Assembly (NCBI GenBank): GCA_001986395.2
Contig: MQVO02000002.1
Coordinates: 2,976,001-3,040,000 of the forward strand
Source: Irpex lacteus
Taxonomy: Eukaryota; Basidiomycota; Agaricomycetes; Polyporales; Irpicaceae
Direction: 5' to 3'
DNA length: 64,000 bases
Below, piece by piece: positions 1 through 64,000 of the stretch (position 1 is its first letter; the number at the start of each line of letters is the position of its first letter). Below the pieces are notes generated by a model. It was not told the origin of the DNA. It did not search any database and worked only from the letters and a program-made list of their open reading frames with translations. Made by a program: the position numbers and the translations under genes.

Positions 1-1
1 C

Positions 2-1928
2 TACGGGGCTGGAAAAATGGCAAGCGTGTTGAAGCGTCTACTGCAGGAGTCAGACCGTGTCACGAAGGGCCTGGTTGACAACTGGGTGGAAGAGCGGTCG
101 ATGAGACGCAAGGTTTGCTCGTGTGATTGTATTCTATAGCATGTATAACTCACTACGTTTAGCTTTCCGACGTAGCGAATCCGACATTCCAGACGCTTTC
201 AACATCCTCGGCACCTCAAATACGGCGGGCCACTTCAACAATGAACATTGTAGAAGAAGATACTGTTGATGCAAGGGAAATAGATAAGGTCATAACAGAG
301 GTGGCTGGTATGGGTGGTCGATGGGGTATGTTCCGAAAGTTCCTATACGAACGACTGAAGGTGGGGCGCGATACTTTCCTCGAAATTGTCATCAGCCATC
401 TTAACGATCAAATCATCATCATAGGACGAGGACGAGGATACCGAGGATCAGCCACCAGAAGAGTCTGCGGTGCCTCAAACAGCAAAGTCTACGCGCACTT
501 CCTTCGACATAAAACAAGTCGCTAAGGGTGAAGACGACAAAACTGCTGAAGCCATAGCAGCAGTAGAGTCCTGTGCCACTCGCCAGGTGATGCACGACAC
601 ACTGGAAGCATACTATATACCCCTCGAAGTGTGGTATACCAGAAGCAGCGTTGACAAGGTAGATTCTTCCAAGACGAGACATTCACGTACCTAACCTTTG
701 ACTCCAGGCACATAGCTTATCGAAACCGGACCTCACACAGTTCCCCATAATAACTACCACACCAGATGATGCGTTTTACATCTTGAAGATTGTGCTAAAC
801 AGACTGTTATCGTCTGGGAACCCGCAAATCGTTGAGAAGACTTCGGAATCGCTCCGTGAAGTCATGGACCGTGACTACTCGGGCATCATTAAAAAGAAGC
901 TCGACGACGTGTACAGAACAGGCGGTTCAGGCTCGACAGGACGTGGGGAGAAGGAAAGTCGACAGTCGTTCATTGTACGTGCTTTCAAGTACAAAGACGC
1001 AGAGGTGGAAGCTGATTGTGTCTGCAGATTTTGCTGAACGACTTGGATATATCCTCGTCTCATATGGAACGTTTGGTCAAGGACTTGCTCACCTCGGACA
1101 TCATCTCACAAAACTTCCTCGACTCGGAAGCGGAAGGCGTGAAGAACAGCATCTCGTCGTTCTCCAACCTTGTCCCAAGGTTCCGGTCTACCCTCAGGGT
1201 GAGTTACTGCCATAAAGGTCCTCCGTACCGTCAAATTCAATTTACATTCAGGCCGGAATCGAGCAACTGTTCAACCAGCTTCTTCGTCCCAAACTGCGCA
1301 TGTTCATCCCGGATGTGTATAAAGACGTGTCATATGTATTGGACGACGATTCGTATGCCGCCGCCGAGTATAACGATGTCGTTCGTAAACGCTTCATAAA
1401 GGCCTGGGAAGGACTTGTTGAAGGCTACAAGGTATGCTCTCCTGTGTATCCATACCCATATATGATCAACGAGTGATCGGTCTGTTGTAGGACACTTTCA
1501 CTGAGAGCAACTATCGACTGTTCTTTGGTCTGGCGATAGACGTGCTTGTCAGACCTTGGGAGAAGTTTGTAACTGCTCTCAAGTATACTGAGGTAAGGGC
1601 CATCTTATATATCAGCTCGAGTTATTAAATAGATCCACCTTTTCTTAGCTCGGCGCGATTCGTTTCGATCGAGACTTGCGAGCTGTCACAACTTATCTGT
1701 CGTCGCAAACGACGTTTGGCGACATACGAGAGAAGTTCCTGCGGCTGCAGCAGATCTCTACGTTATTGAACCTTGACTCGGTGCGTGTCCATCGTTGTCC
1801 ATGCTGTGAATATACTGACGCCAAGCACTTAACAGGAGGAAGATGTGGACGAATTCTACAATAGTTCCGGGATATCTTGGAAACTTAATGAACAGGAGGC
1901 ACGTATGGTGGGAGGGCTACGTGTTTGA
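2..1928 (+). CDS. COG4: COG4, conserved oligomeric Golgi complex subunit 4 (C-terminal part, 5' end outside window)
   Basis: Subunit of the COG tethering complex, which acts in retrograde vesicle traffic within the Golgi. The spliced reading frame enters the window at base 2, so the start codon lies upstream. Seen directly: a segment DAREIDKVITEV near 270-310, a block with PDDAFYILK near 765-790, and a C-terminal block with RFDRDLRAVTTYLSS, IREKFLRLQQ and ISWKLNEQEAR. This order matches COG4 of animals and fungi. At least seven introns of about 50 nt interrupt it (for example 113-170, 1198-1252, 1432-1490, 1593-1649). The frame stops with TGA at 1926-1928. It converges with VPS2, leaving about 140 bp between stops. 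The family assignment is firm. The intron near 361-424 is the least certain splice. Confidence 0.88.
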
Positions 1929-2069
1929 CCTCAGGTTTAATCAGTACATTGCAAAGAGAAATCATTGAGCATGCCTGTGTCATGATATTCTTGTGAGGTG
2001 CATGAGTAAGAGTACAGTCCAAGAGTTTGGTAAGCAAGGGTATCTAATGTCCGACGGTAGATGGCACGT

Positions 2070-3025
2070 CTACCCCTTCCGCAAGGCGTCCAAACGAGCT
2101 TGTAGGGCATCTTCGTCTGACATACCGCCGCCGCTCCCACTTCCGCCTCCACCATGGTCTCCTGAGGGCCCTCCTTCCCCGAGAGCCACCGGTTGCCGGG
2201 CCTCGGTAAGCGGTGATGATACAGCAAGACCGGTAGGTGCGTCTGTGAGCTGCAAATACGCTTTTCAGAACTGATAATGATAGAGGCTTGTGAAAGATAT
2301 ATACCTGCTGAGAGAGGTCTACACCGATCTCGTCTAGAACCTGTTTAAGGATCTTATCGCCCTCTTCTTCCTCATCTTCAAGACCTTCGTCCATCACGTC
2401 GTCTACGGCATCTGACATCATCTCCTCTTTCATGTCCATGGTCGCGCTCTCCTTCTCGAACTCGTGCATGATGCGCTGGATCTGTGGAAGGTTTAAACCA
2501 CGGTTCATAGCCCCCATTGCCTGCGATGCGTAGATAATCTCGTCAGTATAATACTTCAGGACGAGCTTGATGGTGCTCACCCGCGTGGCCCCACGCATCG
2601 CGTCCGCCATTTGCTGATTACTTCTGAGAGTCTGTATCCGCAGTCCGACGGCTTGCAGCTGCGTGCGCATTTGATAGAACTTCTGCACGTATCGCCTGGT
2701 GCGAACGAGGTCTTTGGCCATAACCTTGCATGCATTCTACATGGTTTCAGTTCACCAACGCCATCCTTATTGCAAGAGACCGGAGGTGTACATACCATCT
2801 GGCCAGCTTTTGCACTTCGTTTAATATCGCCTACTAGCTTCTTCTCTTGTTGCTCGAGCTTTGTCCGTTCCCGGTCCAGCTCGCGCTGCGCCTTCGCGAG
2901 GGCTCGCTGGTGCTGGCGAAGTCGCTCCGCTGGAGTGACTGTACGCCCAAACAACGTATCCTGCGTATCAACATGAGTATATTATCGTCCACGTCGATGT
3001 AGGCAGCACTGACGATGATGTTCAT
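2070..3025 (-). CDS. VPS2: VPS2/DID4 (CHMP2-type) ESCRT-III subunit
   Basis: Charged multivesicular body protein of ESCRT-III, which acts with VPS24 and the VPS4 ATPase in membrane scission at endosomes. Seen: basic N-terminal helices with FGRTVTPAERLRQ, AKDLVRTRRYVQKF and RGLNLPQIQRIMHEFEKES, then an acidic stretch with DDVMDEG and VLDEIGVDLSQQ. The C-terminus DEDALQARLDALRKG is a MIM1-like motif for the VPS4 MIT domain. The length of about 230 residues fits the family. The start is a 12-nt first exon (3025-3014) reading MNII, joined across a GTCAGT...CGCAG intron to DTLFGRT. Without that join no ATG lies in frame, because a TAA precedes. Further introns interrupt the QM/NACK and ATR/AMG junctions and the segment after DLSQQ. 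The start codon is 101 bp from the divergent CUZ1 start. Confidence 0.92.
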
Positions 3026-3126
3026 GGTGGCTGCGGTACAAGATGCGAAGGCACTGATTGGGACTTGGCGTAGTCGGAGGTAATGGGGCAAACGCCCATA
3101 TCACTTCTTTACTCTGCACGACGACC
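3026..3126. promoter_or_regulatory. Shared divergent promoter, VPS2 / CUZ1-like
   Basis: Only 101 bp separate the two start codons, so both transcripts must begin here or inside the neighbouring gene. I see no TATA box or repeated motif. The bidirectional role is inferred from gene spacing alone. Confidence 0.4.
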
Positions 3127-4126
3127 ATGGATTTACCAGCAATTGGTGCACACTGCGCTCTGGACACTTGCAATGTCAATGATTTTCTTCCTATTCGATG
3201 CCGGTGCGATAGACTATTCTGCAAGGACCATATTTCGCCAGAAACACATACATGTCCTACCTTGCAGAATGAAGACAAATCGACCAATTCGGCGCCACAG
3301 TGGAAGCTGCAGCGATGCGCTGCAGACAAATGCAACGAGCCAAGTCTGGATGCATACGTCGTTGATGATTCTGACGCAAAGGATAGGCCACCAACTACAT
3401 GCGAGCGATGCAAGCGATCCTTCTGTGCAAAGTACGTATTTACACTACAGAACAAACTGCGTCGATACTTATTCGTCTTGTAGACATCGAACACCAGCTT
3501 CGCATTCATGTACTGCGCCACTTCCTGACCAGCCAACGCCTCGTAATGAAGCTGCAAAGGCTATCTTGGCCCAAATATTTCCTGCTAAAGCATCAGCTTC
3601 TTCGACCGCAACCAGTAGCACCTCTACAGTACCAGCTAAGAGGAAGACTCCTACCTCATCCAACCCGAGGAAAGCTGCACAAATTCGTCAAGTCGAGCTC
3701 ATGAAGATGAGACACCGTGCTCAACCCGCAGACCCCAGGGATAAGAATAGGAACGTGCCAATTGGTGAAAGATTGCACGTCAAAGTATCTGCAGAAGGCA
3801 AAGACGAAGAGAAATTATTCTGGTTCCAAAAGGTGTGGCAATAAGCTGCTATATTGCACGAACGGCGCACTGAGTATGTCTCGAACAGACGATGACCACA
3901 GGGAAAGCTCTGGACATCCTTGCCTCTCATGTAGGGATGTCTTCGGACAAAGCGGTATGTTATATCTTATCCGGCCAAAGTGCCCGTGAAAGCTCACTGC
4001 TAGTAGCCATTATATCTTCACAGAAATACGACCGCCTCAGAACAAGACGACAGCTTAGCACTTGAAAACGACAAACTGCTAGCAGATCAAATCGAAGATG
4101 GGACATCCCTCATTCTTCGTCATTAG
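3127..4126 (+). CDS. CUZ1: CUZ1/ZFAND1-type protein: two AN1 zinc fingers plus C-terminal ubiquitin-like domain
   Basis: Members of this family bind Cdc48/p97 and the proteasome and help cells survive arsenite and proteotoxic stress. Seen: an AN1 finger at residues about 8-48 (CALDTC, CRCDRLFCKDH, THTC) and a second at about 62-115 (CAADKC, CERCKRSFCAKH, SHSC). A basic Ser/Thr linker follows, then a ubiquitin-like region beginning ERLHVKVSAEGK. Introns: one inside the second finger (about 3432-3483), one after FWFQK, and one after SSDKA. For the last I chose the TAG acceptor that gives PLYLHRNTTASEQDD, because the CAG 17 nt downstream would end the frame early. The C-terminus is EDGTSLILRH, with TAG at 4124-4126. 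It converges with the first GNAT gene. Estimated length is about 280 residues. Confidence 0.85.
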
Positions 4127-4229
4127 CATTGCCCGCTCATCCCAGAAGATTACAATGCTACGTTCCATTGAATGAATCCTCCGCAGCTCATCGAAGCTTC
4201 CTCTGTACAAACACGATGGTGCGTACCGT

Positions 4230-5272
4230 TCACGCTGACAATGGCCTCTTCTCTGAAGGTTCTCTGACCATCTATTTCGACGCGTCAGGCCATGGTATTT
4301 AACTGCTCGGCGCTGCGAACAAGACGTACCAACTTGATTACGACGGGTTTCGTATGCCAATCCGGATCATCATCACCCATTAGAATGTCAGCTTCTGTGA
4401 CGAATCCCAATGAATTGTAGAAGCCCGTGTTGTTTACATTGCTGGACATGAGCCACGATGCACAGCCATGCGCATCGGCCTGGAAAGTACATTCAAGTAC
4501 CACTGACAGTTTTTATAGATTCGACGATGCATACCTGATCGGTGAAGCGCTTGATCAAAGCAGATCCATAGCCATGTCCTTGATGGTCAGGGTGTGTTGC
4601 CACTTCAGCAAGATACCACATCGACTCTTTTCTGTCCCCCAACACCTCCTCTACCGTCTTTTTGAACTTGGCCCCCCACTCCGCACCTCTCTGCCCATCG
4701 ATCAGCGTAGATCCCGTGTACGCAGATTGCGCTGCTTACTCGTTTTTGCTGCTCGCTCAGTATTCGAGGGGTTATCCATCGGCCGAAGAGCTTCATCAAG
4801 TGGCTGATGAGTTTGTCTATCGTGTCCTCTGTCTCTCCTGGTAGTTCACTTGCGGAGAATTGATCTGTCAGCTGACGGACCGCCTGGCAAGACTTTCTAG
4901 GTAGCTTACTAGGTGAGAGTGGCCAGGCTATCGCCGATCACCCATGTTTGTCCTCTTCTAACTGACTTATACAGAACGATCGCGATGTCCATCCGCCATT
5001 TCTTCTGCCAATGATCTGCTTTCGCATCCTAAGGTCGAAACAATGAGCAAAAAGACTCTTGTCACCATTGAATGACGAACTGACAGAGGTATCGCGGAAA
5101 TAGTGCATCACTGGGTCATGTTGCATCGCAGCCTCGTGCATGCGGGTAGCTTTGGGAACATCAACTGGTCGAGGTTGTGAGCGGGACAATCAATTATAAT
5201 CAGCGTAAAAAATCAAGTGGACGTACTAAGCCGAAGCCTGCGTATGGCGGGCACCCCATCTGTGGACTTCAT
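4230..5272 (-). CDS. GNAT-family N-acetyltransferase, tandem paralogue 1
   Basis: Predicted acetyl-CoA dependent acyltransferase; substrate unknown. The acetyl-CoA loop is seen as HPDHQGHGYGSALIKRF, with the Q-x-x-G-x-G/A signature, followed by SWLMSSNVNNTGFYNSLGF, the usual C-terminal GNAT strand. The N-terminal half carries IDVPKATRMHEAA, DPVMHYFRDT, HWQKKWRMDIAI and GQTWVIGDSLATL. All of these recur in the two paralogues, and that comparison fixed the splice sites. The start MKSTDGVPAIRRLRL is at 5272. The last exon is MVREPSEKRPLSA, reached through an intron after VVIKL; reading through would instead add an unconserved tail. Length is about 240 residues, with no signal peptide. All exons are open, so the gene looks intact. 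Confidence 0.82.
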
Positions 5273-5781
5273 CTTCGTGAAACTCGTAGTTAGGAATGAT
5301 CGGGGCTCAAGTTTCACGAAGTTCTTGAGTATAAGACAATGGCAAGACATCACTCCTATATATCAATCCACGTCCCAGGTACCGCGCTGATACGCAGCAG
5401 CGCAGCCATGTAATGCTACTGCGGCCATCCATCATGTCGACCAGTGATTCTGGAGCACATGTTGTGTCTGTCTTTCATAACCTACCGCGTTATTGACTTG
5501 ATTGCGCAGTCTTGTCTCGAGTGTGTTACAGTCCACAATTTGTTGTGAGTACCTCCGCAGTGCATGTCAATGGTGTTGTATTGCCGCAACTGAGGCGACT
5601 GAATGAAGAGCGTCCTCTGATCTAATAGAAGCGCACCTGCAGGCAAGACAGAATGGTGCTGCTCACGTTGAAGCTCACTCTGGAAGCTCACTGTTTCGTG
5701 TTGTATTGCGGACATATTCCGCGCTTGGTAGTAGCTGCCCTTGTACAGTGCCGACCCTGCTAATACGACGGTACGCCCTGT
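5273..5781. other. Spacer between GNAT paralogues 1 and 2
   Basis: It contains the upstream region of paralogue 1 and the downstream region of paralogue 2. I see no conserved coding segment, tRNA or repeat in it. Confidence 0.5.
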
Positions 5782-6819
5782 TCACAGCGAATAAACCGCC
5801 TTCTCTGGGACTTCTCTGATCATCTGGTCTCGAATGTTAGACTTCATGTCATCTGTACTATGAATATGACGCACTATCTTTATGACGACGGGTGGCGCAT
5901 GCCAACCAGGATCGTTGTCGCCCAATAAAACGTCGGCTGCCGTCATGAAACCCAACGAGTTGTAGAAACTCGTATTGTTTATGTTGCTGGACATGAGCCA
6001 CGATGACCGGCCGTGCGCGTCGGCCTGAACTATTCGTCAAGATAACAGGTTACAGGATGCACAATTCACGGTCCTTACCTGGTCAGTGAACATTTTTACC
6101 AGCGCAGATCCGTAGCCATGTCCTTGATGGCCAGGATGGGTCGCCAGTTCAGAGAGGAACCACATCGGGTCTTTTCTGCCTCCTACCGTCTCCTCTATAG
6201 CCTTCCTGAACTTCAATTGCCACTCCGCGCTTCTCTATTCACCACTCAGTACTCAGCAAAGGTTAATTGGCAGCGCATCACACTACTTGCTCTTTTTTGT
6301 TGCTTGGAATACAGTCTTGGAGTTATCTTGCTGTCAAAGAGTTTCATCAGGCGAGTGATAAGCTTGTCAAGAGCATCTTCCGTCTGCTGAGGTAACTCAC
6401 TTGTCGCGGGAAATATGGCGATTCAGCAGCAGAGCAGAACAAAGGCTAGAGTGAAACTTACTATGTGAGGGAGGCTAGGACATCGCCTACCATCCATGTT
6501 TGTCCTCTTCGAACCGACTTATATAGCTGAATAGCAAGGTCTAATCGCCATTTCTTTTGCCAATTATCTCCTTTGGCATCCTAGGTTCATAGCGTGAGTA
6601 TGCATCCGACTCTTGCATCATACAGGAAAGATTGACAGGCGTATCGCGAAAATAGTGAAATGCAGGGTCATCTTGTAATGCAGCCTCCTGCATGTACACG
6701 GCCTTAGGAATATCAACTATCGGAGGCGATGAGTATGATGATAGTAAACCAAAATCAAAAGTAGATCTACTCAGCCGTAGTTTTTGTACAACAGGTATAC
6801 CATGCTTTTCCAAACCCAT
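5782..6819 (-). CDS. GNAT-family N-acetyltransferase, tandem paralogue 2
   Basis: Same architecture and intron positions as its neighbours. The start is MGLEKHGIPVVQKLRL at 6819; the intron then splits an Ile codon ahead of DIPKAVYMQEAA. Later exons give DPAFHYFRDTP, WQKKWRLDLAIQLYKSVRRG, WMVGDVLASLT, ELPQQTEDALDKLI and the acetyl-CoA loop HPGHQGHGYGSALVKMF. SWLMSSNINNTSFYNSLGF and the terminal exon MIREVPEKAVYSL follow. The intron after KQQKR begins GCAAGT where paralogue 1 has GTAAGC, so it reads as a GC-AG intron ending at GAATAG. If that intron were not removed, the frame would break before the catalytic domain. About 240 residues. Substrate unknown; probably cytosolic or nuclear, since no targeting signal is seen. 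Confidence 0.8.
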
Positions 6820-7195
6820 AACTGCCAGAAGGTGTGAGTTCAATGTAAGCAGGTAACTAGAGCACGTACATACTTCAACCAAACTGCGCGCCACGAACTC
6901 TCCGATCTCACGCGCACTAGTGCCGTGGCACTGTGTTCGAATGATGAGACAAGCTGTTCTAGCTTAGTCCCCGATGTTGGTAAGCTTTGGCAAGCACTGT
7001 AGAGTATGTATTGACAGAGGCATTCTGATCACCCTGTCTTTTATGAGGGAAACTCCACAAAGTACTCCGAGAGCACTCAAGCATCACTGATACTTGTGGC
7101 AATCCGAGCCTTCTCTGTGCAGGCAGCATACGAATCGCATGTTGGGAACGAAATATTCAACTCCGTAACGAATACCATGCAACATCACTCCGTGT

Positions 7196-8262
7196 CTAAA
7201 CTTCCGCGAGCTGAATGAAATTTTCTGAATGCTCCGTAGAACCCATTTTCTCCGGCACCTCTCTGACCATCTTTAACGAGAGTAAGCACACAGGGAACCA
7301 TGTGAATCTGTGAATCACATACCAAGCTGACTACGACAGGAGGTTTGCTCCAATCGGGATCCTCGTCGCCCAAGCTAACCTGTGCTTTGGTGACGAAGCC
7401 AAGAGAGTTATAGAAGGCCGTATTGTCAATGTTACTGGACAGGAGCCACGAGGCACGACCGTGTGTGTCTGCCTATGCGGAACGTCAATGGCAATCTTAC
7501 AATCACTTAAATCAGCAGAGACTTACAAATGAAGTCAGCAGTCTTGCCAGTGCGGATCCATATCCATGGCCCTGATGTTCTGGTGATGTCATCAGCAATT
7601 CAAGGCAATACATTGTTTTCGCTTCCTCTCCAAGAGTGTCTTTCAACATGCTGTCGAATTTAGCCATGCATTCATCGCGGCGCTGTCAATACGATGAGAG
7701 TTAGATTATTTTGACGTCGTAAGTAATAATTGCTCACCCTCAGTTGAACTTCGCTCAGAATCCGCTGAGGGACGTATCTTTTGTATATGGACCAAACGCG
7801 GTCAAGGACTTTATCCGCAATATCTTTGGCTTCATCTGCTGGCTCACTGAAATGAGTCAGCATCGACGTCGTGGGAATGATGATAAGCTGGATTCTTCTG
7901 ACTATATCATTACTGCAAGAACATCTCCTACAGTCCACGCCTTGCCTTTGCGCACGGCGGCGGCGAATTGCACGCCCATGACGATTCTCCATTGTTTTGC
8001 GTAATAATTCTTGCTCGGCTCCTAGAGTCATTATGATGCTGGTTAACGATAGACATATAGAGTACCTGTATGTGCACGCACCGGTGTGTTGCGGATGTAA
8101 AGCTGAAGGGGGTCGCGACTTAGGGCGCTCTCGGTTGCGCGTACTGCTCGAGGAACTTCACCTATGGAAGATTCATCCAGTGTCAGAACTAATTATCCGG
8201 GAAACTATACAGATTGACTCACTGATGCGAAGTTGGCGAATTTTCTGTCCAATCGGCGCCAT
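7196..8262 (-). CDS. GNAT-family N-acetyltransferase, tandem paralogue 3 (most diverged)
   Basis: Third copy of the GNAT repeat. The start is MAPIGQKIRQLRI at 8262. Paralogue-guided splicing then gives EVPRAVRATESALSRDPLQLY, NYYAKQWRIVMGVQFAAAVR and AWTVGDVLAVMI. ADEAKDIADKVLDRVW, the acetyl-CoA loop PEHQGHGYGSALARLL and WLLSSNIDNTAFYNSLGFV follow. The last exon MVREVPEK... ends with TAG at 7196-7198, reached by an intron after VVVSL. The catalytic half is well kept and the N-terminal half is much more diverged than between copies 1 and 2. This suggests copy 3 split off first, followed by a later 1/2 duplication. All exons are open. Confidence 0.78.
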
Positions 8263-8892
8263 AATTGGAGAATCGGAACGTCAGTGAAATGGGTCTCGGT
8301 TTTCACGCTGTCTTGGAAGAGGGAGAGATAATCTTCGAACGGCGAAAGACGTACGAGGAGCACTTGGAAGATTGTCCGACGAGCCAAGGTGCCCCATTCA
8401 CGCTGTAGCTTTTGTTATCTTCGGTAAGATGCGCAGCTTAGTTCTTAATTTAACACTGAAGGGCCGCAGCGTAGTCTCGACCCAAAGATACATAATACTG
8501 CATCTACTGCGAGGGTGCTTAGGCTCCACCAAATACAATCGACGTGTTCAGTGCTCCGTGCGCAGCTAGAAGTCATGTAGCAGGAACGTCCGACCCGGAT
8601 ATATCATATCTGTCACGTCAGCTGCAATTGTTGAACGCTTGAGTCCGCTGCGCAACACGATATCAATACAAATGTATGCCTAAATAGAAGAGAGAGTATC
8701 CGATACACACATTCATGTTTCCCAAGGAGTCTTTCATGCCTGAGCATATAAAGTTGAGAGTCTGCAGAATCCAGATAGACGCGCTGAAACGAGCAAGCGC
8801 TTATATACACTCCCAACCCTCCGCACAAATCTTGACTCCTCTGGCATCCCTTCGTTGATAACAATAAAAATTATTCAAGTCGACCAAAAATC
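8263..8892. other. Gene-free stretch upstream of GNAT paralogue 3
   Basis: No ORF here has family-like sequence or splice structure. It must hold the promoter of paralogue 3. Nothing else is evident before the tRNA. Confidence 0.5.
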
Positions 8893-8995
8893 TGCCCCGG
8901 AGAGGGTCGAACTCTCGACCTTCCGATATCCTATTAATTGCAGTTTTCGCCGCGAAATAACAGTCGGACGCTGTAACCAACTTAGCCACGGGGCA
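8893..8995 (-). tRNA. tRNA-Asn(GTT) with a 30-nt intron
   Basis: The reverse strand folds as a complete cloverleaf. The 7-bp acceptor stem TGCCCCG/CGGGGCA is perfect, and the D-arm has GGTT in its loop. The anticodon stem is TCCGA/TCGGA, and the T-arm GAGAG/CTCTC closes a TTCGACC loop. The anticodon loop CTGTTA reads GTT, for asparagine AAC/AAU codons. A 30-nt insertion just after position 37 sits where eukaryotic tRNA introns are always found. The mature form is 73 nt plus the CCA added after transcription. Confidence 0.93.
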
Positions 8996-9692
8996 CATGT
9001 GAGAGCGCTTCCGCAAATCCGATATCTCCGACCAGCTATCAAGCGCTCGTTCATGGGGGTCGAAGCCAGCTTCGATTGAATTGCAACTTCCACCCCAACT
9101 ACTACCTATGAATCTCTGACATGAATCAAAGCCGGGCATGCTTGCGCTTGTTGCGAACAGCATAGTATCAGCTCCTTGAATTTACTGTAAGTATTGACAT
9201 CATGATAACGCTGTGTCCAACAACTTGATTGGCAGTTGTACACCACAGGTATTCCTCTCGTTGTTAGTGTCATATCTAGAGAGTTGATTTATCACAAATC
9301 TGCTATCGATTTGATAGAGCAGAACCAGGATGTTACTAAATCGCCACTTTGCTCTCTGGTCGTTGTATGCGAGGTAAGATATCAATATGCAGCTACTCAT
9401 CGTCCGCCTGCAGAGCATCATGGGAACTTTGTCCTATGCAACGTCGCATCTTTGGCTTGAATCTTGACACGGTATCGGTGGTGCTCGATGGATGTCGAAC
9501 GAAGCTGATTTGGTCCTACAGCGACGGGCATCTATGACTATAGTGAGTACTCCATTATGCCAACCTCGAATAGTCGATGTGCCTTTTGTTCTCTGATACG
9601 CATCATTCATAACGCAGCTAATATAACTATCAAGAGGTAAAATGATCGTGCCTAAATCCAGCGGTAGCTAACACCATCGAGAAACTTCTACT
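8996..9692. other. Gene-free stretch between tRNA and the secreted-peptide array
   Basis: AT-rich DNA without a credible ORF. There is no copy of the array's palindrome and no recognisable repeat. Confidence 0.5.
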
Positions 9693-9738
9693 ATATAAGT
9701 CTTTGATGAGGAGGCATCGAAGAGCAGAGCCGGCTCTC
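9693..9738 (+). promoter_or_regulatory. Array promoter 1: TATA box plus AGAGCCGGCTCTC
   Basis: TATATAAG begins at 9693, and the 12-bp perfect palindrome AGAGCCGGCTCT begins at 9726, 33 bp downstream. A probable leader intron (9773-9821) follows before the ATG at 9837. The same arrangement precedes all members of the array. Confidence 0.75.
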
Positions 9739-9836
9739 CATTCCACCCTAAGCCATACCACCCAATCCGATAGTATGTAACTTCAGGATTTCCATACAAT
9801 GTTGCTCACGCGGGCTTACAGATAACGATCTCAGCA

Positions 9837-10142
9837 ATGCAGACCTATATCTGGCATATCCTTCTATTCATTGCTACTGTTATGCTCCTTCGCCCTGGAA
9901 TATCGACCACGAACGCCTCACCGCTCTCTGTTCAGAGAAGTAATACTTCAGCTGACAATACCAGTGCTCCAAATCCCTCGCCATCTGTGCCGGGGCCCGG
10001 AAATGCATTTAGTGGGGCCCTCAACGATGGATCTTTCCAACGGTGCGTTTCTCGCATGGATGTTCATGGACCTGTGGACCTGACTAACCATGTTTCCAGC
10101 TTTCGTCACGGGTTTTCTGGTGGGTTCAAAGGATTCCGCTAA
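9837..10142 (+). CDS. Small secreted protein, array member 1 (82 aa)
   Basis: Exon 1 is 9837-10042 and exon 2 is 10100-10142; the coding intron is phase 2. An N-terminal signal peptide (hydrophobic stretch IWHILLFIATVMLL) ends near NASPLSVQR. This is followed by a Ser/Asn/Pro-rich segment and the core NAFSGALNDGSF. The terminal exon adds RFRHGFSGGFKGFR, the longest and most basic tail of the family. There is no cysteine in the mature part and no CaaX box. I do not recognise the family. What links it to the other six genes is the signal junction, the core, the intron phase and the promoter element. It may be a secreted peptide or its precursor; no function is claimed. Confidence 0.68.
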   Translation: MQTYIWHILLFIATVMLLRPGISTTNASPLSVQRSNTSADNTSAPNPSPSVPGPGNAFSGALNDGSFQRCVSRMDVHGPVDLTNHVSSFRHGFSGGFKGFR

Positions 10143-11023
10143 AGCACCGGAGAGATCTTACGGTTAGTTGTCGACCGCACCATAATTTTCTGCTAGCTTA
10201 CATGAGATCCAGTCGTAAGCTAGTTCATAGAAGTTGCAAGCTGGACACACTATGGTGGACGAATATGCGAGAATTACATGAAGTTCGCTATTTTGAAGTT
10301 CTAGCAGCGCCATCGTGTGTATAAGCTCAGCATCATCTGCGTCCGTCTGTTTGCGGTTTCGTTGGACGGTAAAGCACGCCCTATACAACTGTTTACACTC
10401 AATTTATTGATCCCGACAACGAAATTGCTAATAACCATCGTCGCACGGTTCACCATTAAGTGGGAGTAGAAAGCTATGAAGAGCGGTTTCTATTTTTTAC
10501 GAACAAACTGTGCATAACTGCTGGTCGCGCCGTCAGATCTCTCCGTCTTAGATCATTCTCTTGACGAGGTCGAATGTATGTGTTTTACTTGTGTTTCGGT
10601 TCTTTCGCTGTTTACATACGATTCAATCCCCTTCAGATCCACCTTACTAGCACCAGTGTATGCGCCACTTGAGCGAACTTTCTCTATGGTCACATTAAGC
10701 GGTACGTGATGATTGATAATCGTTTTGTATTTTACTGACGTCGTGAAGGCATCTATTTTTGACTCCCTGCTCACAACAGCCATCACAACTATGATGGTCA
10801 TCGATAGGCATACAGCACAGGACCTGCTACGAAACGGAGGAGTAGGTATATGCTTCTCGTCTCACAGTGACACTGAGCGCGTCTAGTGCCCATTCGCTCG
10901 CGCCTTGCGCTTCGATGCACTCGTATTCACAATCACCTTCGTTACAACACCATCAGATGATCCAATGGATGTGGATCCCAGGTCGGTGCCGTTCATCCAC
11001 AACGCCTTCTATCCTTAGGAGAA
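10143..11023. other. Array spacer 1-2
   Basis: No additional promoter palindrome and no family core motif are seen. A minus-strand ORF at 10553-10801 has no recognisable features and is not called. Confidence 0.5.
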
Positions 11024-11073
11024 TATAAAAACATATGAGTTGTTAATCCTGCACTGAACATGAGCTGGCTCTC
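11024..11073 (+). promoter_or_regulatory. Array promoter 2: TATA box plus TGAGCTGGCTCTC
   Basis: TATAAAA is at 11024 and the palindrome-like element is at 11061-11073, 37 bp downstream. It is the copy with the longest spacing and has T in place of the first A. A leader intron (about 11116-11174) separates it from the ATG at 11210. Confidence 0.72.
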
Positions 11074-11209
11074 GTCCATTTCTCTGCAAACTCACCCATC
11101 AATACTACTCTCGAGGTCAGTAAACAGCATCAGTAGAAGTTGATTCATTCGTCTCATCTCATTCACATTTGCAGGCGATAGCGACAAAGACACACTAGGC
11201 TCCTCGCAA

Positions 11210-11490
11210 ATGCCTACTTTGATGATCGGTGTGACCGTCTTTTGGACCGTATTGCAAGTTGCTTGTGGCTCGCCCGTACCATCAACATGTTGCGATCCCG
11301 AGGCTACTGGCATATCGAAACTAGCCAGCCCCTTTGGCGGACCTGTAGACAGGCTGAACCCTGAGATCTTCCCGTTCTTTTACCAGTACGTCCCTAAAGG
11401 ACTTCCGCTACACTGGGAGCAACTTCGATCTGCCATACTTATACTCATGCTGGGGATTTAATTTACAGTTTATTATTTGGGACGCCGTGA
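11210..11490 (+). CDS. Small secreted protein, array member 2 (65 aa)
   Basis: Exons are 11210-11385 and 11469-11490, with a phase-2 intron of 83 nt. The signal peptide MPTLMIGVTVFWTVLQVA is followed by the GSPV junction shared with member 4. The core is SPFGGP and the tail is FPFFYHLLFGTP. This is the shortest and most diverged member, and the only one with cysteines (an adjacent pair) in the mature region. Placement in the family rests on its position, promoter, intron phase and SPV junction more than on the core. Function unknown. Confidence 0.6.
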
Positions 11491-12357
11491 TGAGATATAC
11501 TTACCTTGATACTATCACACGAACGCGACGCTGCGCATTCCGTATTGGTGTGCATTTGTTCAACTACTTCGATCTCTTACTTCATTGTGTCATAAATTCG
11601 ATGAGTTGACACCACTGGAACAATATTAGGTTCTCTGATGGACATGCAAAGTAAATTTCACTAAGACCAAGCAGCCTGTGAGGTCACTATGCACAGTGTA
11701 CTACTGAACGGTCCAGAAGACCAAAGTTCGTGAGGCAAGATGATCCAGACGTACCCCTGGGGCTCGCAAGAGGCGTACCCGCCATATTGCTACTACCACG
11801 ACTGATGCTGCCGTAACTCAAATAATGGTTCAAAGGAGCCCTGCCAATGAGAGAAGCTATGATCCTTGTATGTGTCCATGGATCATCTTGTACGCTCGCT
11901 ATCCTTCTAAGAACTGCTTACTACTGCGTCCTTGATATCCGAGTCGTTTCTAGATCATGAAGCGCACCCAGTCTTACGAACATGCTCAGCAACGGACACT
12001 GCCAGTTCATCTTCCATGGCGGCATGTACTGCCCGAGCCAATTGCCCGAGTCCGTGACCACGCAGGTTACTTGTGAAGCCTAGTATAGCACTTACGCATT
12101 GACTTCCTGTTTTTGATCCTGCACCGCAGACCGGACGGCGATGAAGTGGCGATGACCTTCCCCCGGGTCTCGACTCCGCCTAACACCGGTGTGCCTCATG
12201 CTGATGATCTGCAACATCCAGCAAGGATGTCATGCGGGTGTTTGATTTACTAACATCATACTGAAGTACGCTGACATATTCATCATTGCACACAAGGCTG
12301 TAAAGGGCTGTAAGAGCCGAAATTTGAACCCTGTCTTCGGCTTCGGCATACAACACA
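11491..12357. other. Array spacer 2-3
   Basis: No gene is supported. The reverse-strand ORF at 12180-12443 overlaps promoter 3 and looks like chance. Confidence 0.5.
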
Positions 12358-12405
12358 TATATAAACGGGAGCCTGTGGCGCATTGGCATATCAGAGCTGG
12401 CTCTC
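12358..12405 (+). promoter_or_regulatory. Array promoter 3: TATA box plus AGAGCTGGCTCTC
   Basis: TATATAAA starts at 12358 and the element at 12393, 35 bp downstream. A leader intron (12433-12479, GTAAGT...CGCAG) precedes the ATG at 12505. Confidence 0.75.
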
Positions 12406-12504
12406 ATCTTGCCTAACTTTATCATCAACACGGTAAGTACCAATCAGAGCACTTTGCAGTTGCCTTACTGACCCCGCAGGGTGTATAGATACCACTACGA
12501 TACA

Positions 12505-12797
12505 ATGATATATTCCTGGGGCTTTACGACTTTCGTTCTTGCTTTTATCCTTGTCGCACAATACGAGTTATTGTTGGCAGATGCAGCTCCCGTAGCGCAG
12601 CCCGTTCAAGCGGCACCTCGAGGTCTGTTAGGCCTTGGGGGGCATAATATCGAATCGGGAATCCTAAATCCTTTTAGTGGGCCCCCTCCGGATTTTAGTT
12701 CGTGGTTCGAGCGTTTTTCCTCTGGGTAAGTGTCATGCATCCGTCAAGCAACATTGCGAATCAAGTTACTGATTTCACTAGCTTTCAGAACCGCTGA
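12505..12797 (+). CDS. Small secreted protein, array member 3 (78 aa)
   Basis: Exons are 12505-12725 and 12782-12797; the intron is phase 2 (GTAAGT...ACTAG). The start is the first ATG after the leader intron. The signal peptide (TTFVLAFILVAQYELLL) ends at ADAAPVAQPV. A Gly/Leu-rich stretch and the core LNPFSGPPPDF follow. The 16-nt terminal exon gives the end FSSGFQNR, so only five codons plus stop depend on correct splicing. No cysteine is present. Unrecognised family. Confidence 0.7.
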
Positions 12798-13042
12798 TGG
12801 GACAGACTGGGATTTACTAGGTGTTGTACTACGCGGACTGCTACGCATAATACAGCCCCTCTCCAAGTCAACTGGATGCCTTATCACAGCGAACACAATC
12901 TTGTACATATGTCTGCCGGACGAATATGGGGTACTACAACTGGACCGCAGAGACAAGGAGTTCGATCCGACTTTCGAAGATTTCATAGGTCTTCCTACCA
13001 CGCGGCAAGTAGTAAGCTTCACGCCAGATTAACGTTAGATAG

Positions 13043-13215
13043 TATAAAGCAGGCGAAAGACGCTGGATAACTCTAGAGAGCTGGCTCCTCATTGTCGCCC
13101 TGTGCTGGCATCACGTCCCGCTCACGTCAGCTTTTCTTATACTGCTTGAAGTTGGAGATGCTGCGGGGGACCTAAATTTTCAGACGGTATCTCAATTCCG
13201 TTCAGCGGAGCGTAG
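13043..13215 (+). pseudogene. Relic array member: orphan promoter with decayed core
   Basis: TATAAAG at 13043 is followed 34 bp later by AGAGCTGGCTCCTC (13077-13090), the array element with one extra C. There is no signal-peptide ORF behind it. At 13192-13215, however, one frame reads S-I-P-F-S-G-A-stop, and its DNA aligns with the NPFSGA-coding DNA of member 6. The core lies about 150 bp from TATA, against roughly 330 bp in member 6. Most of exon 1 therefore appears deleted. Confidence 0.55.
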
Positions 13216-13968
13216 GCCGCTCTCCCATGAATCTGAACAGCTCACGGATATGGAGAGCCGTCAAGACAGCCTACTTATCATCTATCATCTCGTATTCATG
13301 CTGCTGCATCCAGATTGGAGGTTAGAGATCAGCAACAGTCGTTTCCTCTACACGGGCACTGCTCCCATCAGGCCTTCAGGCTCCGAACTCCGAATGCGAA
13401 AAAGATGTGATCATACCTACAGCAAATGATGTACTGTAGTTATCTTCCGTGTCTTCTTGTTTTCATACTGTTGGCCTTGGCAAGGCTATACTGATCACTC
13501 GCCAGGCACTGCGAGTCGAACGTTCAGGCTGCCCATACGTGTTTACAATGGACGTGCCGACCATTCCGTCGTATCCGAGAGGGCGATCTCAACAATTGTG
13601 CAACTGATGTCCGGTTGGCTTGTGTACCTTCCCAAAGCACCGCGAGAGTCTGCTCTCCAACACAAGAGAGTAAAGTTGAATATATATTGGGCTATAGTGA
13701 CAACTCACCTCACTCAAGCAAGGTCGGTACAGCTTTAAGGAAATGGACCAACTGGCAAACAGAGCCTGCTATCCGATTTTGACGCGCCTCGGCATCGGAA
13801 GATGGTGCGAATCGTGTTGACAGTTCGCCGCATCCTGCGGTGCAAAGCATGTCGGGTGCCCAACATATCATTGTCAAACAACATTTGCTGTAAAGATTAC
13901 ACTGACGGTGTCGGGTAGCCATGAGACTTTGTCTCGTCTGCACCAGCAATGCGGCCAGTTCTAACTAG
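13216..13968. other. Array spacer before member 4
   Basis: No gene is supported. A weak GAGAGTCTGCTCTC at about 13642 resembles the palindrome but lacks an upstream TATA box. Confidence 0.45.
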
Positions 13969-14017
13969 TATAAAGGCAAACTGGCTTCGGGGTTGTCAAA
14001 ATGCAGAGCCGGCTCTC
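13969..14017 (+). promoter_or_regulatory. Array promoter 4: TATA box plus AGAGCCGGCTCTC
   Basis: TATAAAG begins at 13969 and the perfect palindrome at 14005, 36 bp downstream. A leader intron begins with GTGAGT at 14045; its acceptor is uncertain. Confidence 0.75.
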
Positions 14018-14121
14018 ATACTTGCGAATATATCGTCTACCAAGGTGAGTGTTCATTTCTTCTAAGCGAAAGCGTCAGTCTTATACGGCTTTAAAATTGA
14101 AAGATTACATACCGTGGCAAC

Positions 14122-14430
14122 ATGAAGCTCAGTTCCTGGACTAAACCAAGGTCCCTCACCTTCTTTTACATCCTAATTCTGCTGGAGAATGTGCATGTTG
14201 CGTTGGGCTCTCCTGTCGCGGTACGAACAAACAACTCGCTACGACATCTTAAGTTGCCGCCTGGTGTTTCCGACGCCCCAAACCCAGCTGAGGGCATAAC
14301 TAATCCGTTCAGTAACCCCCTTGGGGCTCTCCCTTCTGCCTATGATCCATTTGTTGGAACGTAAGTCTTCAAATAACGATTAATCAGACATCTTCGCTCA
14401 CATAAAGTCTTCAGCTTCGCCGGGCAATGA
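14122..14430 (+). CDS. Small secreted protein, array member 4 (84 aa)
   Basis: Exons are 14122-14360 and 14415-14430, with a phase-2 intron (GTAAGT...TTCAG). The signal peptide has the hydrophobic stretch FFYILILLENVHVAL and ends at GSPVAVR. The mature part has a Leu/Pro/Asn-rich segment, the core TNPFSNPLGALP and the tail YDPFVGTFAGQ. The second Pro-Phe block aligns with DPFVHG of member 7 and GPFFGG of member 6. No cysteine in the mature part. Unrecognised family. Confidence 0.7.
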
Positions 14431-14928
14431 TTCAAGTGCCTGTGAAGGATAGTCTAGACGTCGGATGGAGAATCTTAGGACATGCGGGGATCCCCTACCA
14501 TTGTGCGGCTGGATGGCGAGGCTCAGAGGGTATGCAGTTGAGTTTCACCGGCCTATCGAAAGTAATGGGAGAAGACGTCTTGGGCATGTTGGTGCTTACG
14601 TGTTTGGAAAGGTTATTACGCTCATCGAGTAGCATAGTCACTATCTCGACTTCAGATGTTATCAACATTGACGGTTGTGTGGCTACGTTCTGCAGAGCCA
14701 ACAGGAACGAGTGTTCGAAAGGCTGCGGCATATTAGTCATTATGAGTATGAATTCCAGCGAATCGCTCACAATAATGAAAGGAACTTGAAGTACGCAGTC
14801 ACTTACATCGCCTCCACCTGTTCGCCCCAGTTTTGACAGTGACCGCAGGGCCCGCCACTGACTGATAAGAATGATTTGTTGAAGCCTCGGTATTGGAGTA
14901 CCCCTTCATCGCAGCATTGAACGCGAGG
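14431..14928. other. Array spacer 4-5
   Basis: ORFs lie on both strands (for example 14427-14789), but none has a signal peptide or family motif. I see no supported gene. Confidence 0.5.
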
Positions 14929-14975
14929 TATAAAGCTGAGTGCAGAAAGAAGGAGGGACGGTAGAGCTGGCTCTG
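14929..14975 (+). promoter_or_regulatory. Array promoter 5: TATA box plus AGAGCTGGCTCTG
   Basis: TATAAAG is at 14929 and the element at 14963, 34 bp downstream, with G as its final base. A leader intron (15001-15057, GTACGC...TCTTAG) precedes the ATG at 15069. Confidence 0.75.
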
Positions 14976-15068
14976 AGATCTCCCTATAGAACATACCGAG
15001 GTACGCTATTAATTCTCATCAATATTATGTTTCTTAAGGAATGGCTGACCTTCTTAGAGATTAACACG

Positions 15069-15361
15069 ATGCTTCATTTCTATCACTTTGTCACCTCTCT
15101 GCTCGTTGCAGGCTTACTGCTATGCAACGTTTCGCCAACATCAGCCCTACCAATGCCCATGGCGGATACTTCTTCGGAAGCTTCTACCTCTAGTGTCATC
15201 TTGAAAAGGGCTATATTGGAGGGTGGTCACAACCCTTTCAGTGGCCCACCAGGCCTTTTTCCTGGTCTGCCGTGGTCTCGCGAAGAGTACGTGATCACAG
15301 AGCTTACTGTTATGAGACTTGTACTCAACGTAGATGATTTAGGCTCCAATACCTTCAATAA
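15069..15361 (+). CDS. Small secreted protein, array member 5 (about 78 aa)
   Basis: Exon 1 is 15069-15286; the proposed exon 2 is 15343-15361. The signal peptide FVTSLLVAGLLLCNVSP ends at SALPMPM. A Lys-Arg pair (LKRAILEGG), a possible Kex2 processing site, sits just before the core HNPFSGPPGLFPGLPW. The intron donor is phase 2 as in the other members. The acceptor is less sure, because the resulting tail REELQYLQ lacks the usual Phe. Without splicing, the frame would run on to about 15410 with an unconserved sequence. Unrecognised family. Confidence 0.62.
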
Positions 15362-15708
15362 CGCACATGTCTCGGTCACGTACGGCGTACGAGACGCTGG
15401 CTTGACATGACTGGCAGGTCCACACTTCATGTCAGCGAAGGCACCTTGTGCATTAGATAGTAGTGATCAATAGATCTAGAGGATGATATCAGTCAAACAC
15501 GAGATACATAGCAGTCGTGGGTACCATTGATACGTGCCTTAATTCCTGAAAATGTCCATTGGCCACCATTCGTAGAGGCTTTGAACGTTCCCTTTGAAGA
15601 TGTCAATGAGTGAAAGCCAGCGCTGGATGTCTGATCGACTCGATGATGCTCGGGGTTTTCGCAGTTTCAGGGAGTATTTTGTAGCCCATTTGTGTCACAA
15701 TCTTCAGG

Positions 15709-15756
15709 TATAAAAGGTGTACAATGAGTGTGTGTAGCAAGGTAGAGCCGGCTCTC
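15709..15756 (+). promoter_or_regulatory. Array promoter 6: TATA box plus AGAGCCGGCTCTC
   Basis: TATAAAAG begins at 15709 and the perfect palindrome at 15744, 35 bp downstream. The leader intron is about 15785-15833. The spacer before it (15362-15708) shows nothing else. Confidence 0.75.
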
Positions 15757-15854
15757 AACCTCACTTACACTTCTACTCACTAAAGTACGCTCCTTTCGGT
15801 GTCTCCGAGACTTTATTTTGATCCTTAGCGCAGATCGGACAGGCTGAACCTACC

Positions 15855-16168
15855 ATGACGAAAGACTGGCAAACAAGAGTCATAACGCTGCTCGTTACTG
15901 TCGTCCTCCTATGGCAATGTCAGTTAACCGCGGTGTCCGCATCCCCGGTGAGACTGCGTAGGGGTGACTCACCAAGTAATCCATTCAATCCGGCTTCGAT
16001 CAGGCCTCCCGGCCTCCCAAGTGATGGTTTCGGGGTCGGTAATCCATTCAGTGGAGCTTTTGGGACGCCTCCTGACGGAGCAGGGCCGTTTTTTGGAGGG
16101 TCAGTATTCTTCGAGCAGATTTTGAATGCCAATGCTTACGCGAGGATATGTCCAGCTTTGCACGATGA
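15855..16168 (+). CDS. Small secreted protein, array member 6 (85 aa)
   Basis: Exons are 15855-16099 and 16156-16168, the latter only 13 nt. The intron is phase 2 (GTCAGT...TCCAG). The signal peptide (VITLLVTVVLLWQCQL) ends at SASPVRLRRG, where RLRR could be a Kex2 site. NPFNPASIRPP is an extra core-like repeat, followed by the main core GNPFSGAFGTPP and the tail AGPFFGGFAR. This member shows the family's Pro-Phe-x-x-Gly-Phe-Ala-Arg ending most clearly. Unrecognised family. Confidence 0.7.
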
Positions 16169-16968
16169 CGCCTACTAGTGATGTCCGCGCTATCAGGCTG
16201 TAGAATATCCACGACAGAGCATTTTTCGGCATACTCATGATTTGTATAATATTTCGTTGACCACGGTGGAAGTATATGTACGGCTCAGTGATCTTACTAC
16301 CGCAGCCAGTTATGAAGCTGCAGGAGACGAGCATATACTTAAGATCCCTGGAAAATTGGATCAGAGTCAGTCGCGGTACATAGATTGATCCTTAGACTCA
16401 CTATTGACTCATTCCATGTAACTTCTAGTAAGTAATGACCACTGGTAGATATATCGCACACATGTGCGCATGCATCATGATCATGACGGTGTTGAGTGAA
16501 CCGTATACCAGCCTGAGTGTTGCCAAATCGGCACTACAGTACGGATCAGGCGCTCGGAAGAAGCCGTTGAACGTTGACCGTTGGCCTGAGGTCGGCATCA
16601 CGGTGATTGGGCCGCGCCATGATATGCACTGGCATGGCATTTCAGACAAGCCAGGCTGCCCTTGGAGAACGGATCTATACACAAGTGTTCCTAACTAATC
16701 TGGGAACGATTTTCGCGATGCATAAGTACGTAGAGTGTGACCTTCTTGGTATGCAATTTCTAATTTACTGTAAAGTGCTCTGTGTATCCCGAAAGGTCGA
16801 CCTTGACAGCAGGAGTTGATCATACCACTGTGTCGATGATGATTTGTGCACATTGCATATGTCTGATCGACGTGATTCAGACGTGGTACGTCGTACTGGA
16901 TCTCATATACTACACATTTGGCATACGCTCATCGTTGACCGCGTTGTCAAGCGCACTCGGGGTACCTG
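16169..16968. other. Array spacer 6-7
   Basis: A plus-strand ORF at 16435-16698 overlaps an equally long ORF on the other strand. Neither has a signal peptide or family core. No gene is supported. Confidence 0.5.
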
Positions 16969-17015
16969 TATAAAGATGGGTGCGCAGAAGACGTACCACG
17001 GTAGAGCCGGCTCTC
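16969..17015 (+). promoter_or_regulatory. Array promoter 7: TATA box plus AGAGCCGGCTCTC
   Basis: TATAAAG begins at 16969 and the perfect palindrome at 17003, 34 bp downstream. The leader intron appears to start with GCAAGT at 17045 (CAG before it), a GC donor, and to end at 17108 or 17117. Confidence 0.75.
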
Positions 17016-17121
17016 CAACGTTCCCTGATCTCTGGTGCAGACAGGCAAGTGACTATTTCCCCCAACAGATGGAGTACTTACGCGTAGTCTAGCCTGATCC
17101 TGACCTAGTTTGCGCAGAAAC

Positions 17122-17435
17122 ATGATGAGCAATCGCCTTTCCTTCGCGACATACCTCGTTACCCTTGTTTTCTTCTGGCAATACGCTCTGCTAGCGGTGT
17201 CAGCTCATCCTGTACCACCACGAGGAGAAAAACCTTCGGCGGGATCGCTCTTTGCACGGATTACTGGCCTCCGAGACCTTGGGACTATCTCGGATGGAAT
17301 ATTCAATGCGTTTGGGGGAGCATTCCAGGCATTGCCTGCCTCCGCGGATCCATTTGTGCACGGGTGAGTTTTTTGGGATTACTATGATGCTGCACGACTT
17401 ATTGAGGGACATTTAGCTTTGCGCGGGACGACTAA
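17122..17435 (+). CDS. Small secreted protein, array member 7 (86 aa)
   Basis: Exons are 17122-17363 and 17417-17435; the intron is phase 2 (GTGAGT...TTTAG). The signal peptide has ATYLVTLVFFWQYALL and ends at SAHPVPPRGEK. The core is FNAFGGAFQALP and the tail ADPFVHGFARDD, closely parallel to member 6. The similarity to member 6 extends into the signal peptide (LVT, FFWQ/LLWQ, AVSA). Members 6 and 7 are therefore probably the most recent duplicates. No cysteine. Unrecognised family. Confidence 0.7.
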
Positions 17436-17470
17436 GTAGTAGTACTTGTCCCATTACTGCACAAGATCTA

Positions 17471-18022
17471 TTAACAGAGAACGTTATGGAAAAGTCGCAT
17501 CGCCGGGCACATACTCTGACCCTGGCTCGACGAATACCAAAGTCTTGACCAACCCACCCAACCCACCCAAAAATTGAGCCGACCTTCATACAGAGAGTAC
17601 AATTTGCCTGGTACATAGCAATCAGGGCACTGCATGGTTATCTGACTAAGCCAGTACTGCCTCGGCCGTTCCTTGTATTCCTCTGAGTTGCTATGAATAC
17701 TTGTATGTGCTGTATTCGTTCCGAGTCTATGTTTCCGCGGATGATTCGAGAATCTTGGGCGCTTAGATATTTCAGCGTTGTTTCTGCTCACGTATCCCAC
17801 TGATTTCTTCACAACACCTGCATTGTTTCGCTGTTTTTCTTCACAACAAATCGATGAGATAAATTTCGCGTTGCTCTGGGGTGCTGACTGAGATGCAGAG
17901 GGCGAGGGAGGGTCGCTGAAAAAGGAAAGACACGTGTTGGGAGTGAATGTTCGGGCAGCTTCTATGAGATTCCAGTGACCGCGCCTCGGGCTCTTACCTA
18001 TCGCAGCCCAAACAACGCTCAT
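17471..18022 (-). CDS. Possible hypothetical gene, head to head with the DnaJ gene
   Basis: A 183-codon ORF opens with ATG at 18022, 97 bp from the DnaJ start. It has no recognisable domain. GT...AG pairs inside it would allow other spliced products, for example a donor after MSVVWAAI. A short ACCC-rich run occurs near 17555. Chance openness is possible, and it is listed only because of its length and divergent position. Confidence 0.22.
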   Translation of the reverse strand: MSVVWAAIGKSPRRGHWNLIEAARTFTPNTCLSFFSDPPSPSASQSAPQSNAKFISSICCEEKQRNNAGVVKKSVGYVSRNNAEISKRPRFSNHPRKHRLGTNTAHTSIHSNSEEYKERPRQYWLSQITMQCPDCYVPGKLYSLYEGRLNFWVGWVGWSRLWYSSSQGQSMCPAMRLFHNVLC

Positions 18023-18119
18023 TTTATTTCAACGCTGCCCTGCTTAAGCTTACGCACAAACCACCATCTCCTTCCCTCCCCTCTCCCCCTTCCCCTCTGC
18101 ACCTACTTAGCTGCAAAAC

Positions 18120-19634
18120 ATGGTCAAGGAAACGTACGTGCATCGTCTTCACACGATACCAAACACGCTTACTCATCCAATCTTCAGGAAATTCTACGAT
18201 CTCCTCGAGGTATCTCCAGATGCTTCAGAATCCGACTTGAAAAAGGCCTACAGGAAAAAGTAGAGTTGCACATAAAATCACCAAAGACTGTAGTGTGCTG
18301 ACCGTCGCTTGCAGGGCCCTTCGTCTACACCCCGACAAAGGCGGTGACCCCGAGTTGTTCAAAGAAGTCACACATGCGTACGTTTCCATGTGGCGTTCGC
18401 GCTCCTCCCGCAGTACACGCTGACAATTCTGCGCGCGCAGTTACGAGATCCTCTCCGACCCACAAAAGAGGAGTATTTACGATGCACGTGGAGAGGCAGG
18501 CCTGAGCGAGCAGGGTGGCATGGGTGGCATGGACCCACAGGTGCGTCAAACTTCCGATCAGAATCCCAGTCGGACGTTCCTGATGTCCGTTATCCAATCT
18601 TCTAGGACCTGTTCAGTCAGTTGTTCGGTGGCGGTGGCTTCTTCGGTGGTGGAGGTTCATCACGGCAGTCAGGTCCTCGCAAGACAAAGGATCTCGTCCA
18701 CCGTGTCACCGTTTCTCTCGAAGATCTCTACAAGGGCAAGGTATCGAAGCTCGCACTTACGCGGAATGTTATCTGTGGAAAGTGTAACGGCAAGGGTGGC
18801 AAGGAGGGTGCGGTCAGGGAGTGTGAGCGTTGCAATGGTCGTGGTATCCGTATCATCATGCGTCAAATGGGTCCGATGATCCAGCAGATCCAGCAGGCCT
18901 GTGACGAGTGTCAGGGTTCGGGCGAGATCATCAACCAGAAGGACAAGTGCAAGCAGTGTAACGGAAAGAAGGTGGTGTCGGAGAAGAAGATGCTTGAAGT
19001 CCACATCGACAAGGGCATGAAGGGTGGCCAGACGATCACTTTCCGCGGGGAGAGTGACCAGGCTCCAGGAGTGCTACCGGGAGATGTCATCATCGTCGTT
19101 GAAGAGAGACCGCACGAAAGGTTCACTCGCCAAGAAAACGACCTCACCACCGAAATCGAGCTCGACCTCTTGACGGCACTGGGCGGTGGACAGTTTGCTA
19201 TCAAGCATCTGGACGACCGTGCGTTGGTAGTGAACATCCATCCAGGAGAAGTTATCAAACACAGTACGTCTCTCGATCTCACTTCTTATATCGATTCCAG
19301 AATATTAACCGCACCGGTCACAGATGACATCAAGCGCATACCTGGCGAGGGTATGCCCTCACAAAGACATCATGAGCCCGGTGACCTTATCATCAAGTTC
19401 ACGATCAAGTTCCCCGACTTTATCTCCCCCGATGCCATCCCCCTGCTCGAGAAGGCCCTGCCACCGCGGAAGCCGCTGGAGAAGTTCAGCAAGTCGACGT
19501 TACTCGAGGAGGTCGAGTTGGTCGACGCCGACGCTCAGCAGCAGAGGCGCGCCGCTCATAGTCACGGAGATGCGATGGACGAAGACGACGACGGGCCAGA
19601 CGGCGAGCCGCGTGTACAGTGCGCGAACCAGTAA
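18120..19634 (+). CDS. YDJ1: YDJ1-type (class A) DnaJ/Hsp40 co-chaperone
   Basis: Stimulates Hsp70 ATPase activity and delivers clients to it in the cytosol. Seen in order: a J domain with LHPDKGGDPELFK (HPD intact), then a Gly/Phe-rich linker with FGGGGFFGGGG. Four zinc repeats follow (CGKCNGKGGK, CERCNGRG, CDECQGSGE, CKQCNGKK), then C-terminal substrate domains. The protein ends VQCANQ, a CaaX box fitting farnesylation, as in yeast Ydj1 (CASQ). The first exon codes MVKE plus two bases, and the next begins KFYDLLEV. One late intron (about 19265-19322) gives KHNDIKRIPGEGMP. About 400 residues, as is usual. The fourth zinc repeat ends GKK rather than GxG, which occurs in the family. Confidence 0.93.
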
Positions 19635-20163
19635 GCTGGGCATTTTCTCCGCCCTGGTTATCGCCACCCTCGCCACTGTCACCGCCGTCCTCGTTTCACT
19701 CACCATCGCTAGCTCAACTTCGCATGCATAGAGACATGTGTACGGACCATCATTCACCATCTCTCCTCCATTGGCATTGATCTCATCCCTCACGCATTCC
19801 CTTCTCCCGTGCATGTATCCTAAGTTGCTCTGTTGTGCTTGTAGTGTTTTCCGCCGGTCCTTTCATTCCTCCTACATACCTCCGCTCGTGGATCTGTCCG
19901 ATGTTGCTGTTGATACTTGCTGTTTGTGTCCCACACTCGCTACGTACAAGTACTGTTTTACTTATTTTTGTCCCGCAATCATATACACTCGTACGCACTC
20001 AAATTAGAGTTTCTTCCTACATGCTTTGTCATTACATTGTACAGAATATTATTGTGACATGGTACCCCAGAGAAAGAAATACGAGGATGTCCGACATTGT
20101 TATCGAAAAAGTTCGATATCTCTAACTCGTTGCTCTTGCAGAACAGACGAGCACTCAACGATA
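19635..20163. other. 3' flank of the DnaJ gene and of the convergent UPF0538 gene
   Basis: Pyrimidine-rich, AT-rich DNA typical of fungal 3' untranslated regions. ORFs here run in several frames with no family features. No gene is called. Confidence 0.5.
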
Positions 20164-20804
20164 TCACCACTTTGTCTGGAAGAGAGATCAGTTCGTAGCT
20201 CTTTGTACTGGAAAGAACTGAGTTACGCACCTCCGGGTGCTTCTTAAATGCCTCGTACAGCTCACGGTTGAAAAAGCTGACCTCAGTTTCGTTCTCTACA
20301 ATCTACGTATGAGTCGCTGCACCTCTTTATACTGGACTGTGAAAACGTACCGAACCCAAGATCGGCTAACAATTTTGAATCATCGTCCAGTATCCAGTCG
20401 TCGTGATCGAGGTTAATGATCAAGTTCGTAGTCTAGTCGTCATGGGTTAGATTCAGCACGAGAGAAAACAACACATATGAACCTTACCTTTGAGCCATGG
20501 GCCTTTGTGTACAGCTTCATAGTATCGAGCTGCACGTTATGATACGGCTTCCATCCCGGCTGCGTCTTTATTGCTACGCACCATACTCAAAATCAACAAT
20601 TCTGCATAGCCATAGAATAATACCTAACATACCCTGTCGTGCAATATCCTTCAACTGTCCAACGGTAGTAGTCTCGCAATTGATGTTATGCAGGATCAGA
20701 TGCTTCTCCGTCCGGAACTCGAAGGACTTGACGATCCTGACGGTCAGCGTCGCCTGCGTGCGGGGGACTGCCTCGTTTGTGAGTACTTCAGTTTCAGTCG
20801 ACAT
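20164..20804 (-). CDS. UPF0538 / C2orf76-like protein
   Basis: Small conserved eukaryotic protein of unknown role. Exon 1 reads MSTETEVLTNEAVPRTQ, then TLTVRIVKSFEFRTEKHLI, the family's beta-strand opening, and GQLKDIARQ. Later exons give YHNVQLDTMKLYTKAHGSKT, NLIINLDHDDWILDDDSKLL and GIENETEVSFFNRELYEAFK. These match the C2orf76 order: a K-x-x-H-x-x-K-T-like segment, then an aspartate-rich loop, then TEVxFF. I end it as HPEW-stop through an intron after HPE (GTGCGT...ACAAAG), because relatives end in a Trp. Reading on would add an unconserved tail. About 115 residues, likely a ubiquitin-like fold. Confidence 0.8.
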
Positions 20805-21545
20805 GCTCGTGAATGTAGTGGGTTGGGGTGGATAATGGGGATTTGATGGGTTTATGGTCGTGGAGGTTGTGCAGTTGGAATTTGGGCGAATCTTCGAGCT
20901 GCCAGTTGTCGGATCCGGATCTGGGTAAAAGTAGACTTTTGATTTATCGGCCGCATTGCGAATATTAATCTCAAGGGTGTTGCACTGGTGTTGAACGGTG
21001 GATGTCAAAGGTCGTGTGAGACAGTTGGTTACTTGTGTAGAAGAGGTAATTATAGCTGGTGGTGAGAGGTGCCTGGGGATACTTCGGATTGTCGATGCTT
21101 ACTGGTAAGTAAAGTTTGTTACCGTGCTATACCTTTCGGATACAGAGCCGCCCGTCCATAACAAAATATATTTACTCCTTCTATACAACTTCCGAAGCCC
21201 CGTAATAAATGGAAGAAGTGGACGATCGGCAAGAACTGACGCAAGAGCACTTCTTCAAATTGTACCACCACCGCGGATCAATGACATCCGTCTTTCCCAA
21301 CGGCAAGCCCTTTCGGCCACTGGTCGTCGTATCTTCTTGGCCAGCGCAGGCTCAGAGCGGTCAAACAAGTGCACACCCATGATCTAGCCAGCCCGAGGTT
21401 TTCCCGCATCCTGCGCCAGTCTCCTGCCCGGAAATATCGCTTTAGGTCATCAAAACACATATAAGTATGCCGTGAGACACAACAGTGGTTGTGTTTCTCC
21501 CCACATACCCCAGCTCGAGTACTTACGGCGGCCAAGACGAGTGCG
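20805..21545. other. Divergent intergenic region, UPF0538 gene / beta-glucosidase gene
   Basis: Holds both promoters. ORFs at 21124-21387 (plus) and 21278-21646 (minus) overlap each other and show no domain. Nothing else is evident. Confidence 0.45.
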
Positions 21546-24500
21546 ATGTCCCAAGAATTCTTGAATGCAAGTATTCCGGAGCTTGTGAAGCTGTTGACGA
21601 CAGATGAGAAGATTGCTTTACTCGGGGCACCTAACTGGTGGAACACCTCTGCTATCCCAAGGCTGGGAATACCGGCCGTGCGTATGAGCGATGGTCCAAA
21701 TGTGAGTCATTTGTTCTATCCTAGCGTCATTCACTGAGGTAACCACTATTTCAGGGTGTACGAGGATCGTCTCATTTCGTGCCCACGCCCGCACAATGTC
21801 TACCGGTTAGTAGGACGGAATATTATCTGGTCTTGCTTAAATCTCACTGCAAACGAGCAGTGTGCGACGTCTCTGGCGTCGACCTTCGACACAGAACTCA
21901 TACACGAAGTTGGTGCGCTGCTTGCCGCTGAGGCCAAGATCAAGTCTTCCGTCATCTTGCTCGCGCCTACTTGTAACATACAGCGAACGCCGCTCGGAGG
22001 GCGCGCTTTCGAATCTTTCTCAGAGGACCCCCATTTGTCCGGTATGTCTTGTCAGTTGGTGTACAACTCGATATATTTGAAGCTTATAACGATTCCTAGG
22101 AATTATCGCTGCCGCCTATGTAAACGGCCTGCAGGCTAACGGGGTTGCTGCGACCATCAAGCATTTCGTAGGCAATGACCAAGAGCACGAGAGGACCGCC
22201 GCAGACTCCATCATATCCGACCGTGCTTTACGCGAAATATACCTGTACCCGTGCGCATGCGATTGACTGACCCTTTGCCTTGTCATTGTCTTGAACCAGC
22301 GCGTTATAGGTTCATGCTTGCCCAGAAGTTGGCCAGCCCGTGGGCTTACATGACTTCGTACGCAATCGAGTTATATACCATGTGTAAAGGTATCTGATGG
22401 TGTTGTCGTTCAGTTACGGCCGTTTGAACGGGGTACATACTTCGGAGAACAAATGGCTTATCAATGACCTCCTCCGCAAAGAGTGGGGATTTGACGGCGT
22501 TGTTATCAGTGACTGGTAATTACTTCTCTCTCTACCACATGCCATTGTTGCTTATGCTCATTTTTCTCAGGTACGGTACATATAGTGTCGACCTCGCCAT
22601 CAACGCCGGCATGGAATTAGAGATGCCAGGGCCACCTCGCTGGCGCACGCCTCTTCTAGTCAACCACATGCTCAGCTGTCAAAAGATCCTTCCCTCGACT
22701 TTAAACGAGCGCGTCACCACCTTACTCGAGTTTGTACAGCGCCAGGCTAGGCGAAATCCTGAAGTCGTATTCGGCGATGGGAAGGAGCGTTCTCGCGACA
22801 GCGAGGTAACTAGGCGGTTCACTCGAAAATTAGCCGCGGATGGGATGGTTTTGTTGAAGAACGATGGTCCTGTGCTCCCTTTGACGCCTGGCAAGGTGAA
22901 GAAGGTTGCTATTATTGGGCCTAATGCGAAAGAGCGAATTATCTCTGGCGGAGGATCGGCACAGTTGAAGGCTAGCTATGTCGTTTCTCCGTACGAGGGC
23001 CTCATTGCGAATGCACCGGAGGGCATCGAGTTCGATTATACGGTTGGATGTTACGGTCAGCAGACGCGTGTATACCGGTCTGACATAGTTATTAACCGTC
23101 TTTTTCACAGCACACAAGTATCTACCAACCTTGGAGAACAACCTGACGACGGAAGACGGCAGACCTGGTTGGACGTGCAGTTTCTACAAACACGACTCGA
23201 ACGAGAATCCTATAGGCGACTCGGTCGCGAACTTTGTCTTGCAGGATACTCGCGTGAAGCTCAATGACTTCCTGCCCGCCGGTCTCACTCCCAATTGGAC
23301 TATCAAGCTGAACGGGAAACTCGTGTTCGATAAGACTGCGGATTATGAACTCGGTCTTACCGTCGCTGGACGGGCGAAGTTGTTCGTGAATGGGGAGTTG
23401 GCCATCGATAACTGGACAAAGCAGCGGCCCGGAGAATTCTTCTACGGGTACGTTGGTTTTTGTACGTCATCGTCGACCTTGTTGACGTTCCTTCAAACAG
23501 TCAGGGTACCGTGGAGGAGAAAACAGTGATTAGACTTGAAGCTGGAAAGTCTGTCGATGTACGCGTTGAGTATACCAATACGAAGCCACCAGAAGGCCCA
23601 GAATCAGATCGTTCGCAGCCTGCACTGATGCGTGGTGTGGTAAGGATATCGCTGGCTATTATACTGAAAGATTTGTCTGAGTTACTGGTATGCAGCGCTT
23701 GGGGGGATGCGAGAAGATCGACGCGGACAAGGCCATCGAGGACGCCGTCACTATTGCAGCCAAGTCGGATGCAGTCGTTGTCGTTGTCGGCTTGTCGCCG
23801 GAATGGGAGGCTGAAGGGTTCGACAGACCCACCCTGGATATGCCTGGGCGACAGAACGAACTGATTGCCCGGCTCGGCAAAGCGAACCCCAACACCGTGG
23901 TTTGTCTACAGGCCGTGAGTCCGTGGAAAACACTTGGAGATGCGACGACGACGAACTGATTAGTCTTGCAGGGATCTGCTGTCGCCATGCCATGGGTCGA
24001 CGATGTCAACGGTATCATACAAGCCTGGTACTCGGGTAATGAAGTCGGAAACGCTCTGGCGGATGTTATCTATGGCAATGTCAACCCGTCTGGCCGTCTT
24101 GCTCTGACTCTTCCCGAACGCGAACAGGATATCCCTGCATACCTGAATACGCGTAGTGAAAATGGGAAGATCTATTATCGAGAGGACCTGTTTGTTGGAT
24201 ACAAGTGGTACCAGGCAAGAGGTATCAAACCACTCTTCCCTTTCGGGTGAGTAGCTTGAATGCTTGCGTGGATATCCAAAGTGTTGATTCCTGGTTCAGC
24301 CATGGCTTGTCGTACACGAGCTTCTCGTTCTCGGACCTGGCTATATCTGCTGTGGCACCTCAGAATTCAGCCTTCGGCGTGGATGTCTCGGTTACTGTGA
24401 CGAACACAGGGTCTACTCCAGGCTCTGAGGTTGTCCAGGTCTATATCACTAACCCCGAAAGCGGATTGACCACACCCAAGCTACAGCTGCGCGGATTCGC

Positions 24501-24705
24501 CAAGGTGAAGGACCTATCTCCTGGAGCTTCGTCTGCTGTGACTATTCACCTCGATAAGTATGCTGTTTCGTATTGGGATGTGACGAGGAATGCCTGGAAG
24601 GCCGACATTGGAAACTATCGGGTCTTGGTTGGGAGAAGCAGTTACGATATAGTTTTGGAAGGAGAGTTCGAGGTCAAGACACCTTTCATATGGACTGGCT
24701 TGTAG
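21546..24705 (+). CDS. GH3 beta-glucosidase with PA14 insert, intracellular type
   Basis: Releases glucose from the non-reducing end of cello-oligosaccharides and other beta-glucosides. Seen in order: [39 protein letters not shown] and [12 protein letters not shown]. The nucleophile region is [15 protein letters not shown] (the Asp of SDW). A PA14 lectin-like insert follows (about 23150-23520, [12 protein letters not shown] to [19 protein letters not shown]). The second catalytic subdomain has [19 protein letters not shown], then [14 protein letters not shown] and [14 protein letters not shown] fibronectin-III-like end with [11 protein letters not shown] completes it. The start [10 protein letters not shown] has no signal peptide, placing it with the intracellular beta-glucosidases of wood-decay fungi. 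At least eight introns. Length about 840-870 residues. No break is seen. Confidence 0.92.
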
Positions 24706-24939
24706 GATTTTTTGGGAAAAAATTAGGCATCTAAGTGTAGAGTTCAGTTTCATGATGATGATAATCATGCACTCGTATCTACGCTATTTCTGAGTTTGTG
24801 ATCATCATGACACTGAGCGTCTGCTACTTCGTCTACGGTGATCGTGCGAATTTCGAGGCCAAATGCGGGGAACATAGCCTGCCCATAATATCTGCATCGT
24901 TACAGCAGGCACCTGGTATTCCTCCGTCCACCGACCGCT

Positions 24940-27900
24940 ATGGCGGAAAACATATACAGCAAGGGTACCCAGGTGTGGTTCCCTGACAAGGACCTCAGCT
25001 GGATATCTGGCGAGGTTACGTCGGTCACGAGGAATGCAGACGACACTGTCAAGCTGGTATTTGTCGACGAACGCGGCAAGGTAATGTTTCGACTTCACGC
25101 CGAGTGCAATCCCCAGCTCACTCGCCGATCCTTGCACAATTTGTGTGCCGGCATGTAGGAAATAACGATAAACACCACTGTGAAGGAGATCAAGGACGGC
25201 AGAGAAGACCTACCCCCTCTACGTAACCCTCCATTGCTCGAAACCGCTGATGATTTGGCCACTTTGTCACATCTAAATGAGCCTTCAGGTGCGTCACGAG
25301 CTGGGAACTCGTGAGGATAGCTGAACTAATACTGGAATATTTAAGTGCTGCACACGATCCGGAATCGCTATGCCCAACACAGTATATACACGTATAGCGG
25401 TATTGTGCTGATAGCCGTCAATCCTTTCCAACGCGTCACTCTTTATGGGCCGGAAGTCATTCAGGCGTATAGTGGGAGGAAGAGGGGGGAGCTTGAGCCG
25501 CATTTGTTTGCTATTGCTGAGGACGCGTACACCGCCATGAGTAGAGATGGGACGGGTCAGACTATCATTGTGTCGGGAGAGAGGTGCGTCAGCTATGCTA
25601 TTACTACATTGACATTGGAGGATTGATGGGAAGCGTCATGCAACGTCTAGTGGTGCGGGAAAGACAGAATCTGCGAAGTTTATCATGCGATATATTGCAT
25701 CTGTCAACCCCCCTGGGTCCGAAGGCAAGATGAAGACGAAGGCGTCGCTGGACGAGTCCAGTGAAGTCGAGCGACAGATCCTTGCTACGAACCCCGTCCT
25801 GGAAGCCTTTGGTAACGCAAAGACGACGCGTAACGATAACTCATCCCGTTTCGGTAAATACATCCAGGTCAGTCGAAACCAAAGATACAGTCTTCAATGC
25901 TGACACGGCCTCCCTAGATTCTCTTTGATGGAAAGCAAGAGATTGTCGGCGCACGAATTCGAACGTATCTGTTGGAACGCTCTCGTGTTGTCTTCCAGCC
26001 GCTTACGGAGCGAAACTACCACATCTTCTATCAGCTATGCGCGGGTGCCCCGCTCAAAGAGCGGAAAGATCTCGTTCTCGACACCGACGTCTCAAAGTTC
26101 CACTACCTAAAGCAAGGTGGCCCGCAATCAACGCCGATTAACGGTGTAGATGATGCCGAAGAGTTCAGAACGACCCAGACGGCGCTGTCGACGATAGGTA
26201 TCGGTATCGAGAAGCAATGGGCGGTGTTCAAACTTCTGGCGGCTCTTCTGCATCTCGGAAACATCAAGATCATCCAAATGCGCAACGACAGTAATATCGA
26301 CGACACGGATCCTGCTCTTCAGACTTCGACGCTTTTCCTTGGGGTGCCTCTTGCTGATTTTAAGAAGTGGACGGTCAAGAAGCAGATTACGACGCGCTCC
26401 GAAAAGATCGTCACTTCACTCAATTCGGCCCAGGCTCTCGCTGTTCGTGATAGTGTGGCGAAGTTTGTCTATGCATGTCTGTTCGAATGGCTGGTGGCTA
26501 TCGTCAATGAGAGTTTAGCCGGCGAAAATGGTGAAGCTGCCGAAAGAGCGGAGATGTTTATTGGTGTACTTGATATCTACGGTTTCGAGCACTTCAAGAA
26601 GGTACCTATCATTTCGGACTGATCGCTATCGCATGTCTTATATTGACTGCCACCGCTTCTAGAACTCGTTCGAGCAGTTCAGCATCAATTACGCCAACGA
26701 AAAGCTCCAACAGGAGGTACGAAGTACTGCAGCCTGGAATCATAATGCCGCTGAACTGTCTCCCTTGTAGTTCAACGCGCACGTGTTTAAGCTAGAACAA
26801 GAGGAATACGTTCGGGAGAAGATTAACTGGACATTCATTGATTTCTCGGACAATCAGCCTTGTATTGACGTCATCGAGAGCAGGCTGGGTGTTTTGGCAC
26901 TGCTAGATGAGGAGTCTCGTTTACCTGCAGGCACAGACACGTCGTTCCTTACCAAGTTGAATAACCAATTGGACAAACCGGAGAACAAGAATGTTTTCAA
27001 GAAGCCTCGTTTCGGGAACACCGCGTTTACGATTGCACACTACGCTCTCGATGTCACATACGAGGTGGAAGGTTTCTTGGAGAAGAATCGTGATACGGTA
27101 CCGGACGAACATATGGCTTTACTCCAGGGTACGAAGAACGCTTTCCTTAAGGAGGTTCTCGATGCTGCATTTGCAGCGACAAAGCCAGCAGACGCCCCGC
27201 CTGCGTCCCCTACGGTATCCGAAACCAGCTCCAAGCGGCAGTCTATCATTCCCGATCCTGGCAGAGTCTCACTCATGTCGCAGGCAACTGCAGGACCGAA
27301 GAAACCGGGAGCAGTGGCACGAAAACCGACACAGGCCTCCATCTTCAAGGCCTCTCTGAACAGCCTCATGGAGACTCTGGGTATGACGAACGTCCACTAC
27401 ATCCGTTGTATCAAGCCCAACGAGCAGAAGAAGGCTTGGGAGTTCACTCCATCACAGGTTCTGGGGCAGTTACGCGCTTGCGGTGTTCTTGAGACCATCC
27501 GTATCAGTTGTGCAGGTTACCCTACACGTTGGACATACGAAGAGTTTGCAGAGCGGTATGTGTGCTGTAGCTAGCTTTCCGTATACCGCTAACCAATATT
27601 TGTAGATATTACATGCTGGTGAACTCGAGCGAGTGGGCTCCTATGATCCAGAACCTCGAGTTGCAGCCACTCTGTAACTTGATTTTGGAGAGAACTATCA
27701 ACGACCCCGACAAGTACCAGTCGGGTCTCACCAAGATCTTCTTCCGAGCTGGCATGTTGGCTGCCCTTGAGTCGCTTCGGTCAGAACGTTTGAACGCGTT
27801 GGTGACGATCGTACAGAAGAACATGAGACGAAAGATGGCGGTCAAGAAATACCAGGAGCTACGGAAGGCCACTATCAAGATTCAGACATGGTGGCGCGGC

Positions 27901-30551
27901 ATCATGGCTCGCAAGTTCGTCGAAGGAGTACGGAGGACTGTCGCCGCGACTCGTCTTCAGACTGCATGCCGCAGATTTACGCAGCGGCGTCGGTTCCTTG
28001 ATGTTCGCAACGCAGTCGTGCGCTTCCAGAGTCGTGAGTTCGCTTTCTTTGACTTCGTCGTGCGAAATGTGAAATGACTCCGTGTTCAGGTGTTCGTGGA
28101 GCTCAGGCTCGTCGCATGTACAAGGATGCCCGTCAAGCTCATGCAGTAACCACTCTGCAGAGCCTGCTACGTGGACTGTGAGCCCTTTCTTTGCCTCACT
28201 AGCTGACGTTACTGATGTCCTTTTAGCATGGTCCGACGCACATTCCGTTCGGATGTCAAGCACGTTATCTACTTGCAATCTTGCATCCGTCGCCGCTTGG
28301 CTCGCAAAGAGCTGAAGGCTTTGAAGGCGGAGGCTCGCTCAGTCTCTAAGTTCAAGGAAATCTCGTACCGCTTGGAGAACAAGGTCGTCGAGTTGACTCA
28401 GTCGCTGCAGAAACGTACAGAGGAGAAGAAGGGCCTTGAGGTGCAGGTTCGACAACTTGAGCAGCAGCTTCAGACCATGACCGCTCGTCACGAGGATGCA
28501 GAGTCGCGTGCTAAACAGGCGCAGGCCGGTCTGCAAGAGTCACAAGCTCAACTTGCTGAACGCGATGAGCTTCTTGTCAAGAAGGCTGAGATAGAGAGGC
28601 AGTTGGAGGAGGCCTTGGCACGAGCGGCGGAGAAGGAAGAGACGATTGCGAAACTCACGAGCGATGTCACACGGCAGGCCGCTGAACTCGAGGCTCGTCA
28701 GAAAGCCATCGACACAGTTCCCGTTCGCAATGCCGACGACAGTTCTGTCATCCTCACTCTCAAGAACGAGGTTAGCAGCCTGCGGGAGCAACTCAACAGA
28801 GCCAATGCTTTGAACGCGCTCGGCGGCAAGTCAGCAAGACTGGAGCCTGTGTCCCCTACATTCGCACCGAACTTGCGCATTGGCGAACCCAACAATGCTT
28901 CTTCCGGAGCTGCAAACGGCAGCACCACAGTTTCCACGGGCCGTAGTCATCAGCGCAGACACAGTTCTGCTGGTATCTACGCTATCTCGCCCTCAGAAAA
29001 TCGCACGTCTGCAGACGAACTCATGATGCTTGCTAAGCGGAGCCAAGCCGCTAATCCTCGTGCAGTATCCGTAGCCTACAACGCTGAAGACGGTCTCCCT
29101 CGCTTCCGTGGAAGTGGCCTCAATGATATCTACGACGACCCCGCCGAAGAAAAGATTCGCCTCATGCAGGATGCCCGTCGTTTGGACGAGGATGTCCTCG
29201 ACGGCCTCATCCGTGGCCTCAAGATCCCTCCGATCAGCGCCACGAATACCTCAGTCGTCAAGGAGGTTCTTTTCCCCGCGAACCTTATCAGCCTCATTAC
29301 GAACGAGATGTGGAAGTATGGTCTCATTCAGGAGAGCGAACGATTCCTCGCCAACGTCATGCAAACCGTCCAGACCCACGTCATGGTACGTATTTGTTCC
29401 TTCCCAGGTATATAGACCCTCACATCTTTTACAGTCTTTCACTGGCGAGGACGCGATACAGCCTGGTATCTTCTGGCTATCCAACGTTCACGAGATGCTC
29501 TCATTTATCTGTGTGGCGGAGAGCGACATGCTGCAAGGGATCGGCCCAGGCGAAGAAAACGCGGTCAGACCTTTCGAATGGGAGGACTATGAGCGCCTTG
29601 TCTCGGTCGTCAAGCATGACCTGGACAGTCTGGAATACAACATCTACCACACCTGGATGTCGGAGACGAAGAAGAGGCTATCGAAGATGGTGATCCCTGC
29701 TCTCATCGAGAGTCAGTCGCTGCCCGGGTTCACAACGAGCGACGGCGGAGGCAGGTTCTTCAACCGGCTCATGAACTCCAACACGCAGCCCGCCTTCAGC
29801 ATGGACGATATTCTTAACTTGCTCAACAAGGTGTGGCGTAGCCTGAAGAGCTACTATATGGAGGAATCTGTTGTGCACCAGGTCATTACGGAGCTCCTCA
29901 AGCTGATCGGTGTGACGAGTTTCAACGACCTGCTCATGAGACGCAACTTCTCATCATGGAAGCGCGGTATGTGTTTATGCCTCCAGATTCACTCTCACCA
30001 CTTACGCGGACTGCTTAGCTATGCAAATACAATACAACATCACACGTATTGAGGAGTGGTGCAAGTCCCACGATATGCCCGAGGGTACTCTTCAGCTAGA
30101 ACACTTGATGCAGGCCACCAAGTTGCTACAGTTGAAGAAGGTTAGTACTGTACTCACCGCTTATCGAACTCTTGCTGACGTTTGCATCAGTCGACTGCCG
30201 CCGATATAGAGATCATTTATGATGTTTGCTGGATGTTGACACCGAGTCAGATCCAGAGGATGTGTACCAACTACTATGTCGCGGACTACGAGGTATGTGT
30301 TACATCTTCAAGCAACGAGGCGTTCATAGCTAATTCACTCGCAGTCACCGATATCCCCCGAGATCCTACGCGTAGTAGCTTCTCGTGTGAATGCTAACGA
30401 CCGTAATGATCATCTGCTTCTTCCACCAGAGCTGGACGAAGTCGGAGGTTACGAACTGCCCTTGCCACGCGAGGTTTCCGGATTAGAGACTTATGTACCT
30501 GCGTACTTGAATGTACCGCACCTTCGTAGGTTAGCTGCTTTGGTAGTATAG
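24940..30551 (+). CDS. MYO2: Class V myosin heavy chain (MYO2-like)
   Basis: Actin motor for polarised transport of secretory vesicles, vacuoles and other cargo to hyphal tips. Seen: an SH3-like start with [15 protein letters not shown] and the P-loop [12 protein letters not shown], which is split by an intron between the two bases and last base of its Ser codon. [19 protein letters not shown] is switch I, followed by DIYGFEHF and [11 protein letters not shown] neck of about six IQ motifs follows ([26 protein letters not shown]). A coiled coil occupies about 28350-28790. The C-terminal cargo-binding dilute domain (about 29450-30480) includes [18 protein letters not shown] and [17 protein letters not shown]. 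About 1,600 residues, usual for the class. Start [14 protein letters not shown]; stop TAG at 30549-30551. Confidence 0.94.
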
Positions 30552-33499
30552 GATCTCCTGTATCCGCTGTCTTCGTTGTTTGTGTTGGGTTCCAGCTGCT
30601 TTACTAGCATTTGTAGTTTAGATTGTCTAATTTGCTTCCCATCGGATGAATACCACGATATATATTGGACTGCGTTCATCTCTCCGAGAGGTCCGATTTT
30701 ATTTAGCGCCTACAAGATCTGATCACAGATCAAAACTTCCCAAAGGGGCAGTTCAACGCGCTCACGTGCCACTGCCAGCGACATTCGCGCGGGCGGCCGC
30801 TTGCGTCTTTCTCTCGTTCACCTTCATTGCGACTCCTCCCACCAGCTCTCGGCGGCAATCCTGCCTGCGATACTCGTCCAGTCGATGGCTATCAACGCTC
30901 CTAGCCCCTTGCTTCGGATTCAGTCGTTCTTTGGCCACCAGTACATTGCCACTTCAGCCAACTTCCTCTCACCCTCCAACCTGGGGTGCGATCTAACCTA
31001 AGTGCAAACGCGGCAGTCGCGTGTCTTCACTCGCCTTGTGGGCTGTTGCTGGTGCTGGGACATGCTACGAGCAACTGGCATGCGGTGCGCTTCTTATATC
31101 TTGCTTAGACTGTGACACTCTTGGAGGATGTGGCATTCGTCTTGCGTCAAGCTGGAACATGTTTGGACATTCTACATCACCGTGACCCAGCTATCCACTG
31201 CAACTATCGTGCCTCCGGAAAGTGTTCAGCTCCCATGACTCAGCCCCTCTCCTCTCGATCATACACACAGATCTCTGCTAGTGCAGCCTCGGGAATCCCC
31301 AGTTGCTTGACGCGACGGGATGGCAGCGCCGGAACGCACGAGTATCCAATGGTCTGAGACGGTGTAGAGGCTATGGGAACTGGCACTAGAGGCACGTCGC
31401 GGGACCTGATATGCTTTGAGATTGTTGGGTAGTGATTAACGCACAGTCCTTATGTTCTATGCGAGATGCTCGTCGAAAGCAGGCAAACGCACAGGCCTCA
31501 TTTCTCGAGGTCGTTCGCCTGATGTTGCTCTGCCGTGGCCTCCTTGAAACTCAGTGTTGCTGTTCTAGCTTGGTTACGGGCGCACTACCAGCTCAGCGAC
31601 TCCCCACTCATACAAGGCACACACTGGACACCTTCGGCTGGAGTCTCTCGACTCACCCTCCCGAGCAGACTGTCAGGGTCATCATGCTCAACCCCGGCAA
31701 TATTTTACGTGTGTTATGCTTGCCGCAGGCCACTGCGTCTGTCCTAGCTACTTCTTCCCCGAAGTCTACTAGGCAGCGTATGTAGGGAGTCTGGAATCCG
31801 TAGAAGTCGCCGGCGTGCGCAGCGGAGCGAAACATACATGGCTACATGGCTCATATGTCACTGGTGGTTCAAAGCGGCGGCACACTGGATTCGAAGCGAT
31901 AAGGACGACACACAGACTGGCGATATTGTAAGCAGTGGTTCCTCGGGTTCAAGAGGATCGCAAATTGCGCAGGGGTGAACTGGGAAGCACTGTGCGGACA
32001 TGTCTAGTGCATCCCTCAACGATCTTGCTCTTTTATCACAGGAAGACTGGACGTCCACACACGCCGTGCGGTAGTATCTTGACTTCCACAACCTTTCTTA
32101 GCTTCAAATGGTACACTGACTTCCCGATCTTCTCGTATGTGGTACACGAGTCCAGCAACGCGGGACGGCTTGACTCTCGCGCTACTCTACGCCTCTACGT
32201 GTGTCTTTCCTTATGGGCTGGCTATTCTGGCGCCGCCGGGCTTTGTGGCTTGATCCATGATTTATTCCGCGAAGATACGTTCTAAAGGCTGCTTTGGTAA
32301 CGAACCAGCCGCTCTCCTCTAGCTCTGGCGACATGGGAAAGCTTGCTATCGATTCTGTGGCTTTGTGAACAGGGCGCTTTGTTCGACCCGGCAGGAACGG
32401 CTTCCCCTCGCATCCTTCCCTACTCCTTGCAAGTAGATTTCATTCCCTCGCATCTGGAAGTTCGCTCAAAGGCCGGAAGTCGCGGTTCAATGATTCCTCC
32501 TTCCATCGGTCGAAGTTGCGACTCCTGCGGGACGTTGCAACAGAGGTTCGTCCTCGAGTTCGACCGTGGTGACGGTCTGTTCACGCAGACTGGAAGTGTA
32601 ATCCACCGTGGCCCCGTGGTACCGGGTGGATGGAAAGGTGCCAGGCTGGATCTATCTACGTTATGGTTGTAGAAGGTGGGAAGTCGGACTTGTTGGTTAG
32701 AAGCGCTTTCGGATGCTTTCCACAGAGTTGGTGCAGGTGTCGCCAGAGTGATACGCACAGGGAGACGGTTCCTTGGCTCGTTTCATTGCTTTCTGCGGGG
32801 CGAGGAGCGGGATCCATTGTCACGGTCACGGGCGCGGTTGTTGCTGTGGTAGTTCGGGACATGGGGGCTCAAAAGGCACACGATATGCTAGGAGGAGCCT
32901 TGCCACCGTTGCATCAACAGGCGCGTGTATCGGAACCATGCGGGCGGGGATGAAGGAGGTTTGTCCGTATCCTTGGAGTGCAGGAGGTTGTGGCGGTGCC
33001 CTCCGAAGCCTTGAGCACTAGGAGGGTGCCAATGGAGCAGAAGTCAGGTGGAACTCGCGCGGGTTGAAGTCTCTTCGTGAGGCGGTGTGGATGCGAGGGA
33101 AAGCTGTTTGGCTTTCGAAAGTGCGCTGTGTACAGCCGTTTCGTACGGTGCTTTCAATTTTTGGAATTTTTACGATGCCTTCGTGGTGTCTTGTTTCTGT
33201 ATTTGTTGGGATGTGGTCAGGTATGAGCAGAGTAAGTGTTCAGTCACATCTACGATATGCTGCTGACATTTCTAAACAATATCTAGAAGATTACATTAGG
33301 CCTTCAGTAAGTGTCCTCCCGTGACGTTCAATCAATCGGTTAGCTGTCTGTGTTTCGTTTCGATGTTCCATTCCTACCAAGTCCAATTGGGCTACTACAG
33401 TTCTTGCGCGGTTATCCGGTTGATTCTGCATCGTATACCTGTTCGTACCAGTCCATATCCGTATACACAATCGAAAGCACTGTCAAGTTTCTACATAAC
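30552..33499. other. Large stretch without a supportable gene
   Basis: About 2.9 kb in an otherwise packed region. Many short ORFs occur on both strands and none carries a domain I know. The most protein-like pieces are 32343-32672 plus (ending RLDLSTLWL) and, opposite it, a minus-strand frame near 32530-32620 with TVTTVELEDEPLLQRP. They overlap, so at most one is real. No tRNA, terminal repeats or transposase motifs are seen. It could be a fast-evolving or decayed gene, a non-coding RNA, or spacer. Confidence 0.4.
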
Positions 33500-34918
33500 C
33501 TAAAACTGCGGCACACCGCCACGCTCCGTATCCTCCACCCATCCCATCAGCTTGTCCAGGAACTCCTCATCGTATTCGACAGGTTTCAAGCACCACACGT
33601 ATATCCGCTAGTATATCACAAACATCAATCATCCACAACATTTGACGCGGAAGACAGTTACGATTTCCTCACCTCTTGACCCTCGACTATAGCTTGATGA
33701 ATTTGCTGCGCCGTGACACCAAGGTACTTATCCCGCTGCGCCGAAGCAGCCTCAATCGCAGCCATACCCAGCTCCTCGCCCGGCGCGAGCTGCATCCGCA
33801 GTGTTATGCGTATTCGGATCTCCCTGGCCCATAGCGCTGTGCTCATGACTGTGGTCCAAGCATTTCGGATCTATGTGCGAGGAGACGTAGACTCAGAGTT
33901 ACTGTACCGTACTGCAGTGGAGAGACTGATGGACTCACCCTGGCAGGCACAAGGCTCCACTCGTACGAGGTAAGAGGTGCCGCCTGTTGAACCTTGTAGT
34001 TCCCCATGTAATAGTAATCGCCATCTTGTGAGAGATTGACGAAGACCCGCGTCTCTGCTGGATATCCCTCCTGGAAATCGCAGATGCTATAGAAGACACC
34101 AGGCACGCCTTGCGATTTTGGTGAGTCGGGATGATACTTGTGGCTTAAGTAGAGGAAATGCGGGTAGCCGTGACGAGCCTTCTTTTCGTCCGATGGCCGA
34201 CCGATCATTTTTTGTACGCAGCCTCCGAGGTTGGTGCTCATCCAGGTTCGCCGGACGGTGAAGGTGCGCATTCTGTGAGACAGGTCCAATTGAAGTTTCT
34301 CGGTAAATCCGAGAGTCTTGAGGCGATCGTAGACGACATTCTCGAGGGAGAAATCCTTCTTGACTTTGACTTTGATGTCAGGCTGTTAAAAATCAATTAA
34401 AAAAACAGCTTATATGGAGATTTCGAGTGTAAGATGGCGTACGTGGAAGAGACTCGCGAAGAAGGCTTTTGTTTCCTCTTCCGTATGGTAAGGCGGCATT
34501 CGACCTTGCGCCTGCTCTTCAATAGCAGCGGGATCACGACCGGGAACCCGCTTCTTTCGGGATGGCAAATCGACGAAACATCTGTTAATTATGCGCGGAC
34601 GAATTCTGGATTCAAGTACGTCGAGCTCTTCTGGCTCTTCGTACTTGCGCTTCACAGGTATCGTATCTGGCGACTGTTCTCTCTTTACCGCCACGATGGA
34701 ACCCGACCGTGGCGTCACCGCATGCTCTGTCGGAATGCGGGAACGGGCGATATACTGCGAAGGTATGGGGACAAGGACGCATTGTCATACTAAGTTACAT
34801 TTACCTGTGAGGACGGCAACCGCTTTCTGTCACTCCTCCTGGGTCTCTGAAGTGCCACCTCTTGATCAGGCGTGATGATCGCACCTCTGGGCTCCTCTAT
34901 CTGCGTCTGCGATGACAT
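33500..34918 (-). CDS. DUF6697-family protein
   Basis: Matches the domain of unknown function that is expanded in agaricomycetes. The first exon MSSQTQIEEPRGAIITPDQE joins YIARSRIPTEHAVTPRSGSI by a 50-nt intron. A charged, probably disordered segment (VKREQSPDTIPVKRKYEE, SRKKRVPGRDP) follows. The domain then runs through RTWMSTNLGGCVQKMIGRP, GYPHFLYLSHKYHPDS, GVFYSICDFQEGYP and DYYYMGNYKV. It continues with WAREIRIRITLRM, YLGVTAQQIHQAIVEGQE and VWCLKPVEYDEEFLDKL. The frame ends WVEDTERGGVPQF at 33500. The layout (display of a short flexible N-terminus, a beta-rich middle, and a helical R-x-R-I-x-L segment) is typical of the family. About 370 residues. Function unknown. Confidence 0.75.
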
Positions 34919-35485
34919 CTGCGCACTGCACAAGGGCCTGAACTGAATTAGGATGACATACAAGAGTATCAGCTGTACATACCGCCCGGTTCCTCAGTCT
35001 CGTTATTCAGCAAGCTTTCTGGATCTCGTAAGTCAGTGCTATTGCGCGACAATTACACCTCGTCGCCTCGTAGTGTATTAGGATAAGCTGCTGCGGTTAT
35101 GGAGGCTTTCTGCTGAGTTATGCTACTGCGGCTGCTGCACATGTATTCATGGAGGACAGCAACGAATCAACGTGGATGCATGTTGCTCACTAATACTCAG
35201 CACTCCGGCTCGCCCACGGCCACTCGGCGAGCACCATGCGGCGATTATGCAGGCGTCTATCTATTTCTGGTGCAGAATCGGCAGTCACCGGCCGGAATCC
35301 ATGTGCGCTACCGGCCGTACTGGCCGTGCCACATTTGGTTGAGTCGCTCACCCACCCACTCCGCGTCTTGGTCAGCATCCTCCTCCCTCTCCTCGTCGTT
35401 CATCGCGTCGAGCTCGAAGTAGAGTCCCCTTCATTTCTTGACCCGATTGTAGACAAACAAGGGATTTGTCGCCTCCTACACCTCC
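34919..35485. promoter_or_regulatory. Divergent promoter region, DUF6697 gene / RSP5
   Basis: Separates two start codons on opposite strands. ORFs at 35120-35422 and on the reverse strand carry no domain. No TATA box is obvious next to either gene. The regulatory role is inferred from position. Confidence 0.35.
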
Positions 35486-38457
35486 ATGTCGGCCACTCAA
35501 GGCGCACCGTGAGTATCCCTCATATCCACTTCCAGTCGTGCTTGGCTACTCACACCCGCAGCAGCAAAAAGATTAGAATTACAGGTCAGTACACCTTCAT
35601 CGCGCTCTTCAAGGCTCTTTGCTGACATCTGCTCAGTGGTCGCCGCCGATGGTCTGTCCAAACGAGAAGTCTTCCGCCTCCCGGACCCTTTCGCAGTAAT
35701 CACTGTCGATGCGGAGCAGACACACACGACCAGTGTCATTAAGAAGACTCTGAACCCGTACTGGAATGAGAGCTTTGACATGTAAGTTGCACACTATTGC
35801 AGGGGTGTCTGGTGCTTACTGGGCTGCAGTACCGTCAAGGACTCTTCTGTGATAGCAGTGCAGATTTTCGATCAGCGCAAGTTCAAGAAGAGGGACCAGG
35901 GTTTCCTCGGGGTTGTGAACGTGAGGGTCAGCGATGTTATCGACTTGGAACTTGGTGGACATGGTGAGTGATATAGTACTATCTATAAAGTACCGAACTC
36001 ATATCCTCGTTCATCAGAGATGCTTACCTTGGACTTGAAGAAGTCCAATGATAACCTCGTTGTTCACGGCAAATTGATCATCTATCTGTCTACCAACGTC
36101 AGCCAGCCGATAAACAATGCTCCGAGTGGTCAAGTTGATGGTGCAGCTCAACAAATCGCCTCCATGAACCTCGACAGCTCGTCTGTCTCGCTCAACACTG
36201 GCAGTAGCCTCGCGGCTGGAAACACGTTGTCGCGCACCCCTTCTGCTACTGCGTCTACCACCACAAGTCCTGACGGTGCTCGTGTTAGCATGCCCACACC
36301 GAACCCTGCCCCCCAGCCCGAGACTGAAACGGCTGCACAGTCTACTGCTTCTCCTGCAGAAGCACGTCCGGTATCCACCGGCTCCGCTCAGGCAGCCGCT
36401 CAGCCCACACAGCAAACAACTACCAACGCTTCTGCTAACGCCCAGGCCGCCTCTAACAACAACGCCCAGATGCGCAACTTCAACCCCCACGAGGATCAGT
36501 ATGGACCTCTTCCACCGGGTTGGGAACGTCGTATCGATCCTCTCGGCCGTACGTACTATGTAGACCACAACACTCGCAGCACTACATGGAACAGGCCATC
36601 TCCCAATCAAACCACCAACACCCATGCTCAGGAGGGCGACACCAATGCCGCTCGCGACCACAACAACCGCCGTGTCTTGGTCGACGATATGCTTGAGGCC
36701 GCGTCTGGTGTCAGTCGATCTGCATCTGCTCTTGCTGCGAACACATCTACGGCTGCGCTCGCCGCAAGCACCAACACTACCACGGGTGGCGCAGGTCCTC
36801 TTCCGTCCGGATGGGAGGAGCGCTACACGCCTGAGGGTCGCCCATACTATGTCGATCACAACACGCGAACGACGACCTGGGTCGACCCCCGTCGCCAGAC
36901 CGTCATCCGTGTCATGGGTCCCAACGGGCAGAACACAGCCCTGCAGCCACAGACGATCTCCCAGCTCGGACCGTTGCCATCTGGATGGGAGATGCGACTC
37001 ACGTCGACCGCGCGTGTGTACTTTGTTGATCACAACACGAAGACGACGACGTGGGATGATCCCCGTATGCCGTCTACGCTTGACGCGAACGTGCCTCAGT
37101 ACAAGCGTGACTTCAGGAGGAAGCTGATTTACTTCAGGAGCCAGCCTGCTATGCGTGCTCAGCCTGGGAACTGCCAGATCAAGGTCCGCAGGAACCATAT
37201 CTTCGAGGACAGCTACGCAGAGATTATGAGGCAGACCCCAAGCGACTTGAAGAAGCGTCTCATGATCAAGTTCGATGGTGAAGATGGATTGGACTATGGT
37301 GGTCTTTCTCGGTGAGCGAATTCTGTCTCTGCATAATATATTGATGCTTACATCTGTGTAGTGAATTCTTCTTCTTGCTCTCTCACGAGATGTTTAACCC
37401 CTTCTACTGCTTGTTCGAGTACTCTGCGCATGACAACTATACCCTTCAGATCAACCCTGCGTCCGGCGTCAACCCTGAGCACTTGAACTACTTCAAGTTT
37501 ATTGGTAGATGTCTTGGGCTCGGTATCTTCCATCGCCGGTTCCTCGATGCTTACTTCATCACTGCGTTCTACAAGATGATCTTGAAGAAGAAGGTCACTC
37601 TTGCCGACTTGGAGAGTGTCGATGCCGAGCTGCACCGTGGTCTCACCTGGATGTTGTGAGTACCTATTGTGCCCAACTTTACCCTTACATCGCTAAATAC
37701 CTAATCACAGGGAGAATGACATCACCGACATTATCGACGAGACGTTCACCACCACCGAGGAGCGTTTCGGTGAGATGGTCACTGTCGAGCTCAAGCCCGA
37801 TGGCGAGAACATCCCTGTCACGGAAGAGAACAAGAAGGATTACGTGAACTGCGTCGTCGAGTACCGTATCTCTCGTCGTGTCAAGGAGCAGTTCGATGCC
37901 TTCATGTCCGGCTTCAGCGAGCTCATCCCCCAGGATCTCATCAATGTCTTCGATGAGCGTGAATTGGAGCTGCTCATCGGTGGTATGTCGGAGATCGACG
38001 TGTAAGTCTTCCTTCCAATTCGTTATAGCTTATTCCATGTCTAACATCGTGACCGCATCGCAGCGACGACTGGGCCAAATTCACGGACTACCGTGGCTAT
38101 GAAGTCAGCGACGAAGTCGTACAGTGGTTCTGGAAGTGCGTGCGAAGCTGGCCTCCCGAGCGTAAATCCCGGTTGTTGCAATTCGCCACGGGCACGTCGC
38201 GTATCCCTGTCAACGGGTTCAAGGATCTGCAGGGCTCGGACGGTCCTCGTCGCTTCACGATCGAGAAGTCGGGCGATCCTAGCCAGCTGCCGAAGAGCCA
38301 CACGTGCTTTAACCGTATCGATCTGCCCCCGTACAGAGATTATGCCACCTTGGAACAGAAGCTGACGTTGGCTGTCGAGTGAGTGTTTGTGTTATCTGTG
38401 TTAATGAACCCGGACTGATTGCGTCGCAGGGAAACCGTCGGATTCGGCCAAGAGTAA
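35486..38457 (+). CDS. RSP5: RSP5/NEDD4-type HECT E3 ubiquitin ligase
   Basis: Ubiquitinates membrane transporters and other PY-motif clients, acting in endocytosis, sorting and transcription control. Seen: an N-terminal C2 domain ([20 protein letters not shown] to [18 protein letters not shown]), then a Ser/Thr/Gln/Ala-rich linker. Three WW domains follow ([39 protein letters not shown]), each with Y/F-V-D-H-N-T. The HECT domain runs from [18 protein letters not shown] through [20 protein letters not shown] to the catalytic Cys in [13 protein letters not shown], and the protein ends EETVGFGQE. The start codes MSATQGAP before a 50-nt intron, and a 24-nt second exon follows. Length about 820 residues. 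Highly conserved, with no anomaly. Confidence 0.96.
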
Positions 38458-39252
38458 ACCGACTCGTCTGCGCTTCTCTCGTTGGACCCCATCGTAGCTA
38501 TATCCTCCCTTCCCCCTCTTCTCTCATGTTTATTCGTCTTTTTTCGTTGTCTCTCGAGTATCGATATACGTGCTCCGTGTTTGCTCGCTATTTGCACCGC
38601 CTACCCAGGAACTAAATCTGTCCCATACAGTACTTATCCCTCTGCCCTCGTCTCCCTGTGTATATCCTCGTATTAATACAGTGTATAACCGCCCCCTTTT
38701 GTGTCCTTCCACAGACGGCTGAATATACCATGACGGTGGTTACTACGTACGTGTGCGGGGGAGTATGTTACGGTACCTGGAGATCTACAGTGAGATTCGG
38801 ATAATTATGTGGGGAAGACGTTCACGTAAATCGTTTGGAAGTTTTCTAGAGCCGTCTTGACGACCCCGACGACGACTTTCATATTTGGCTCGTCGTGCTT
38901 CGTTTTACATTTTCCTTGTGTGCCACATGTGCGCAGGGCCCTGTACAATCCTTCTCGTACAGGTCCCTGAACATCTTTCTCTGTACAATCAAAGCTATGT
39001 TATGTTTCTTCTGCAGTCCTATATATAACATCCTAGGCCTTTACTCTGCAGGGACGAAACCAGATTGTACATGACACACGAAATGAGACTGCGAAAGCTC
39101 GACGGGCGTCTCCAAGCGCATTTCATGCTTTCGTCCTTTCTTCGACATTGACCTCGACGTTCACGGCCGCCACGACGTTCGGATCCTCTAGCATACACCT
39201 GTTCCATAATCTCTGATTCTAACTGTACTGTGCTGCCTTACTTAGACTCGCA
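38458..39252. other. Intergenic, RSP5 to ABD1
   Basis: Starts pyrimidine-rich (RSP5 3' untranslated region) and ends just before the ABD1 start. No supported ORF. A short near-repeat of AGGGCCCTGTACAATCCTTC / AGGTCCCTGAACA occurs near 38935-38975. Confidence 0.45.
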
Positions 39253-41838
39253 ATGCCTGCTTTCGACCCAGTGCGCGACGCTGTGCTCAACTCTCCGGTC
39301 ACACAAACTAAGCCTCTTCGCCTCGAACTTGCCTCGAATTCATACTCAAGCTCCTCTTCTTCTGGTCCAGAGTCGAATCCAGTCGCCCCGAGTCCCTTTA
39401 CGAGACGTGCCACCGATCTTTCAGTGCTCTTAAATGATGACCCTCCGCCTGAGCCGACCCAATCACTCTTCACACCTACAACACCCCGCACCCCCAGTTC
39501 ATTTGCGCATCTCCTACACTCCGACGAGCCTTCCGCAAGTCCCAGCGAACAGCTTTCTGACGCTACACCTCTCCGCAGAAGACCCTCAATTATCGACAGG
39601 GAGGGCAGGGCCTCGAGGGACAACGGCTACTTCCCTCCCACCCGTTCGCCGCTAGCTTTTCCCAGCAACAATGCACAAGAGCCTCCTCGACGTCTTCCCT
39701 CCATCTCTCCTCATGGTGGCCTTGCTCTGCCTGGACTTCCCGCACAAGTGCCGTCCTCGCCTACCATTCCATTCGCCAGCATGACCCAGGCCACACGCTC
39801 GCGGCCGTCCACTGCGAACTCATCCACTTCGGAGCACTCCGCACCCGAAATGACAGATCACTTTGGTGCTATGCCGAGCACATCCAGAAGACGATCGTCC
39901 GGTGCCTCAGACGTTTCGCGGGAGAGGGAAGGCTCGTTTTCGTACTTTACACCACCCACCCGATCCCCTCTCATTGCATCGACCCAAATACAAGAGCACC
40001 CTCGATCCTCTGCATCACCACACACCCGCTCCCCAGCATCGCCCTTTGCAATTATGGGGTCTTCCAATGCCGTACAGAGGTCGCCGCACTCGCCTCGAAG
40101 CTCTGTAACGTCTTCGGCTTCATCTGCAGCACCGCGACCTGTGTCCCCCACGACAAGTAAACGCGTAGACCGCAAGCCTCCCAGCTCGGCGCAGATGCCG
40201 CCACCACCATTACCTCCGCCGGCCCTCTCCACGCCATCGCCACTCCCACCGAAGCCCGAGCCACCCGCGAGTATAAAACCACCTTCCCAGCCTCAGCCCT
40301 CGACTCAGTCCCCGCCTGCCATACCCATGTTCCCTCGGTCGAAGATACCCTATGCTCCCAAGCATCGCATCACCCCTGCGGGTTCTGTACTTGTACCACT
40401 ATCACGTGAGGAACTAGAACGATGTCGGTGAGTATTAAGGTCGAGCGTGACGCCTTGCAGGGAGGTTATTGACGCCATGTCCTAGTAATTTTATCGGTAA
40501 AGGAAGTCAAATGTTGAAACAACAGAAAAGGAAGAGGGAGGGAGATGGGGAGGAAGAGTATCCGAGCAAGAGGACGCGAGACGTCGGGCTCATCGCCGGG
40601 CACTGTACGTTCTGTATAATCCATCTTCATGTCAGCTCTGAACATGGCGTGCAGATAACGCTCGCCCGGACGTTGGTCTGCACCAACGCAAAGACTCGCC
40701 CATCATTGGTTTGAAGAACTTCAATAACTGGGTCAAGAGTGTCCTCATTAGTAGTCGTGCACATCCCACTCTTCTCGCTAGTGAAAATACTGGGCACTTG
40801 AAGTATAATGCGGGGCCCAGAGGTATGCGAGGACCACCGCGGGGCTCTGGCAAGGTACTTGATATGGGCTGCGGCAAGGGTGGTGATTTGATCAAGTGGA
40901 ACAAAGCTAGGATTCGGGAGTACATAGGTGTCGGTCAGTGCGCCTCATTCTCCACTATCCACTCCCCGCTCATGCATATGCATTCCAGATATCGCCTCCG
41001 TTTCCATCGACCAGGCGCGAAAACGCTACGACGAGCTTCGCCTACCCAAATTCAACGCCTACTTCGCTGCCCTTGATTGCTATGTGAACTCGTTGAGCTC
41101 TGCGATACCCGACAGCCTTCTTCCACCCACAGGCAATCCATTTGACGTCGTCTCCATGCAATTCTGTATGCACTATGCATTTGAGAGTGAACAGAAGGCG
41201 CGCACGATGATGGAGAACGTCAGTTCGTGGCTGCGTCCCGGAGGAACCTTTGTGGGTACCATCCCAAATGCGTCGTGGTTGCTGTGAGTTGTGTTGTAGG
41301 AACTGTATCCCTGTATGAAGTGCTGATGGTCTCTGTTATTAGGGAGCGGCTCGAAGCCCTTCCTGACGACGAGTCAAATCTCTCCTTTGGGAATAGCGTG
41401 TATTCTATACGGTTCGAGCAGCGCCACCATTCTGCGCTGTATGGCCAGCGGTATTGGTTCTATCTCAAAGACGCCGTGGACGACGTACCGGAATATGTGG
41501 TTCACTGGGATAACTTCGTCAAGTAAGTTTGTACGCACAGTTCGGGTCAAAACACTGCTAATACCGCTTTTAACGTGAAGGTTGGCCGACGAGTACGACC
41601 TCGTTCCGGTATATGTGAAGGAGTTCCATGAAGTATTCGCGGAGAACGAGGATCATGCCGAGTTTGGACCTTTGTTGCAGAATATGAAGGTCGTCGACTC
41701 GAATGGTGAAAGTCAGATGGACGAAGACCAGTGGGAGGCAGCGAGTATGTACACTTTACCAGTCAATATACTAACCCACCTGACTTCTTGTTTGCAGATA
41801 TCTACATAGCTTTCGCATTCGAAAAACGATCACGTTAG
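39253..41838 (+). CDS. ABD1: mRNA cap guanine-N7 methyltransferase (ABD1)
   Basis: Transfers methyl from AdoMet to the guanine N7 of the 5' mRNA cap in the nucleus. The catalytic domain is clear: [13 protein letters not shown], the AdoMet loop [31 protein letters not shown] and [16 protein letters not shown]. It continues with NSVYSIRF and [19 protein letters not shown], and ends [13 protein letters not shown]. It is preceded by about 390 residues, the whole first exon, of Ser/Pro-rich low-complexity sequence with polyproline runs (PPPPLPPP). This makes the protein roughly twice the length of yeast Abd1. The extension is probably disordered. The start [14 protein letters not shown] is the first ATG of that exon. 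Stop TAG at 41836-41838. Confidence 0.93.
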
Positions 41839-42975
41839 GAGCTGCTGTGTACGGCGGTCATGACCACCAGTCTGCAGTCTTTAGGTGTCCAGCACCACAG
41901 CGAGAAGCGTTATCGGCTCCAGGAGCAATAAGAGCGCTGAAAGTCAGCTCTTCCATGTCATTCGCAGCGTCATGTGGCATGGGTCGTAGGTACGACATCC
42001 GGTGCTATTTATGCCATCCCGTTTCGCTCGCAGGGAACAGTCGTGTGGGTTCATAGGTGTTGTATCTATGGCTATTGCGAATGCATTAGGGTGATATACG
42101 CGTCTGAGCGTCGCTACCCTGCTCTCTTCATGCTATCCATCTCAAAACTGTTCCTCGGATAAGAGTGCGTGATCTCCTCATTTTTCTTACGCATGATCAT
42201 CCATCGTAAACACGACTCGCGCGTTTTACGGACACGGTCGCCCGTTTCACCAAGCTTCCGTTTGTTTAGTATGTGGTGCGTGTTGCAATACTTTCCTGTG
42301 ATATTGTCGTGAATTTAGAACGACGCTAGGTACGACGAGCTGCGGAACAGCTGATGCGCCAAGCGGCAAGATATGTGTCGATTGTGATCAATTCACGACG
42401 TAACTTGATTCAACTGAGCTTTGTCACCAAATTGTGGCCTAAGTACTACGCAGTTCGTCATGCAGCATCCATGATCGAGCCCCTATGGCGGGGACCTGAG
42501 GCCCACGGCCCGGACGTTGCATCATGTTATAGCTCCCAAGTGCTAAATGCTACGGAAATCCACAGCCAAAGTGATATTGATGGCCAACATACAAGACTTT
42601 CTGCGTGCCTCAGCATACCTCTGCTGACCTCCACAGGAATTCACCCGGAAGATGAACGTGAGTAAATATAGTCACGGGGAGCTCACATTGCGGTGCACGC
42701 CCATTTCCAAATTCAAACAGACGTCATCAACAGTATGTTGTCCTGCCTCTTTAACTCGGCTTCTTGGTTTCAATGCCCCTAAACACTTTGTCTTAGGCTG
42801 CAACCCCACTTGATAGAGGCCTGGTGACCTCCTCATGTGCCTTCCGACTTCAAAATGATCAAATGAGTTTGATGTCAGAGTACCCCAAGGGTACCTTTAA
42901 GTACTGCATGTTCAACCTGGGCCGACTTTCAATACTGCCTATCCATCCACACGTCGCAGCTATCACACGAACAGA
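41839..42975. other. Intergenic, ABD1 to SDR gene
   Basis: About 1.1 kb. ORFs of up to 103 codons occur (for example 42354-42665), but none has a signal peptide, domain or splice pattern I can support. No repeat is recognised. Confidence 0.45.
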
Positions 42976-44408
42976 ATGTCCTTCGCGTTACGCTCCCGCA
43001 TACCATTAGCTACCTCGACCCTCGGGAGACGAGCCGCACCATCTGTTCTTGGGCTGCAGAGATTCTCATCGAGCAATGCGAAGGATTCTGTACTCAACGT
43101 TGACAATCAGCCCAAGACTGGACAACAGCCCTCGTATGGTCCAATAGGTGTCAACGCCGCCCTAAGCGGCAAATCAACTGGTAAACAGAAGGATTCATTC
43201 TCTACATGTTCATTCCAAGCTCACTTTGATTCTTCACGTACTTCGATGTAGACCCTTCGCCCACCCTCTTTTCTCATGAGTTCTCACTCAAGGATCGCGT
43301 TGCGCTTGTCTCTGGCGCAAACCGTGGGTTGGGTCTCGAGATGGCTTTGGCTCTCGCCGAAGCAGGCGCTCGCGCCGTGTATTGTGTCGACCTTCCCAAG
43401 GAGCCATCAGCTGAGTGGCAGGCTGCCCATGACTACGCCAAGAAGCTTGGGAGTAGTGGCAAGACGGGTGGTGAAGGTCGTCTGGAGTACATCACTGGGG
43501 ATGTGACTAATCAGGTATAGCATACACGTCCACCGTATTTGGCTACCAGGTTATTGACGGGGAACGGCTGCCCTTTCGTGTAGGATTTAATGTGGAAGAT
43601 TGGTGAGCAGATAGGAGACAAGGAAGGTCGGATGGACGCCTGCGTTGCTGCTGCTGGTATCCTCAAGTCAAACATCGACTGTCTCGAATATCCCGCTGAG
43701 GAATTCCGCAAGGTACGTACTAATTTGAAGATGTTATTGCTATCTCTATCAGCTTTGTTGTGTATTATGTTGACGCGCTCAAATAATTGCAGGTCATAGA
43801 TGTGAATGTGAACGGCGTGCTCTTCACAGCGCAAGCTGCAGGAAGACAGATGGAGCGCTTTGGCAATGGTGGTAGCATCGTCCTCGTTGCGAGTATGAGC
43901 GGGTCCATCACCAACCAGGTTTGTACACGCTATCATATCTTTCTTCATATCGCTGATATGTAATGCTCTACGTCTAGGGGCAAGCCTGGGTATCGTACAA
44001 TACCTCGAAGTCAGCCGTCATACAGATGGCACGTAGCATGGCATGCGAGTTAGCCCCACGGAAGATTCGTGTCAACTCTTTGAGTCCAGGCTATATCTAC
44101 ACAAGGTGAGGTTATTGCTCACTGGGTGTGATCATGAAGTAATGACGTGCCGGCGTTTTATCAGTCTCACTGCAGCATACCTGGACACTCAACCTCATCT
44201 ACTTGAGAAATGGTCAAGTCAGAACCCTATGGGACGTCTTGGCAGACCTGACGAGTTGCGTGGCGTGGTGACCTGGCTCACCAGCGACGCGAGTACATTC
44301 TGCACGGGTAGCGAGTACGTCTTTCGGCCTCTGTTTCTTTCGCTGTACGCGCGCTGATCATTCATTTTCTGAAGCGTCCTTGTGAGTGGTGGACATCATG
44401 CTTGGTAA
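42976..44408 (+). CDS. Short-chain dehydrogenase/reductase (sorbose reductase / arabinitol dehydrogenase-like)
   Basis: NAD(P)-dependent oxidoreductase. The N-terminus (MSFALRSRIPLATSTLGRRA, then LQRFSSSN) is Arg/Ser-rich with no acidic residues and fits a mitochondrial presequence. The catalytic part has the cofactor loop VSGANRGLGLEMALALAEAG. AAAGI follows, then VNVNGVLFTAQAAGRQM, the catalytic Ser in VASMSGS and YNTSK (the Tyr-x-x-x-Lys pair). The end is VNSLSPGYIYT, NPMGRLGRPDEL and GSDVLVSGGHHAW. Polyol-dehydrogenase specificity is inferred from overall similarity; the substrate cannot be read from the sequence. About 330 residues with six or so introns. The mitochondrial targeting is unusual for sorbose reductases and is worth noting. 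Confidence 0.88.
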
Positions 44409-45059
44409 GCTTGCAGAGGAACATTACCAGAGTCTTCAGATGGTCTATGTATATACTGCAATTGTATTTGTATCCAACTGCATACCCATCGATCGTCTGT
44501 CCACTGCTGCCCAGTGGCACCGAAGCCGCGCTGGCAGAACGAGAACGCAGGCATCTAAGTATCGTACTAAGTATCTACCACATCTCTGCCGTCCATGTAG
44601 CTCGAATCCCCGAGATAAATGGTAGGTACAAACCCCGTCTATATATACGACACCTGCTTGTTATCGTCTCAATGAGATCATTTAGAGATCTTGATCCCGA
44701 TTTCCATAAGTAAGTACACGATAAGAATGATATTAATGCGGGTACGACTTCGACGGGGAAGTCGGTGTGAAGGTCACCGTGCTCTTCACGTAATTGCGTC
44801 CGTCACCACCGGCCGCGAGCATCGCCCACCATGCAGCTTTTGAGCCCCATTTCTCGTGCAGCTTCATCGATAGCTGCTTTCTCAGCCTCTCTGTCATCAA
44901 AACCGTCTATTGCGACTCGGACAGTACATGCGCTGGTAGTAGCGAGCCCACATGGGTAACCGCAGCCTTGACTTACTTATAGGCCATTCATAGCCGTACT
45001 TTTGAGCTTCAAAAGTAACCACCCACCACCTCACTCGTAGCTGCTCGACACACTCAATC
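44409..45059. other. Intergenic, SDR gene to aminopeptidase gene
   Basis: Upstream region of the aminopeptidase gene. A 103-codon ORF at 44402-44713 overlaps another frame and shows no domain. Nothing further is supported. Confidence 0.45.
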
Positions 45060-48000
45060 ATGACCGAAGTCGAACCCACTAAGCCTGCAGCAGATTATAG
45101 GTTACCGACGGACGTAAAACCCAAACATTACGACGTCACAGTCCGCACAGACTTGGAGAAGCTCAAGTTCGATGGATATGTAGTTGCTCAGTACGTATCG
45201 ATATATATCCTCATCAGCACTCAGTGCAATGACACGTCTCCCAAAGTCTTGAAGTCCTCAAAGAAACTTCCAAGATAGTATTTAACAGCTCAAAGCTTAC
45301 GCTGGGCGATGCACGGCTTTCTTCTGCCGCATTGAAGGAGGAACTTACAATTCCCGCCAGTGCATTCGAAGTCGATGAGGACGCTGAACACATCACTATC
45401 CAGCTGCATGCCCCTCTTGCCGCTGGTACTCAGCTCGCACTCAAAGTTGACTTTGCGGGAGAGCTGACCGGCTCCATGTTGGGCTACTACTACTGCTCTT
45501 GGGAGGACGAAGGGGAGGAAAAACACTATGCGCTTACGCAGTTTGAAGTAAGAACACTGTGACCGTCTCCTTGTGATATGCCATGACGCTGATGTACCGC
45601 ACTTCTGTACCAGCCGACCTCGGCGCGCGCTGCCTTCCCTTGCTGGGACGAGCCACTCCTAAAGACCACCGTCGCCCTCACGATGGTTTCACGCGCAGAC
45701 ACCGTCAATCTGAGCAACATGCCCGCGATCTCGGAGCAGGAATACACGCCATCATATGAGGATAGTACCGATGCTATCTCTTGGCTCTCGTCCAAGCTGT
45801 CTGAGTTGGCTACTGGTGAAGGAGACGGGTGGAAGATCACGAAATTCCAGACAACACCGCTCATCTCTACTTATATCGTCGCCTACGCCAATGGTCCATT
45901 TGTGTACCTTGAGGATTCGTACAAAAGCCCTCTGAGCGGCAAGGTCCGGCCCCTAAGGCTTTATGCGACGAAGGATAATGTGCACCAGACGCAGTTCGCA
46001 CTTGAAGTCAAGAAAAAGGTCATGCCCCTCTACGAGCAAATGTTCGATATTGAGTACCCTCTGCCGAAGCTGGATACTTTGGTTGTCACCGAATTTGATG
46101 GTGCCATGGAAAACTGGGTAAGCCCAACTTGATCTGAAGTCGTCCAACCCACACTTATACTGCCTTTACCAGGGCCTGATTATAGGATCTACCAGTACCT
46201 TCCTCGTAGAGCCTGATGATTTTGACCTAGAAACAATCAAGCAGATCGCCTACACTCAGGGTCATGAATGCGCGCACATGTGGTATGTTTGTCCCCATGT
46301 AACCCAACTACAAGCCTTATATGGTTGTGTACAGGTTCGGCAATATCACTACCATGGAGTGGTGGGATAATCTGTGGCTGAATGAAGGTTTTGCCTCGTT
46401 GGTGAGTAAGGAATTGATGCTTTAGCATTGGCTAAGATTATTGATTCGCTTGATAAGGTGGGGGAGGTCATCATCCTCGGTAAGTGTATTGCCTTTCCAT
46501 TATTCGTGACACTGTGTTGACATCCTGATCAGACAAGTAAGCTTTACAACTCGTCCACTCCAAATTGCATCCTCACCTGTCTATGAAAGGCTATTTCCCG
46601 AATGGAGACTGCACTCTGCGTTTATTACCGACCTGCTGAACGAAGCACTCACACTCGATGCGAAACTATCCTCCCATCCCATCGAAGTTGACTGTCCAGA
46701 CCCGGCGATGGTCAACCAGGTTCGTTGCTCTCCAGACCAGCTCATCCAACCGTCCGATTCTCACAAGATGTCGCAGATATTTGATGACTTAGCTTATGCC
46801 AAGGCAGCTTCAGGTAACTCCGAGACGGTGGTACTCTATCGAGGATTTTTACTGATGAAGCATTATGTAGTGCTTCGCATGCTGTTGCACCTCGTCGGCG
46901 AAGAGACATTCCTGAAGGGCGTCTCGATCTACCTTAAGAAGCATCTGTATGCCAACAGTGTCACTAAAGACTTATGGGAGGGTATACAGGAGGCTAGCGG
47001 TAAGGATTTATTCAACGCTGTGCCTTTAGCTGGATCCTCACATGTATACAGGTATCGACGTAGCTAAGATCATGGACAATTGGGTTAAGAAAGTACGTGC
47101 CGGGGTTACCATACCATCACTTTTTGATTGTGCTGACCCAGTTGAATAGATGGGCTTCCCCGTTCTCACCGTCACTGAAACTGAGAGCAGTATAAAGATC
47201 CGCCAAGACCGTTTCTTAGAAACAGGTCCCGCTCCTCCCGAAGAGAATGACACGATCTGGTACGTAGGACACTCTTTGGCACAGCCGAGACGTATTATAT
47301 TCAAGTTGTCGCAGGAGTGTTCCTTTGAGCTTGCTCTCAACCGACGAGAATGGCGAAGCGAAGATCGACCGGAGTCTTCTACTCGACCAACGCGAGGTCA
47401 CCATCCCTCTGGACACATCTAAGCCGTTCAAATTGAACGCAGGGGCGACTGGCGTTTGTCCGTGGCTTCTACTCTTCATTACCTTAGTGTTAAACGAGCT
47501 CATCCATCTTCTGCAGATCGGGTTCTCTACGCCCCGGAAAGGCTCGTTGCAATCGCCAAAGAAGCCGTTAAAGAAAATTCGGTGTTCTCACTCGAGGATA
47601 GGATTGGCCTGGTATATGATGCCGTGGCGTTGGCTCGTGCAGGGTATCTGGATGTCAGCGCAGTTCTCTCACTATTTGATGTATTCCGCCATGAAGAAGA
47701 ACGTGCGTTACATCATTCTATCGTAAATATTGTCTGCTCTTCTTACTCAGACTTTTATAAAGGCCTAGTGTGGGACTGTATCGCCACTAGTTTCTCTGTC
47801 TTCGTCTCGACGTGGTACGAGTATCCCCAAATTTTGGAGAAGCTCAACACCTTCCGAAGAGTATGTCTATATTGCTGATGGCATTCATACGGTCTAACAC
47901 GGATTATACGAAGGAACTATTCGCTCCAATCGTCGATCGCCTTGGATACGAATATGACGAAGACGAGTCGGACGATATACATGAATTGCGAACAACAGCG

Positions 48001-49025
48001 ATTTCGGAAGCTGCCGATGCGGGCGACGAAGGGTGAGACTTTTCACGATACCCCGCTCTGAGAAAGCAGCTCAGTCTCTGTCAGCGTGATCAAGGAGCTC
48101 CGGAGCCGCTTCAACAAGGCTATCGAGAGTGGGGATGAGGATGAGGAGGAGGAGGAGGAGGATTCATGCATCCCACCCGACTTACTCCGCGTAACCTATG
48201 TCACAGTAAGCATGACCATTCATATCATATGCATACATACATTCCTTGTAGCTCATCGTGAAGTCAATCGTCGTAGGCTGTTAAAAATGGCGGTCAGAAG
48301 GAATATGACCATGTCAAAGCCATCCTTGCGAAGCCAAAGTCACCTACAGTCGAACGCGCAGCTATGCGCGCTCTATGTGCATCTCAGAGCACTGAGCTTG
48401 CTGGTAAGTACATTTTTACATGTATTCCAGTGTTTGTCCCGCTCAATTATAATCCACAGAGGAGACCTGGAAGTATATCATGACCAAGTCCAAAGATTCA
48501 GACGTACCCTACTTCTTCTCAAGCTTCCGCCACAACCTCAGTAAACGCCACTTCCTGCTCGAAAAGTTCAGGCAAGATTATGAGGTATTGTACAAGCGCT
48601 TGGAGGGCAACTTTAGCTTTCTGTACCTCGTCAACGTACGTGCTCCATTGTGTTTCACTGTTGACACACGAGAGAGATGTTGTTGATTTACGATTGGTCT
48701 GCTGCTGCTCTGTTCAGTACTCTCTTGCCGGGCTCTCTTCAGAGAAGGACTGGGAGGAATCAAAAGACTTTTTCAAGGTAAGCGAAGCTCCGTTACCGGT
48801 TCATTTATATCGGGCCATAAACGTCTTGTTGGTTTTCAGGACAAGGATGTCTCGAAATACAGCATGGAGCTTCAGCAGGGGTTGGATGGCATTAACACGA
48901 GATCAGCGTGGATCAAGGTCTGTTACTTATGTTGGACATTCCTGTTGTGCTCAGCTCTGATTACGTTACTTTTGAAGCGTTCCACGTCTGATTTACAGCA
49001 ATGGCTGGAAGGAAGGGGAAAATAA
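45060..49025 (+). CDS. M1-family zinc aminopeptidase (AAP1/APE2-like)
   Basis: Removes N-terminal residues from peptides, probably in the cytosol, since the start [20 protein letters not shown] has no signal peptide. Seen: [31 protein letters not shown] and the substrate motif GAMENWGLI. The zinc site [11 protein letters not shown] is a standard HExxH followed 18 residues later by the Glu in [30 protein letters not shown], the middle beta domain and the helical ERAP1-C-like end complete it. The protein ends [14 protein letters not shown]. Fungal-type intron density is high, with more than a dozen introns. Some joins in 46430-46600 and 47700-48100 are uncertain. About 900 residues, as is usual. 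Confidence 0.93.
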
Positions 49026-49119
49026 GAAGTGCAATAGCATGGACAAAGTTATGAACCATTATATTGCAAAGCATCAATGTATCAATGTAGGAGTAGAAAA
49101 CACCTGAGTACTGCGAAAG

Positions 49120-52100
49120 TTAGGCTTTGAACGCCATGATACTAGCAGGCAATTTAGCAGAAAAAAGGGAGGCCGGGGCCTTCTTTGAAATACCACCTCG
49201 ATTGTGGTCTTGGATGATTTTCTTGATTTCGCTCTCTATCTTGTGGTTGACTTGTACGAGGTCGTCTAAGCCATATGCAACGTTACGACCAAATGTAGCG
49301 TATTCAGCTTCGAGCTCGATGAGCAGGTTGTACCGAGTGATGCTAGCGATTCATGAGTTATGAGTAATGCCACATCTATCAGGAGTATCGTCAAACCTCT
49401 CTGCACGCATCCGCATGAGATCGGCGCTGGCATCAGCCATTAGTCTCTCACGTCCCAGGCGTACTTCTTCTCGGACGCCTTCAACATTAGAGTGTATTTT
49501 GTGTAAAATAGCCTGCAACAAAATTAGCCAAAGAGCTCGGGCAGAACTACACGATCTCACTTCTTGTATCTCATCCAGGACCTTGGCGATATTCTCAATG
49601 GAGGGAGGACGAACTCGCGCTTTCGTCGTGGCAGTAGGAACAGTAATCTCGCGTTTGAACAGAGTGTCACCGGCTGTACGAGTAACACCTTGCCCAACGC
49701 GTATGAGCCCACATATACACGCTCCTATGGACGTGACATACCTGCTGCCTTGGCTCTACTCTTTGGAGGAGGGGTCGATTTTGTTATGGTCTCTTGAATC
49801 TTCATGGGAGCCTGTGCAAATGTTACGGATGGCTTGCCACGCGGAGGACGAGGCGATGCATCTTCGTCAGCGTCCACGAAATGCTCCTTAGACAAGCGAG
49901 CGAGCCAGTTTGGCTTGTCAACGTTGGGCAAAGCAGAAGCCTGTTTGACGGGAGAGTCTTCAATGAGATCAACGACGTGGTCCTGGCATGAAAGCAGGTA
50001 AGTCGTCCGTAGCTATAGATGATCATAATCTTATATACCTTTACTGCAACATTTCGCTCGTGTTCTGCGAGTAATTTGTTCAGGACGGGATTTTCTACGT
50101 CTTCCTCTACCATGGTTGTATCCTCATACTCAGCAACGATCGACGGCTGGTCATGGACACCTTCTGTCTCATTGTTCTCAGACGCGACCATAGACGCGTC
50201 TGGGGTGCTAGTTCGTGCCTCCGATGCACATACGTCTTGCTCCTTGATGAGCGGTGCAGCGGCGGGAAGAGCGTTCCAAGGCTTTCTGTTCGACTTGCGC
50301 CGCGGTTTCTCCTGGAAACGAATTGGTTATTCTACTCAAGTCGAGCAAGACAGACTAACCTGCAATCTAGGGGTGCTCATGTGCGTCCCATCTTCAGTTT
50401 CTAAACCAGCCACAAAACAATCCGGCTCTCTAATTGCATCAGCAAGAACGGCCTGCAGGTCCTGTAAAGGGTTTAATCGTCGTATAATCCATTAACAAGA
50501 TGATATTTGCCTCTTCATTTGATGCAACTGCACCGTTCGTAACCTTGCCGTTCTCTGGGCATGACACATCGACAACTTCCTTGACAGCGGTCGCACGCTT
50601 GGATCTAGTGACTCGCCCATCGGTGCGAGGCTGTTCAGGAGGGACATCAGACGATTGGACGACAACGGGATCGGTGTTTGCTTTCGCCTTCCGGACCGGC
50701 TTTGGTTTCCCGCGTTTCTTCTCCATAGGAGCGACAGCTTTCGTGTTTTGTGGAACGGTTTTCGCGTCCATGGCTGGTAACGTGGAAGACTTCTCACGAT
50801 GATCAGACACAGCTGCGGGAGGTGTCTTCGGGATGGAGTCGTAGTTCACGCTCGGGTGGTTAGCAATGGCTGGAGAAGACGTTCGGCCTTTTCTACCACC
50901 ATAACGCTTGATCGCAGGGGCCGGAGCAGAGGTCGTACGGACTTTAGCTTCGACTTCATTCTCAATAGCTATACCTTTGCTACGTTTCCTAGGACCAGGC
51001 CTGGCATCACCTTCGTCAAGATCAGAGTCTCCATTGTTCCCACCGTCGACTGAGGCATTCAGCTCCCTTCTTCTCTTCGGTTGCTTCACGTGAGACGGGG
51101 GCTGAGGACCGTCGGGCGCTGTATCATGTTTGTTACGTAGAGCTGATTTAACGGACTTGCGAACAGCTTGTAAGCGAACCGGCGAGGAGCTCATAGCTTT
51201 GGAAATTAAGGCATGAGTGGAAGGCAAGCAAATAAAGCCGCAAGAACTAACGTGGTTTACTCTCGTCGTCACAGATCCTAGATGATTTGCCTTTCGTCGG
51301 TTTCGTTGGTACATCCCGAGCAGCTTTGTCGTTGGACCTTGCGCCGGATTCTGGAGTGCGTGAAGCGGTGGAGGCAAGAATCGTGTTGGTTACAAGTCCT
51401 GCTAAGCCAGACACTTCTTTTTTCAGGACCACTTCTCCAACCAGCTTTGAATCTTTCTGACCCGAGACGCTTTCATCTCTGGGAGGATCTTCCGTGGAGA
51501 TCACGACAGTAGTTGAGAGCTTGCGCACAGAGCCAGCAGAGAGACCCTTGTCCACAGGAGCAAGGTTCAGAGTAGAGCGTCGCCGAGATATAACAGACGA
51601 TGAGAGCTTTGACGCAGGTATGACTTCCTCTATTTCATCTTCGTCATCGGAAACAATCACAAGTTTCTTGATGGGCTTGCGAGCAGGCAGATGAGTGAGT
51701 GTAGAGGGTATATCGTCGTCAGATTCTAGCGCTTTACGAGACCCCGGGGCTAAATGAGCACCAGTAGCAAGCTTCTTGTCACCACTCTTGGTTAGTTTAG
51801 GGTGCTCGCGAGGTTTAGCTACGTCTTCGATATCAGAGAGCTCGTCTTCGCTGGTACCAAAGGCAGCTTCGAGGATAGCCTGACTCTTGGTGCGTTGCAA
51901 GGGTGAACTTGTATGAGTGATAGCCTTTGGAGCGCTAGACGAGTCGGGGCGAGCAGCAGCAAGAGAGCCAGATATCTTGGACAGACTAGAACTACTACGT
52001 GTAAAGGCGTCTCGTTGAAGAGGAGAGGCACCAGCCGTTCCGTTGAGTTTCTTAGCACATGATGTAGAAAGTCTGGCGGCTTCATGGCAGGCGATCAGAT

Positions 52101-54095
52101 CGGTTCCAGTCTCTTGCTTTTGAGTGTCGTCCGTGAGTGGTCGAGTAGGAGCGTCACAGACAGGTTCGAGCCCTGGCTCAGTACCCTTCGGAGAGCCATC
52201 GCTAGGGTCATTGGTACCGTATACTGCAGAAAATGTCTCAAAGGCGACGAAAGACGATGTGGGCGGAACTCACACTGAGATAAATTTTCGATTCGTTGCG
52301 CAAGCTGCACAGGATCGCATAAGTCCTTGAATTCGCAGAGATGATATTCGGATACCAACCTGCATGTCTTCAATGAGTTGTCCCGCAGAGTCCATCTCCA
52401 ATTTCGCTGGTGACGCGAGTATCGAGGACTTTGCACCCCTATCTACAGCGACGAGATGTTCCTGAGGCTCTCATCAGCAACATGAATTGATTGCTAATCC
52501 TGACGATTCTTACCATGCCACGGCTCTTCATAGCCTGCTGAAATCGAACAAGGTCGATTTTAAGTAGCCTGAACGTGACAGTAGGATCCCCACTGGGCTG
52601 TTCCGAGGTGCAAGGTGGCGTGATGGGATCTTTCCCGATGATCGGAGGAACGCTCAGGAAAAGAGTAACTTGAGGATTCTCTTGTCGTCTTGTCGTCGAC
52701 TTGGAAAGCACTTGGATGGCAGTAACAGTATCATATGAGACGGAAAGTGAGTCGCATGTATCCTCCTGTCAAGTCAATCATGTCAGAGATAAGTTTCCAA
52801 GAAAGACAGATGAACGCACGTCAAGCAGGATGTTTCCTATGAAACCTTTTTCATCGACATACAGGCGATCAACGGTCTTCGCTTTATCACAAGTCGTGAC
52901 GTCAGTCACGTCGAATGGCTGTGGGCTGATATTCGTGGCGTTAGTGACGATTTTATACAGCATATAATCACTCACAAGGCAATATTAGACGACGCTAGCA
53001 CATCAAGTATTTGTGTTGCGGTTTGGTCCCAATCGGCGCTCCGAACTTTCTCGAGCAGCCTCGCAAGCTTCTCCCCTGTCTCTGCACAATCTGGAGATGA
53101 CTCGACGAACACTGAACGGATGAAGGCAGTACGAGCTGCTTTTCCAGCTGGGGTTCCACCGGTGGAAGGAATCATACGAGCGAAGAGATTGAGTACGCTC
53201 TCCAGGACAAGGAATTCCCGAGTACGCCATAAGATAGAGCCAAGCCTGGATCTGAGGTGAACTCAGCACTTTCTTCGTGGAGTAAATGTGAATGATGCAT
53301 ACCCTCCAAGAATAGAGACATCTTGAAGGCGTGTTTGATTAGCTTTGTGTGCATCGGCAGTCTCTGAGAGAAGCGTGTAGCCCTAGCACATGTTGGCAAG
53401 CACAAGACAGCATATATGCGGTCAAAATTGCAAAATTCTAACTTTCATATTGTAATTAAGACTTACCGTGCATCGTAGGTCAACGCTCATATGAGAAATA
53501 GAGATGGAGAAGAAAGTTGAGCACAGTGTAGGGTATAGAACGACGCCTATGACTTCTTTGCGTTTAGCTGAACAGGAGGCGTCAGCTCTCAATCCGAGTG
53601 CCACAGTAGGGGTAGAGTAGCTGACCGTCCGGTTTCTCATCATAAAAGTCCTGCGGGAGGTCAGTCTACTATGCAATTATTGAGTGCAACCACTGACCAA
53701 AACTCCAGAGAGCAACGCGTTCATGACATTGTCCCACAGGAGCTTCTGTTCCTGGTTTCCGGCTGTAAACTCTGTCAATATCTTCGTCTCGTATAGCGTC
53801 TTGCACAGTGCAGCCGCAAGTTCAATGCCCTGTTGTGGAAATGCGCCGTAGATGTGCGCCAGACGCTCTCGGAGGCATTTCGACAATTTGTTCGCCGCTT
53901 CTTTAGATAACACTGTCGACCTCTAATAGAAACATTCAGCGCGATGATATAGCGCCATATGCACTGCACGCGTACCAAGAATACCAGATACGAAGATACT
54001 TGTCCAATTGTCTCTTCGTAAGAGCTCTTATTCTTGCTCCTGGTCTTTGAGATGGCCGTCTTCACGTTGGTCATTGCGGTCTCGAGCTGACCCAT
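49120..54095 (-). CDS. Large protein with SYCP2/Red1-like layout; candidate meiotic chromosome-axis core protein
   Basis: The start MGQLETAMTNVKTAISKTRS opens a helical region of about 330 residues (LSKCLRERLAHIYGAF, LLWDNVMNALLSGVLDFYDE, VLESVLNLFARMIPS), like the ARM-type head of SYCP2/Red1. A beta-rich segment follows (RLYVDEKGFIGNILLDEDTC, SLSVSYDTVTAIQVLS, QVTLFLSVPPIIG). It ends in a helix LKIDLVRFQQAMKSRG, consistent with the PH/Spt16M-like domain of that family. After it come several hundred charged, Ser/Lys/Pro-rich, probably disordered residues (IVSDDEDEIEEV, RTDGRVTRSKRA). A C-terminal coiled coil (HSNVEGVREEVRLGRERL, VNHKIESEIKKIIQDH) completes it. Roughly 1,200-1,400 residues. 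The gene is real; the meiotic role is inference from domain order. Some introns in 51900-52800 are uncertain. Confidence 0.72.
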
Positions 54096-54441
54096 GTTGA
54101 AGATAACCTGTCTGAAAATCCTAGTGGGAGAGAGGTGGAGAACGCTCTATGACTGTCGAAGACAAGAGCAAAGTGAAATACATTGCAATTGCCTGAACGC
54201 GTACGGCGTGACTGCTTGACACGGCTGGTCACGGTGGTCACGCTAGTCACACCCCAACTGAGATTCAAAGGGTTTGCAATTGGCAGTTCACAGTTGGTTT
54301 GCAAGAGAGTGCTGGGACGGTTAAATACAGGATTGCTCGAAGATGACGGTTTACAGAGACAAACAAAGAGGAGACAGAGGCGTGCAGATGGATCGGAAAC
54401 AAGACAGTGATTGCGCGAGACAAATATGAGACTCAGACACA
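54096..54441. promoter_or_regulatory. Upstream region of the axis-like gene with three GTCAC units at 9-bp spacing
   Basis: GTCAC occurs at 54228, 54237 and 54246, exactly nine bases apart, about 135-155 bp upstream of the start codon at 54095. A similar cluster lies in the next promoter upstream (56042-56063). No other element is recognised. Confidence 0.35.
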
Positions 54442-55812
54442 TCAATTCTTCGACGCATGAGCGTTGAAATAATCAGGCGACCCAGAGGAGCCAAAGGTTC
54501 GCTGCAGAGACGATGCTTGAGGGATCCGGGAGGTCTTCAGTGAATCGAAAGTAGAGTCGAGGATCAGAGGGGACGCCAATCCATCACGCCCCGAAGTCAA
54601 AAAACTAGAACCTGGACGAGGTAAGGGGTTCCCAGAGGCAACGATATAAGGGCCAGAGAATGAGCCTCTGCTTGATTCAAGAGCCAGCTTTCTACGCTGC
54701 AGCTGCTTGCTGACTTGAGGATCGGCAGCAGAGCCCATAGCGTTTGTGGAGCAAGAAGATGCAAGCGTCGAGAAAGGGCGCTGTGGTAAGGGAGGGGTGA
54801 TCGTTTGTTGAACATTTCGTTGCTCAGGCAAGAAGACTTCACTTCCAGAAAGCGAACTACGCTTGATGTTAGAAGGCAGTACCGGAGGCGACATCCCATC
54901 ATCCAACGGCGTGAATGGGTAACAGGCAGAGTTTGCGCGTGACATATGCGAAGACAACTTGCGAGACGGAGACTTTGCGTTCGTTTGCCGCGGTGCTTCC
55001 GGAGGGGTATTTGATAGATGTATAAGTTGACTTGCCGGAGTCTTGGGGTTATTCGGACCATCTCGAAGGGATAGATCGGAAAATGAATGGCAGAGAGACG
55101 GCGTACTGATCGGTGCGGACAAAGAGGAAGAGGAAGACAGATGCGAGGTTGCAAAATCAAAGTTGGTCGAGGGAAGAGAGACATACGATGCCAAAGAGGG
55201 GATATTGGAAGCCATGCGACGACGAGACATAGAAGATCCCAGAGAGTTAGACGAGCCAGATGCGATTGAGAATCCTGATGCTAGAGACGGAAGGTCGCCC
55301 AGACTTGAACATGCGCTTTCTTCTATGAGGGGCGGAAGAGATCCAGGACCACGAATATCATTATTATAGTTTAGATTCGTCGGTGGAGGCTCCGAAGCGG
55401 CGCGAGAACCAAAGGGGCGAGGGGGATCTTGGATGGAACGCGACGAAGGACTAGTAGGAGAGTGCATATCATCGTCCATATCTATCGGAACAGTCAGTCG
55501 TTTCTTGCTAAGTTTGTACATCTTGCGAGAGTTCGTACCCATCTCGCTGTCGTGTAGCCCGTTTCCTACATAAACGTCGGCCGATTTACGCCTCATACGT
55601 AGCTGAAAACGCGGAGCGTCGTCCCATGACTTGGTGTCCCATTTGAGTCTAACTTGAGAAGGGGCCTTTGCAATCGCTGTGATGGCAGTAAGATGGTAAG
55701 CGTGTAACACAAGCTGAAGAAGATTACAGTGTATACCTTGGAGGCGAAGAACTTCTAAGTCGTCGAGAGCTGGCTGCTTGCCTCGCTTGACCGGCTTACG
55801 GATGCATGGCAT
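54442..55812 (-). CDS. Ser/Pro-rich orphan protein, single exon (456 aa)
   Basis: One uninterrupted frame from ATG at 55812 (MPCIRKPVKRGKQPALDDLEV) to the stop at 54442. The first 120 residues look folded, with LQGIHCNLLQLVLHAYHLTA and QVRLKWDTKSWDDAPRFQLRM, and carry basic patches that could be nuclear signals. The rest is Ser/Pro-rich low complexity, with many Ser-Pro, Thr-Pro and Arg-x-x-Ser sites. I recognise no domain. A single-exon gene of this length is unusual beside such intron-rich neighbours. It sits 346 bp upstream of the axis-like gene on the same strand. Confidence 0.7.
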   Translation of the reverse strand: MPCIRKPVKRGKQPALDDLEVLRLQGIHCNLLQLVLHAYHLTAITAIAKAPSQVRLKWDTKSWDDAPRFQLRMRRKSADVYVGNGLHDSEMGTNSRKMYKLSKKRLTVPIDMDDDMHSPTSPSSRSIQDPPRPFGSRAASEPPPTNLNYNNDIRGPGSLPPLIEESACSSLGDLPSLASGFSIASGSSNSLGSSMSRRRMASNIPSLASYVSLPSTNFDFATSHLSSSSSLSAPISTPSLCHSFSDLSLRDGPNNPKTPASQLIHLSNTPPEAPRQTNAKSPSRKLSSHMSRANSACYPFTPLDDGMSPPVLPSNIKRSSLSGSEVFLPEQRNVQQTITPPLPQRPFSTLASSCSTNAMGSAADPQVSKQLQRRKLALESSRGSFSGPYIVASGNPLPRPGSSFLTSGRDGLASPLILDSTFDSLKTSRIPQASSLQRTFGSSGSPDYFNAHASKN

Positions 55813-56128
55813 GATAATTCAAGAATGGAGCCAGATTAAGTGAGATCTTAAGACGAGTCGAAAGTCAATGAAAAACAGTACTACTGTAGTACTAGTGCTG
55901 GATGAACAGTCGAAACTGACTCTCAGCGGCTGCGCGATGTCCGAGTCCGAGTCGTTGAAGTTGGTTGAAAGTGTCCCACGCCACAAAGATGCTGAACTTC
56001 CATTTTGGGACAGCACTGCTGCACTTACAGCCTTTGGCCGGGTCACTGTCACAGTACTGTCACGGTATTGTTCCTCCCCTCACTAAGTACGCTCTTACAC
56101 CCCAATGTTGTGTCAACAGTGGCAGTGA
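55813..56128. promoter_or_regulatory. Upstream region of the Ser-rich gene with a GTCAC cluster
   Basis: Contains GTCAC at 56042, 56048 and 56059, about 230-250 bp upstream of the start at 55812. The 3' end of the F-box gene follows. Otherwise nothing is seen. Confidence 0.35.
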
Positions 56129-58049
56129 CTATATACCAAGCTTATAACTAGTAGGAGAATGCATTGCATCATGCATAAATCCTTGTGACTGCTCAAATAG
56201 AGTACACTTCAAGACGCTCCGCATGCCATCTTCCATCCTATTCATACTATCAGAATGTGACACTAAGTAGTAATGGTGTTCATAGACACATACCTTCACA
56301 ACTACAAGCGAGTCTTCCGACAACATCACCTGATCTCTGTGCGAGACACGGCCAGGAATCTCAAGCTGGGTATGTGAAAGATAGCTCACGACGTCTTCGT
56401 CAAAAATCTCTACAATCTTGCGTCGTGCGAGGGAGTGAGGAGCAGGGTTCAGGAGCTCGCCGGTAATCACTCTGTGTCGAGCCTTGCTTCGAGCATGTTC
56501 CGCAGATTCGTCTTCTTCGGGATCTTCAGCGGGACGAAGCTGCTCCCACTTCGCTCCAACCTGAGAGAAGTCCTTAACGAGAATCTTGGCCTCGGAAGCG
56601 CCATTAGGTTTCAGGATGACTTCCTTGGTTCCATAGGCGATGCAGGGCCATAATCCTTCCCAAGTCGACATGGTATCTATAAGCGCTGTTGACGGACCCC
56701 AGTCTTGCCAATCGACCCATGTGATGCCATCGTTCGTCTTGGGACGGAGAGGAACTTCCAAGAGCTTGGAAGAAAGGAGGGAGACGGTCAGGACAGAAGA
56801 GCTCCTGATCGCCAACATGTTCAACACCAGTACTCGCTCGCCCTTTCCGGCGCTCCCGCCAACGTCGAAAACGTGAAAAGGAGGTACTTCACTAGGTGGC
56901 GGGGTATATAGAGGTCCTGGCTCGCATGACAGGACCATATCCTCCATGTCTTCACCGGCACAGAGACGCGGGAACTGCAACATCCAAGAAGGCCCAATCT
57001 CGCCTCTAAATCGAGTTATCTCTAGTCTGGGTCCTTCACGGGGATTAACTATGTTTGTAGTGGGCAGCATATCCGATTCCAAAGCCATGACGATATACGT
57101 GTCATCAAGGAAGACGAATGATGAGATGTGTCGGTGATCATTTGATAACATTCTCTTCATAGCAATGTGTCAGCTTCATCGTATCGAAAGAGTTTCAAAA
57201 CACTGCACTCACACTTTGCAGCAGACCAGAGCTCCATTCCCATACCGATATGGTTCCGTGAGCCCACACTGAAGCGAGAAGACCAAGATATGAACCATTG
57301 ACTCGAATTTCGTATTGTGGTCGTTCGAAAGCATGGCACTCGAACGTGAGGATAGGCGTAGATGCGCCAGGATGTGGCTTTCCTGTCGACATTGTCAACA
57401 AACGCAGCTGTATCGTTCTGAGAGAAAGCAGAGGAATCAGCTACGGCTTGCACGCGAGCCTGAAATTCGGTAAAAGGGTGTACCAGGACTTACGTCTGCG
57501 CAAATTCCCATGGTTCGACTACGACCAGTAGATCCTGGGAGGGGTCCATCGTGAAATCCACGTGAGGGCATGGTAAATCCACAGTCCGTGTCTCCTCTTG
57601 TACACCTCTCAGAATAGATGGTAGGCGCACAAACTCGATAGTGTCCCGGTCTTTGCTTTGTGCCAGAACGCCACCTACGAGTTCCCATGCAGGACCTGCC
57701 TGCGACGCATAGATATTCATATTCGGGCTGTCGCGGTTCGGCTTTACGTCTCTAGACAGCCATCTAGCGCGGTGTTGTGATAGAAGATCACGTTTCTGGC
57801 CTTTGGTCATCATGTTGAGAGGATTATCGGACATTCCGCGAGTGGCGAGAGCTATCTTGTATTGAAAAGATTCGCCGTGGTCGATTGTAGCACAGAGCCA
57901 TCTGGAGACCTATAGCGGATGCTTGATACACACCACCGTGATCGCGGCTGAGCTGTACGCACCAGTCGACATCTGAGCAATTCGCGATATTCGAGATATT
58001 CGAGGATCTCAATGGTAAGCTCCGCTGGTAGTGGGCCAGATTCCAACAT
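56129..58049 (-). CDS. F-box protein of basidiomycete type
   Basis: Probable substrate adaptor of an SCF ubiquitin ligase. The F-box is at the N-terminus: MLESGPLPAELTIEILEYLE, YRELLRCRLVSRWLCATI and FQYKIALATRGM, joined by a 52-nt intron after CRL. A long beta-rich region follows (KATSWRIYAYP in one frame; HPGASTPILTFECHAFERPQ, LLASVWAHGTISVWEW after splicing). Next is a 340-residue open exon with SFVFLDDTYIVMALE, PRLCAGEDMEDMVLSCEPG and HRDQVMLSEDSLVVVKVCVY. Such proteins are common in agaricomycetes. About 590 residues; the target is unknown. I start at the ATG at 58049. An in-frame TTG farther up is not used. Confidence 0.78.
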
Positions 58050-58287
58050 AATTACCAGGCCGTGATGATGGACGTTTGGGGTCAAGATGCATGCAGATCT
58101 GCAGATCTGAGCAGTAGGTTTACTGATAGGATCACGTCATCACGAACATGCGATCAATATATGCATGATGTCTCCGAGAGTAGTAGTAAGAGCGTCCGAG
58201 TCGTACAACTACACTTCCTATGTAGCTAGTGGTACTTGTGGAGAATATTCGAGTGGACTAGGACCCCACTCGATTGACTGTTGTCAT

Positions 58288-58715
58288 CATGACCTCTTCT
58301 TCAGCTCCCGTTGAAAGATTTCCTCATCCCATCTCTCGCCCTTTGGTAAGTCCACCCAAATACGACCTTGTCGATGAAAGAGGAATTAGTACAAAGAGTG
58401 CGAACGAGACAGCAGAGTACGCACCATCGGGCTCCAGTGTAACCAGATCTACACCCACTGCTCTGCGCTTCTCTTCTTCCTCATACACCAGCACAAGTGT
58501 AGAAGATCCAGTTACGACAGGATCCAGCACATGAGTGGAAGCCTGTATGGCTTGCTTCAGGTTGTACAAAGAGGTGAACAACAAGACTGCGACGCGGATG
58601 GTGGGACGCGTCCTGAGATGATGAATGAGGGGGCCAAACTGGTCAAGATTGGCAGGAAGCGCGTATTTATAACGGAAGTCGATGTGTGCATGAACACCAA
58701 TCACACCCAAAGCAT
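58288..58715 (-). CDS. Small orphan protein (about 100 aa)
   Basis: A long exon reads RVAVLLFTSLYNLKQAIQAS, THVLDPVVTGSSTLVLVYEE and EEKRRAVGVDLVTLEPDG. It is joined across a 58-nt GTGCGT...ACAAG intron to RIWVDLPKGERWDEEIFQRE and LKKRS-stop at 58288. The join keeps a protein-like sequence where read-through does not, which is the main evidence that the gene is real. The start is unsure. I propose MLW at 58715 followed by an intron ending TTGACCAG, because the exon itself has no ATG. No family is recognised. Its start lies within about 30 bp of the stop of the F-box-like gene upstream. Confidence 0.45.
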
Positions 58716-58740
58716 AGGTTGACCTTTCCGTAGCCGATAT

Positions 58741-59720
58741 TTATTCGAAGACGAACTGAAAAGGGAACAGATACATCGTTATCTTTTGGCTTGAGACATT
58801 GAATCCTAAGAGAGTGCAGAATGTCGGTACACCCCAAACACAAGCTAGCTGAACACGACGCTCACCGATCGTACATAGCCGACTCCCCCTGTCTCCCCAC
58901 ACGAGCTTCATGCACGCGATTACCCACGCACGTTCCACGTCACTGAGACGGTGCAGCGGACATTGCGGATTCAGCATCGCAGCCGTCAAGGTGAGGTGTA
59001 AATTGTCGTCGCATGTCTTCGTACTGATTTTCACGGAGCACGGTTCACGGTGAAGGTGACAAATGATTGTGTTAGATACGCGTGGAAATGACCTAGGGAT
59101 TTCTCCATCCCACGTTACTCGTGAAAAGTGGATGTTGGTGGCGCGGGCAAAGTGACTGATGTATTTGATAACATGTTTGTACGAGGGCAGATGGACGTCC
59201 CCTACAGACACTTTATTCTGCAAGAATGAGCTGGGAAGGACTATAAATGGCGGTATGCCCCAGTGGGGTGTATCGAGCTTCGCGCGGTGGAAGTCGACTA
59301 GGATAGGGCCTAGGATCGCAAGGTATTTAAGTTTGTGTTGGATGACTGGAAGATACAGGAGGTGAAGGAAGGAGCTTCGGTTCTGGTAGTCTTGATGGAC
59401 ATGTAAACCATCTGGTGCACCAAAGTAAGACGCGCACATCCTCGAACGGCGTATCGTCTGAATATTTCGGCGTCTCCATATGATCTGATCTCCAGAGCTT
59501 GAGACGAGAACATGTACCGTCGACACTTGTTGGCCCAGGAGAGACAGACCAACGAGCACTGTTTGAGGTCGGTCAGTACGTCGTACGGCTCCGGGTGTGT
59601 CAATGGTCGTCCCGAGCGCCGTACTAGGGGTCTACCTCCCTCCCGGAAGTCACTGCTACGTTGGGCAATACGAAGAGCGTTCACATGGAATAGTATGTTG
59701 TCAAAGAGCTCTGGGGGCAT
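58741..59720 (-). CDS. F-box-like protein (possible very short intron or frameshift)
   Basis: The N-terminus MPPELFDNILFHVNALRIAQ is an F-box-like start, and CSLVCLSWANKCRRYMF is the usual second half of such a domain in basidiomycetes. After LEIRSYGDAEIFRRYAVRG the frame must change to reach the long downstream part (LHLLYLPVIQHKLKYLAI, PPFIVLPSSFLQNKVSVGD, SDVERAWVIACMKLVWGDRG). A GTGCACCAG...CTACCAG removal of 38 nt restores it, but that is short for an intron. A frameshift is the alternative. A normal intron near the end gives TIGFNVSSQKITMYLF. About 300 residues; the role is inferred as ubiquitin ligase adaptor. Confidence 0.58.
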
Positions 59721-59781
59721 ACAGGCACCAAGTGATGTTCCCGCCTATACATACCATTAGCAGTGCAGCAGGAAAAACTGT

Positions 59782-59800
59782 CCTTGCTAATTAGACATAG
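59782..59800 (+). repeat. Direct repeat copy A, CCTTGCTAATTAGACATAG
   Basis: Identical over 19 bp to copy B at 61344. It is followed by GCAGCT-(AATT)-GTACTAATT, which copy B also has after a 12-bp insertion. Confidence 0.6.
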
Positions 59801-61343
59801 GCAGCTAATTGTACTAATTCTGGTTAATTTGGTCTCGTGGCTGGTCCCATAATGACCGATATGATGTCTTGGCTCGCTTCATCAAATATGTTATATGTTA
59901 TCGAAACAAAGGAAGCATTCTAGAGGGAGACGAGGTGCAGTGAACGAGACGGCGCAGCAACAGTGCAACAAGCGCTCTCGGGATATTCCGTGAGCGCGCA
60001 TCACACTACCTCATCAGGAAAGTCGGAGTTTGAAGTCATAAGTCGCGCATCTGGCCTCAACTCTAGTCCGATACCCTACGCCCAACCTCCATCTCCTTAC
60101 CCACTCTACAGGGTGAATGTGCCCTGGTGCTCTCAGCTGAGTATTGCTATCCTTTAGGCAACATGGACCGAACACATTGCAACGGTAGGCGATGCTAGAA
60201 TTATCACCCTCAGGCTCTGGGTACGCAGCGCAATTTCGAACGGTAAGTGATCAATTATATCAGACTTTAGCAAGCTAACGTGAATGTGGGCAGCGCAGAC
60301 TAGACATAGGAGACGTGGCATCAAAGAAGAGGTACGTTTTCGCTTCATTGTTCCCTCTGCCATGTCCACTCCTCCTATCAACGAGGATGTCTTGCGCTGA
60401 CGCCAACAACGACCAGGTTGCACACATGAACACGCCCACTCTCTCCATCAAGCTTCAAGCAGAATTATACCAACATACAGCGCCCTAATACAGACTTCAG
60501 ATGACGACGTGCATTCAACGTTTGACAGCGACCTCGGACATCGGCGCCGCCACCAATGCCGACAAGGAGCTCCAACTTACGGCTCTCTACACGACCTTTT
60601 CCCCCTCCTATCCCGAGAGACCAAACGTACGTTCACTTTGAAGTCTTTATTCCATTCGCAGTTGGCTGATGATATGCGTGCCAATCAGGTCATGGATGAA
60701 CAAGACACCTCGTATGTGAGCGTCCCCGCCTTTTGCAAGTGCAAGTGCAAGACACGGAACGTATCGGCTCAGATTTCACTGTACGCTACAGAGGCCTGCG
60801 GCAAGAGGAAGACTTCCCGAGTGTGCGTCGTTGTCTTTAACATCTCAAGCTCTCGCAGTGTACTGACATGGCAGGGTATTTGCCGTCTTAACTCCCGAAT
60901 CATCAACTACAACGAACTTCAGCCATGTGGACTCCTTGCTAGGTATGTCGCCACATTCACTCTCTTCTATGGTTACACACTTGTGAGCTCGTAGTTATCC
61001 AGAACGAGAGTGATCAGCGTGGTGCCTCTGTCTGTTGACCGTCGTCTCAGTCTCTCCCTCACCCTACTCAATCTTTCCCCGCGCCATCTCATTGTCTACC
61101 CCGGCTTCTTTTTCCTGACTCCCTTGTTTTTCCTCTCCTGTCTTTCCTCCACTTCTACTGTCACCAATGCACTCCCGCTCTACTGTAGCTACGTTTACAT
61201 AGTACCGTTGTCTGTTCAATGATCATTGATTTCAATGCTAGCTTACTTTCCGTTTCTAGTTTATGCGTGAATTGGAATTATTAGCATTTAGTGAGTACCG
61301 AATACCGCTAACTAGATATAATTAGGAACTCATAGTTTGTATA
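59801..61343. other. Unassigned DNA between the two TAATTAG repeats
   Basis: Possible plus-strand exons occur. One example is a segment at 60195-60240 followed by a GTAAGT...GGGCAG intron and RRLDIGDVASKK, and another is an open frame at 60509-60994. I could not join them into a convincing protein. The end (61020-61200) is pyrimidine-rich. It may be a decayed gene, a non-coding transcript or spacer. Confidence 0.35.
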
Positions 61344-61362
61344 CCTTGCTAATTAGACATAG
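61344..61362 (+). repeat. Direct repeat copy B, CCTTGCTAATTAGACATAG
   Basis: Exact 19-bp match to copy A about 1.56 kb upstream, in the same orientation. Further TAATTAG words lie at about 61318 and 61438. Confidence 0.6.
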
Positions 61363-62334
61363 TATGAGGCTACCGCAGCTCACGTACTAATTTTCATAAA
61401 TAGGTGTGATTAGTATGTGTGAAGCTCAAACTACTTCTAATTAGGGTGGATGGTTTTCCCTGCTGCAAAGGCTTAGACGAATGTATGCTGCGCGATTATG
61501 TACTTACCGTCACCTCAGACACGGCCATCGAGCTTAATGGGAAAACCCGAGTTGAAGATACTTTATTATGTGCGATAGACTGTGCCTGGTGCCGTGACGA
61601 AGCGTTGGAGGGAGACAATGTCGAGAAAGGTCAGGAGGGAAATGAAGAGTTGAAGAAGAGAGTGGGCCCGTGAGCGATTATCGATGGACGACGGTATATA
61701 TATCCCGATGTTCCATTATAAGCGTAGAAACTGCGCGGCTTCTACAGAGGCATCAAGAGATACCAGTCCAACTGACAAGCCCTGTCATCCTCGTGTCCGA
61801 GGCGATGTGGTGCCAGCCATGTACTGCGAATTCGTTAGAAAATTCATACTCGCTCATAAAACCAAGACTCGATCCTCCTTTATACACTGGAACTTGCCTC
61901 CATCCCAAATTCTTGCCCAAAAAGCACCTCATTTCGCTGCTTTTGATCTCAATCTAGAAGACTCTATTAAAAGCGTGTCAGATTGCCATCGTACCCGGGG
62001 AATCGAACGCACCGCATCCACTCACCAAGGGATATACCAAGATACGGAAGGCAGCACGCTATATCGCCTTAAGCAGCTGTGTATCGCAATACAATGCACG
62101 AGCGTCGTGATTTCCTGACAAATCGCGTGTATGCCCACAGATCACAGGTATGTACGAGCTACGCAATCAAAGAATGACCGGGAAACATACTCTACGTACC
62201 TCGTTGAGCTGCTCGAGATATACTCACACATTCGCGAAGTGGGATGCCACTTCAAACATGGTTATATGACGAAAGTGCATCAAACAAACGAAAGGAGGAG
62301 TACACACATGCTCTACGGTCTAATACATGCGTAT
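61363..62334. other. Unassigned DNA before the agmatinase gene
   Basis: Two plus-strand ORFs (61419-61673 and 61684-62118) lack recognisable domains. Near 61993-62010 the reverse strand carries GTTCGATTCCCCGG, resembling a tRNA B box, but no full cloverleaf forms around it. No gene is called. Confidence 0.4.
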
Positions 62335-64000
62335 TCAAGCGACGAGCGGAGTCTTCGCCATTAATGACAGAAGTTGCCAGCCAATATTCGCTGCAATAAT
62401 CTGAGTGTTTTCATCTGCAAAATAGTGTCAGCAAACGTTTATTTCCTCCTATCGGTGATTAGCTTACCCTGTGTGTCATATGCTGCGAGTAACAAAATAA
62501 GTAAATGTAGACATGAGTTACAGGTGACATATCTACGTACCAGGTGCAACTTCCACTATATCTGCTCCGACTATCTTGAGGCCAGAGAGGCCCTTGAGGA
62601 TTTGCTTGATTTCCTGCGAGATTCGCATGTTAGCTGACATTAGATCTACTTAACACCGGAGCTGCTTACTCTTGTAGAGAATCCTCCAATTTCGGGGGTG
62701 CCGGTCCTAAAGTAATAGTCGCCTCATCAGTTCCATCCTGATGACCCGTATTTCAATGAGAGCTCGGCATGACATACGCAGGTGCAAGCCCAGGATCAAT
62801 AACGTCAATATCAAGGGTAACTAGAGTTTTATCATCAGCACAGCGAAGCCATGGTTGTCAGGACTCTGGTTGCACATACTATAGACCGGGTTGTCTCCAA
62901 CTGTGTCTCGGATCTTCTTGACTATACCTTGCCAGCCACCTTCTTCGATATCGTCGGCATATGAGATTACAAAGCCAGCTTCGTAGTCGTCTTTCTCGTC
63001 ATCCCAACTATGAAGAGCGTTGCGAATACCGACGTGCTTTTCGTAACGCATGATCTCGGGATTAATATTCAGAAGGGCGGACAGGACGAGGGGCTTACGA
63101 TATTGGCGTTGTCGGACGCAAGCAGACCTTCTTCGTGCGCATACCAGAAGTAGCTTCCGTGCGTGACTGGGATTTCCTGTAGAATGTTTAGATATGGCGA
63201 GACTAATTTCTAGGTTGTCTCTCACCTCGCCAGGCAACCATGGGCTATCTCCCTAGAGAATTAATTTCTGTGTAAGATCAGGACAAAAAAAATGAAGAGG
63301 AAGTTTTGCTCACGTTCCATGTCTGCTTCTTAGGCTTCCATGTGTCTGCGCGCATCGTTAATATTCAGTACTGGCACTTGAAGCTGTTTAACGTACCCAA
63401 ATGGCTGTCAAAGTGGATCACACTTCAAAGCGTATCAATGAAGGTAAATGGCATAGTAGAGTCGCTTTTGTCTCACCTGACAGGTCCATATACGGATGAT
63501 ACTCCCCTCAGAAGAGGAAGAGTGATAGTATGATCACCTCCCTTGGATGATTCGTCAGTTGATGCCGATCAGTGCACAAGTGGGGTAAGGCGTACAAGAG
63601 TCAAGACTCTCGGGTGGAACCTGCCATCTTTCGCAAGACTGGTACCCTCGGCGGAACGCAGACTTGTGTGAGATAGCAGTTCGGCATTAGCAATCTCCAG
63701 CTGACGGAGGGCAACTTTGTTGTCTACGTAAACCATGGCTACAAAGTAGATTTGGTCAATGGTGACAAGCAACGCAGATGATAGGAGAGAGCCACTCACG
63801 GACGTCACCACAGTCAACGACATCTAAATAATCACTAATACGAAGATTCATAGGGACGTTAATGCCATCCAAGCGAAGGCGACGGGACCCTTGGCGAATT
63901 CCATTGGGACCAAATCGCGCTCTGAAGGTCACACATAAGTGAATCGTTAGCCATAATGAGACACTAATACTTACCCCGGGCGATAGCTAGTCGCAGTATC
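62335..64000 (-). CDS. Agmatinase-type ureohydrolase (5' end outside window)
   Basis: Hydrolyses agmatine, or a related guanidino compound, to urea and an amine, using two manganese ions. Spliced by eye from 64000 downward: TSYRPGARFGPNGIRQGSRR, ISDYLDVVDCGDVP and HPRVLTLGGDHTITLPLLRG (first metal His). SVIHFDSHLDTWKPKKQTWN holds the Asp-x-His-x-Asp metal set, followed by THGSYFWYAHEEGLL. After an YEKHVGIRNALHS exon come TLDIDVIDPGLAPA (Asp-x-Asp), GTPEIGGFSTREIKQILKGL and GADIVEVAPAYDTQ. The protein ends IAANIGWQLLSLMAKTPLVA. All metal ligands expected of the arginase/agmatinase fold appear present. More than seven introns. The N-terminus lies beyond base 64000. Distinguishing agmatinase from related ureohydrolases rests on the SYRPGARFGP signature. 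Confidence 0.87.

Follow-up and report, generated by a model that had tools for sequence, protein, structure and literature searches.

A tandem array of genes for small, diverged proteins of the secreted type with a positioned promoter element in an Irpex-type agaricomycete

The closest described counterparts of the genes studied here are small secreted proteins and peptide precursors of other fungi. The Pleurotus ostreatus proteins SSP1-6 also form a small secreted multigene family in an agaricomycete; they are similar to Laccaria MiSSP24, with the signal peptide as the identifiable conserved motif, according to the accessible part of the source (PMC5674062). KEX2-processed repeat proteins (KEPs), which include alpha-type pheromones and Ustilago Rep1, are secretory precursors of extracellular peptides, as the array proteins may be, and share XP dipeptides with the present genes. 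Candidate small secreted proteins, again a predicted secreted class, are described in excerpts on the white-rot phlebioid fungus Phlebia radiata, where one of three selection routes combined a length below 300 aa with at least four cysteines (PMC6540522). Agaricomycete hydrophobins are also small, secreted and expanded into families (PMC3879219, in excerpt). P0002, the Irpex lacteus hypothetical protein BC629DRAFT_1478900, belongs to the same family as the array and is annotated as hypothetical only.

In this study, spliced gene models confirmed a tandem array of predicted secreted-type protein genes at positions 9837-17435 of the window, the whole stretch of 64,000 nucleotides that was analysed (Table 1). 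Seven small-protein genes on one strand had been proposed there, with products of 65-86 residues; all seven were rebuilt on the forward strand, and the proteins g1 to g7 measure 82, 65, 78, 84, 78, 85 and 86 aa. A phase-2 intron was found near the end of all ten genes that we assign to the family, namely these seven and three located elsewhere in the genome (C262b, C262a and C20). This shared terminal intron was absent from the earlier note and counts as independent evidence beside the promoter element described below. The small last exon encodes the tail of the protein, and annotated P0002 ends in such a tail, GGFAR. The least certain exon is exon 2 of g2. A reading of the array as chance ORFs was rejected, given the agreement between promoter, exon layout, leave-one-out HMM and a relative from outside.

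Table 1. Positions of coding exons, promoters and the broken copy in the window
Feature	Position	Strand	Details
g1 promoter	9692-9737	+	TATATAAG from 9692 in place of TATAAA; element AGAGCCGGCTCT 9726-9737
g1 CDS	exons 9837-10042 + 10100-10142	+	82 aa; core NAFSGA; C-terminus GGFKGFR; relative P0003
g2 promoter	11024-11072	+	TATAAA; element TGAGCTGGCTCT 11061-11072
g2 CDS	exons 11210-11385 + 11469-11490	+	65 aa; core SPFGGP
g3 promoter	12360-12404	+	TATAAA; element AGAGCTGGCTCT 12393-12404
g3 CDS	exons 12505-12725 + 12782-12797	+	78 aa; core NPFSGP
Broken eighth copy	13043-13227	+	TATAAA 13043; element AGAGCTGGCTCC 13077-13088; core remnant ~13180-13227
g4 promoter	13969-14016	+	TATAAA; element AGAGCCGGCTCT 14005-14016
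g4 CDS	exons 14122-14360 + 14415-14430	+	84 aa; core NPFSNP; C-terminus PFVGTFAGQ
g5 promoter	14929-14974	+	TATAAA; element AGAGCTGGCTCT 14963-14974
g5 CDS	exons 15069-15286 + 15343-15361	+	78 aa; core NPFSGP; KR site
g6 promoter	15709-15755	+	TATAAA; element AGAGCCGGCTCT 15744-15755
g6 CDS	exons 15855-16099 + 16156-16168	+	85 aa; core NPFSGA; C-terminus PFFGGFAR; Irpex lacteus relative P0002
g7 promoter	16969-17014	+	TATAAA; element AGAGCCGGCTCT 17003-17014
g7 CDS	exons 17122-17363 + 17417-17435	+	86 aa; core NAFGGA; C-terminus PFVHGFARDD; close relative P0001

Family membership was assessed by a leave-one-out HMM made without the core pattern, and each of the ten members ranked first of 1081. 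The weakest was g2, with 14.4 bits against 11.7 for the best decoy. The homologues that a profile search was expected to reveal do exist outside the array genome, in at least one related fungus: P0002 matched a profile not containing it with E 2.3e-16, and it is 69% identical to g6 over 98% of its length. Protein searches of the array's own genome with six queries (g6, C262b, C20, P0006, g3 and g4) returned no members past the ten, and the core pattern searched as DNA hit five places (three in the array, two on C262; one for the reversed control) with no additional members. The family size is given as at least ten, since the queries did not include g1, g2, g5 and g7 and scoring was confined to the best candidates. 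A weak protein match with internal stops was seen on C14 (E 0.115).

The view that the family is undescribed holds for the libraries searched, as no convincing match was obtained in Pfam, NCBIfam, PHROGs or PDB sequences. Pfam gave no match for six of the seven window proteins, and the SRRM_C hit of g6 (E 0.2) is below threshold and was set aside. The same was done with an NCBIfam ExoX repressor hit in one of the ten proteins (E 0.059), a PDB chain of adenovirus protein VIII (E 0.11) and an acid phosphatase (E 0.38). Because the libraries lack a convincing match and homologues are present, neither of two outcomes named beforehand as evidence against such a family, a profile match to a known family or a lack of homologues, was obtained. 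In the literature covered, with subscription journals largely outside its scope and sources available in part, no description of the array family or of its promoter element and no paper on secreted NPFSG proteins was found.

Irpex is a white-rot fungus, and a multi-gene secreted family in a fungus of this type could act in regulating lignocellulose breakdown, as Pleurotus SSPs are reported to do for ligninolytic enzymes in the excerpts available (PMC5674062, PMC10705924). We regard such a role as improbable. By description rather than sequence, and in the accessible part of the source, Pleurotus SSP1-3 are proteins of about 18 kDa that strongly resemble one another (PMC5674062), whereas the array proteins have 65-86 aa, are diverged and carry a core of the NPFSGP type, and their genes end in a small terminal exon.

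Predicted signal peptides are present in all ten genes, with a mean hydrophobicity of 1.97-2.85 over the best 12 residues. The junctions ASPL, GSPV, AAPV, GSPV, ALPM, ASPV and AHPV were recovered as described in all seven window proteins and follow the pattern x-P-(V/L/M). With cleavage sites placed by hand, x-Pro stands at the presumed mature N-terminus in ten of ten. The AlphaFold2 model of P0002 displays one helix at residues 2-27 and no secondary structure in the remainder, where the block beyond residue 30 has pLDDT 45-52; because the model has 14 sequences and low confidence, the lack of a fold is weak evidence. A core near N-P-F-S-G-P/A was likewise found in all seven window proteins as [NSD][PAD]F[SG][GN][PA], a pattern picked post hoc with the sequences already seen; across 2000 shuffles of the mature parts it was kept in at most two of seven. 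The proposed P-F-x-x-G-F-A-R ending is clear in g6 and g7 and near in g4, and is absent or altered in the other four.

Hydrophobins are characterized by an eight-cysteine pattern. The claim that this pattern is missing stands, with no cysteine in the mature part of nine of the ten proteins and two in that of g2, and no Pfam hydrophobin match was obtained. These counts also set the family apart from the four-cysteine route in Phlebia radiata. A CaaX box is absent as claimed, since the C-termini of g1-g7 (GFR, GTP, QNR, AGQ, YLQ, FAR and RDD) have no cysteine four residues from the end. The mature chains consist of 35-58% Pro, Gly, Ser and Ala with three to seven aromatic residues, a composition that, together with the predicted secretion signal, would suit small surface-active peptides coating the hyphal wall or air interface. 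Ustilago maydis Rep1 offers a precedent, its peptides acting on the hyphal wall (PMC6339444, in excerpt). This reading is very unlikely in our judgement, as the proteins lack repeats and a hydrophobin-like cysteine pattern, and the retained core suggests recognition over bulk coating.

The x-Pro start also bears on whether the genes encode precursors of signalling peptides processed by KEX2 and STE13, comparable to ascomycete alpha-type pheromones or KEPs. The precursors are of the secreted type, with a hydrophobic N-terminus in all ten genes and a modelled helix in P0002 that would fit the signal peptide asked of KEPs; STE13 prefers XP dipeptides, according to the available text (PMC6339444). 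The dibasic sites reported for g5 (KR) and g6 (RR within RLRR) are both there. Processing at them as a family feature did not find support: [KR]R occurs once each in two of the seven window genes and in none of the three others, P0002 has RLHR in place of the g6 RLRR, and XP follows the signal peptide rather than a KR site. Moreover, for the KEP pipeline the repeated motifs with KEX2 sites must number three or more, in the source as excerpted (PMC6339444), and no three-fold repeat was seen by eye in the array genes. Hence only a small chance is left to such processing.

Diversifying selection, proposed from the divergence of the proteins, was not demonstrated. NG86 estimates for six paralogue pairs, with signal peptide and mature part taken separately, gave no dN>dS in the 12 comparisons; in 11 of them dS exceeded 1.5 or, with synonymous sites saturated, was not estimable, and only the C262a/C262b signal peptide had a lower value (dS 0.32, dN 0.29). 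High divergence outside signal peptide and core was clear in two of five pairs of relatives. Identity between g6 and P0002 is 25/28 in the signal peptide, 6/6 in the core and 26/40 plus 10 gapped positions in the rest, and between C20 and P0005 it is 29/31, 4/6 and 13/29 plus 5 gapped. The pairs g7/P0001 (75/81 identical), g1/P0003 and C262a/P0006 show no clear regional contrast. Relaxed constraint would equally yield a variable remainder.

Conserved signal peptides, variable remainders and tandem expansion are known from defence-peptide families. The two pairs with a kept signal peptide, and the expansion with its broken copy, would thus also fit antimicrobial or competition peptides against other microbes. 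Such a function is quite unlikely, since the chains are mostly free of cysteines and not uniformly cationic: K+R against D+E are 5/2, 2/4, 3/3, 3/3, 3/5, 5/3 and 5/6 in g1-g7, and 1/1, 7/6 and 3/5 in C262b, C262a and C20.

A TATA box followed by the 12-bp near-palindrome AGAGCYGGCTCT, 33-37 nt past the TATA start, was found at the seven window genes and at a broken eighth copy. The genes had been identified through their proteins, independently of the element, which is 93% identical over the 21 gene pairs, against 27-32% in the flanks. The spacing from element to ATG is 94-137 nt, and a plausible intron lies there in most genes, as judged by eye. Neither the element nor the broken copy appeared in the earlier note. 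The core remnant of the broken copy contains an internal stop and matches g7 weakly in 10 of 16 residues (E 0.098, small search).

The combination TATAAA-N20-45-GAGCYGGCTC occurs seven times in the window, at the broken copy and at every gene but g1, against a shuffle mean of 0.00, and at nine places in the 44.3 Mb genome against none for the reversed control. By itself the element is not rare: GAGCYGGCTCTC has 12 genome sites against 20 for the reversed control, GAGCYGGCTC alone 156 against 177 (100 of the 156 among the matches listed), and AGAGCYGGCTCT alone 22 matches against 11 when each palindromic site counts double. The signal lies in its position next to TATA and family genes, not in its genome frequency. 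Eight of the 12 GAGCYGGCTCTC sites are upstream of family genes, including C20 and C262b, which lie outside the window, and four are without a recognisable member (C1, C18, C170 and C185). The 14 distinct places of AGAGCYGGCTCT comprise six in the array, two before C20 and C262b, and six without a recognisable member. No such member was recognised at a TATA-plus-element site on C315, and a promoter-like copy at L021 7896 has no family ORF. The full arrangement of TATA and AGAGCYGGCTCT-like element at 33-39 nt is present in eight of ten genes, all seven in the window and, at a spacing of 39 nt, C262b; in C20 the element is accompanied by TACAAAAG in place of TATAAA, and C262a lacks the element.

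An RNA hairpin at the 5' end gained no support, as folding energies resemble those of shuffles in all seven genes (z -0.91 to 1.00). A T variant at sense-strand position 6 occurs in four of ten element sites and the mirror change in none, so the element may be directional. In the ten upstream regions, 7- to 9-mers were shared no more than in 30 first-order shuffles and gave no additional common site. The 12-mer CATGATCATGAT is present in three of them (g7, C262b and C20; shuffle maximum two) at differing distances.

We tentatively read the locus, at somewhat below even confidence, as a co-regulated tandem family, both duplicating and decaying, whose secreted peptides are linear and mostly free of cysteine. 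Each window gene is laid out as TATA, element, ATG, an exon with signal peptide and most of the mature chain, phase-2 intron and small tail exon. The element, at or directly past the transcription start, would be bound as duplex DNA by one factor and the family thereby switched jointly. Cleavage of the signal peptide after Ala, Gly or Thr would release a linear chain of 36-58 residues that starts with x-Pro and presumably lacks a stable fold of its own. This chain may work extracellularly through the NPFSGP-like core and, in some members, a GFAR-like tail, while the rest would vary from copy to copy. Judged from protein anatomy, and with low certainty, the peptides most likely serve outside the cell in signalling to, or interaction with, the fungus itself or neighbouring organisms, and not as enzymes or hydrophobins. 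A bolder reading, which we consider unlikely, takes the near-palindrome as a dedicated, start-site-anchored element by which one regulator commands a regulon of its own, made up of variable secreted peptides; Irpex-like fungi would then possess a hidden signalling or recognition system, most genes of which could be listed from their promoters.

The Phlebia radiata genome paper, in the part available, describes small secreted proteins of saprotrophic wood-decay fungi as enigmatic in their role (PMC6540522). Cysteine-based filters can miss very short cysteine-free secreted proteins such as these. Promoter element, recurring exon layout and core motif provide three handles for finding such genes in raw DNA, and a positioned near-palindrome common to a peptide family is a ready target for identifying the controlling factor and the condition under which the peptides would be produced.

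Seven genes encoding small secreted-type proteins (g1-g7) were rebuilt as spliced models, with protein lengths of 82, 65, 78, 84, 78, 85 and 86 residues. Each protein has a hydrophobic N-terminus, as judged by hydrophobicity, and possesses the A/G-x-P-(V/L/M) junction at the signal peptide end and the NPFSGP-like core that the earlier note had described. The core is present in 7/7 mature parts and was retained in at most two across 2000 shuffles, for a pattern picked post hoc. The window corresponds to C308:2976001-3040000 of a 44.3 Mb genome. Together with C262a, C262b and C20, three genes on other contigs of this genome, the family comprises ten members. A leave-one-out HMM test, which is independent of the core pattern, was performed with profiles built from nine members. 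The omitted member ranked first of 1081 in 10/10 cases, the weakest being g2 (14.4 bits vs 11.7). The one-strand array of seven genes is borne out. The background (n=1080) consisted of 1000 member shuffles and 80 signal-peptide-like ORFs drawn from the window as well as from fetched loci, ten of the original 90 with member exons being removed. All ten genes have a phase-2 intron of 53-83 nt followed by a final exon whose coding part, counted with the stop codon, measures 13-43 bases, and the resulting tails include FAR, FAGQ, FARDD and FAV.

Coordinates of the array and of other features in the window and the genome
Feature	Location	Strand
Seven-gene array (g1-g7)	window 9837-17435	+
TATA and element pair of the broken eighth copy (relic)	window 13043-13088	
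Element of the relic	window 13077-13088	
tRNA gene	window 8892-8995	minus
Tandem acetyltransferase-like segments	window about 4200-8000	minus
Promoter-like copy without family ORF	L021 7863-7907 (C262:245896)	
Element-like 12-mers in one genome repeat (L026, L028)	C58:1618756, C151:116335	
Element-like 12-mers in a different genome repeat (L027, L029)	C67:170147, C262:5668	

A total of six relatives, P0001-P0006, were found by three protein searches. Only E-values from profiles excluding the protein are counted here, as later ones for members of the family alignments A2 and A3 arise by construction. P0002, from Irpex lacteus (Polyporales, Irpicaceae), was found with E 2.3e-16, so homologues of the array proteins do exist; it was annotated independently and has a GGFAR end, consistent with the last-exon gene model. 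P0001 (E 2.1e-22) matches g7 at 75/81 aligned residues and P0003 (E 1.0e-9) is g1-like, both with profiles that contained g7 or g1. P0005 (E 1.4e-6) is C20-like and P0006 (E 3.0e-6) is C262a-like, with a profile lacking both, and P0004 includes the unaltered first exon of C20. P0003 appears unspliced, and its frame after the intron is unlike that in the window; back-reading of the protein points to a possible short intronic indel, with the same tail retained. Nothing better than E 0.059 was obtained from Pfam with the seven window proteins, from NCBIfam and PHROGs with ten rows of A2 (g2 left out), or from PDB sequences with the A2 profile, in agreement with the claim that these proteins match no described family. 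The literature, as far as it was available to the search, offered no recognisable description of this family. Secreted peptide families in general are an already known kind.

Each of g1-g7 has a TATA box followed by a 12-bp near-palindromic element, AGAGCYGGCTCT, 33-37 nt downstream of the TATA start, with TGAGCTGGCTCT as the variant in g2. The distance from the element to the ATG is 94-137 nt, and a plausible intron was seen by eye between them in most of the seven genes. An eighth such pair belongs to the relic, where only a broken core remnant lies downstream (10/16 residues as in g7, with an internal stop; E 0.098 in a small search). The pattern TATAAA-N20-45-GAGCYGGCTC is present seven times in the window, once at the relic and once at each of six genes (shuffle mean 0.00), and nine times genome-wide against 0 for the reversed control; the exception among the genes is g1, with TATATAAG. 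Among g1-g7, identified by protein, identity is 93% in the element, 32% in the 30 nt upstream, 31% in the 30 nt downstream and 27% from -200 to -60. The values become 92%, 31%, 30% and 26% when the relic, C262b and C20, which were identified via the element, are included. The TATA box, the element and the distance between them have thus been conserved, and the remaining sequence has drifted. The element as an RNA hairpin was unsupported in a folding test. We also observed ATCATGATCATG in 3/10 upstream regions (g7, C262b and C20), its approximate positions relative to the element being -123, -529 and -639.

The element by itself is not rare, and its unusual feature is the location of its copies. 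Genome-wide, GAGCYGGCTC gave 83/73 rows vs 87/90 in the control, GAGCYGGCTCTC gave 9/3 vs 6/14, and AGAGCYGGCTCT gave 13/9 vs 6/5. Six of the twelve GAGCYGGCTCTC sites are inside the array and two lie ahead of C262b and C20, which were absent from the original finding and were reached through these sites; both genes encode signal-type proteins whose cores are related to that of the array (NPFSGA and KDFGGP, respectively). The other four (on C1, C18, C170 and C185) had no nearby member by an HMM built from all ten members, which is usable only to seek more members. C262a adjoins C262b, lacks the element, and was detected by core pattern and protein similarity. Four of the six remaining places of the 12-mer AGAGCYGGCTCT form two pairs with like surroundings, by eye, and therefore belong to repeated sequence; no family ORF was found alongside them. 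The promoter-like copy at L021 has a TATA box and AGAGCCCGCTCT, and the gene downstream resembles, by eye, a RecQ-type helicase.

The proteins were compared with their relatives region by region. Identity in the signal peptide, core and rest is 25/28, 6/6 and 26/40 (plus 10 gapped positions) for g6/P0002, 29/31, 4/6 and 13/29 (5 gapped) for C20/P0005, and 24/32, 5/6 and 15/24 (9 gapped) for C262a/P0006. The g7/P0001 pair is near-identical end to end (26/28, 6/6 and 43/47), and the g1/P0003 comparison is partial and confounded by the unspliced prediction. By these identities, 2/5 pairs clearly combine a conserved leader with a remainder that varies. This part of the proposed divergence stands, but dN>dS was found in none of 12 NG86 comparisons among paralogues, with synonymous sites saturated or high in 11 of them, and diversifying selection is therefore kept as a hypothesis.

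Other features were observed in the window. In a tRNA gene (Rfam RF00005, 52.2 bits) the anticodon arm is enlarged by about 31 bases and the anticodon, by eye, is GTT (Asn); ARAGORN reported no tRNA in the window, and the Rfam scan of 1-20000 at the gathering threshold returned no entries. The acetyltransferase-like segments (HPDHQGHGYGSAL) are presumably GNAT-type. Two stretches among them share 68.6% identity over 873 aligned positions, and one ORF from the region had no match in Pfam.

The AlphaFold2 model of P0002 (14-row alignment) displays a single helix, which corresponds to the signal peptide (residues 2-27), and nothing confidently structured beyond it (mean pLDDT 63.8, pTM 0.31). The presumed mature chains are 36-58 residues long, with 35-58% Pro, Gly, Ser and Ala, mixed charge, and no cysteine except two in g2. 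Such chains may regulate enzymes, represent KEX2-processed signals, serve defence or act as coating; a signalling or interaction role is rated ahead of these. The common promoter layout is visible in the sequence, and from there we infer how the family may work. A common factor would recognise the element as duplex DNA and activate the family under some condition, and signal peptidase cleavage would yield linear chains beginning x-Pro. The core, with the tail where retained, would form a common contact, and the variable remainder would lend individual character to each copy.
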